Positions 1-34,290 of a DNA stretch of 34,290 bases are shown here, piece by piece. Each line of letters starts with the position of its first letter. The first letter of the stretch is position 1. Source of the DNA: a virus. The position numbers and the translations under genes are program-made. The notes beneath the pieces are model-generated. The model ran no database searches, had not been told where the DNA came from, and saw only the letters and a program-made list of their open reading frames with translations. The stretch is from IMG/VR virus record IMGVR_UViG_3300042368_001852, positions 1-34,290 of that record. One strand, written 5' to 3'.

Positions 1-29
1 AGAGCAATGCTGGCCAGGTCGCGGCGCAT
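1..29 (-). CDS. 5' end of an unidentified virion gene (partial)
   Basis: An ATG on the minus strand at position 29 overlaps the TGA stop of the upstream cement-protein gene in an ATGA arrangement. It opens a frame reading MRRDLASIA before the window ends. The tight coupling suggests the next gene of the head operon. Too little is visible to assign a family. Genes in this position often encode head-tail connector proteins, but that is only a guess from synteny. Confidence 0.4.
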
Positions 30-391
30 CAGACCACCGCTTCGTTCAGCTTCACCCGGGCCGCCGCATCCGTTGTGGCCTTGGCCACCGCGAACACGCC
101 GATCAGGGTGTTGTTGGTGCTGACGGGGGTGACGCGCTTGTTGGTGTTGTCCCAGTAGGCCTTAGCCCCCTGGGTGGCGTCGGTGCCGGCGCCGGTGGCA
201 GCCACCAGGCCATAGACGCTTTCCGTGTGGATGTTGATCACGTCGTTCTGCGCGCCATCCACAACGCACACGCCGAAGATGCTGCCGACCAACACACCCT
301 CGCCCGACTTGCGGGCGTAGGGCAGTGTGACCTCCAGGTAGTCGCCTTCCTGGACATAGCCCAGGCCGGTGCTCGGATCGAAACCTTTCAT
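29..391 (-). CDS. Capsid cement/decoration protein, DUF2190 family
   Basis: This 120-residue protein resembles the DUF2190 family, small beta-rich proteins that decorate or stabilise phage capsids. Family-like features are the early stretch YVQEGDYLEVTLPY, the central SIFGVCVVDGA and the closing VKLNEAVV. Its length is normal for the family. It lies 36 bp downstream of the capsid gene, the usual place for a decoration protein. The ATG start is preceded by GAGAGG at a sensible distance. The family call is from recognition of the pattern; binding to the capsid is inferred. Confidence 0.8.
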   Translation of the reverse strand: MKGFDPSTGLGYVQEGDYLEVTLPYARKSGEGVLVGSIFGVCVVDGAQNDVINIHTESVYGLVAATGAGTDATQGAKAYWDNTNKRVTPVSTNNTLIGVFAVAKATTDAAARVKLNEAVV

Positions 392-427
392 GGTGTCCTC
401 TCAATAGGGTGATCAGGAAGCCGGCGA

Positions 428-2323
428 TCAGACGCCGGAGGAACGGTAGAAGCCGTAGTGGTGCGGCACCATGCAGCCGAAGTCGTGACGCAGGTAGGTC
501 ACGATGCCATCGGGGTCGCGCTTGATCTCCGAGGAGATCGTCGGACCGCCTTCCCCTTCCAGGTTGCCGTAGACAATGTTCTCCACGCCAAGGCCATCGC
601 CAGCGAGATACCACTGAGGGCTGCCGTTGAGGCGAGGCTCAACGATCTTCTGGACGTAATTGGAGAAGATGTTGACGTTGCTGGTCTGGTTCGGGGTGAT
701 GGTGGTGTTGAACTTGTCGAACGCAGTCTCCAGCGAGGTGGGGAGAAGGATGTAACGCGCCTGCACGTACAGCTGGGTTCCCTCAAAACCCTTCTGGTTG
801 TACATCTTTTCTCGTGCATCCGAGAAAGACGTTTCACCGATCACGCCAGTGCCGGTGTTGGCATGGTCTGCGTGGAACAGCGCCTTGCCGTCCATCATGC
901 ACTTGGCATTCCCGGTGAGCAGGGCCCACACCATGTTCGCCTCAAGAGTGGCGACACCACGACCCAGAACGTCAACCGCCCTGGTGATGTAACCAAGGTT
1001 GTCGTTGATGATCAGCCGGCGGCCGATCTTCAGGCCGCTGCCAAACTCGGAGATCGACCAGGAACCCTGCTGCTCCTTGATCGTCCCGAACTTGTATTCG
1101 CCGCCTTCCTTGATCTCCTGGGGGATGATCTGGCCACCGACTTCCATCTCTCGCATCTCGCGGAAGTCGGGAAGGTTACGCTGCGTCGCCAGTGGGCGCC
1201 AGGTTTGGCGCTCCGGCGCATAGGCGGCTTTCAGGCTCACGCGCTGGATGCTGGCCATCAGCAGCGGGAAGTCGCTGGTGGAATGCAGCGCGCGCTCAGC
1301 GAGGTCGCTCTTGTTCATCCCGCGATGGGAGATACCGGCCAGCTCCAGGCTGTCGCGGCACAGATCCAGCAGCGTGCTGCCTCGGTACTCGCGCGCGCCG
1401 CCCTCGTCCTCGCCGCCGAATCCAGCACGGGCTTTCAGATGGTCGAGCTTCGCGGCGAAGCGCTTCTCGCCATGGTCGAGGGTGACTTCCACGCGGCTGG
1501 TGCCGGCCGAAGACTGGCGCTCGGTGGTGGATCGGGCGTCGATCAGCTCAGCGCGGGCCTGGTCCAGGGCCACGCCACGCTCAATCAGGCCGTGGGCGAT
1601 GGTGTCCTCCACGCCCAGCTTGCGGGCTGCATCGAGGATGCCGGCCGCCCGGCGGCGCTCCTCCGCGCGGATCTGCTCCACATCCACCGAAGCAGGCGCA
1701 GGGGCGGCGGGGGGAGCAGCGGGCGCAGCGGCCCGGGTTTCGATGGTGGTCTCAGGCGCAGGCTCAGCGGCCGGCGCCCCCTGGTTCAGTTCAGCCATGG
1801 ATCGCTCCGTTGGGGTGGGGGTGGGCTCCTCCGAGCGCACCTGGGAACCGGCGTCGGCCGGAATTGGGACCAGCGAGAGCTCATAGGGCTCCCAGTCCAC
1901 AGCGCGCTCGACCGGCGTCGTGCCGGTCTCGTCGCGCTCCGTCTTGTGGACCTTGTAGCCCACGCTGACGTTGCGGTAGATGCCGTCGCGCACGTCCTGG
2001 AAGATCGGCTCGACGTCATCCCGCGAGCTGAACTTCACCAGGGCACGGCCCTCGGTTCCACTCAGCCAGGCGCGCAGCACAACCCCGATCTGGTCTCGGA
2101 GGTCGTAGCTGCTGTGCGAGTTCAGCAGCGGCGCACCAGCGTTCAGCCGGTCCAGACGAACTGCACCAGGCTGCAAGCTGAGCTCCTCGATGTAGTCGCC
2201 GCGAGACCAGCTCGCGCGCTTCACCTGGGCCCCAGTCGTCCACACCATCTCGACCGTCCGCTCCTCGACGTTGATCGTCGATGGCTCGAACATCGCCCTG
2301 GTGTGTAGCAACTGATCCGCCAT
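428..2323 (-). CDS. Prohead protease-major capsid protein fusion
   Basis: The 631-residue product joins a prohead maturation protease of the HK97/U35 type to a major capsid protein. Protease signatures lie in residues 1-170: the strand around LLNSHSSYDL (candidate His catalytic region) and the segment WEPYELSLVPIPAD, typical of this protease fold. A Pro/Ala-rich linker and a charged helical delta-like segment (about 176-300) follow, then the capsid shell domain (about 320-631). Such fusions are known in Mu-like and related phages. A good SD (AGGAGA) precedes the ATG. A second ATG at codon 176, with GGAG upstream, could allow separate production of scaffold plus capsid. The gene sits between the portal and cement genes in the head operon. 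Confidence 0.9.
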   Translation of the reverse strand: MADQLLHTRAMFEPSTINVEERTVEMVWTTGAQVKRASWSRGDYIEELSLQPGAVRLDRLNAGAPLLNSHSSYDLRDQIGVVLRAWLSGTEGRALVKFSSRDDVEPIFQDVRDGIYRNVSVGYKVHKTERDETGTTPVERAVDWEPYELSLVPIPADAGSQVRSEEPTPTPTERSMAELNQGAPAAEPAPETTIETRAAAPAAPPAAPAPASVDVEQIRAEERRRAAGILDAARKLGVEDTIAHGLIERGVALDQARAELIDARSTTERQSSAGTSRVEVTLDHGEKRFAAKLDHLKARAGFGGEDEGGAREYRGSTLLDLCRDSLELAGISHRGMNKSDLAERALHSTSDFPLLMASIQRVSLKAAYAPERQTWRPLATQRNLPDFREMREMEVGGQIIPQEIKEGGEYKFGTIKEQQGSWSISEFGSGLKIGRRLIINDNLGYITRAVDVLGRGVATLEANMVWALLTGNAKCMMDGKALFHADHANTGTGVIGETSFSDAREKMYNQKGFEGTQLYVQARYILLPTSLETAFDKFNTTITPNQTSNVNIFSNYVQKIVEPRLNGSPQWYLAGDGLGVENIVYGNLEGEGGPTISSEIKRDPDGIVTYLRHDFGCMVPHHYGFYRSSGV

Positions 2324-2347
2324 TGCCGTCTCCTACGCTCTCAGATT

Positions 2348-3898
2348 CTAGGGGGTGTTCCCAGCAGAGGCCCCGGCCGCCGGGGCCGGCACCATCTGCA
2401 GGGGCGGCGCACCGGTCGGCGGCAGCGCCGTGCCAGCCGGGCGGCCCTGCGTCAGGCCAGCGGCCGACACCTTCCGCGGGTCGATGTCCAGGGTGATGCC
2501 AGCTTCATCCATCAGGACCATCCACTCCTGCCACAGCAGGATCACGTCCTCCGGCTCGTAGCCCTCCGCGCGGATCGCCTCCTGCGGAGGCAGCAGGCCG
2601 CTGCGGATTCGGTCGCGGATGCTCGTGATCTCCGACTGCGGATCGAACAGCTCGCGCTTCGGCGGCGTCCAGTCGCCCACCAGGCCGTCGGTGTTCGTTC
2701 CCACCACACTCATCGCCGTGGCGGCCCACTGCCACACCCTGCGGAACACCGTCGGCTCCAGCGTCTGCCACGTCTCCGCCTTCAGCCGGCGCTGGAACCC
2801 GATCCAACCCATCCGGCCCTGCGTGAAGCTGCCCCCGGTGTAGTCGCCGGTGAGCTCCTCGTAGGTGATGCCGATCCCCGCCGCGACCTCCAACAGGTAG
2901 ACCTTGATCTGCTGCGGCAGCTCGTTCGTCGCCGGCGGGCTGATCGTCCTGATGTCCTGCCCGGGGCCCAACGTCACGATCCCGCCCGGCTCGATCTTCG
3001 TGCCGATCGTGCTCTTCTGGTTGCCCATCCCATCCATGTCTACGATCGCGACCGCAAGGCATGCGGCAACCTTCTCCTTCAGCAGCCGCGAGTCCATCAG
3101 GTCCTGCAGGTCGCGCAGCCGCAGCAGCACCGGCGCCAGGCACGACACGCCCCGAGACATCCCGGGGCGCTCCGCCGTGAACAGGTGGATGATCTGCCCC
3201 GCCGGCACGGTGTTGCTCAGCACGCTCGTCACCCGGTGCGCGCTCTCGCCAGGGTGGTAGTTGTAGAGCCAGTAGTGGCTCGCCTTGTCCTCTGCGTCGT
3301 AGACGATCCCGCGCTTGGTGTAGCTGCCGCTCTCGCCGCCCGGTGTGTCGTGCGACTCGTCGATCCAGTCCGCCTCCATCACCTGGAGCTGCAGCGGCAC
3401 CCGCAGGCCCAGCCGCCGCATCGTCGCGCTGCTCGGTGTCCGCGCGCGGATCAGCACCTCGCCGCTGCCCTTCCACGCCTGGACCACCTGGGCCATCAGC
3501 CCGTCGAAGTTCGCCTTGCCGTAGTAGTCGCACTGCAGCGGATCGGCCATCCAGGCCTGCATCAGCTGCGTCACATCGCGGCCGCGGCGGCCATTGCGCC
3601 GGCCGCCCTTCGCCTTGAAGCTCCACCCCTCGCCGATCAGGTTGTCGGCCCACACCAGGATCGCCTTCCGCGCCCACGGGTTGTTGCGGATCTGCTCGCG
3701 CGCGCGGTCGCGGATGTCCGCGAAGCCCATGGCGCTGATCGCATCCGCCGATCCCCGCTGCACCATCCAGCTGTCGGTGCGCCGGCCCCGGCCCGCCGCC
3801 GAATACTTGCGCATCTCCTCCAGCTGGAGGCGGGCCGTCTCACGGCGCAGCGCCGCGCGAGGGGCAATGGCGGCCAGCAGCTGCTCGATCGGGTTCAT
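2348..3898 (-). CDS. Portal protein, lambda gpB family
   Basis: This 516-residue protein would form the dodecameric ring at the capsid vertex through which DNA is packaged and ejected. Family features include the N-terminal RDRAREQIRNNPWARKAI segment, the central VMEADWIDES region, the stretch around GIVYDAEDKASHYWLY, and GGSFTQGRMGWIGFQRRL near two-thirds of the length. These are typical of the lambda-B portal family. Length matches lambda gpB (533). The start ATG overlaps the gpW-like stop in an ATGA junction. The C-terminal 40 residues are Pro/Ala/Gly-rich and probably disordered. Terminase lies upstream and the protease-capsid gene downstream. Confidence 0.93.
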   Translation of the reverse strand: MNPIEQLLAAIAPRAALRRETARLQLEEMRKYSAAGRGRRTDSWMVQRGSADAISAMGFADIRDRAREQIRNNPWARKAILVWADNLIGEGWSFKAKGGRRNGRRGRDVTQLMQAWMADPLQCDYYGKANFDGLMAQVVQAWKGSGEVLIRARTPSSATMRRLGLRVPLQLQVMEADWIDESHDTPGGESGSYTKRGIVYDAEDKASHYWLYNYHPGESAHRVTSVLSNTVPAGQIIHLFTAERPGMSRGVSCLAPVLLRLRDLQDLMDSRLLKEKVAACLAVAIVDMDGMGNQKSTIGTKIEPGGIVTLGPGQDIRTISPPATNELPQQIKVYLLEVAAGIGITYEELTGDYTGGSFTQGRMGWIGFQRRLKAETWQTLEPTVFRRVWQWAATAMSVVGTNTDGLVGDWTPPKRELFDPQSEITSIRDRIRSGLLPPQEAIRAEGYEPEDVILLWQEWMVLMDEAGITLDIDPRKVSAAGLTQGRPAGTALPPTGAPPLQMVPAPAAGASAGNTP

Positions 3899-4104
3899 TC
3901 GTAGTCCCGCACGAACGTGGGGTAGTCGATGCGCACCACCGGCGATGTGGTGGCCGCCAGGCTGCTCATGATCATCGCCCGGGCCTTCAGCATCTGCTCC
4001 ATCGACTGGTAGGTGACTTCCTTGTCCTCGTACTTGACCTTCAGGTAGCCGCTCGCGATCGCTTGCTCGATCGCTCCCAGGTCCGCCTGCGTGAACGTGC
4101 TCAT
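3895..4104 (-). CDS. Head-tail joining protein, gpW-like
   Basis: A 69-residue protein with the hallmarks of the gpW family: an N-terminal helix, a short central hairpin (YLKVKYEDKEVTYQSMEQM) and a second helix, ending in a polar tail. In lambda, gpW plugs the portal after packaging and helps neck assembly. Length matches lambda gpW (68). It sits between the terminase large subunit and the portal gene, exactly as in lambda (A-W-B). The call rests on size, pattern and synteny; overlap with the portal start indicates translational coupling. Confidence 0.82.
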   Translation of the reverse strand: MSTFTQADLGAIEQAIASGYLKVKYEDKEVTYQSMEQMLKARAMIMSSLAATTSPVVRIDYPTFVRDYE

Positions 4105-4128
4105 CGAGGCCCTCGCCGTCGCTTCATG

Positions 4129-6060
4129 CTATCGGTCCCAGAACGAGGATCCGCCATCATGATCCTCGGCCGGCCCATCATCCCGCGACGTCGGCTGATC
4201 CGCCTCGGCAACCAGCAGCGGCACCCCACCTCGCTCCTCTGCCCACCGGGCATCGCTCCACCGATCGGCGCCCACCAGTGCCGCCGCGGCCCGCGCATAG
4301 ACCCGGCAGTCGAGCGCCTCGTTTCGTGGCCGGGTCTTGATCCACTCGAACCGGTTGTAGCCCCGCCGGTCGATCGTGTTCGTCAGCCGCTCCGCGCACA
4401 GCTGCCGGAACCATTCCTCGCCGTGCTGGGGGAAGTGGCACCAGCCGTGGGGCAATCCCTCGCCCTCCTCTGGCAGGCCACGGCGCAGCCAGCCGTAGAG
4501 CTCGCTCTTTGCCGTGCTTGATCCCACCGGCCACACCTTCACGCCACCGCGCAGGGCCTTCCCGTTCCGCAGCACTTCCACGCGCCCCGGCGTGCCGATG
4601 ATCGACGTCTGGCTGTCGGGGCCGCCCTTCACGGCGATCACCCGGTTGCCGGCCTGGCTCCGCACCCACCGATAGACCTCCTGGCTCCTGAAGCCCGAGT
4701 CGATCGCCGTCATCCTGATCGGCAGCCGCTGGCCATCGCCCCGGCCGAACTCCGACCGGATGAACTTCGACAGCTCGCGCCACACCGCAGGCTGCGCCGT
4801 GTCGCCAGCCAGCACCTGAAAATCCAGGCTCCAGCTCTCCATCCCAGGGCCCCAGCCCACGATCTCCAGCTCGAGGCGGTCCATCTGCACGTCCACCCCG
4901 CAGGTGATGAACGCCACCTGCTCCGGCACCGTGCCGATCTCGTAGAGCTCCCGGCGGTTGTAGAGCGCCTCCCAGTCGGGGGCTTCGCCGTCGCAGTTGT
5001 ACGGCAGGGCCAGCACCGTGTTGACGAACGGCTGCTCCTTCGACGGGTCGTCCTTCGTCTTGGTGAACTCCAGGACCGCCTGACTCCAGCTGAACCAGCC
5101 CAGGGGTGAGTAGAGCGCGTTGCAGTGGTAGCCCTGGTGGAGGGTTCGCTCCGGGAACTTCGCCTCCCACCAATCGTCCTCCCACACCTCCGGGTCGTAC
5201 CACCAGGCCTTGGTGTCCTCGCTGATCCCCTCGCCGCATTCCACGCAGATCAACACCGGCGGCACCGTCAGCCGTTCCGGCAGGCCCGGGTCCTTCTCGT
5301 CCCACCGCATCTGCTCCCACTCCAGCGGCTGCCGGTGCCCGCAGTGGGGGCACGGCAGCTTCAGCGTGTTCTGGCTGCTCTCCTCCCACTTGCCCCAGAT
5401 CGCGCTCGTGCCCGCCAGCTTCGGCGTCGAGGTGTTTGCCTGCTTGCCACGGATGCCGAACGTCCGGCGGCGCGCGTTCACAACCGCCAGCGGGCTGCCC
5501 TCCTCGTCGACGTTCAACGGCCAGCGGTCGATCTCATCGTTCGCCGCGAACCGGATCGGCATCGACGCCAGGCCGCTCGCCGCGTTCGCACCGCGCATGC
5601 TCAGCTGACCGTTCGGGAAGTCCTTCTGCAGGATCGTGTTGCCGCTGTCGCGCGACTTCGACTCCTTGACCTTCTCTCGAAGCGCTGGCGTCGCTTCGAT
5701 CATCGGTTGGATCCTCGTCTTTGAGTATTCCTTCGCGCGGTCAATCGTCGGCTGGACGTAGAGGGTCGGCCCAGGCGCGATGTCCATGATGTAGCCGATC
5801 CAGTTGTTCAGGCCCTCGGATTTCCCCATCTGGCTGCCGAACACCAGCGTCACCTCCTGCACCTTGCTGGTGACCGACAGGTCATCCATCGGCCGCCGCA
5901 GGTACGGGGTCCGCGTGGTCTTCCACGGGCCGTGCTCGCTGCTCGCCTTCGGGCTAAGCCACCGCCGCTGGTCCGCCCACTGGCTCACCGTCAGCAGCGG
6001 GTCCGGCCGCAGGCCCTCCCAGAACGACCTCTCGACCGCCTCAGCTGTTGCCAGCGCCAT
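4129..6060 (-). CDS. Terminase large subunit, lambda GpA family
   Basis: The ATPase-nuclease motor that cuts concatemeric DNA and pumps it into proheads. Counting from the ATG at 6060, residues 75-83 (GSQMGKSEG) form the phosphate-binding loop typical of GpA terminases, and FAANDEIDRWP provides the acidic Walker B site. The C-terminal half, starting near CGVDVQMDRLELEIVGWG, is the RNase H-like nuclease. The protein is 643 residues, close to lambda gpA (641). I chose 6060 over an upstream TTG because GGAGG lies 9 nt before this ATG. It overlaps the small-subunit gene by 20 bp, a usual arrangement for the terminase pair. Confidence 0.95.
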   Translation of the reverse strand: MALATAEAVERSFWEGLRPDPLLTVSQWADQRRWLSPKASSEHGPWKTTRTPYLRRPMDDLSVTSKVQEVTLVFGSQMGKSEGLNNWIGYIMDIAPGPTLYVQPTIDRAKEYSKTRIQPMIEATPALREKVKESKSRDSGNTILQKDFPNGQLSMRGANAASGLASMPIRFAANDEIDRWPLNVDEEGSPLAVVNARRRTFGIRGKQANTSTPKLAGTSAIWGKWEESSQNTLKLPCPHCGHRQPLEWEQMRWDEKDPGLPERLTVPPVLICVECGEGISEDTKAWWYDPEVWEDDWWEAKFPERTLHQGYHCNALYSPLGWFSWSQAVLEFTKTKDDPSKEQPFVNTVLALPYNCDGEAPDWEALYNRRELYEIGTVPEQVAFITCGVDVQMDRLELEIVGWGPGMESWSLDFQVLAGDTAQPAVWRELSKFIRSEFGRGDGQRLPIRMTAIDSGFRSQEVYRWVRSQAGNRVIAVKGGPDSQTSIIGTPGRVEVLRNGKALRGGVKVWPVGSSTAKSELYGWLRRGLPEEGEGLPHGWCHFPQHGEEWFRQLCAERLTNTIDRRGYNRFEWIKTRPRNEALDCRVYARAAAALVGADRWSDARWAEERGGVPLLVAEADQPTSRDDGPAEDHDGGSSFWDR

Positions 6061-6622
6061 CCGCCAATGCCTCCAGTGCTCCGACCAGGTGCCGGTCAAT
6101 CACGAGCAGCACATCCGCCCGCTGGTCCGGCGTCAGCCCGCCGGCCGCCTTCGCAATCTCGCCGATCATCTGCGGGCCGATCCGCAGCACCGCATCACGT
6201 ACACGCCGGCCAGACTCGAACCGCACCCGGTTCATCTCCTCCGCGCTCACCAGCTTGCCGCTGCGCTCCTCGAACTCCAGCTGCAGCAGCTTCGCCTGGT
6301 AGGCGGTCTTGATCGCCTGGCCCTGGGCCATCGTCGGCATGCTAGCCGGCGGGCCATGCCCAGCCGGTGGGGCCGTCGTCCCGTGCGCCACCTTCGCCGC
6401 GGCCGCCGCCATCTGCCGCTGCCGGCCCGCCTTGATCGCCTCGCCCTGCCGGTACTGCGGCGCGGTGTTCCGCCCCCACTCCTCGTTCGCAATCGCCGGA
6501 TCGATCACCCATCCACGGCCCTCGCGCTTCGCTCCCTGCTTGATCCGGCCGTCAGCAATCGCCTTCCTGACTGCCTGCGGCACTACGCCAACCTGGGCTG
6601 CATAGTCCGCGAGCTTCAGCAC
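6041..6622 (-). CDS. Terminase small subunit, Nu1-like
   Basis: This 193-residue protein begins with a winged-helix-like module (LADYAAQVGVVPQAVRKAI, then a basic wing GAKREGRGWVIDP) resembling the DNA-recognition domain of lambda Nu1, which binds the cos/packaging site. The middle is Ala/Arg-rich, and a C-terminal helical domain (from about 90) contains EFEERSGKLVSAEEMNRVRFESGR, a pattern found in Nu1-like proteins that assemble with the large subunit. The start is GTG at 6622 with GGAG just upstream, overlapping the previous gene by 7 bp. The terminase large subunit follows immediately. Confidence 0.85.
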   Translation of the reverse strand: MLKLADYAAQVGVVPQAVRKAIADGRIKQGAKREGRGWVIDPAIANEEWGRNTAPQYRQGEAIKAGRQRQMAAAAAKVAHGTTAPPAGHGPPASMPTMAQGQAIKTAYQAKLLQLEFEERSGKLVSAEEMNRVRFESGRRVRDAVLRIGPQMIGEIAKAAGGLTPDQRADVLLVIDRHLVGALEALADGAGNS

Positions 6623-6918
6623 GACTCCACGGTGTACCCGAACAGGTGCAAGGTTGATTGCAGCGACAGGCTACTGCCCGCTTCCACGCCTCCCAGGCCG
6701 GCGATCTGCACCTTCTCCGGCGCGCTCACCAGGCCCGCCACCAGGTGGGCCAGCTGCTCGGGCCTGACGGACGTCCAGCCCTCGCCCCGCAGCATCCCGT
6801 CCACCGTCGTCTCGTCGCCCTGCTCGCCCAGCTCCACACGCAGCGGCGACGCCACCACCACACCACAACTCCAGCTGGCCCCGAACCGGATCGCCTGGAC
6901 GCTGATCATCATGCTCAT
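6616..6918 (-). CDS. Hypothetical protein upstream of terminase
   Basis: I do not recognise this 100-residue protein. It has a predicted beta-rich N-terminus (ISVQAIRFGASWSCGVVVASPL) and a leucine-rich C-terminal part, no obvious membrane segment and no enzyme motif. It is translationally coupled to the Nu1-like gene (7-bp overlap) and lies 15 bp after the ParB-like remnant, so it belongs to the packaging operon. Coding is supported by the tight packing and the unbroken frame. Function is unknown; a packaging accessory role is only a positional guess. Confidence 0.6.
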   Translation of the reverse strand: MSMMISVQAIRFGASWSCGVVVASPLRVELGEQGDETTVDGMLRGEGWTSVRPEQLAHLVAGLVSAPEKVQIAGLGGVEAGSSLSLQSTLHLFGYTVESC

Positions 6919-6933
6919 GTCGTCCGCCGCACC

Positions 6934-7272
6934 CTAGCCCTTGCCGGGTACCCACGCCCTGTTCAGCGCACCGGCCCGGCCCTTCGTCACCTGCGACGGC
7001 ATCCCCGCACGGTTCACCAGGCGCGTCACCTCCTCGCGCTCCATCCCCAGCCGCTTCTGGATCTCGCGCGCCGGCACACCCTCGGCCACCATCCCCCGCA
7101 CGATGTCCGCCATCCGCACCACCGCATGGGTGCCCCGGGCCCGGTTGTGCCGGATCGTGCTCATCATCCGATGCACAGGGTCCAGCAGCACCTGCACCGT
7201 CGGCACCAGCCCACCCGTCAGCGCTGCCACCCGCCGGTCACCGCTCACCGTCCACCGGTGGAAGCCGTCCAC
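6934..7272 (-). CDS. ParB-like protein lacking its N-terminus (possible remnant)
   Basis: The frame opens at GTG with VDGFHRW (V read as M if used as start). It continues through GDRRVAALTGGLVP and IRHNRARGTHAVVRMADIV, a signature I associate with ParB/Srx-fold phage proteins, then a helix-turn-helix-like segment (GVPAREIQKRLGMEREEVTRLV). Full members carry further ParB-fold residues before the DGFHRW motif; here an in-frame stop lies about 30 codons upstream and those residues are absent. It overlaps the preceding cupin-like frame by 35 bp. It could be a functional short HTH protein or the 3' part of a gene truncated by a deletion. The family assignment is moderately sure. Confidence 0.6.
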   Translation of the reverse strand: MDGFHRWTVSGDRRVAALTGGLVPTVQVLLDPVHRMMSTIRHNRARGTHAVVRMADIVRGMVAEGVPAREIQKRLGMEREEVTRLVNRAGMPSQVTKGRAGALNRAWVPGKG

Positions 7273-7594
7273 GCTCCTCCAGCGGCCCGCCGAGCACCAC
7301 CATCCCCAGCCATCCGTGCCGGCTGATCACCAGCCCCTGGCTCAGGTCCTGACCCACCGGCCGCACCTCACACTTCCCCGGCAACGACGCATACATCCCA
7401 GCCGTCAGCACGTGCGGCCATGCCCCCGACTGCCGCACCACCAGCGCGCCCTGGCTGCAAAACACGAACTGCGTCGCGTCCTCGCCCAGCACCAGGGCCC
7501 CGTCATCCACTCCCCACACCCTCAGGCCCGGCAGCTCCCGCAGCAGGCCATGCCCCGTCTTCAGCTCCTCGAATGCCTCATCCCGCTCGGTCAT
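7238..7594 (-). CDS. Cupin-like protein, apparently C-terminally shortened
   Basis: This 118-residue protein shows a beta-rich pattern with regularly spaced Gly and Pro (FVFCSQGALVVRQSG, MYASLPGKCEV, GLVISRHGWLGMVVLGGP), suggesting a single cupin-type barrel. It ends abruptly after EERGRLPPVDGER. I associate similar N-terminal halves with longer bicupin-like proteins in which the strand GRL continues into a second domain, so this copy may have lost it. The ATG overlaps the ParB-like stop by 17 bp. No metal-binding residue set is obvious. Function is unknown. Confidence 0.5.
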   Translation of the reverse strand: MTERDEAFEELKTGHGLLRELPGLRVWGVDDGALVLGEDATQFVFCSQGALVVRQSGAWPHVLTAGMYASLPGKCEVRPVGQDLSQGLVISRHGWLGMVVLGGPLEERGRLPPVDGER

Positions 7595-8309
7595 CCAGCC
7601 ACTCCCTGCACACCTGGGCCAGCGCCTCTGCCGTGCCCTCCAGCCCGTGCCGATTCTTCGCCGCGGCCACCGCCATCAGCACCTGCTCGCGGTCATCCCA
7701 CCGCATGCTCGCGCTGAACACGTGCCGCTCCTCCACCTCGCCGCTCTCCGCCGTCGCGTCGGCGTCCTTGTCGTCCTGCTCCAGATCCAGGCCCAGGCCG
7801 CCCTGCCCCTGGTCCTCCGGCTCCGCCCGCTCCGTCACCGGCGCCAGCGGCTGCGACAGCTGCTCGAACGCCCCCAGCTCCAGGCCATCGGTCAGCCGCC
7901 GCAGGTCGTCGTCACTGAAGCCCAGCGCGCCCAGGTCGAACTCCGCCTCCATCAGCGCGCCCAGCTCCTCCGCCAGCCGCTCCTCATCCCACCCAGCGTT
8001 CTCCGCGATCTTGTTGTCGGCCAGGACATAGGCCCGCCGCTCCTCCGGCGTCAGGTGGTCGAGCACCACCACCGGCACCTGCTGCATCCCCAGCTCGCGG
8101 GCCGCCATCAGCCGGCCATGGCCCGCCAGGATCCCGTTCTCCCCGTCCACCAGGATGGGCGCCAGGAACCCGAACCGCTGGATGCTCGCCGCCAGCTGCG
8201 CCACCTGCGCTGCGCTGTGGGTCCGCGCGTTCCCCTCGAACGGCACCAGCCGCTCCACCGGCCAGAGCTCGATCCGCTCCGCCATCCGCGGCGTCAACGC
8301 CTTCCCCAT
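7578..8309 (-). CDS. ParB-like nuclease/Srx-domain protein
   Basis: A 243-residue protein with a clear ParB N-terminal domain: VERLVPFEGNARTHSAAQV, SIQRFGFLAPILVD and GHGRLMAAREL, the last corresponding to the nucleotide-binding/GHRR-type motif. A family-typical LADNKIAENAGWDEERL helix follows. The middle is acidic and low-complexity, and the C-terminal 60 residues are unassigned. Similar phage proteins often sit next to terminase or methyltransferase genes and have been linked to DNA modification or nicking. I place the start at 8309 because AGGAGGGGAG lies directly before this ATG; an upstream GTG (8393) would run through two palindromes. It heads the packaging operon. Confidence 0.85.
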   Translation of the reverse strand: MGKALTPRMAERIELWPVERLVPFEGNARTHSAAQVAQLAASIQRFGFLAPILVDGENGILAGHGRLMAARELGMQQVPVVVLDHLTPEERRAYVLADNKIAENAGWDEERLAEELGALMEAEFDLGALGFSDDDLRRLTDGLELGAFEQLSQPLAPVTERAEPEDQGQGGLGLDLEQDDKDADATAESGEVEERHVFSASMRWDDREQVLMAVAAAKNRHGLEGTAEALAQVCREWLDDRAG

Positions 8310-8357
8310 CTCCCCTCCTGGCACCAGGCCCGAACCATAGGCCCGCCATTGCGCCAC

Positions 8358-8378
8358 GTTGCGCAACGGTTGCGCAAC
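8358..8378. repeat. Tandem pair of GTTGCGCAAC palindromes
   Basis: Two perfect 10-bp palindromes, at 8358-8367 and 8369-8378, are separated by one base, 49-69 bp upstream of the ParB-like start codon. The centre-to-centre distance is 11 bp, about one helical turn, which suits side-by-side protein dimers. A matching pair lies at 8605-8636. Candidates for the binding protein are the adjacent ParB-like protein, the small terminase or a transcription regulator; the sequence alone does not decide. Confidence 0.7.
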
Positions 8379-8489
8379 CGCACGCGCGATCACGGCCCAT
8401 ACTTCCTGCCCAGTTTTTCGCTCAGAACCCCCGCAACACCGCGATCCCTGAAACCGGGATTCCCGGGGTTTGGGCTCAGATCCCAGTCA

Positions 8490-8526
8490 TTCCAACGGTT
8501 TCCGCCACTCGTTTCGGAAGCTGGAA
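8490..8526. other. Imperfect stem-loop in the ParB upstream gap
   Basis: The arms TTCCA (8490-8494) with TGGAA (8522-8526) and TTCCG (8500-8504) with CGGAA (8515-8519) can pair into a two-step hairpin with a 10-nt loop. It lies in the 333-bp non-coding gap 8310-8642, near the terminator-like hairpin. No T-run follows, so it is not itself a terminator. It could be part of a packaging or control site. Confidence 0.4.
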
Positions 8527-8532
8527 CTAGCG

Positions 8533-8567
8533 AAAAACCGGGGCTCGCGGACCCGCAGGGGGTTTTT
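8533..8567 (-). terminator. Terminator-like hairpin, symmetric
   Basis: The arms AAAAACC (8533-8539) and GGTTTTT (8561-8567) flank a GC-rich inner segment with a further GGG/CCC pairing. On the minus strand the stem ends in a T-run, as in a Rho-independent terminator, about 75-110 nt after the 67-residue gene. The same symmetry would allow stopping from the plus strand. It would separate the tail-Z unit from the packaging operon. Confidence 0.55.
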
Positions 8568-8604
8568 CCACAGGAGGACCCAAAAGGTGGGGGTGGGGGG
8601 GGTG

Positions 8605-8636
8605 GTTGCGCAACGGTTGCGGTTGCGTTGCGCAAC
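8605..8636. repeat. Second pair of GTTGCGCAAC palindromes
   Basis: Perfect copies lie at 8605-8614 and 8627-8636, with half-site-like GGTTGC repeats between them. Centre spacing is 22 bp, two helical turns. Together with the pair at 8358-8378 this gives four identical palindromes bracketing the gap upstream of the ParB-like gene. They sit just after the stop of the 67-residue gene and next to a G-rich tract. Confidence 0.7.
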
Positions 8637-8642
8637 GGGTGC

Positions 8643-8846
8643 TCAGCGTGAGGCGGGGGGATGGGGGGGGCGGGGGAGGCCCTGGCGCATCACCCAGGTG
8701 GTTGCAGCGCGCTGCGTCATCCACGCCTCGAGTAGCTGCTTGCACATGCCCTGCAGGGTGGGCACGTCGTCGACTGCATCAATGGCGCGGGTCATGCGCT
8801 CCAGCTCGAAGGCTTGGGCAGGGGTGAGGGCGAGGGGATCAGGCAC
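8643..8846 (-). CDS. Small conserved-looking protein of unknown function
   Basis: A 67-residue protein starting at GTG 8846 (VPDPLALTPAQAFELERM). It is helical, with a hydrophobic heptad-like core (LERMTRAIDAV, LQGMCKQLLEAW), a WVMRQ segment and a Pro-rich tail. I associate very similar short proteins with cyanobacteria and their phages, but no function is known to me. It overlaps the stop of the tail-Z gene by 8 bp, so the two are probably co-translated. The frame extends upstream without a better start; the GTG was chosen because homologue-like sequence begins there. Confidence 0.65.
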   Translation of the reverse strand: MPDPLALTPAQAFELERMTRAIDAVDDVPTLQGMCKQLLEAWMTQRAATTWVMRQGLPRPPHPPASR

Positions 8847-9399
8847 GACCGAACCCCCTGCCCATGGCCCCCAGGGCGCGCACGATGCCGTCCTCCAGGG
8901 CCTGCTCGATGCGTAGCTCGGTGCGTGCCTGTAGGGCGGGGGACCAACGGCCCCCGGTGTAGATCGCGTGGATGGATGGGCCGTGGATGACGTCCAGGGG
9001 CATGCGCTCCTTGCCGCGGCGTTTGAAGGGCTTGCCCTTGGCCAGGAAGCCCCCCTTGACCAGGGTGGCCGACCCACCACGGTAGACGCGCATGCGAAGG
9101 CCCTTACGGGTCTCTCGCGGGCGGAACTGCATGGCGGTGATGGGCTTGCGGGAGGTGGTGATCACGGCGGACTGGCCATCGGCGGCCACGCGAGCGCTGG
9201 GGACGTCCTGCTTGATCCTGGCGGCCGAGAGGCTGTAGCGCTGGCCGATGCTCTTGGCCAGGGTGGTGCGGCCGGCCTTGGAGGCATCGCGGACGCCGGC
9301 GCGGATGGCCTTGGGGATGTCCTTGGCGGTGAGCTCCTGGAGTGTCTTGGTGAGCAGGTCATCCCCGACGAGGCGCGCGGTGATGTCGAGTCTGGCCAT
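8839..9399 (-). CDS. Minor tail protein Z-like tail completion protein
   Basis: This 186-residue basic protein resembles the minor tail protein Z (GPZ) family. Typical features are an N-terminal ARLDITARLVGDDLL strand-helix, a central helix pair with AIRAGVRDASKAGRTTLAK, then RYSLSAARIKQDV and a later MRVYRGGSATLVKGGFLAKG region. In lambda, gpZ acts at the head-proximal end of the tail. I chose ATG 9399 because the first family-like residue follows it; an upstream start would add 15 unrelated residues. The gene is detached from other tail genes and lies between the replication operon and the packaging operon, an unusual place. Confidence 0.8.
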   Translation of the reverse strand: MARLDITARLVGDDLLTKTLQELTAKDIPKAIRAGVRDASKAGRTTLAKSIGQRYSLSAARIKQDVPSARVAADGQSAVITTSRKPITAMQFRPRETRKGLRMRVYRGGSATLVKGGFLAKGKPFKRRGKERMPLDVIHGPSIHAIYTGGRWSPALQARTELRIEQALEDGIVRALGAMGRGFGRA

Positions 9400-9543
9400 G
9401 GGGTGATTTCCAGCGGCCCAAGGGTAGGCCCAACAGGCTGCCAACGTCTCTCACGGTGTTCTCACGGTAGGCGTGAGACTCGAAACCCGCTGCGGTTGCT
9501 GGGTTTTGGGGGCCTCCCCCTCTCTCTCTCACACCTCACTAGA

Positions 9544-9579
9544 GACATATACATACATACACTCACTCACTCACTCACT
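9544..9579. repeat. Tetranucleotide tracts (ATAC)n and (CTCA)n
   Basis: Inside the iteron-like region, a short ATAC-type tract is followed at once by about five units of CTCA. The stretch is markedly more A/T-rich and unstructured than its surroundings, which have G5/C5 hairpins on both sides (about 9507-9520 and 9582-9596). It could act as a duplex-unwinding element; that is speculative. Confidence 0.55.
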
Positions 9580-9620
9580 TAGGGGGCTATCCCCCCGGCG
9601 TGAGCGTGAGAACGTGAGAA

Positions 9621-9657
9621 AGGCCCGAACCCCTTGCAGCAAAAGGGATCCGGGCCT
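9621..9657 (-). terminator. Probable Rho-independent terminator of the replication operon
   Basis: AGGCCCG (9621-9627) pairs with CGGGCCT (9651-9657), and CCCTT (9631-9635) pairs with AAGGG (9643-9647) inside. Read on the minus strand the stem is followed by TTTCT. It lies 30-66 nt after the stop of the primase-helicase gene, a fitting place to end the leftward replication transcript. The T-run is short, so efficiency is uncertain. Confidence 0.55.
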
Positions 9658-9686
9658 CACGGTGGCCGTTGGAGGGTGGGCTTTCC

Positions 9687-12398
9687 TCACGGTGGGTCGT
9701 GATCCAGGGCTGATAAGGGCACCCTCACGGCTCGGGCTGTGGCGCCCGCCCCGCGGAAGTAGATCGATCCGCTCTTCTGTGCGCCGGGCAGGCGTGTGAG
9801 GAGGGTGGGCCAGCAGTTGGCCCAGGCGGTGTCCCGGAGCACCGCCGCGATGGCCTCGGCGGTGTTGCTGACGAAGATTGCCTCCGGGTCGACGCGGATG
9901 CCGTTGCGGCCGAGGGTGGCCTCGGCCAGGGGCGCTTCGAGGTGGAAGTCGTTGGCGCGGTGCAGAGCAATCTCCACCAGCTCCCCCATGGTGCGGGTGA
10001 GGGGCCGATCGGCCTCGACGCGGACCTGGTGCTGGAGGATGCGCTGCAGGCATCGCCGCTCATCGGGCACCTCCGTGGCCTGGCTGTAAGGCTCCCAGTC
10101 GTTGCCATCGATCACCTGGCGGGCCTCGTGCTCGGTGACGGGCTGTGAGCTCTGTAGGGACCAGGCGCCGGCCAGGAGGGTGCCGTATTGATCCCCCAGG
10201 GCCTGGGAGTCGAAGCGCTCGGCGGCCACCCGGGTGAAGGTGCGGACGGATTCGCGGATGGTGGGGATGAGTGACACGGTCCGGGCCTGAAGGCGGCGGC
10301 CGGTCTCATCGGATATGAAGCGATCGAGGTCGCGGTCGAGGGCCTCCCAGTGGGCCTGGCGTTCGGCCTGTGGGGTGTCGGTGGGGTTGCGGAGGGTGAG
10401 CTGCGCGAAGCGGCGGCGGTCGGCGCCCTGCTTGAGGCCAGTGGCGATCGAGCTCATCAGGAACATGCTCCGCGGCTGGTAGCTCTGTGCGTCCCCTTCG
10501 GGTGTGCCCTTGAGGGTGCGTGCGCGGCTCTCGCAGGAGGCGACTCGAGCGAGGCCGAGAACCGATTGGATGCGCTGCTGATCGTTCCGCTCGTTGCTCT
10601 CGGCCTCGTCGAAGACGACCGGGCGGCCATCGGCCCCGAGTGTCTGCCGCAGCCCAGCCTCGGTGGTGTTGCCGGAGACGATCAGGCCCATGTCCCCCAG
10701 GAGGGGGGTGACGAAGCGTTCGAGGATGGCGCTCTTGCCGCTGCCTGCGGAGCCGGTAAGCCAGGCATGGGGCCGCCATGCGAGGGCGCCGCAGACAGGC
10801 CCAAGGGTGACCCAGCCGGCGAGGAGGAGGCCGGAGGCTGGCACCTCCCAGCGGAACTGGTTGGCAAGGAGCCAGACCATGCTGGCCTCGTCGTCGCTGA
10901 GGGGGGCGGCATCGGCCGGGCCCTCGAGGGCGGCCAGGCGTTGGTAGAGGTATGGGCTGCTGGCCAGGCGCTTGGTGATGGGGTGGTGCTCGCCATCGAC
11001 GATGAGGCGATCGCCGAGGTGCAGGACAGGGCGGCCTGAATCCCACCATGCGCCACGGCCACGGATGCGGGTGGGGTTGTAGACGCCGATCTGGGCCTGC
11101 TGCCAAAACAGGTCGGAGGCGGCGGCCACCCAGTTAGGAGCACTGCGGCCGGGGTAGTGGGCCTCCCAATAGCCAAGGGGCGCGAGCGCGACGAGGTTGG
11201 TGGAGGAGTGGGAGCCGCGGCCAAGGCGGACTACCTGGCCGGTGCCATGGGGCTGGTAGTAGTAGCCGTCAAGGTCGAAGCCGAGGCAGGTGAAATATGG
11301 GCTGGTGGCCGGGAGGCGTTCGGGCTGAGGTGCGTCGTCAGTGGTAGGGTTTGTGGGCTGCCCGGCGAGGGCTTGCTGCAGTGGGACCTTGAGGCCGGCC
11401 TTCTCGAACAGGGGGCCGGCCTTTTCATTGGGCAGCTGCTCCGGGTCGATGTCGCGGAGGTGATCGCGGACGAATGCGCCGGCCTGCTCGGGCGTCCAAT
11501 CGGCATCGGCCACGTCCCAGCCCTCGGGGACGTCGGCGGGGGGCTCGATGCGGCGGGCGGTGGTGCCGGGCTGCTGCAAGAGCCGGCGGGCCAGGCGACC
11601 CATGGCGAGCGCGCCGTCCTTGTCGGCATCAGGCCAGAGGGTGACGCGGCGGCCGGTGAGCGGTGACCAGTCCACGAGGTCGACGGCCTTCGAGCCGTTG
11701 GACCACGAGACGACGACAGCGGTGGGGAAGAGAGCGGCCGCGGCATCGGCGGCCTTCTCGCCCTCGACCACCAGGACGGGAGCATCGGGCCGGGCGGCGA
11801 GATCGGGGAGGCGGTAGAGGGGCCTGGGCGTGGGCCACTCGCAGGAGAAGGCGTCGCCGTTGGGGCCCTTCGAACGGGGGTAGTGCCAACGGCCGTCGAG
11901 CCACACGCGGTGGATGAAGATCTTGCGGGCGGGCTTGTCGCCGGTGGCGGGCAGATCGAGGCGCTGGATCCAGAACAGCTGCTGGCCGGTGAGGGAGCGG
12001 TAGCACCATTGGGCGGTGGCCCTGCCGAGGGGTGGAGGCGGTGCGTCCGGCGGGGGGATCTCTGGGATCCGGTGGGGGCGCGAGCGACTGGGGGTGACCT
12101 CGGGGGGAAGGCCCAGTTGGGCCTCGATGCGGCGGGCGGCGGTGGCGAAGTCCCAGCCGGTGCTGCGCAGGAGGAGGTCGATGCCAGTGCCTGCGCCGCC
12201 GTTCTGATGCCTGCCTCCGCATTTGTTGCAGAACCAGGTGCCCTTGCCGTCGAGATCGTCGAAGCGGTAGCGGTCGTTGCCACCACAGAGGGGGCACGGC
12301 TGGTGGGTGTCGGTGAGCTGCTCAGTGGAGAGGCCGGCGAGGGCGTGCAGGATCTCCGGCCACCGTCCGCGGGCGGCCTCGAGGATGTCTCGGGGCAT
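9687..12398 (-). CDS. Primase-helicase (P4-alpha-like zinc ribbon, TOPRIM, DUF927-type ATPase)
   Basis: A 903-residue replication protein. Residues 35-60 form a zinc ribbon (C35, C38, C57, C60) like those of P4-type primases. Residues about 207-262 form a TOPRIM domain with VVEGEKAADAA (E213) and the WPDADKDG acidic motif (D257, D259). The C-terminal half is a helicase ATPase with Walker A GSAGSGKS (549-556) and Walker B VVFDEAE (594-600), with DUF927-like sequence before it (YYYQPHGTGQVVRLG). It should unwind DNA and lay RNA primers at the phage origin. The start ATG lies 3 bp after the preceding stop. It is the last gene of the leftward replication operon, followed by repeats and a terminator. 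Confidence 0.9.
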   Translation of the reverse strand: MPRDILEAARGRWPEILHALAGLSTEQLTDTHQPCPLCGGNDRYRFDDLDGKGTWFCNKCGGRHQNGGAGTGIDLLLRSTGWDFATAARRIEAQLGLPPEVTPSRSRPHRIPEIPPPDAPPPPLGRATAQWCYRSLTGQQLFWIQRLDLPATGDKPARKIFIHRVWLDGRWHYPRSKGPNGDAFSCEWPTPRPLYRLPDLAARPDAPVLVVEGEKAADAAAALFPTAVVVSWSNGSKAVDLVDWSPLTGRRVTLWPDADKDGALAMGRLARRLLQQPGTTARRIEPPADVPEGWDVADADWTPEQAGAFVRDHLRDIDPEQLPNEKAGPLFEKAGLKVPLQQALAGQPTNPTTDDAPQPERLPATSPYFTCLGFDLDGYYYQPHGTGQVVRLGRGSHSSTNLVALAPLGYWEAHYPGRSAPNWVAAASDLFWQQAQIGVYNPTRIRGRGAWWDSGRPVLHLGDRLIVDGEHHPITKRLASSPYLYQRLAALEGPADAAPLSDDEASMVWLLANQFRWEVPASGLLLAGWVTLGPVCGALAWRPHAWLTGSAGSGKSAILERFVTPLLGDMGLIVSGNTTEAGLRQTLGADGRPVVFDEAESNERNDQQRIQSVLGLARVASCESRARTLKGTPEGDAQSYQPRSMFLMSSIATGLKQGADRRRFAQLTLRNPTDTPQAERQAHWEALDRDLDRFISDETGRRLQARTVSLIPTIRESVRTFTRVAAERFDSQALGDQYGTLLAGAWSLQSSQPVTEHEARQVIDGNDWEPYSQATEVPDERRCLQRILQHQVRVEADRPLTRTMGELVEIALHRANDFHLEAPLAEATLGRNGIRVDPEAIFVSNTAEAIAAVLRDTAWANCWPTLLTRLPGAQKSGSIYFRGAGATARAVRVPLSALDHDPP

Positions 12399-12401
12399 GG
12401 G

Positions 12402-12614
12402 TCAGCTGTCCGCGTCGACGTCGAGGGGCATGGCGTCAACTGCCCGGATCAGCAGGCTCAGCTCTTCCGCCAGGGCCGTATGAGCTGGGTTGCGGTGGCC
12501 GAAGTGGATGTTCTCGATGACGGCGCGGCGCTGGCGGAGCTTCTCGCCGATGCGCTGTCGCATCAGCCGCATGCCGCTGCGGAAGGTGATGGAGTCCTGG
12601 AACTGATCGCTCAT
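12402..12614 (-). CDS. Small helical protein of unknown function
   Basis: A 70-residue protein rich in Arg and Glu (MRLMRQRIGEKLRQRRAVIENI), probably a helical hairpin. No known family is recognised. It lies 3 bp upstream of the primase-helicase start and overlaps the previous small gene by 4 bp, so it is translationally coupled in the replication operon. A role with the replication proteins is inferred from position only. Confidence 0.6.
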   Translation of the reverse strand: MSDQFQDSITFRSGMRLMRQRIGEKLRQRRAVIENIHFGHRNPAHTALAEELSLLIRAVDAMPLDVDADS

Positions 12615-12784
12615 GCTGTGCGGGGGCGGTGGGGCTGTGGGTGGGAGACGGTGACGAGGTGGCCAGGAAAGGCCATGCGGCCGATCATGAGGGCAGCATC
12701 TGGAGACCGCGCCATGGCGGGCAGGTAGATGGGCGTAGCACCACGGCGGTGAGCGGTGATGGTGAAGCGAAAGAGCCTGTTCAT
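12611..12784 (-). CDS. Short basic protein of unknown function
   Basis: A 57-residue protein starting at ATG 12784 (MNRLFRFTITAHRRGATP) with several His and Arg residues. The start is part of an ATGA overlap with the previous gene, which supports it over a longer upstream frame. No family is recognised. Its end overlaps the next gene by 4 bp. Evidence for coding is the unbroken chain of four-base overlaps in this operon. Confidence 0.5.
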   Translation of the reverse strand: MNRLFRFTITAHRRGATPIYLPAMARSPDAALMIGRMAFPGHLVTVSHPQPHRPRTA

Positions 12785-12948
12785 TCGACCCCTTCTACGC
12801 GGCGCATAATGCGGGAGAGGATGTCGTGCAGTGCCCGTGTGGACCCAAACCGCTCGGTGGCGATGATCGCGAGGCATCGCTGCCGCTCCGCGGCGACGCC
12901 AGCGAGCCATTGGGGGCTGACCGGCTCGAAGGTTTGGTTAGCGCTCAT
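12781..12948 (-). CDS. 55-residue hypothetical protein
   Basis: Translates as MSANQTFEPVSPQW followed by AGVAAERQRCLAIIATERFG and a helical end (LHDILSRIMRRVEGVE). It resembles small phage proteins with an N-terminal extended part and a C-terminal amphipathic helix, but no named family. It overlaps the preceding gene by 11 bp and the following one by ATGA, fitting the operon. Function unknown. Confidence 0.55.
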   Translation of the reverse strand: MSANQTFEPVSPQWLAGVAAERQRCLAIIATERFGSTRALHDILSRIMRRVEGVE

Positions 12949-13240
12949 CGCTTGCGACCGGCATGAGGGGATCGAACGAGTCGGCCCCAGTGGTGGCGTC
13001 GAGTGCCTTCGTGGCGACGGCCCGGGCGGCTCTGGCGCGAAGGGAGCGGCAGTGGCGCACGACGGTCTCAGCCATGTGGAAGCTCTTGCCGCTGTGCCGG
13101 ATCACGTTCTCCGCCCAGTTCTCGGGGTTGTTGGCCCAGCGGAGAACGGCAGCATCCTCGGGATCATCGTGGCAGCTGAGGGCCTCCTTCCAGAGGGTGC
13201 GCAAGCGCTTGAGGCACTCGGCGTCTGTGAGTCTTGCCAT
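12938..13240 (-). CDS. Hypothetical protein of the replication operon
   Basis: A 100-residue protein starting at ATG 13240 (MARLTDAECLKRLRTLW). It is rich in Arg and Ala with a WANNPENWAENVIRHSGKS segment that looks like a helical domain core. A G-rich stretch (CCCCCC on the plus strand) precedes the start and no clean SD is seen. The 70-bp gap upstream carries a member of the dyad operator family (13300-13314). No function is recognised. Confidence 0.55.
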   Translation of the reverse strand: MARLTDAECLKRLRTLWKEALSCHDDPEDAAVLRWANNPENWAENVIRHSGKSFHMAETVVRHCRSLRARAARAVATKALDATTGADSFDPLMPVASDER

Positions 13241-13299
13241 GGGGGGAAAAGGTGGGCCTGCCCACCGTAAGGAGTCGGCCGGGCCTGGGCAGAGGCCCC

Positions 13300-13314
13300 G
13301 TAACATCCTGTTAC
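13300..13314 (-). promoter_or_regulatory. Dyad operator site a (GTAAC-N5-GTTAC)
   Basis: Read on the minus strand, this site is GTAACAGGATGTTAC, with perfect 5-bp arms, followed by GGGG. It contains the TAA stop of the VRR-NUC gene and lies 60 bp before the start at 13240. It is the only member of the family on the minus strand and, like the others, points with transcription. It lacks the downstream GATGA element. Confidence 0.6.
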
Positions 13315-13781
13315 AGACCCAGTGGCGGGGCCCATGGCCCGCGGGTGATGATCTGCTGAGCCTCCTCCACGGAGTGAGCGACGCCTGCGATGCCGCCGGC
13401 CTGGTGGACGACGGTGAGGAAGGTTCGCTGTGCCTTGCTGAGCTTGCCCTTGTCCTTCGCCTCGATGGCGACGAACACCGCGACCTGACGGCCCACCATG
13501 TCGGGGGTGATGGTGATGGTGTGGAGGCCGATGGCGTCGCTGGAGCCGCTGAACACCTCGCCGGCGTGGCTGCCGAGGCCATAGGCCACGAAGCGGCCGG
13601 TGCGATCGAAGAGGCCGCCGACGTTGTTGCGCCAGAGCCGTGTGGCGCCAGTGCAGAGGCGGTTGATGATCGGGGTGAGGACGCCTGATGTCTCACGAGA
13701 GGGGGTGCCCTTCCCACGGGTCCGACCAGGCGGCCGAGAGTTGCTTCCAGCTTTCGCGGCGGGGGTCGCGTCGTTTCTCAC
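13311..13781 (-). CDS. VRR-NUC domain nuclease
   Basis: The C-terminal 110 residues match the VRR-NUC fold, a PD-(D/E)XK nuclease family common in phages and in FAN1-type repair enzymes. Visible features are TGATRLWRNNVGG at the start, the substrate-binding strand HTITITPDMVGRQ, the catalytic strand VAVFVAIEAKDKGKLSKAQ (E-x-K) and QRTFLTVVHQAGGIAGV. Such enzymes may resolve branched replication intermediates. The start is uncertain: no ATG precedes the domain closely, so I use GTG 13781 (GGAAAC upstream), which overlaps the helicase gene by 89 bp in another frame. An ATG at 13877 is possible but would overlap by 185 bp. Confidence 0.75.
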   Translation of the reverse strand: MRNDATPAAKAGSNSRPPGRTRGKGTPSRETSGVLTPIINRLCTGATRLWRNNVGGLFDRTGRFVAYGLGSHAGEVFSGSSDAIGLHTITITPDMVGRQVAVFVAIEAKDKGKLSKAQRTFLTVVHQAGGIAGVAHSVEEAQQIITRGPWAPPLGL

Positions 13782-15216
13782 GTAGTTTCCAGCGGTGGAG
13801 TGCCCAGCCGGGTTTATAGCCCCGCTGGCGGCCGAGGGCCTCAAAGTCTTCGAGTGACCGGCAGTCGCGCTCTTCACTGATGCGTTCGCGGCGGGCTTCC
13901 TCGATGGCCTTCATGGCGGCCGCCTTCACCGGGTCGAACTCCACCAGGTCGCCGTCGACGCGCTCGACCTCGTGCTCCTCGCGCTGGGGGATGGGGAACT
14001 CGTAGCCGCAGTTGGTGCAGACCGGGCTGGTGGAGGGTGTGCGTGCGAAGCAGGTGGGGCAGTTGCGGTGCGGATCAGGTTCTGGGTGAGCGGCCTCGCG
14101 CTTCGGCCGGCCCTCGAGTGACCAGTTGCGGGGGTCGGCAGGCATGCCGAGGTTGGTGCGGCCCTGGCCATCGCCGATGTTGCCCACGTGATCGATGAAG
14201 ATCGCCAACTCCTTGCCGTCAGCGGTGCGAAGGCCGCGGCCGAGCATCTGGAGGTGCAGGGGTAGGGACTTGGTGCGACGGTCGATGATCACGCCGCTCA
14301 CGCTGGGCACATCGGTGCCTTCGGTGGCGATCTCGCAGTTGACCAAGACCTTGAGGCTGCCGTCGGCGAGGTCACGGAACGCCTGGCGGCGGATGCCGCG
14401 ATCGGTGTTGCCGTCGATCGCGATGGCGGCGATGCCCGCTTCTCGGAAGGCGTCGGCCTGGGTGACGGCGTGGGGCACGGAGCAGGTGTAGCTGAGGGCC
14501 GTCCCCATGTGGCGGCAGGCGATGGAGCGGAGGTAGTTGCTCACCACGTCCCCCATGTGCTCGCCCTGCCGGAGGATCTCGCCCTGGGCGTCGAGGCCGG
14601 CGCGGGTGTCGAGCTTCCCGGGGGCGATGGAGCTCAGGTCGACGGCCGGTGGCACGATCGCCAGGGCTGGGCAAAGGTAGCCGTTGTCGGTGAGCCAGCC
14701 GACGGTGGGGCCCAGCACCAGGTCGGTGAAGTAGCCGCCGTGGCCGGCGCCGAGGCCTTTGCCGTCAAAGCGCTCGGGGGTGGCGGTGAACCCGATGAGG
14801 AAGGAGCGTGGGGAGTGTTCGATCACCCGCCCCCACTTGTTGTCCTCGACCAGGTGGTGCGCCTCGTCCTGGACGATCACGTCGGGCGGCTGGAGGCGAT
14901 GCAGCCTGCGGATGAGGGTGTCGACGGAACAGACCTGAACCAGCTGGGCGGGCTGCTCGTGGAAGCCGGCGGCGATCATCCCGTGCGGCACGCCCTCGGC
15001 GTGGATCCGTTCGGAGAGGTCGCCGACGATCTCCTCCCGATGGGCGATGACCCAGCAGCGGCGGCCCTGCGCAGCGATGGCCCGGGCCCGGTTGGCGATG
15101 ACGGTGCCCTTGCCGGAGCCAGTGGGTGAGACGACGAGGATGCGGCGATGGCCGGCCTGGATGGAGGCGCGGACGCCATGGACCATCTCCTGCTGGTAGT
15201 CGCGAAGTGCTGGCAC
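13693..15216 (-). CDS. SF2 DNA/RNA helicase (DEAH, type III restriction-like)
   Basis: A 507-residue superfamily 2 helicase. Motifs seen: Q-like LRDYQQEMV at the N-terminus, Walker A SPTGSGKGT (30-38), DEAH (117-120), FTATPER (motif III), and motif VI LQMLGRGLRTADGKE. A zinc-ribbon-like pair CPTCF...CTNCGYEF lies near residue 390, followed by a charged helical tail. Phage helicases of this layout usually serve replication or recombination. The start is GTG 15216, with homology beginning right there. It is the first gene of the leftward operon and faces the divergent control region. Confidence 0.9.
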   Translation of the reverse strand: MPALRDYQQEMVHGVRASIQAGHRRILVVSPTGSGKGTVIANRARAIAAQGRRCWVIAHREEIVGDLSERIHAEGVPHGMIAAGFHEQPAQLVQVCSVDTLIRRLHRLQPPDVIVQDEAHHLVEDNKWGRVIEHSPRSFLIGFTATPERFDGKGLGAGHGGYFTDLVLGPTVGWLTDNGYLCPALAIVPPAVDLSSIAPGKLDTRAGLDAQGEILRQGEHMGDVVSNYLRSIACRHMGTALSYTCSVPHAVTQADAFREAGIAAIAIDGNTDRGIRRQAFRDLADGSLKVLVNCEIATEGTDVPSVSGVIIDRRTKSLPLHLQMLGRGLRTADGKELAIFIDHVGNIGDGQGRTNLGMPADPRNWSLEGRPKREAAHPEPDPHRNCPTCFARTPSTSPVCTNCGYEFPIPQREEHEVERVDGDLVEFDPVKAAAMKAIEEARRERISEERDCRSLEDFEALGRQRGYKPGWALHRWKLREKRRDPRRESWKQLSAAWSDPWEGHPLS

Positions 15217-15235
15217 GGGATGCCTGGGTTAGGGC

Positions 15236-15264
15236 TTGACGGTAGCTGGAGGATGGCAGATTAT
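15236..15264 (+). promoter_or_regulatory. Sigma70-type promoter for the rightward early operon
   Basis: TTGACG (15236-15241) and GATTAT (15259-15264) are separated by exactly 17 bp, close to the consensus TTGACA-N17-TATAAT. The predicted transcript would start near 15271, just before operator b, and read into the gene at 15372 and the RecE/RecT genes. This is sequence inference. Confidence 0.65.
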
Positions 15265-15288
15265 CCCGCGAAATCAAATAGTTGTTAC
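15260..15288 (-). promoter_or_regulatory. Putative divergent promoter for the leftward replication operon
   Basis: On the minus strand, GATAAT (15265-15260) is preceded at 17 bp by GTAACA (15288-15283). The -10 is good and the -35 weak. Its -10 overlaps the rightward -10 on the opposite strand, and its -35 lies inside operator b. A protein bound there could silence this promoter directly. It would serve the helicase gene starting at 15216. Confidence 0.45.
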
Positions 15289-15298
15289 GGTATGTAAC
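15284..15298 (+). promoter_or_regulatory. Dyad operator site b (GTTAC-N5-GTAAC)
   Basis: GTTACGGTATGTAAC is a perfect inverted repeat, with arms in the opposite sense to the other family members (GTTAC first). TTGTTACGG matches the right half of the other sites. It lies between the two divergent promoters and 74 bp before the start at 15372. Short GCGGGA-type direct repeats follow at 15298-15335. Confidence 0.6.
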
Positions 15299-15371
15299 GG
15301 GAAGGAGCGGGAAGATGCGGGAGGGAGCGGGAACGGGGTACGGTCCAGAGGTCCCACGCAATCCACAGGGC

Positions 15372-15581
15372 ATGAACGAACAGCCCCATTACAGCGACCC
15401 GATGGAGCAGGCCCGCCTGGATCACCTGCGCGCCAAGGCACGGCTGCTGCAGGCCCAGGCACTGGCCTTCACTCGCAGCGAGCCGGGCACGCCACGCATC
15501 GATCTGGCGTCGATGCCTTACAAAGCTCTTCTGCGGCTTCAAGCCGACATCGTTGCAGAACTCATCGCGCGGGAGCCCTAA
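15372..15581 (+). CDS. Small early protein of unknown function
   Basis: A 69-residue protein (MNEQPHYSDPMEQARLDHL...), helical and rich in Ala, Leu and Arg. It is the first gene of the rightward early operon, downstream of the divergent promoter and operator b. Its TAA shares its last base with the ATG of the RecE-like gene, so translation is coupled. No known domain is recognised. The ATG at 15372 was chosen because an earlier in-frame start would lie across the operator. Confidence 0.6.
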   Translation: MNEQPHYSDPMEQARLDHLRAKARLLQAQALAFTRSEPGTPRIDLASMPYKALLRLQADIVAELIAREP

Positions 15582-16435
15582 TGAAGCCCCAGTTGATCCA
15601 CCACCCGGGCCTCAGCAACGAGGACTACCACCACCTCAAGGCTGTCTCGCCCAGCCAGATCAAGGTGCTCAAGCGCAGCCCCTTGCATTACTTCGACCAG
15701 TTCCTCGCCGAGGACCGGGAGAAGAAGCCGCCCACGGACTCGATGCTCAAGGGCACGGCGTTGCACACTGCGACGTTGGAACCTGAGCTTTGGGATAAAA
15801 CCGTGATCATCCTGCCAAGCGATGCTCCAAGCAAACCTACAAAGAGACAACTGGAGGCCAAAAAGCCATCAGCTGAAACACTGGCCGCAATTGCTTGGTG
15901 GGAAGAGTTCAACAACTCGATCAACGGCCGTATCGCTCTTGCCCCTAACGATGCCGACGAAGTGCGGCGCATGGCCGATGCCGTGCGGAAGCACCCGGCG
16001 GCCAGGTTCCTCCTGGAGCTGCCGGGCCGCCGGGAGGCCAGCTACTCCTGGTCCGACCCGGCCACCGGCCTGGAGTGCAAGACCCGGCCCGACTGGCACA
16101 GCCTCGACGGCCGGATCGTCGTGGACGTGAAGACGGCCCAGGACGCCAGCAGGGAGGCGTTCGCCAAGAGCATCGCCAACTTCGACTACCACGTGCAGGC
16201 AGCGTGGAACCTCGACGCCCAGTGTGGGGAACTGTTCCTCAGCCTGGTGGTGGAGAGCAGCCGGCCCTATGGCGTGGCGGTCTATCCCGCGTCTGAGGCC
16301 ATGCTGGAGGCCGGCCGCCGGCGGATCTCGTCCGCCATGGAGCGCCTGGCGGAGTGCTGGAAGACAGGCCTATGGCCTGGCTACGGCGACGCGATCCAAG
16401 AGCCCCTGGACCTGCCCGGCTGGGTCCGGGACTGA
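15581..16435 (+). CDS. RecE-like exonuclease (PD-(D/E)XK family)
   Basis: This 284-residue protein matches the RecE/exonuclease VIII-like family that resects double-stranded ends to feed RecT. Seen motifs: NEDYHHLKAVSPSQIKVL near the N-terminus, KGTALHTATLEPE (residues about 57-69, His in the conserved place), the catalytic CKTRPDW (D171) and IVVDVKTAQDAS (D182, K184), and the YHVQAAWN helix (203-210). Length is like other phage RecE C-terminal nuclease domains. It is followed 36 bp later by recT. Together they form a phage double-strand-break recombination pair. Confidence 0.88.
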   Translation: MKPQLIHHPGLSNEDYHHLKAVSPSQIKVLKRSPLHYFDQFLAEDREKKPPTDSMLKGTALHTATLEPELWDKTVIILPSDAPSKPTKRQLEAKKPSAETLAAIAWWEEFNNSINGRIALAPNDADEVRRMADAVRKHPAARFLLELPGRREASYSWSDPATGLECKTRPDWHSLDGRIVVDVKTAQDASREAFAKSIANFDYHVQAAWNLDAQCGELFLSLVVESSRPYGVAVYPASEAMLEAGRRRISSAMERLAECWKTGLWPGYGDAIQEPLDLPGWVRD

Positions 16436-16471
16436 GCATCACCATCAACCATCAACCCTTCTAAGCATTCG

Positions 16472-17479
16472 ATGAGCAACCTTTCACCCCAACTGCAAGC
16501 CAGCGAGCTCAAGGCCGAGCTGGTGCAGATGACCGCATCCTTCCAGGCGGCCCTGCCCACGAGCATCAACGCCGAGCGGTTCATCCGCACGATCGTCACG
16601 GCGGTTCAGATGGAGCCGAAGCTCCTGGCCGCCGATCGCAAGAGCCTGTTCCTTGCCTGCATGAAGGCGGCGCAGGATGGCCTGCTGCTCGACGGCCGCG
16701 AGGCTGGCCTGAGCGTCTACAACGATCGGCAGAACGGCGGCCAGACCGTCGCCTACCTGCCGATGGTCGGCGGCATCCTGAAGAAGATCCGCCAGAGCGG
16801 CGAGATCAGCAGCGTCCGGGCCCACGTGGTCTACGAAGGCGATGAGTTCGAATACGAGCTCGGCGACGACGAGCGCATCGTCCATCGGCCCAGTCTGACG
16901 GCCCAGGGCGGGAAGATCGTGGCCGCCTACGCGATCGCGAAGTTCAAGGACGGCGACATCCAGCGAGAGGTGATGTCCTCGGCCCAGATCAAGAGGATCG
17001 CTTCGAAAGCCACCGGCATCGGCAAAAGGTGCTGGGAATCGGATGAAGGTGAGATGTCCAAGAAGACCGTCATCAAGCGGCTGGGCAAGCGCCTGCCCAG
17101 CTCCAACGACCTGCAGCAGGTGTTCGAGAACGAGGCGGACCTGGGCCAACCGGTAGCCCAGGTGAGCGTGACGGAGGATGCCGCGGCTCAGCCACAGCTG
17201 GCGGCCCCGGTCACGGTGGCCGACCTGAACCGGCAGATCGCCGCCGCTCCGACGCCCGCCACGGTCGACGCGGAGGTGGTGGAGGCAGAGCCTGCCCCAG
17301 AGCCAGAGCCTGCCCCCAAGCCCGCACCACGCCCCCGTCGAGCTGCTGCCGTGGCAGTTGCTGCACCGGAGGTTGGCGACGAAACCGCTGTGCAACCAAC
17401 GCTGGAAGCGCAGAGTCAGCAGGGCGAAGAGGAGGGTGAGTACGGCCCTCCTGAAGAGTGCCCGTTCGGAGGTGATTGA
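16472..17479 (+). CDS. recT: RecT-family single-strand annealing protein
   Basis: This 335-residue protein carries the RecT core: FIRTIVTAVQMEPKLLAADRKSLF, AAQDGLLLDGREAGL, TVAYLPMVGGILKKIRQSGEI, then VMSSAQIKRIASKATGIG. RecT proteins anneal complementary single strands during phage recombination and genome circularisation. The C-terminal third is low-complexity Pro/Glu/Ala-rich, longer than in E. coli RecT (269 residues). The gene follows the RecE-like nuclease. Its stop overlaps the next start in a TGATG junction. The leader before the ATG is pyrimidine/AT-rich with no SD. Confidence 0.92.
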   Translation: MSNLSPQLQASELKAELVQMTASFQAALPTSINAERFIRTIVTAVQMEPKLLAADRKSLFLACMKAAQDGLLLDGREAGLSVYNDRQNGGQTVAYLPMVGGILKKIRQSGEISSVRAHVVYEGDEFEYELGDDERIVHRPSLTAQGGKIVAAYAIAKFKDGDIQREVMSSAQIKRIASKATGIGKRCWESDEGEMSKKTVIKRLGKRLPSSNDLQQVFENEADLGQPVAQVSVTEDAAAQPQLAAPVTVADLNRQIAAAPTPATVDAEVVEAEPAPEPEPAPKPAPRPRRAAAVAVAAPEVGDETAVQPTLEAQSQQGEEEGEYGPPEECPFGGD

Positions 17480-17706
17480 TGAGTGAGTTGGCTGCCTTCC
17501 TCACAACCAAGGAAGTAGCTGCACGGTGGCGGATCAGCCCGCAGACGCTTGCCAACTGGCGGTGTTCTCGCTCCCCTGGTCCGCCTTACGTCAAGATCGG
17601 CAACAAGGTTCTTTACCCCGTAGAGGGGATCCACGCTTACGAAAAGCACAACCAATGGCTTGCAACATCACTGTCACCGGAAACCTCGGCCGCGACCCTG
17701 AGCTGA
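17479..17706 (+). CDS. MerR/excisionase-like helix-turn-helix protein
   Basis: A 75-residue protein with a winged-helix DNA-binding pattern typical of the helix_turn_helix_17/Xis-like family: FLTTKEVAARWRISPQTLANW, then RSPGPPYVKIGNKVLYPVEGIHAYEK. It could be an excisionase partner of the integrase or an early regulator. The first ATG overlaps the recT stop by one base. The 3' end overlaps the ssb gene by 52 bp, an unusually long overlap, so part of its tail is constrained by ssb. Family call is secure, role uncertain. Confidence 0.8.
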   Translation: MSELAAFLTTKEVAARWRISPQTLANWRCSRSPGPPYVKIGNKVLYPVEGIHAYEKHNQWLATSLSPETSAATLS

Positions 17707-18131
17707 GGTATCCCGATAACGCCACCCAGCCGGTGGCGAAGTTCACCGTCGCCGCCCGCCAGGCGAAGGTGCGCGGCGAGGAGCCGCCAGCGCTGTGGTT
17801 CACGGTCGAGATCTGGGGCGGCCCTGCCGAATGGGTGGCGAACAACCTGGTCAAGGGGGACAGCGTGTTCGTCGCGGGCGAGTTGTGCCTGCGCACCTGG
17901 ACGCACCAGGAGACCGGCGAGGTGAGGGAGTCGCTCACCATCAAGAGGGCGACTGTCGAGAAGCAGTGGCCCGCCAGGGAGGCCGGCGCGGCTCCAACCC
18001 CTGCCGCTGCTCCAGCCCCTGCCGCTACCCAAGCGGCAGCCCCAAGGCCGGCCGCGGGTGCACCTCGGCCGATCCCGGCGGCAGCACCAGCCGCCGCGCC
18101 GCCGCGCCCTGCCCCGTCAGCCTTTGTGTAA
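17655..18131 (+). CDS. ssb: Single-stranded DNA-binding protein with Pro/Ala tail
   Basis: A 158-residue SSB. The OB-fold spans residues 1-105: NITVTGNLGRDPELRY, KFTVAARQAKVRG, LWFTVEIWGGPAEWV, KGDSVFVAGELCLRTW and SLTIKRATVEK. It should coat single strands exposed by the RecE-like nuclease and replication. The tail (about 110-158) is almost pure Pro/Ala and ends PSAFV, without the acidic DDDIPF-type tip that binds partners in bacterial SSBs. The ATG lies inside the HTH gene. The TAA stop is part of operator c. Confidence 0.9.
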   Translation: MACNITVTGNLGRDPELRYPDNATQPVAKFTVAARQAKVRGEEPPALWFTVEIWGGPAEWVANNLVKGDSVFVAGELCLRTWTHQETGEVRESLTIKRATVEKQWPAREAGAAPTPAAAPAPAATQAAAPRPAAGAPRPIPAAAPAAAPPRPAPSAFV

Positions 18132-18142
18132 AGGATTGTTAC
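18128..18142 (+). promoter_or_regulatory. Dyad operator site c
   Basis: GTAAAGGATTGTTAC has one arm mismatch to the GTAAC-N5-GTTAC pattern. It overlaps the ssb stop codon and is followed 35 bp later (18173-18178) by GATGAT and then the start at 18232. The right half GGATTGTTACGGG is shared with sites e and f. Confidence 0.6.
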
Positions 18143-18231
18143 GGGGGCACTGCATCGTGCCGCAGCGGTCGGGATGATGGCGGGGCCGGGAGCAATCCTG
18201 GCCCTTCCCATTCCAACCTGCAGTCACAGTC

Positions 18232-18387
18232 ATGCGCACCATCACCATGCCTCTCCGCCCTGTCGCCACCCTGGGGGTGGTGTTCCTGATCCTGGCGGCC
18301 TTCGCCTGGGCGGGGAGTGACGAGACGCGCCTCGAGCGCACGTGCCTCAGCTGGGTGCAGAACGTGTCGGCCTGCAGCCGGTTCTGA
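18232..18387 (+). CDS. 51-residue single-pass membrane or secreted protein
   Basis: Translates as MRTITMPLRPVATLGV followed by a hydrophobic run VFLILAAFAWAG and a polar tail with two cysteines (ERTCLSWVQNVSACSRF). The pattern suggests a signal anchor or signal peptide with a small external part and a possible disulfide. It sits between operator c and a second putative membrane protein. No family is recognised. The leader ends CAGTC directly before the ATG, as in two nearby genes, and lacks an SD. Confidence 0.5.
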   Translation: MRTITMPLRPVATLGVVFLILAAFAWAGSDETRLERTCLSWVQNVSACSRF

Positions 18388-18421
18388 ACCATCCCCCACC
18401 TGTTCCCCTCTCCACGCAGTC

Positions 18422-18841
18422 ATGCAACTCTCCACCTCCACCCGGGCGGCCCTGGCGCACGACCTGGGCCCTGATCTCCACCGCTGGTCCCGTGTCGTTG
18501 CGACGGCCGTGGCCTTCACCTACGTCGCCGGCATGGCCGCCGGTGAGCTGGTCCACTGGCTGAACGATCGCCTGGCTGGTGGCCGCCGGCCGTGGCCGGT
18601 GCGGCTGGGCAGCCTGTTCGATGCGAAGCCGGTGGCTGTGACCGAGCGGATCGTGATGAACAAGCCAGCGCTGATCATCGATCACGATGGCCGCGCTCGC
18701 TTCGCTGATCTCGCCTTCATGCCCGTTGGAGAGCTGCGCCGTATCGCCAGGAGCCAGGGCTTGAGCCAGGCTGGCGGCCGAGCCATCCACCTGGCCCGCA
18801 AGCAGGATCTCGTCGACGCCCTGTGGATGCCGATCCAATGA
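18422..18841 (+). CDS. Membrane-associated protein with a SAP/Rho-N-like C-terminus
   Basis: A 139-residue protein. Residues about 23-45 (VVATAVAFTYVAGMAAGELVH) form one likely membrane segment or hydrophobic helix. The C-terminal 40 residues (FMPVGELRRIARSQGLSQ, then HLARKQDLVDAL) resemble a SAP/Rho-N-like helix-extended-helix. The combination could tether DNA or RNA at the membrane, but this is speculative. The ATG follows the leader end CAGTC. The stop overlaps the next ATG (ATGA). Confidence 0.55.
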   Translation: MQLSTSTRAALAHDLGPDLHRWSRVVATAVAFTYVAGMAAGELVHWLNDRLAGGRRPWPVRLGSLFDAKPVAVTERIVMNKPALIIDHDGRARFADLAFMPVGELRRIARSQGLSQAGGRAIHLARKQDLVDALWMPIQ

Positions 18842-19053
18842 GCTGGTCCACCTACGCCTCCCGGAACCGCAGCCGCCGCTACGGGCTGCAGCGCATGGGC
18901 CAGTGGCTCATGCCGCCGGCTGACGGGACAGCCGGCTTCACCGATGACCCGGCCAGCGCCTGGGTCGCGTTCAGCCTGGATGAGGCCCTGCGCCGCCAGG
19001 TGCTGCTCCGCCAGACCGTGGGCCTCACCACCTACGTGAGGTCCCTGCCATGA
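18838..19053 (+). CDS. Small hypothetical protein
   Basis: A 71-residue basic protein (MSWSTYASRNRSRRYGLQRM) with a TDDPASAWVAFSLDEALRRQ helical segment. The ATG overlaps the previous stop, and its own stop overlaps the next start by four bases, so it is coupled on both sides. No function recognised. Confidence 0.55.
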   Translation: MSWSTYASRNRSRRYGLQRMGQWLMPPADGTAGFTDDPASAWVAFSLDEALRRQVLLRQTVGLTTYVRSLP

Positions 19054-19640
19054 GTGGCTACCCGTGGACGCCGGAGGAGGAAGAACACCTCTCGTCGCTC
19101 TGCGGCGACATGCCGTGGTTCATGGTGGTGACGGAGATGAAGGGGCAGGCCCGGCGGCGCGGCTGGCGGAAACGGACGGAGAGCGCCATGAAAGCCCATG
19201 CGGAAGACATAGGGCTGTCTCTCTACAGCTGTGGCGAATGGATCACTACCGCGTACATCGCTGAAATGCTGAAGCTGAAAAGGAAAATTGTTCTCAAGTG
19301 GATCAATGGCCACGAGCTCTACGCCAAGCGTATCGGCCGTCCGTTCTTCGTGTCTCGCACGCACCTGCGGATGTTTGCGAAGAAGAACCCTCAGTATTTT
19401 GCCGGGCTGCCAGAGTCTGATCTGTTGCAGCTTCTCAGCAACGAGCAACTGGCGAGTGATCTGGCGGAGATGCCACCCGTGCGGCTGCGAAACATCTCGC
19501 CGGTGGTTCGAGTGCTCACGGGCCAAAGGTTCCCGACAATGATCAGCGCCGCCAGGACATACCGGGTGTCATACCGGGCAATCCAGTGGGCAATCCAAAC
19601 CGGGGGTACGGCGGCCGGCAGCCAGTGGCGCCGGGCATAG
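19050..19640 (+). CDS. Multi-domain DNA-binding protein (SANT/Myb-like, HTH, NUMOD-like)
   Basis: This 196-residue protein starts with a SANT/Myb-like segment (YPWTPEEEEHLSSLCGDMPW, then KRTESAMKAHAEDIGL). A MerR-like HTH region follows (WITTAYIAEMLKLKRKIVLKWI, RRIGRPFFVSRTHL-like wing). The end has a NUMOD1-like motif (TGQRFPTMISAARTYRVS, AIQWAIQTGG, GSQW). I associate proteins of this layout with cyanobacterial phages and mobile elements. It is a good candidate for the regulator of the operator family. Its stop is immediately followed by operator d. Base use here is less GC-rich than the neighbours. Confidence 0.7.
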   Translation: MSGYPWTPEEEEHLSSLCGDMPWFMVVTEMKGQARRRGWRKRTESAMKAHAEDIGLSLYSCGEWITTAYIAEMLKLKRKIVLKWINGHELYAKRIGRPFFVSRTHLRMFAKKNPQYFAGLPESDLLQLLSNEQLASDLAEMPPVRLRNISPVVRVLTGQRFPTMISAARTYRVSYRAIQWAIQTGGTAAGSQWRRA

Positions 19641-19655
19641 GTTACGAATTGCTAC
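19641..19655 (+). promoter_or_regulatory. Dyad operator site d
   Basis: GTTACGAATTGCTAC lies directly after the TAG stop of the DNA-binding protein gene. It matches site e at 13 of 15 positions. GATGAT follows 35 bp after the right arm (19686-19691), and the next gene starts at 19722. Confidence 0.55.
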
Positions 19656-19721
19656 AGGCCCTAGGTGGTTGTGCCGCCTGGGGCGGATGATGACCACGTT
19701 ACCCATTGCATTCAGTTCACC

Positions 19722-20819
19722 ATGGATGAAGATTCATTTGACTACAGCCGCGCATTACGTGTGCTGCGCATTAAGTTCCTGAAGGGTTTGGACTTGGTGC
19801 AATCTGAGCCGGATCTTGTTGGCATCGTCCTGGCCCTGGCCGACCGTGTAGCGGCACTGGAGACTCCGAAGGTGTCAACTGGGATGACGACAGAGGATCT
19901 GTTTGTGGTGCTCTCCGGCATCAACGACATGGATCGGATGAGCATTGCGCGTCATCTGATGCGCCACCCCAGGATCGGCCCGCTGTTTCGTGGCGAGCAG
20001 CAGCAGGCAGCTACCGAGGAATCCTCGGCACCTCAGTCAGACCCCGCCATGCACCGCCTGGCCACCCTGCCGGCCGCCACCCGCGAGGCGGGGCCGCTGC
20101 CGCATACGGGGGCGGAGATCAGCGCTGAAGAATGGGACGCACTGAAGGAGCGTCTGTGGGCCCTGGGCTGCTCCGCTGATACGAACGACGACGAATACAT
20201 GATCTCCTCCGACTTCAGCGAGTGCCTCGACAAGGTCCGCGTGGAGCTGTCCCGCTACGCCCGCCCCACCACCCCGCCGGCCGCCACCCGCGAGGCGGTT
20301 GACCCTGAAACCAACGACGCGATTGTACTGAAGCTGGCGGCCATTATCCGCGAGCTGCCTGATAACAGCCATGAATTGGCGGAGGCGATTCTGTACCATC
20401 CGAACTGGCCCGCGCTGCTCCCATCCCCCACCCGCGAGGCGGGGCCACTGCCGAAGATGCCCACCCTTCGATCGCTGCTGTACCCGGCCTATGAGCCCGG
20501 CGACGGCAGCGCCGATGGTGCCCAGTTGGTGGATGGGGAGTGGTGGCATCCGATCATGGGCTGCGACTCGCTGCAGGAAGTGGTGGGCAATGCCCGCGCC
20601 GTGCTTGCCCGCTGGGGCGGCGCTGCGGTGCTGCCGGTGGAGGTGAGTGATGGCTGGCCGGAGTTCTCTGATTGCGATGACTTTGAGCGTGTTCACTGCT
20701 TCAATCCTGTGCTCGAACATTGGAAGCTGAACAAAATCAACCCATCCATCCACACCCACTTGCTCCCCCACTGGGCGCTCCCGGTGCCCGCCGCCGACAA
20801 GGGGGAGGGGCAGCCGTGA
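19722..20819 (+). CDS. Repeat-containing protein with DUF551-like C-terminus
   Basis: A 365-residue protein made of acidic helical blocks separated by a recurring linker (PAATREAGPLP, PAATREAV, PSPTREAGPLP). The underlying DNA repeats are nearly identical. The last 110 residues, with ARAVLARWGG, VEVSDGWPEF and HTHLLPHWALPVP, resemble the DUF551 family of small phage proteins. The start is ATG 19722; an upstream in-frame start would read through the GATGAT element region. GTG of the next gene overlaps the stop (GTGA). Function unknown. Confidence 0.65.
   Translation: MDEDSFDYSRALRVLRIKFLKGLDLVQSEPDLVGIVLALADRVAALETPKVSTGMTTEDLFVVLSGINDMDRMSIARHLMRHPRIGPLFRGEQQQAATEESSAPQSDPAMHRLATLPAATREAGPLPHTGAEISAEEWDALKERLWALGCSADTNDDEYMISSDFSECLDKVRVELSRYARPTTPPAATREAVDPETNDAIVLKLAAIIRELPDNSHELAEAILYHPNWPALLPSPTREAGPLPKMPTLRSLLYPAYEPGDGSADGAQLVDGEWWHPIMGCDSLQEVVGNARAVLARWGGAAVLPVEVSDGWPEFSDCDDFERVHCFNPVLEHWKLNKINPSIHTHLLPHWALPVPAADKGEGQP
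20070..20453 (+). repeat. Three direct repeats encoding TREA linkers
   Basis: A 22-bp sequence is identical at 20070-20091 and 20277-20298. A third copy (20429-20453) matches the first over 24 of 25 bases in an overlapping 25-bp window (20079-20103). Each contains CCCGC-GAG-GCGGG, which can form a short hairpin. The copies fall between helical blocks of one coding frame, suggesting module duplication or recombination points. Confidence 0.75.
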
Positions 20820-21343
20820 GCACCACCACCAACCGCCTGCCGCTGGCCGAAGCCGAGCACATCGCCGTCGGCGTGATGCAGCAGCTAGAGCCACACTGCG
20901 ATGTGATCAGCCTGGCCGGCAGCCTGCGCCGCCAGCGGCCCACCATCGGCGACATCGAGATCGTGTGCGTTCCCCGCCCCTACGACGCCTTGCCGCTGTT
21001 CTGCAACGGTCTCGCCACAGTGGTGAATCAGTGGAAGAAGGTGAAGGGGGAGCTCCCCTGCAAGTACACGCAGCGGATCCTGCCGGAGGGGATCAGGCTC
21101 GATCTGTTCATGGTCGAAGCCGACGGCTACGGCCTGCAGCGAGCGATCCGCACCGGCTCGGCGGATTGGAGCCACCAGGTACTGGCCCGGGCCTGGGTGC
21201 GGGCTGGCTACCACTCCGAGGGCGGCCTGCTGCGCCGCGCCGACGGCACGGTGGTGCCAGTGCGGACGGAGCCGGATCTGTTCCGCCTGATCGGCCTGCC
21301 CTGGGTGGATCCGCGGGATCGGGAGGTGCAGGGCAATGGCTGA
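20816..21343 (+). CDS. Mini PolX/Pol beta-type nucleotidyltransferase
   Basis: A 175-residue protein with the Pol beta palm signature: LAGSLRRQRPTIGDIEIV (D46, E48) and RLDLFMVEADGYG (D96), then TGSADWSHQV. These match the three carboxylates and the GS motif of family X polymerases. The protein has no N-terminal 8-kDa/fingers domain and no PHP domain, so it is far shorter than bacterial PolX (about 570). It may be a minimal repair polymerase or another nucleotidyl transferase. The GTG start overlaps the previous stop. Family is clear, activity is inferred. Confidence 0.8.
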   Translation: MSTTTNRLPLAEAEHIAVGVMQQLEPHCDVISLAGSLRRQRPTIGDIEIVCVPRPYDALPLFCNGLATVVNQWKKVKGELPCKYTQRILPEGIRLDLFMVEADGYGLQRAIRTGSADWSHQVLARAWVRAGYHSEGGLLRRADGTVVPVRTEPDLFRLIGLPWVDPRDREVQGNG

Positions 21344-21506
21344 CCACCTGATCATCGACGCCAGCCGCCACCCGTCGCAGATCCGCTGCCTGCATTGCGG
21401 GTTCGCTCAGGATCTGCAGCTGCCCATGGCGATCAAAGAGCTGGTGGCACTGGAGCGGCGCATCAACGCCGAGCACCGGGGCTGCAAGCCACCGACCAGG
21501 CCCTGA
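21336..21506 (+). CDS. Small putative zinc-binding protein
   Basis: A 56-residue protein (MADHLIIDASRHPSQIRCLHCGFAQ) with a CxxC motif (C18, C21) and a possible third and fourth ligand (H47, C50 in AEHRGC). This fits a small zinc knuckle. The ATG overlaps the nucleotidyltransferase gene by 8 bp. No named family is recognised. Confidence 0.55.
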   Translation: MADHLIIDASRHPSQIRCLHCGFAQDLQLPMAIKELVALERRINAEHRGCKPPTRP

Positions 21507-21569
21507 CCCCGCGGCCCGCCGGAGCCCATGCCGGCACTTTCGTCCCATCCATTCCCCTTCTAATCAGTC

Positions 21570-22538
21570 ATGACCACTACCCAATCGTTGGCCATCGAGC
21601 CGAAGGCCATCACGATCAGCCAATACGAAGCCCTGGTTAGCGACGTTGAGATCGCCAAGCAGCAAGCCGTCGAGTCATTCAACTACGAGGACTCCAATGG
21701 CGATAAAGCCGCCCGCAGCTACATCGCCGGCCTGCGAAAGATTCGTGCTCGAATCGAAGCGGCACGCAAAGAAGCCAAGGCCTATGCACTGGAGTACGGC
21801 CGGGCTGTTGATGGCCAGGCTAAGGGGCTGGAGGCGCAGATCCTTGGTCTAATCGAGCCACACCAGCAAGCGCTGGACGTCATCACCCAGCGGGAGAAGG
21901 ACCGGGTGGCGGCGCATGAGGAAAAGCTGCGGCTCATTTCTGCCATGGTCCAGAGCGCCAGTATTCCTGACCAGCCTGCCGCCACCATTCGCGAGGCCAT
22001 CATCTGGCTGCAGGTGTGCCCAACTGGCGACATGGAGGAGTTTGAGCAGCAGGCCAACAGTGAGATTGACACTGGCCTGCGGATCCTGGAGGCCCTTCAT
22101 GCCGCCGCTGTCGAACGCGAGAAGCGCGAGGCCCTGGAGGCAGCCGAAGCTCAGCGGCTGGCCGCAGAGCAGGAAGCCCGCCAGAAGGCTGAGGAAGAAG
22201 CCCGGCAAGCCGAGTGGGTGGAGAGGGGCCGGCAGGAGGCTGCCGCTGCTGCTGCCCGTGCAGTGGCTGATGCTGAGGCCAAGGTCAAAGAATCAGATCA
22301 CCGCGCGGCTCTGGCTGAGGCCGATCGGGTAGCAATGGAAGCGGCAATGGCGGAGGTGTCCAGAAACCGGGAAGAACGCGAACAGCAGGCCCGCAAGGAA
22401 AAGGAAACCATGCGTGAGCAGCTGATTGACCAGCTCTCGATCAGGATGACGGGCCTGAACAGGAAAGAGGCGGCTGGCCTGATCGTGGATGGCACCCTCC
22501 ATCCCGCCATCACCATCGACTGGGGAATGGTGTCGTGA
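21570..22538 (+). CDS. Coiled-coil protein of the early operon
   Basis: A 322-residue protein. Residues about 15-110 are helical with charged heptads; residues about 165-285 are a long Ala/Glu/Arg-rich coiled coil (EREKREALEAAEAQRLAAEQ and following). The last 35 residues (MTGLNRKEAAGLIVDGTLHP) form a small conserved-looking domain. Similar proteins appear near phage recombination genes, sometimes annotated DUF1351, but I am not certain of this family. The ATG follows a pyrimidine-rich leader ending CAGTC. A strong terminator lies 70 bp after the stop. Confidence 0.65.
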   Translation: MTTTQSLAIEPKAITISQYEALVSDVEIAKQQAVESFNYEDSNGDKAARSYIAGLRKIRARIEAARKEAKAYALEYGRAVDGQAKGLEAQILGLIEPHQQALDVITQREKDRVAAHEEKLRLISAMVQSASIPDQPAATIREAIIWLQVCPTGDMEEFEQQANSEIDTGLRILEALHAAAVEREKREALEAAEAQRLAAEQEARQKAEEEARQAEWVERGRQEAAAAAARAVADAEAKVKESDHRAALAEADRVAMEAAMAEVSRNREEREQQARKEKETMREQLIDQLSIRMTGLNRKEAAGLIVDGTLHPAITIDWGMVS

Positions 22539-22564
22539 CCGATGACCTCATCTGTGGTCACTGC

Positions 22565-22573
22565 GTGGGAACG
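22565..22573 (+). repeat. Candidate integrase arm site, left
   Basis: GTGGGAACG occurs here and again at 22797-22805, with a near copy GTGGGAATG at 22808-22816. The copies flank the tRNA-derived att core (22647-22689) at distances of about 75 and 110-120 bp, as arm-type sites do in lambda-like attP. Only the pattern supports this. Confidence 0.4.
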
Positions 22574-22606
22574 CCCGCCACGCTGTAGGCTGTCGCCGGA
22601 ATGCTC

Positions 22607-22637
22607 AAGCCCCGTAAGCCATTGGCCTACGGGGCTT
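22607..22637 (+). terminator. Rho-independent terminator of the rightward early operon
   Basis: AAGCCCCGTA (22607-22616) pairs perfectly with TACGGGGCTT (22628-22637) around an 11-nt loop, followed by TTCC. The stem is 10 bp and very GC-rich at its centre. It lies 69 bp after the coiled-coil gene and 10 bp before the att core. It is nearly symmetric, so it may also act on leftward transcripts. Confidence 0.8.
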
Positions 22638-22646
22638 TTCCTTGGA

Positions 22647-22689
22647 TGCGGGGGCAGGATTTGAACCTGCGACTTTCAGGTTATGAGCC
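22647..22689 (-). other. attP core: 3' half of a CAT-anticodon tRNA (tRNA-Met-like)
   Basis: Read on the minus strand, the 43 bp run from the anticodon loop CTCATAA, through the 3' anticodon arm, a variable loop and a perfect T-arm (GCAGG-TTCAAAT-CCTGC), to the acceptor strand CCCCGCA. The 5' half of the tRNA is missing: the sequence before GGCTCATAA does not form a D-arm or the 5' acceptor strand. This is the classical form of a phage attachment core that restores the tRNA 3' end on integration. It lies 1.2 kb from the integrase gene. CAT could denote tRNA-Met, initiator tRNA or tRNA-Ile2. Confidence 0.85.
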
Positions 22690-22699
22690 TTGTGTTCCG

Positions 22700-22781
22700 G
22701 GGTCCTTGGTGATCCCTGCAGCTCCCGATGGCCCGGTTTCCCTGGGGCCTGGACTCCCGGTGGGTCCTGGGGTATCCCTGC
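22700..22781 (+). repeat. Pair of 20-bp direct repeats beside the att core
   Basis: The sequence starting GGGTCCTTGGTGATCC (22700-22719) recurs as GGGTCCTGGGGTATCC (22762-22781). Seventeen of 20 bases match, 62 bp apart. It lies just downstream of the att core in a non-coding stretch and may hold binding sites for integrase or an accessory protein. Confidence 0.5.
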
Positions 22782-22796
22782 CGATCACGGGGATCT

Positions 22797-22816
22797 GTGG
22801 GAACGTCGTGGGAATG
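22797..22816 (+). repeat. Candidate integrase arm sites, right (tandem)
   Basis: GTGGGAACG (22797-22805) and GTGGGAATG (22808-22816) are 11 bp apart, one helical turn. The second overlaps the first base of operator e. A single further copy lies on the other side of the att core at 22565. Confidence 0.4.
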
Positions 22817-22830
22817 CTACGGATTGTTAC
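22816..22830 (+). promoter_or_regulatory. Dyad operator site e
   Basis: GCTACGGATTGTTAC has imperfect arms around GGATT. The 26 bp ending in GATTGTTACGAG match 21 positions of the corresponding stretch at site f. GATGAC follows 37 bp after the right arm (22863-22868), and the next start is 22915. This site lies between the att core and the rightward gene cluster. Confidence 0.6.
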
Positions 22831-22914
22831 GAGACGCGGCGGCGGGGGGGGGCAGGGCCGAAGATGACGACATTGGGGGCCACGGCTCCCGGCATCCCAC
22901 CGCATTCCCGCCCC

Positions 22915-23208
22915 ATGTCTGATTCATCCACCAGCCACGCCAAAGAACGGCAAACCCTCAAGCTCATGGCCGCTATCTTTGGCGGCAGGTCCATGGTTGA
23001 GGCCATTGAAGATGGCCGTGAGTTTGACTGGTTCCCTCAGCAAGACATTGCGGTCTACGAGCTTGCATTGAGCCAATACCTTCTCGGCCTGATCTACGCC
23101 GACAAGGATTGGAGGCTGCAGCAGCGCACTTTCGACGCCCTGCCCCCCGAGGTTCAGCGCCACTTCCGGGTGAAGAACCTGGCCGCCCAGGAGCAGGCCG
23201 ATGTCTGA
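22915..23208 (+). CDS. Hypothetical protein downstream of attP
   Basis: A 97-residue protein starting MSDSSTSHAKERQTLKLM. It has a hydrophobic helical core (MAAIFGG, VYELALSQYLLGLIY) and a C-terminal RLQQRTFDALPPEVQRHF. No family recognised. An in-frame ATG at 22864 lies in the GATGA element, so a 17-residue longer form is possible. No SD is seen; the leader is C-rich. It overlaps the next gene by 8 bp. Confidence 0.6.
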   Translation: MSDSSTSHAKERQTLKLMAAIFGGRSMVEAIEDGREFDWFPQQDIAVYELALSQYLLGLIYADKDWRLQQRTFDALPPEVQRHFRVKNLAAQEQADV

Positions 23209-23581
23209 TCTCTCCCGGTTCATCCCCACACCGGCGCAGATGGAGGCGATTGCCGCCGGCTTCCAGCGGGTTGGCCACGCTGCTCGCCACACGGCAGACG
23301 CCATTGGCTACCTCTTTCCGGCCGCTGCCCGCCAGCAGCTCGACCGCTGGGAACGCCCACTGCCCCGCCGCACCGCCCCCACCCACTTCGGCCGCAAGCG
23401 CCGCGCGCGCAGGGCCAGGGGCCGGCGGATCGAAACCAGGCGAGAGATGCCGCAGATGGTCACGCTGAACCTGGGCCAGGCCTACGGGAAGAGCAGGGCA
23501 CTGCGCCAGCAACTGGAGGCCAGAGTGGGCCGCCGCTCGGCGCACCATGCCGCGCCAGCAGCAGGAGGAGCAGGCCGATGA
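23201..23581 (+). CDS. Basic hypothetical protein
   Basis: A 126-residue, strongly basic protein. A helical N-terminus (PTPAQMEAIAAGFQRVGHAAR) leads to an Arg-rich middle (FGRKRRARRARGRRIETRR) likely to bind nucleic acid. The end is Ala/Gly-rich. No family recognised. It overlaps its neighbours by 8 and 4 bp, indicating one transcription unit running into the integrase gene. Confidence 0.55.
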   Translation: MSDLSRFIPTPAQMEAIAAGFQRVGHAARHTADAIGYLFPAAARQQLDRWERPLPRRTAPTHFGRKRRARRARGRRIETRREMPQMVTLNLGQAYGKSRALRQQLEARVGRRSAHHAAPAAGGAGR

Positions 23582-23883
23582 CTGAGACCGCCCTCGTCAC
23601 CTACCTACTCGACAACCGCCATCGCATCCCCAACCGGGCCTTCATCAACTGCCTGGCCCTGGCTCGCCTAAACCCCACCCCTGTCCGCAGGGTCACCGTC
23701 GAGGAACTGATCACCCTGTTCCAACACAGCAAGCGCGGTGGCATCAGTGGCATCATGCTGGAGCTGAAGCGCTGCGGTCTGGTCGACTTTGAGTCAGGAG
23801 TCTGCGGCACCCCCGGCTACCTGATCTTCCGGGTCGGGCCCAAGGAGGAGAAGGCCCGTGAAGCTGACCCGAACCGCCGTTGA
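23578..23883 (+). CDS. Winged-helix-like protein upstream of integrase
   Basis: A 101-residue protein with a pattern suggesting a winged helix: VEELITLFQHSKRGGISGIMLELKRCGLVDFE, then a wing-like GTPGYLIFRVG. It could be an excisionase or regulator, since such small DNA-binding proteins often precede integrases. Its 3' end overlaps the integrase start by 26 bp in another frame. The HTH call is from pattern only. Confidence 0.5.
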   Translation: MTETALVTYLLDNRHRIPNRAFINCLALARLNPTPVRRVTVEELITLFQHSKRGGISGIMLELKRCGLVDFESGVCGTPGYLIFRVGPKEEKAREADPNRR

Positions 23884-25003
23884 TCGCGCCCTCCCCCGCC
23901 TGCGCCGGTATCGCCTCAACGACACCCTGGTGCCCGGCCTCTGCCTGCTGGTGCTCCCCTCGGGGGCCCGCACCTACTACCTGCGCCATCGCGTCGATGG
24001 CCAGCAGCGGGAACTGAAGCTGGGCACCCCTGCTGAGCTGTCCCCCGACCAGGCGCGAGAGATCGCCCGGGCGGCCCTCGCGCGCGTCCGCGCCGGCGGG
24101 GACCCGGGGGCAGAGCGGCGGGCGGCCAGGGAGGCCCCGACGATCGAGGTCCTCGCCGCCCGCCACCTGCAGGCCCACGCCAGCCGGAAGCGATCGGGCC
24201 GGAACGACGAGATCCTCTGGCGGCGGCACCTGCTGCCGGCGTTCGCGCGCGTGCGCGTGGCCGCCCTCACCCGCGAGCAGGTGCGCGAGTGGCATGCCTG
24301 CCACCCGCAGCCGGCGACCGCCAACCGGGCCCTGGAGGTGCTCGGCGTGGCGATGGGCCTGGCGGAGGAGTGGGGGTGGCGGCCGGTCGCCAGCAACCCG
24401 GTGCGTGGGGTGAAGGCCCACCCGGAGCGGCAGCGCCGCCGGTACGCCAGCCCGGAGGAGCTGGGCCGCCTGCGCGAGGCGATGGCCCGGTGGGAGGCCA
24501 CGGGCCCGCTGGCGATCCGCTGGCGGTTCGTCCAGCTGGTGCGCCTGCTGCTGCTCACCGGGGCCAGGCTGCGGGAGGTGATGGAGGCGCAGTGGTCGGA
24601 GATCGACTGGGCCAGGGGTGTGCTGCTGGTGCCGGCGGAGCGGGGGAAGACCGGGGCCAGCGAGGTGCGGCTGAGCGATCGGGCGGTGGAGGTGCTGCGG
24701 GCCCTGGAGGCCGCGGCCGGCGGCAGCCGATGGGTGGTGCCGGGGGAGAGCAGAGAGCGGCCGCTGGTGGGGTATCGGCGGATGTGGTTGGCGCTGCTCG
24801 AGGACGCGGGGGTGAAGGGTCTGCGGGTGCATGACCTGCGCCACACGTTCGCGTCCTACACCCTGTCGGCGGGCCAGCCGTTGGGCGTGGTGGGCCAGCT
24901 GCTGGGGCACCGGAGCACGCAGACCACGAGCCGGTACGCCCACCTGGTGGATGATGCGGCGCGTGCGGCGGTGGAGCGGGTGAGCGACGACTTGGGAATG
25001 TGA
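23858..25003 (+). CDS. int: Tyrosine recombinase integrase
   Basis: A 381-residue integrase of the P4/shufflon-like type. An N-terminal arm-binding domain (about 1-90, with YYLRHRVDGQQRELKLG) is followed by a SAM-like core-binding domain (about 95-180) and the catalytic domain. The catalytic set is complete: R237 in LTGARLRE, K264, H325 and R328 in HDLRHTFAS, H351 in LLGH and nucleophile Y360 in TSRYAH. The start is GTG 23858 after AAGGAGGAG. It should integrate the phage at the tRNA whose 3' half lies at 22647-22689. Its TGA stop is inside operator f. Confidence 0.95.
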   Translation: MKLTRTAVDRALPRLRRYRLNDTLVPGLCLLVLPSGARTYYLRHRVDGQQRELKLGTPAELSPDQAREIARAALARVRAGGDPGAERRAAREAPTIEVLAARHLQAHASRKRSGRNDEILWRRHLLPAFARVRVAALTREQVREWHACHPQPATANRALEVLGVAMGLAEEWGWRPVASNPVRGVKAHPERQRRRYASPEELGRLREAMARWEATGPLAIRWRFVQLVRLLLLTGARLREVMEAQWSEIDWARGVLLVPAERGKTGASEVRLSDRAVEVLRALEAAAGGSRWVVPGESRERPLVGYRRMWLALLEDAGVKGLRVHDLRHTFASYTLSAGQPLGVVGQLLGHRSTQTTSRYAHLVDDAARAAVERVSDDLGM

Positions 25004-25014
25004 ACGATTGTTAC
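25000..25014 (+). promoter_or_regulatory. Dyad operator site f
   Basis: GTGAACGATTGTTAC overlaps the integrase stop codon and is followed by GAG. GATGAT begins exactly 35 bp after the right arm (25045-25050) and the next gene starts at 25097. The right half and flanks closely match site e. Confidence 0.6.
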
Positions 25015-25096
25015 GAGCCCTGGGCGGTTGGGGGCGGCAGCGCGGATGATTCCATCACGGGCCGAGAGCCCTCCCACCGCATCCCGCCAAGCAGCC

Positions 25097-25474
25097 ATGC
25101 CCCGCACCGTCGAGCTCCACTACCAGCTCCGCAACCGTGGCGAACAGCGCGTCACGATCACGCCGGCATGGGCCGGCAAAGGCATCGCCATCCACAAGCC
25201 GATAAGGTTCGATTCAGACGATGGCCAGTTTTACTTCAAGGAAATCCAGGGGCTCTGGAACTTCACCCACATCAACACCGGCATGGCCATGGGCAGCTGC
25301 ATGGGCAGCCTGGATCGCGCCAAGGCGTTTGCCCGCGAGTGGGACGCCGAGTTCGCCGCCCTGCAGGATGGCCAGTCCATGGCTTCTGATCGGCTACAAG
25401 CCTGGGCGGCTGTGGCCCAGGAGATGAAGACCGAGCCGCCGCGCAAGCCTCGCGCTCCCCGGCGCAGAGGCTGA
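25097..25474 (+). CDS. Hypothetical protein after integrase
   Basis: A 125-residue protein (MPRTVELHYQLRNRG...) with beta-strand-rich N-terminal part (VTITPAWAGKGIAIH, GQFYFKEIQGLWNFT) and a helical, basic C-terminus. No family recognised. An in-frame ATG at 25046, inside the GATGAT element, would add 17 residues; I chose 25097 because the conserved-looking part starts there. First gene of the unit leading to the methyltransferase. Confidence 0.6.
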   Translation: MPRTVELHYQLRNRGEQRVTITPAWAGKGIAIHKPIRFDSDDGQFYFKEIQGLWNFTHINTGMAMGSCMGSLDRAKAFAREWDAEFAALQDGQSMASDRLQAWAAVAQEMKTEPPRKPRAPRRRG

Positions 25475-25523
25475 CCCTAGCCCGCCGCGGCATGCCCGGC
25501 CATCCCCTCCCCCACTGCATCCC

Positions 25524-25826
25524 ATGTCCCGTTCAGCACGTTCATCCATCACCCTCGTGGGCCGCGTCTCGCAGCTGCAGCGCCATTCCGACCACGTTTC
25601 CTTCCTGCTGACCGTCAAAGGTCGGGGCCAGCGGCCTGAGCTTGTCGTCGAGTGCCAGGCGCACCACCAGCGCGACATCGAAGTGTTCGAGTCAATGGAT
25701 CAGGGCAGCCTGGTCGGCGTCATCGGCACCTTGCGGCCGATCGAAGAGCAGCATGCGCACGCCATCGTGCGGCTCGACCGCCTGGAGATCCTGGGCAAGC
25801 CTGTCCAGCCGCAGGAGGTGGCGTGA
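25524..25826 (+). CDS. Small OB-fold protein (SSB/PriB-like)
   Basis: A 100-residue protein with an OB-fold-like strand pattern: SSITLVGRVSQLQRH, VSFLLTVKGRG, PELVVECQ, GSLVGVIGTLRPIEE and VRLDRLEILG. This resembles single-stranded DNA-binding modules of SSB or PriB. The phage also encodes a standard SSB at 17655, so this would be a second, shorter one. It overlaps the next start by ATGA-type coupling. The leader before its ATG is CCC-rich with no SD. Confidence 0.6.
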   Translation: MSRSARSSITLVGRVSQLQRHSDHVSFLLTVKGRGQRPELVVECQAHHQRDIEVFESMDQGSLVGVIGTLRPIEEQHAHAIVRLDRLEILGKPVQPQEVA

Positions 25827-26080
25827 TGGCACTGCACGTCATCTACAAATGCCAAGCCACCGGCTGGGCCGTCATCCAAGATCCGCTGGATCGGAGGAAC
25901 CCCAACCTGGTTCGCTTCCTGCGTCACAACGGCAAACGCAAGCTGCTGGACCAGATCGCCGAATGGGATCCCCACACCTGCGACTGGCGCTGCACTCGGT
26001 GGTTTCCGAAAGCGCCCAAGGTGCCCCAGCTCCTGATCGACAAGGTTGTGGCCCACATGAACTTCGAGGATCGGGCCTGA
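25826..26080 (+). CDS. Small hypothetical protein
   Basis: An 84-residue protein (MALHVIYKCQATGWAVIQDP) with many aromatic and basic residues and two cysteines (HTCDWRC). It may be a small beta-rich domain. No family recognised. It is coupled to the gene before (TGATG) and to the methyltransferase after it (TGATG). Confidence 0.55.
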   Translation: MALHVIYKCQATGWAVIQDPLDRRNPNLVRFLRHNGKRKLLDQIAEWDPHTCDWRCTRWFPKAPKVPQLLIDKVVAHMNFEDRA

Positions 26081-27501
26081 TGTTCAACCCCGACTTCTAC
26101 CCCACGCCGCCCGAGGTGGCGGCCACCATGCTCGACCCCCTCGACCTGCGCGGCAAGGTCGTGGTGGAGCCCAGCGCCGGCAGCGGCAACCTGGTGCGCC
26201 ATGCCCTCGCTCGCTTTGCCCAGGAGGTGCTGACCGTCGAGCCGGAACCGAAGCTCCGGGCGATCCTTGCCGCCATCCCCGACAGCCGCCTGATCGGCAA
26301 CGACTGGCTGACCGTCACGGCAGATCAGATCAGCCACGTGGACCTGATCTGCATGAACCCACCCTTCTCGGCCGACGAGCGCCACATCCTGCACGCTTGG
26401 GAGATCGCCCCGCCCGGTTGCGAGATCGTGAGCCTCGCCAACTGGAACACCATCTCGGGCCACTTCCGGGGCCTGCAGCTCCAGGTGGCGAAGCTCATCG
26501 AGGCCTACGGCAGCAAGGAAGGCCTAGGCGAGTGCTTCAACACCGCCGAGCGGCCCACCAGGGTGAGCGTCGGCCTGGTGCGCCTCACCAAGCCGGGCCA
26601 ACGTGCAAGCGGAGCTGATGAGTTCGATGGCTTCTTCCTCGGGCCCGACGACCTCGAAGCCCAGGGCGAGGGGATCATCCCCTACCGGCGCAGCCGCGAC
26701 ATCGTGAACCGCTACGTCGAGGCCTGCCGCATCTACGACGAGCAGGTGGCGGCCGGCGTGCGCCTCCGCAACGTCCTGGACGGATTCTTCGGCAAGGATC
26801 TGGGCCTGCAGGTCACGGTCGAGGGTGAAGCGGTCACCCGCAACCGGTTCCGCAAGGATTTGCAGAAAGCCGCCTGGAAGCATGTCTTCGATGAGTTCCT
26901 GCCGCAGCAGATGGCCACCAGTCAGCTCGCGAAGGACATCAACCGGTTTGTAGAAGAGCAAAGCAAGATCCCGTTCACCGAGCGGAACATCTACCGGATG
27001 CTCCAGATTGTCGCCGGCACGCAGGAGCAGCGAATCGATCGTGCAGTGGAGGAGGCCATCGATGAGCTGACCCGCTACACCAAAGAGAACCGCTACGGCG
27101 TGGAGGGCTGGGCCACCAACAGTGGCTACATGCTGAACCAGCGGTTCATCTGCAGGGGGCTGGCGGAGCTGGCCTGGAGCAACCCCGGCAAGGTGCGGCT
27201 CCAGACCTACGGCGGCCAGTGGGATGACATCCAGGATCTGATCAAGGCGCTGTGTTTCATCACCGGCCGTCCCATCGAGGAGGTGCGCACGCCCGAGGAC
27301 ATCAACAGCAACAGCTACGAGCCAGGCATGTGGCACGACTGGGGCTTCTTCCTGTTCCGCCCCTACAAGAAGGGCACGGTGCACTTCGAGTTCAAGGATC
27401 GCGAAGTGTGGGGCGCTCTGAACGCTAGGTATGCACGGATCAAGGGCCAGATGCTGCCCGAGCAGATGAAGCGAAAGAAGCGCCCGGCCAAGAGCCGGTA
27501 A
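26080..27501 (+). CDS. DNA N6-adenine methyltransferase-like protein with DUF4942-type C-terminus
   Basis: A 473-residue protein. Residues 30-37 (EPSAGSGN) form the SAM-binding motif I and residues 93-96 (NPPF) the catalytic motif IV of amino-methyltransferases. The C-terminal half (about 200-450) resembles the DUF4942 domain seen in phage methyltransferases: FFGKDLGLQVTVEG, NRYGVEGWATNSGYMLN, GMWHDWGFFLFRPYKKGTVHF. It may protect phage DNA from host restriction or mark it for packaging or regulation. No cognate restriction gene is visible, so it is probably an orphan enzyme. Confidence 0.85.
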   Translation: MFNPDFYPTPPEVAATMLDPLDLRGKVVVEPSAGSGNLVRHALARFAQEVLTVEPEPKLRAILAAIPDSRLIGNDWLTVTADQISHVDLICMNPPFSADERHILHAWEIAPPGCEIVSLANWNTISGHFRGLQLQVAKLIEAYGSKEGLGECFNTAERPTRVSVGLVRLTKPGQRASGADEFDGFFLGPDDLEAQGEGIIPYRRSRDIVNRYVEACRIYDEQVAAGVRLRNVLDGFFGKDLGLQVTVEGEAVTRNRFRKDLQKAAWKHVFDEFLPQQMATSQLAKDINRFVEEQSKIPFTERNIYRMLQIVAGTQEQRIDRAVEEAIDELTRYTKENRYGVEGWATNSGYMLNQRFICRGLAELAWSNPGKVRLQTYGGQWDDIQDLIKALCFITGRPIEEVRTPEDINSNSYEPGMWHDWGFFLFRPYKKGTVHFEFKDREVWGALNARYARIKGQMLPEQMKRKKRPAKSR

Positions 27502-27516
27502 CCCTCCACTACCACC

Positions 27517-28794
27517 ATGAACACACCATTCGCCAAGGGCCACGATCCCGACACCCTCGACGCCGCACTGCTGGCCCCGCCGGCTGAGCGCGATGCCGCC
27601 TTCCGGGCGATCCGGCTGACCGGCCGGATGAAGCTGGCCAGCCCACGGTTCGGCGTCCAGCCGCCGCCCGTCGGGTTTGGTGACTACCCCGCCGACGACA
27701 GCGCCCAGGCCGCTGCAGAGCTGATCGAGCTGGCCCTACTCGCTCGCGAGCTGGACACCCCCTGGCGCAGCATGAACGAAGCCGTCCAGCGCCGCGGCAA
27801 CCCGCTCGACGGGCTGGGCGGGATCCTGCAGGGCCCGACCAGGCCGAACTCGCTGTTCCGGTCGGAGGAGCAGGCCAGCCCAGAGCCCTACGTCTCCCAG
27901 CTGTTGCTGCTGCCCGTTCCCATGGGGGCGATGCTTGCCGAGCAGCGCTACCGCCTGCGCACCGGCGTCTATGGCGTGACCGCCGAGACCCAGGCGGCGA
28001 TGCTGCGGGGGGCACCGATCGAGAGCCAGTCCTTCGGGGCTGAGGTCTACATCAACACGCCCCGGGCCATGGCCTCGGCCATGCACGTAGACCCTCCCTA
28101 CCTGATGGGCCTGCACTCGATGCTGATCCTCGATCAGCTGCGGGTGCCCCGGAGCTCCCTGTTCCCGCCCCTGCCGGCCGAGGCCGGGTTCACCGACTAC
28201 GGCGGCCCCGCGTCGGCCCAGTGCCTGCTGGCGGAGGCCAGTGATGAGGCCTTCTACGACTGCTGGGCACTGAAGTGGGGAGGCCCCCGCCGCGCCCGCC
28301 CGGAGGAGCTGCTCGCCCGTCAGGAGGTGCTGCACCCCCTCTGGCACGAGCGCGGGGCCCCGCTGCTGGCACCCTGGGGCGGCCGGCTGCCGCTGCCGAT
28401 CGCTGAGGGATCGCCGATGCACCCGGCTTGGCCTTCGGGCCATTCAGTCACCGCCGCCGCCGAAGCGGTGGTGATGATGGCCACCTACCAGGACAGGCCC
28501 TGGCCACTGACACCGATTCAGGCCAGACCCGACGGCATGTCGCTGATCCCCGCCAGCTCCAGCACCCTTACGGTGCATGGTGAGCTGCGCCGGTTCGCCT
28601 GGAACAAGGGCTTCAGCGGACGCGGAGCACTTGGCGTGCACTACCGCAGCGACGTGACCGACGGACTGATGGTGGGTCAGGCGGCTGCCGTGCGGGTGCT
28701 GCGTCAGCGGAAGGCGGAGGCGGACAGGTTGGGCCTGGCCCCCTGGGGGACGACCACGTTCACCGGGTTCGGCGGCATGTTGATCACGATCTGA
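27517..28794 (+). CDS. Vanadium-dependent haloperoxidase homologue (PAP2 superfamily)
   Basis: A 425-residue protein with the vanadate-binding residues of haloperoxidases in order: K253 and R261 in ALKWGGPRRARPEE, S307-G308-H309 in HPAWPSGHS, then R369 and H375 in GRGALGVHYRSD (R-x5-H). The spacings K-x7-R and R-x5-H match known bromo- and chloroperoxidases. Such enzymes use H2O2 to oxidise halides. They share their fold with acid phosphatases, so activity is not certain. No signal peptide is seen. Length is shorter than algal enzymes (about 550-600). It lies between the methyltransferase and the lysis genes and is not needed for virion building, so it is best seen as cargo. Confidence 0.85.
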   Translation: MNTPFAKGHDPDTLDAALLAPPAERDAAFRAIRLTGRMKLASPRFGVQPPPVGFGDYPADDSAQAAAELIELALLARELDTPWRSMNEAVQRRGNPLDGLGGILQGPTRPNSLFRSEEQASPEPYVSQLLLLPVPMGAMLAEQRYRLRTGVYGVTAETQAAMLRGAPIESQSFGAEVYINTPRAMASAMHVDPPYLMGLHSMLILDQLRVPRSSLFPPLPAEAGFTDYGGPASAQCLLAEASDEAFYDCWALKWGGPRRARPEELLARQEVLHPLWHERGAPLLAPWGGRLPLPIAEGSPMHPAWPSGHSVTAAAEAVVMMATYQDRPWPLTPIQARPDGMSLIPASSSTLTVHGELRRFAWNKGFSGRGALGVHYRSDVTDGLMVGQAAAVRVLRQRKAEADRLGLAPWGTTTFTGFGGMLITI

Positions 28795-29106
28795 TCAGCG
28801 ATGGCCCAGGGTGCGCACCTGCAGCTCCAGCTGCCGGATGCGTTCATCCTGGGCCTTGTCGATCGCGGGCTGGTTCTCCAGCTGCTTGCACAGCGCGTCG
28901 AGGGTGGTCTTCAGCGTTGCTAGCTGAACGGTCTGGGTGTCGAGCCTCGAGCCCACACTGCTGGTCATCCCCAGCGCCCAGCCCGAAGCCGAGCCAACGG
29001 TCGCACCGATCACAGTGAGGATCAGCGGCCCAACCCAGGCCGGGATCCCCTGCACCCTGTTGTCGCCGCTGCCTTCCATGCCGGCCATGTTACCTGGCCC
29101 GGCCAT
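28795..29106 (-). CDS. Single-pass membrane protein with coiled coil (lysis or spanin-like)
   Basis: A 103-residue protein. Residues about 22-46 (IPAWVGPLILTVIGATVGSA) are a likely membrane segment; the rest (LDTQTVQLATLKTTLDAL, QDERIRQLELQVRTLG) is a coiled coil. This matches i-spanin or XhlA-like lysis accessory proteins. It is the last gene of the lysis cassette, after the endolysin. Its stop codon abuts the haloperoxidase stop (TGATCA), with no gap. Role inferred from topology and location. Confidence 0.6.
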   Translation of the reverse strand: MAGPGNMAGMEGSGDNRVQGIPAWVGPLILTVIGATVGSASGWALGMTSSVGSRLDTQTVQLATLKTTLDALCKQLENQPAIDKAQDERIRQLELQVRTLGHR

Positions 29107-29115
29107 TCGCTGCCC

Positions 29116-29559
29116 TCAGCTCCACAGCTCGCGCGGGTCCGCGCCCGTCACCATCATCCGAGACAGCCGCTCCGCACGCTGGCCCACCTGCTTCGCCCAC
29201 CGCGACTGCAGCATCATCGTCGCCGCTTGCTGGTACTGCCCCGCCTGCACGGCGGCCAGCGTCCGCTTGAACTCCAGCAGTCCCTTGAGGCCCAGGTTGA
29301 AGGCCATGTCGATCAGCACCCGCTGGCGCACGTCATCGAGCTTCGCCACCCACGGCAGGGCGTTCAGCAACCCGTTCCGCACGTCCGCCAGGTCATTCGC
29401 CAGGAGCATCCGCGCCTCGGACAGGGTGATGCCCCGGTCCTCCAGGTTGCGGCCCACGCCAATGGTGAGCTTCCCCGCCGTGCAGCGGTAGGGCTTGAGG
29501 CGCAGGCCCTCGTGCAGCTCGATCTGGCGAACGAGGGCCTTGTCGTCGATCTGCCCCAT
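29116..29559 (-). CDS. Endolysin, T4-type lysozyme (GH24)
   Basis: A 147-residue lysozyme of the GH24 family. Catalytic positions follow E-x8-C-x5-T: E17 in LHEGLRL, C26 in KPYRCTAGK and T32 in LTIGVGRN, the Glu-Cys-Thr variant of the Glu-Asp-Thr triad known in several phage endolysins. The C-terminal helical lobe contains QRVLIDMAFNLG and WAKQVGQRAERL. It cleaves peptidoglycan glycan chains. No signal or SAR segment precedes the domain, so a holin is needed. Candidate holins lie just upstream. Confidence 0.92.
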   Translation of the reverse strand: MGQIDDKALVRQIELHEGLRLKPYRCTAGKLTIGVGRNLEDRGITLSEARMLLANDLADVRNGLLNALPWVAKLDDVRQRVLIDMAFNLGLKGLLEFKRTLAAVQAGQYQQAATMMLQSRWAKQVGQRAERLSRMMVTGADPRELWS

Positions 29560-29561
29560 GA

Positions 29562-29768
29562 TCAGCGCTTCGCCAGGGGGGAGACGATGCCGGCGAGGAT
29601 CTCCAGCGCGCGGTAGAACTGCCGCATCGCCACCCCGGCGGTGCCCACGGCCTCGTCATCCTTTGGCGAGGGGGTGAGGTTCACCACCAGCATCGCGACG
29701 GCGTGAGCCGCCATGGCGATCTCGAACAGGGCGCGGTGGTTGTCGATCAGGTAGCTCAGGATCTGCAT
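29562..29768 (-). CDS. Small membrane protein, putative holin
   Basis: A 68-residue protein with one likely membrane helix (IAMAAHAVAMLVVNLTP) preceded by LIDNHRALFE, followed by a charged loop SPKDDEAVG and a second helix (LEILAGIVSPLA). Proteins of this size and pattern (membrane helix then TP-x-P-K-D-D) often accompany phage endolysins. It is 2 bp from the lysozyme start. Holin function is inferred from location; it may instead be a lysis regulator. Confidence 0.6.
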   Translation of the reverse strand: MQILSYLIDNHRALFEIAMAAHAVAMLVVNLTPSPKDDEAVGTAGVAMRQFYRALEILAGIVSPLAKR

Positions 29769-29774
29769 GGTGCC

Positions 29775-30494
29775 TCAGGCGGTGGCGATGATGGCCCAGC
29801 CGGTGCCCGGTCCTTCGACCATCCACCGCGGGCCAAGGTTCTTGCGAGAGTAGCGGAGGCGGGCGCCCCAGTTGTTGATGTACCTGCCCGAGAGGAGGTC
29901 CAGGTCGCCGAACGGATCGTGAACAATGATCGCGTCAGCAGTGTGGCCAATCGCGGTGATCCAGTGGCCGTCGCCGGATGGCGCGCCGACGGGGCCATGG
30001 TGGAGGATGCCGATCGGGACCGGGATGCCGCGGTCGATCTGCCGCTCGATCGTCCCCCAGTCGGCGTTCTGGACGAAGCGCGCCGTGACACCGAACGACT
30101 GGAGGGCGCGGAGCTGCGCCGCCGCGTCGATGGTGTCGCCGTAGCGGAGCACGCGCCCCAGGTAGCGGTCGTCGGCGTTCGGGCCTTGCAGCGTGCCGGG
30201 CCGGATCGTCTCCAGGAGCATGGCGCAGGCGCTGCTGAAGCACATCCGCAGGGCGTGGCCGGTCTCGCTGTCGCGCTGGCTGTAGTAGGGCACCTGCAGC
30301 GGATTGGTGCGGGTGCGCGGCTGCTCCTGCTTGCCGTCCTGCCGCCAGGTGTGGAAGTGCTCGGCGTCTTTTCTCTTCAGGCTGGCGGGCACCTTCTCCC
30401 AGAACTGAACCAGCGCCGCCCGTTGATGGGGGAGCCCCTTCCAGTGCTCGAAGTACGGGGTCGGGTCGAGGATCAGGTCAGGGCCTGCGCTCAT
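29775..30494 (-). CDS. C39-like cysteine peptidase-family protein
   Basis: A 239-residue protein. From about residue 67 the fold resembles peptidase C39-like proteins: VPYYSQRDSETGH (Q73), CFSSACAML (C85), GHWITAIGH (H177) and VHDPFGD (D193) give the expected Gln/Cys-His-Asp set. The N-terminal 65 residues (PTPYFEHWKGLPHQRAALVQ) are a separate helical region, perhaps for binding. It may cut peptidoglycan cross-links during entry or lysis, acting with the GH24 lysozyme; a peptidase role on proteins is also possible. It overlaps the neighbouring small membrane-protein gene by 17 bp. Confidence 0.7.
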   Translation of the reverse strand: MSAGPDLILDPTPYFEHWKGLPHQRAALVQFWEKVPASLKRKDAEHFHTWRQDGKQEQPRTRTNPLQVPYYSQRDSETGHALRMCFSSACAMLLETIRPGTLQGPNADDRYLGRVLRYGDTIDAAAQLRALQSFGVTARFVQNADWGTIERQIDRGIPVPIGILHHGPVGAPSGDGHWITAIGHTADAIIVHDPFGDLDLLSGRYINNWGARLRYSRKNLGPRWMVEGPGTGWAIIATA

Positions 30495-30753
30495 CTTGGG
30501 CTTCCACCTGTTGGCCGAAGTGTAAGCGCGGGGCGGCAGCTGTCACGATGAGCGGCACCAGCAGGCTGAGCACGAGGCAGATACCTAGGCCGATGTTCAC
30601 CCTGGCGGAGACTGCATCAATCCGATCGTCGCGCCTCTTGTCTGCATCGTCCCTCGTGCTCTGCCCGGTCATGAACGTGTCCAGCTTCGTGCGGACAATG
30701 ATCAGCTCCTCGTAGATCTTGAGGTGCGAGACCTTCTCTGTGTCCTCTGCCAT
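30478..30753 (-). CDS. Single-pass membrane protein, putative holin or spanin partner
   Basis: A 91-residue protein with an N-terminal charged helix (KIYEELIIVRTKLDTF, then DDADKRRDDRIDAV) and one membrane segment near residues 53-73 (IGLGICLVLSLLVPLIVTAA), ending in a short polar tail. Topology suits a phage holin of the tail-anchored type. I use ATG 30753 with GGAGGAGG upstream. It starts the lysis cassette, 24 bp after the gpD-like gene. Confidence 0.55.
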   Translation of the reverse strand: MAEDTEKVSHLKIYEELIIVRTKLDTFMTGQSTRDDADKRRDDRIDAVSARVNIGLGICLVLSLLVPLIVTAAAPRLHFGQQVEAQDERRP

Positions 30754-30777
30754 CAAGCCTCCTCCGTCAGGGATAGG

Positions 30778-32241
30778 TTACCGAAGCCGCCAGTATTCGG
30801 GCGTGCGGCCGTAGGCGCTGGTGTAGCTCCCCTCGCCCGCCGACCATGTGAAGCTGCCCCGGCTGGAGCTGTTGCTGATGATCGTCCGCCCGTCGGTCTG
30901 CACCACCCCGATGTGGGGGTATGGCGGGCTGCCGTTGTCGCGCATGATCGCAATGGCGCCAGGCTCCGGGCCCGACAGCAGGGTGCCGGCCCCGCCGGCA
31001 AGGACCGATCGAGCGTTCGGCACGTAGTTGCTGTTGCCCCACGGTGGCGTGATGCCAGCGCTGCGCAGGACCTTGTTCACCGCGTAGAGGCAGGCGTTGT
31101 TGCCACCGTCCGGGCCGCCCCTGGTGTTCATCCCGCGCGCGCGCTCGGCCGCCTGCGCGATCAGCCGCGCCTTCTCGCTCGCCGGCCGGCCGTTGTTCGC
31201 CCCGGCTCGCACCCCGTTCATACCCACGCCGCCGCCGGCCTGGCCCGATGTCCACTCGTCGTTGTCGCTGCCCTCGGTGCCGCATTCCACCGAGGTGCTG
31301 TAGCCCCCGCCCGCGAGATCGTGCGTGATGCTCTTCGCCTGCCAGGTGCCATCCACCTCCGGCCGGAACCCCCGCAGCGTGATGCTCCCCTCGGCGTTCA
31401 CGTCCGGCCGGCCCTGCATCTGCAGGCTCACCCGCACCTCCCCCGATCGGAAGGACTGCAGCCGGGCCGCCGCCGCCTTCTCCGCCTCCGCCTGGGTCTT
31501 GTGCAGCTGGCGCTCCTCGAACACCGGCAGCTGGCCGCTGCTCTCGCCCGCCGTCACCACCTTCTCGGTGTTGGTGGTGCGGTCGATCCATCGGGCCTTC
31601 ACCCCGCCGTAGGCGCCGCGCCCTTTCAGCGTCGCCCGCCAGTTGCTCACCTCCTCGAGGCGGATCGTCGCGCCGCCGGCGGTGTTCGGCTGGCCCCGGG
31701 GCACCACCACCAGCTTCCCGTCCGCTGGCTTGATCACCGCCCCGTAGCGCTCCGCCAGACGGGTGAGGAAGCCCTGGTCCGTCTCGTTCGTCTGGTCCTC
31801 GTGCTGGATCTGCAGGCCCGCCAGGTCGCCCTTCACCACCACCTGCAGGCCGTTGCGCTTCCCGATCTCCTGCACGATCTGGCCCAGGGTCTTGCGGTCC
31901 CAGCTCTGGGTGCGGCTCTCCTTCACCAGCTCCGGGGCCGTCTGCGCCGCAGTGGCGCGGATCACCATCGACCGAGGGCCCATGCTCAGGTCCACGTCAT
32001 CGACGGCGTAGGCGCCCATGTAGGTGGGCTTGCGGGCGCCGTTGCTGTAGCCAAGCCAGACACGCAGCCAGGCCCCGTAGCGGGGCACCTCCATCCGCTT
32101 GTCGCGGTCATCGATCGTCAGCTCCAGGCTGTCGGACTGCTGGCCCGCCTGGTCCGTGATCCGCAGGCTCACCAGCCGGTCGCGGATCCTGTCGGTGATG
32201 TCGGTGCCGTCGGCCTCGATGCGGAACGAGGGGGTGCTCAT
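30778..32241 (-). CDS. Baseplate hub protein gpD-like, fused to a cell-wall hydrolase
   Basis: A 487-residue protein. Residues 1-345 match the P2 gpD/late control protein (tail spike hub): DSLELTIDDRDKRM, MGAYAVDDVDLSMGPRSMVIRA-type segments, QTNETDQGFLTRLAERYGAVI. A C-terminal domain of about 110 residues resembles NlpC/P60- or CHAP-type hydrolases: NNACLYAVNKVL (C384), PGAIAIMRDN and PPYPHIGVVQTDG (H443). P2 gpD is 387 residues, so the extra part is an addition. The fusion would place a peptidoglycan hydrolase at the tail tip for entry. It overlaps gpX by 4 bp. Confidence 0.85.
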   Translation of the reverse strand: MSTPSFRIEADGTDITDRIRDRLVSLRITDQAGQQSDSLELTIDDRDKRMEVPRYGAWLRVWLGYSNGARKPTYMGAYAVDDVDLSMGPRSMVIRATAAQTAPELVKESRTQSWDRKTLGQIVQEIGKRNGLQVVVKGDLAGLQIQHEDQTNETDQGFLTRLAERYGAVIKPADGKLVVVPRGQPNTAGGATIRLEEVSNWRATLKGRGAYGGVKARWIDRTTNTEKVVTAGESSGQLPVFEERQLHKTQAEAEKAAAARLQSFRSGEVRVSLQMQGRPDVNAEGSITLRGFRPEVDGTWQAKSITHDLAGGGYSTSVECGTEGSDNDEWTSGQAGGGVGMNGVRAGANNGRPASEKARLIAQAAERARGMNTRGGPDGGNNACLYAVNKVLRSAGITPPWGNSNYVPNARSVLAGGAGTLLSGPEPGAIAIMRDNGSPPYPHIGVVQTDGRTIISNSSSRGSFTWSAGEGSYTSAYGRTPEYWRLR

Positions 32242-32450
32242 GGATCCCAGATCCTCACCGTCTCGGTGGTGCTCGGGGCCGGGAGCTCCGGCAGGCTGAT
32301 CACCAGCCCATCGGGCAGGACCGGGGCCATGTCCGCCAGGCCCGGGTTCGCCGCCAGCACCACCTCCACCGTCTGCTGGGTGCGGCCGTAGTACCGCCAG
32401 CAGATGGCATCGATCTCATCGAACTGCTGGGTGACGTAGAGCTGGCTCAT
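32238..32450 (-). CDS. Tail protein X-like (LysM-type)
   Basis: A 70-residue protein of the P2 gpX family, small LysM-like proteins that join the tail hub. Features: FDEIDAICWRYYGRTQQTVEVVLAANPGL and ADMAPVLPDGLVISLP. Length fits (P2 gpX is 67). It sits between gpU- and gpD-like genes as in P2. ATG 32450 overlaps the gpU stop by 4 bp. Confidence 0.88.
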   Translation of the reverse strand: MSQLYVTQQFDEIDAICWRYYGRTQQTVEVVLAANPGLADMAPVLPDGLVISLPELPAPSTTETVRIWDP

Positions 32451-33376
32451 GGTTGGATCAGGCCCCGCACGGCGGAGGTGATGAAGGGGTCCACATCCAG
32501 GATGGTGGTGATGGTGGCGGCGTTGCGCACCATGTCGCCGAGGGCGGCGCCGGCCGGGCCCGATCCGCCGATCGCCTGGAGCACCCCGGAGGTGGCGGGC
32601 CGGAGGGCTTCGAGGGCCACGGCAATCGCCGGTGCGCCGCGGCCCTGGGCCACCTGCTGCACCATCTGCGCTGCGTTGATGCCCTGCTGGAGCCAGCCGC
32701 CGGCCTGGCTGGTGTCGATGCCGGCGAGGCCGAAGGCGCCAAGCGCCGCGCCCACGTAGTCGCGGTTGGTGATCGCCCGCGCGATCGATGCCACCTGCCC
32801 GAGGTTCAGGCCCGCCGCCTGGGGGGAGACCGGCAGGCCGGCGATCGAGGCCAGGCCGTTGAGGCCGATGGCGTCGAAGGCCCCGCCGGATGCGGTGAAC
32901 AGGCCGACGCCGGCCGCCAGCTGCGCGAGGGCAGAGGATGGCGACGACACGTTCGCCAGGGCCAGCGGGCTGGCGGCCTGGCCGGGGTCGTCCTCCACGT
33001 AGCGGCCGAGGGAGACGGAGAAGGTGATCTGGCGGGCCCCGCCGCCGGGGGCGAAGGTGCTCTGGCCCTCGCGGATCTGGCGGATCGCCCACTTCCCGAA
33101 CACCCGGCCGTTGCCGTTGGTGAGCATCTGCGGCTCGCCCTTCGCGGCCAGGGTCCGCAGCGTCTCCATCGTCGCCTGGGTGCCGGAGAGGCCGGGCAGC
33201 AGCACCCCGTCCAGGGTGATCTCCTGTGCTCCAGGGCCGAGGAACTGCAGCGCCGGATCCCGCAGCAGCCGGTCCTGCTGCTCCCAGCGGAACTCGGCCG
33301 TGCGGTCCAGCGACTGCGGCACGCCGTTGGGGATGTCGAACTGGAAGTCGCCGAGCTGGAAGAGAGGGCGGGCCAT
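32447..33376 (-). CDS. Tail protein gpU-like with long C-terminal extension
   Basis: A 309-residue protein. The first 130 residues match the P2 gpU family of tail-terminal or baseplate-associated proteins: PLFQLGDFQFDIPNG, PALQFLGPGAQEITLDGVL, LRTLAAKGEPQMLTNGNG and GKWAIRQIREGQSTF. P2 gpU has 159 residues, so here an Ala/Gly/Leu-rich extension of about 150 residues follows. It is 2 bp from the tape measure stop, as in P2-like phages. Family is secure, the role of the extension unknown. Confidence 0.85.
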   Translation of the reverse strand: MARPLFQLGDFQFDIPNGVPQSLDRTAEFRWEQQDRLLRDPALQFLGPGAQEITLDGVLLPGLSGTQATMETLRTLAAKGEPQMLTNGNGRVFGKWAIRQIREGQSTFAPGGGARQITFSVSLGRYVEDDPGQAASPLALANVSSPSSALAQLAAGVGLFTASGGAFDAIGLNGLASIAGLPVSPQAAGLNLGQVASIARAITNRDYVGAALGAFGLAGIDTSQAGGWLQQGINAAQMVQQVAQGRGAPAIAVALEALRPATSGVLQAIGGSGPAGAALGDMVRNAATITTILDVDPFITSAVRGLIQP

Positions 33377-33378
33377 GG

Positions 33379-34290
33379 TCAGTCGTTCAGCAGGGTGCGG
33401 TGCTCGGCCTCGAGGCGGCGCACCATGTCGGCCAGCGCAACCTCGACCTGGTGCGCGATGGCGTTGGCGTCGCCGCCCGAGGCGTTGATCGTGACGTTGG
33501 CGTTGAGCACCAGCGGCGCGCGCGAGGTGGCCCCGGCGGCGGGGGCAGGGCCAGCCAGCAGGGCCGCCATGGCAGCGGCGGAGAGGGGCCGAGCGACGCG
33601 GGGCACGACCGACCCGTCGAGACCGGGCACGAAGAGCTCACGGCGCCGCTCGCCCACGATGTAGGGGAAGCCGGCGCGGACGCGGCCGCCGAGGGCCCGG
33701 CCAGGGATCGAGGGCACGGGCACGATGTTGTTGCTGGGCGCCACCGCCGTGAAGGGGGCGGCAGCCGGAGCCGCAGGGGCCTCCCCGCCGCCGCCGACCA
33801 TCGAGCCGATGCGGCTGACGGCGCCGCCGATCCAGCCGAAGAGAGCGCCGGCCCGGGCCTTCAGCCCGTCGATGATCGAGGTGATGATCCGCTGCCCGAT
33901 GTTCGCCCTGGTGAAGAGCAGCCAGATGGCGGTGGGGATCGGGGCGATGATCCCGAGCAGCGCCATCGGCAGGCGGCTGGTGGCCTGGATCACGCTCTGC
34001 CAGAGGCGGGAGAAGAAGCCGCTGATCGGCCGCCAGTTCTTGACGATGACGAACGCCAGGGCGCCGATGCCGAGGATCGCGGCGGCGGCGATGCCGATCG
34101 GGCCGGTGGCGAGCACCATGAACACCGTGCCGAGGCCGGCGATGATCGGGCTCGCTGCCGCGATCGCTGCGCCGATGGTGCCGATGGCGGTGATCACCCC
34201 CGCGATGATCGGCAGGGCGATCACCAGGCCGGCCAGGGCGCCGCCGATCAGCACGATGCCGGTCACCAGCCACTGGTTGTTCTGCGCCCA
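33379..34290 (-). CDS. Tape measure protein, C-terminal part (5' end outside window)
   Basis: An open frame enters from the right edge and ends at 33379. The visible 303 residues contain long hydrophobic stretches (GIVLIGGALAGLVIALPII, IGTIGAAIAAASPIIAG, GIAAAAILGIGALAFVIV), then VKNWRPISGFF, Gly/Ala/Pro-rich linkers and a C-terminal GRALGGRVRAGFPYIVGERRRELFVPG typical of phage tape measure proteins, closing with a charged helix. It sets tail length and is ejected with DNA. The start is not seen, so the GTG at 34266 is probably internal. Confidence 0.88.
   Translation of the reverse strand, partial: WAQNNQWLVTGIVLIGGALAGLVIALPIIAGVITAIGTIGAAIAAASPIIAGLGTVFMVLATGPIGIAAAAILGIGALAFVIVKNWRPISGFFSRLWQSVIQATSRLPMALLGIIAPIPTAIWLLFTRANIGQRIITSIIDGLKARAGALFGWIGGAVSRIGSMVGGGGEAPAAPAAAPFTAVAPSNNIVPVPSIPGRALGGRVRAGFPYIVGERRRELFVPGLDGSVVPRVARPLSAAAMAALLAGPAPAAGATSRAPLVLNANVTINASGGDANAIAHQVEVALADMVRRLEAEHRTLLND

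Follow-up and report, generated by a model that had tools for sequence, protein, structure and literature searches.

We analysed a window of 34,290 nt, the full length of an IMG/VR virus record, in which two convergent genes with abutting stop codons lie close to the lysis genes of a phage. The first gene (27517–28794, forward strand) encodes a protein of 425 amino acids that is almost certainly a member of the vanadium haloperoxidase family, in a compact algal-type form without the N-terminal Tat arm. The second (28795–29106, reverse strand) encodes a partner protein of 103 amino acids with one predicted membrane segment, a coiled-coil-like C-terminus and an invariant cysteine, C73. Together they form a cassette of 1607 bp (27505–29111), with a DNA methyltransferase gene carrying DUF4942 on its left (26083–27501, forward strand) and a phage lysozyme gene on its right (29116–29559, reverse strand; PF00959, E 2e-15).

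The genes of the record are those of a temperate phage, and its closest relatives in cellular genomes are Cyanobiaceae prophages. A head and packaging block on the reverse strand (428–9444) encodes capsid and protease, portal, TerL, TerS, a ParB-like protein and neck, and a tail block occupies 30778–34290 on the same strand. The record also encodes primase, helicase, RecE/RecT, SSB and a tyrosine integrase (23858–25003, forward strand; phrog_1, E 1.8e-60), whose gene stands out in base composition (window positions 24001–25000 have a G+C of 0.76, against 0.68 in the rest of the phage). A C39-like endolysin (29775–30494, reverse strand) had 105 phage matches, all of them Synechococcus phages or cyanophages. 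Capsid, terminase, portal, primase, helicase and tail genes are 37–49% identical, and the lysozyme 63% identical, to those of a collinear prophage in a 2.7 Mb cyanobacterial genome. A closer collinear prophage, in a Cyanobiaceae genome, has proteins mostly 50–86% identical to those of the window phage, including TerL (75%), portal (69%), capsid (71%), a tail protein (68%) and integrase (86%). The Cyanobiaceae label of these prophage genomes rests on a family grouping around a cyanobacterial genome of 37% G+C, together with a reading of G+C content. From this gene kinship, in particular of the endolysin and the prophages, we infer that the host is a picocyanobacterium of the Cyanobiaceae.

A preliminary description of this DNA had placed the haloperoxidase gene in a temperate phage, between replication and lysis genes. 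A setting between the early or lysogeny genes and the lysis genes is confirmed, and the exact site runs from the methyltransferase gene, downstream of the integrase, to the lysozyme gene. The convergent second gene had been overlooked, as had residues H302 and W250 of the enzyme.

The haloperoxidase gene and its active site

Vanadium haloperoxidases are known from algae, fungi and bacteria, and seaweeds make bleach-like compounds with them. In a phmmer search against solved structures the phage protein matched the Ascophyllum bromoperoxidase best (E 1e-18), well above chance level, followed by the Acaryochloris and Corallina enzymes. Its ATG start is backed by homologous starts (M..xF/W(S/A/N)K(G/S)..) in L147, L005, L139, L008 and L013, other viral contigs that carry the compact enzyme. 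The gene also occurs on a second IMG/VR contig, obtained from a different sample, within 16.8 kb that match the window at 99.99% identity, which makes an assembly artefact unlikely.

The preliminary description had named K253, R261, S307-G308-H309, R369 and H375 as vanadate ligands with family spacing, and every one of these residues is where it had been put. Codons W250 to K253 span 28264–28275, R261 is at 28297–28299, H302 to S307-G308-H309 span 28420–28443, and R369 to H375, the latter being by homology the histidine that bonds vanadate, are at 28621–28641. The spacing (K-X7-RP, SGH, R-X5-H) is that of the bromoperoxidase family. Eight residues were invariant in 82 homologues, namely W250, K253, R261, P262, H302, H309, R369 and H375. 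H302 lies seven residues before the histidine of SGH and is the second histidine of bromoperoxidases, equivalent to H411 in Ascophyllum numbering by alignment to 1qi9. W250 occupies the halide-selectivity position three residues before the vanadate lysine; in the Acaryochloris enzyme the residue at this position (AmVHPO R425) influences which halide is used, and it is a tryptophan in Ascophyllum, as in the phage enzyme, and in Curvularia (PMC11871015). Residue 307 is serine throughout the clade of compact viral enzymes (the short clade) and alanine in most other homologues. A histidine four residues before the RPE arginine, kept in 55 of 58 cellular homologues, is lost in the short clade (P257 in the window enzyme). 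The enzymes of L005, L007 and L139 have an insertion of three residues between the vanadate lysine and arginine.

An AlphaFold2 prediction from six sequences was poor (pLDDT 55), and an alignment of 82 rows was used instead; the resulting monomer model is confident (pLDDT 93.3, pTM 0.93). A Foldseek search with this model matched 1qi9 with a TM score of 0.86, 5aa6, 1qhb and 1up8 with 0.83–0.86, and the Acaryochloris structure 5lpc with 0.71. The active site had been proposed for a structural check, and the model answers it as regards similarity of fold only, by superposing on solved bromoperoxidases (TM 0.84–0.86). Assignment to the vanadium haloperoxidase family thus has the support of the Ascophyllum match, the invariant residues and the modelled fold. 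The phage enzyme shares with the Ascophyllum (1qi9) and the Corallina and Acaryochloris (1qhb, 1up8, 5lpc) enzymes all vanadate ligands with their spacing as well as the second histidine, and belongs to this known family by every catalytic feature examined, its activity being inferred. It differs from them in size (about 425 amino acids against 556–666), in having proline for histidine in the loop between the lysine and the arginine, in lacking the N-terminal arm and export signal, and in that its gene lies in a phage, opposite a convergent partner. The absence of the arm, which in cellular and algal enzymes is about 100 residues long, is a difference in length and not in catalysis, and we do not treat the arm as a defining feature of the family; without it the oligomer and the substrate pocket may differ from those of the solved enzymes.

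A mobile two-gene cassette

The cassette is mobile. L149, a sister phage, matches the window collinearly at 89–95% DNA identity and lacks exactly positions 27505–29111: its sequence aligns with window positions 30180–29112 (89%) and 27504–26077 (89%) with a single base in between. The haloperoxidase gene therefore sits in a discrete insert of 1.6 kb. Reading the L149 junction base by base, we saw no target-site duplication. A different phage, L147, has only positions 27505–29037 in common with the window (84%), and its flanks are unrelated; the neighbours there are a thymidylate-kinase-like gene and a methyltransferase-like gene other than that of the window (names from sequence reading). The insertion point is a convergent junction, at which the integrase and methyltransferase side meets the lysis genes. 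A consensus scan for promoters and terminators near the cassette found none that was convincing, and the consensus patterns were uninformative.

Phage morons, or lysogenic-conversion cargo, are a general concept for inserts of this sort. As in morons, a small insert lies between phage operons in one phage and is missing from a near-identical one; the empty site in L149 meets the criterion that a discrete insert be absent from close relatives. The window cassette is distinguished by its content, a haloperoxidase with a convergent membrane partner. The earlier impression that the enzyme gene looks like cargo is thus borne out by the empty site, except that the cargo is a cassette of two genes and not a lone gene.

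The slot beside the lysis end is likely a hotspot for cargo. In one Cyanobiaceae genome (G697, L235:15024-15811) the matching slot is occupied by small genes of other kinds, and in the collinear cyanobacterial prophage (L119:4308-9730) we read, next to the lysis end, a block of Panacea-like, DUF2971-like and DUF488-like genes.

A convergent partner homologue accompanies the compact enzyme in all six lineages of the short clade (the window, L147, L005/L007, L139, L008/L140 and L011/L013). Neither gene was found without the other among these lineages, whose genomes are otherwise different; the terminases of L005 and L008 belong to other families, which indicates that the carriers are different phages, and the TerL family phrog_15 was found in none of the other viral contigs. 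Partner homologues are 73–103 amino acids long and share a single hydrophobic segment, a coiled-coil-like C-terminus, one invariant cysteine and a basic C-terminal residue. An alignment of seven partner rows was too divergent for scanning, and a version of four rows was used. The partner scan matched seven contigs, all with the haloperoxidase; its patterns were built from known members, and divergent partners could have been missed. Neither gene occurred in any phage among 50,697 annotated records, and the partner had three matches in 400 Cyanobiaceae genomes, with E 0.004–0.009 per genome, which is about chance level. Domain and PHROG searches recognised no known family for the partner. The low dN/dS of the haloperoxidase (0.12–0.37) and of the partner (0.03–0.20) indicates that both genes are under purifying selection. 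We consider it probable that the two are a functional pair.

Proposed chemistry and competing explanations

We propose that the cassette is mobile cargo in which a compact algal-type haloperoxidase, with a membrane partner, uses peroxide and halide, an explanation that we hold with reasonable confidence as the best overall. The chemistry of the family turns vanadate, H2O2 and halide into an oxidant at the level of hypohalite (PMC8407465). By inference, the phage protein would bind vanadate, bonded to H375 and held by K253, R261, S307, G308 and R369. It would take up H2O2 with the help of H309 and H302, and oxidise bromide or iodide, with chloride less likely, to such an oxidant. Use of host peroxide together with bromide or iodide is most likely, in the absence of activity data. 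In the absence of an export signal, the enzyme is expected to act in the cytoplasm, whether of a lysogen or of an infected cell, or once lysis has released it, with the partner presumably in the membrane. The haloperoxidase gene starts 15 bases past the methyltransferase stop and may be transcribed together with the integrase side; the partner, 9 bases past the lysozyme stop, may be read late in the window phage, and in other phages it should need its own promoter.

As optional cargo, the enzyme might consume photosynthetic H2O2, turn it into reactive halogen, or both. That halide is really oxidised in vivo seems likely to us, with neither activity nor expression data at hand. Points against it are that the host cell may contain little bromide or iodide, that the loop histidine is lost in the short clade and that two sister lineages have the three-residue insertion between lysine and arginine. 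Any single physiological role stated here is tentative at best. In our view the likeliest role is consumption of peroxide or halogen chemistry that benefits the infected or lysogenic cell, followed by exclusion or competition; neither has been shown.

The exclusion or competition reading, which we regard as possible yet unlikely, is that of a chemical moron: hypohalite made from the peroxide burst of an infected or competing cell would harm superinfecting phages or neighbours, and the membrane partner would place or time it. It fits the mobility of the two-gene cassette, its empty site, a conserved pairing, and a variable slot in which a Cyanobiaceae prophage holds other small genes. The Panacea-like and DUF2971-like block that a cyanobacterial prophage carries next to its lysis end (names again read from sequence) and a distant relative that lies near AbiGi and Shedu genes on a Rhizobium plasmid point the same way. 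However, neither immunity nor toxicity has direct evidence behind it, co-regulated gene pairs are seldom convergent, and the partner has no known family. In its broadest form, in which virus-specific haloperoxidases and a dedicated membrane protein make up a mobile system of halogen-based immunity, turning photosynthetic peroxide into reactive halogen for superinfection exclusion or competition, the idea is similarly speculative.

A second explanation concerns the partner alone, which could be an ordinary i-spanin or holin-like lysis gene that is paired with the enzyme only incidentally. Its position in the window, 9 bases after the lysozyme gene and on the same strand, would suit such a gene, and PHROG searches gave a weak resemblance to Rz-like spanins (E 0.004–0.044). 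In L005, L139 and L147, however, the partner is alone on its strand, facing the local genes and always set against the haloperoxidase, with no recognised lysis gene beside it; L008 is similar save for one doubtful ORF. Among 80 loci with the closest lysozymes the partner is missing from 78, the remaining two being exactly those with the haloperoxidase, and the empty site of L149 lacks both genes together. This reading is already disfavoured, and we give it little credence.

It is also improbable, though it cannot be dismissed, that the enzyme of the proposed pair is a phosphatase, which would have kept the PAP2 fold and its oxyanion site and would use phosphate esters, for example those of nucleotides or lipids. 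PAP2 is the sole Pfam match of the protein, slightly below threshold (26.6 against 27.2 bits). PAP2-fold phosphatases and haloperoxidases have a common site chemistry, and among the structure matches was 3bb0, an apo-chloroperoxidase trapped in dephosphorylation. Class A acid phosphatases have a compact fold and the signature K-X6-RP...PSGH...SR-X5-H-X3-D. The phage enzyme has PSGH and R-X5-H-X3-D but does not meet this signature, with K-X7-RP, the bromoperoxidase spacing, and a glycine before R369; it also retains H302 and W250. Query-normalised TM scores to acid phosphatases did not exceed 0.24 in Foldseek, as against 0.86 to bromoperoxidases. The haloperoxidase reading is favoured because of this difference in fold match, which does not by itself show chemistry, and phosphatase activity is not excluded because the vanadate and phosphate sites are alike.

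Viral relatives and origin of the enzyme

Exact-peptide scans with the single protein yielded only the second contig, and alignment-based searches were needed to find homologues, which are present on 27 viral contigs besides the window. They fall into three groups: the short clade (408–447 amino acids), a group of 507–532 amino acids and a group of 534–543 amino acids. Proteins of the short clade start at the position of the cellular FSKGLPHD and have no Tat signal; an RR motif near the N-terminus is present in 41 of 80 cellular homologues. The 507–532 group (L009, L010, L014–L022 and L027) lies on phage-looking contigs of 32–48% G+C without the partner gene; on one of these we read GroEL-like and dUTPase-like genes, and the protein of L018 had no match among annotated phages. 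The 534–543 group (L023–L026) lies on contigs of 95–619 kb and 58–64% G+C, and the nature of these viruses is not established.

In a phylogenetic tree the short clade was supported at 100/100, and all 24 viral rows grouped together at 98/92 with no cellular row inside. A single viral origin of these haloperoxidases is likely and not proven, because branches are long and the cellular sequences in the tree had been chosen as the window's best matches, without a search for nearer relatives of the two longer groups. Phylogeny had been expected to point to a donor; the viral clade offers no cellular candidate, and a Cyanobiaceae host donor was sought and rejected. That the phage simply acquired a host gene in recent times, as an auxiliary metabolic gene, is very improbable: cyanobacteria, some Cyanobiaceae included, do have haloperoxidases, but a search of 400 Cyanobiaceae genomes found them in only 10 (best E 1e-17, 34% identity), the closest genome sequence found is 33% identical as against up to 79% among phages, and the clade is of viruses only.

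The first characterised viral halogenase, VirX1 of cyanophage Syn10, is a flavin-dependent enzyme (PMC8407142). It resembles the phage haloperoxidase in being a halogenating type of enzyme on a cyanophage, insofar as the activity of the latter is inferred, and differs in cofactor and family, with no use of peroxide or vanadate. A structure search of BFVD found the same fold in giant viruses (TM 0.83–0.88; Hokovirus A0A1V0SGK0, Sylvanvirus A0A3G5AI90 and Yasminevirus A0A5K0U6L7); these are viruses of eukaryotes, and their proteins are longer and named only as PAP2 or uncharacterised. We found no report of a vanadium haloperoxidase from a phage, prophage or giant virus, or of the pair with its partner, in the open-access literature, most subscription papers and preprints being outside this scope. 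What is new is a compact phage-borne subfamily with a conserved convergent partner in a mobile cassette.

The viral copies thus form a clade of their own, whose compact version travels as a two-gene cassette in temperate phages, by inference of picocyanobacteria. If the enzyme is active, these phages would bring peroxide and halogen chemistry into abundant phototrophs and might thereby alter peroxide balance, halocarbon release and competition among phages. The window phage and L149 form a natural pair with and without the cassette, in which its role is directly testable.

The distant Rhizobium relative is a protein of 375 amino acids without the N-terminal arm, annotated as hypothetical, on plasmid pRphaN671a of Rhizobium phaseoli (L003:5824-6951), and its gene lies 0.8–1.5 kb from the AbiGi and Shedu defence genes.
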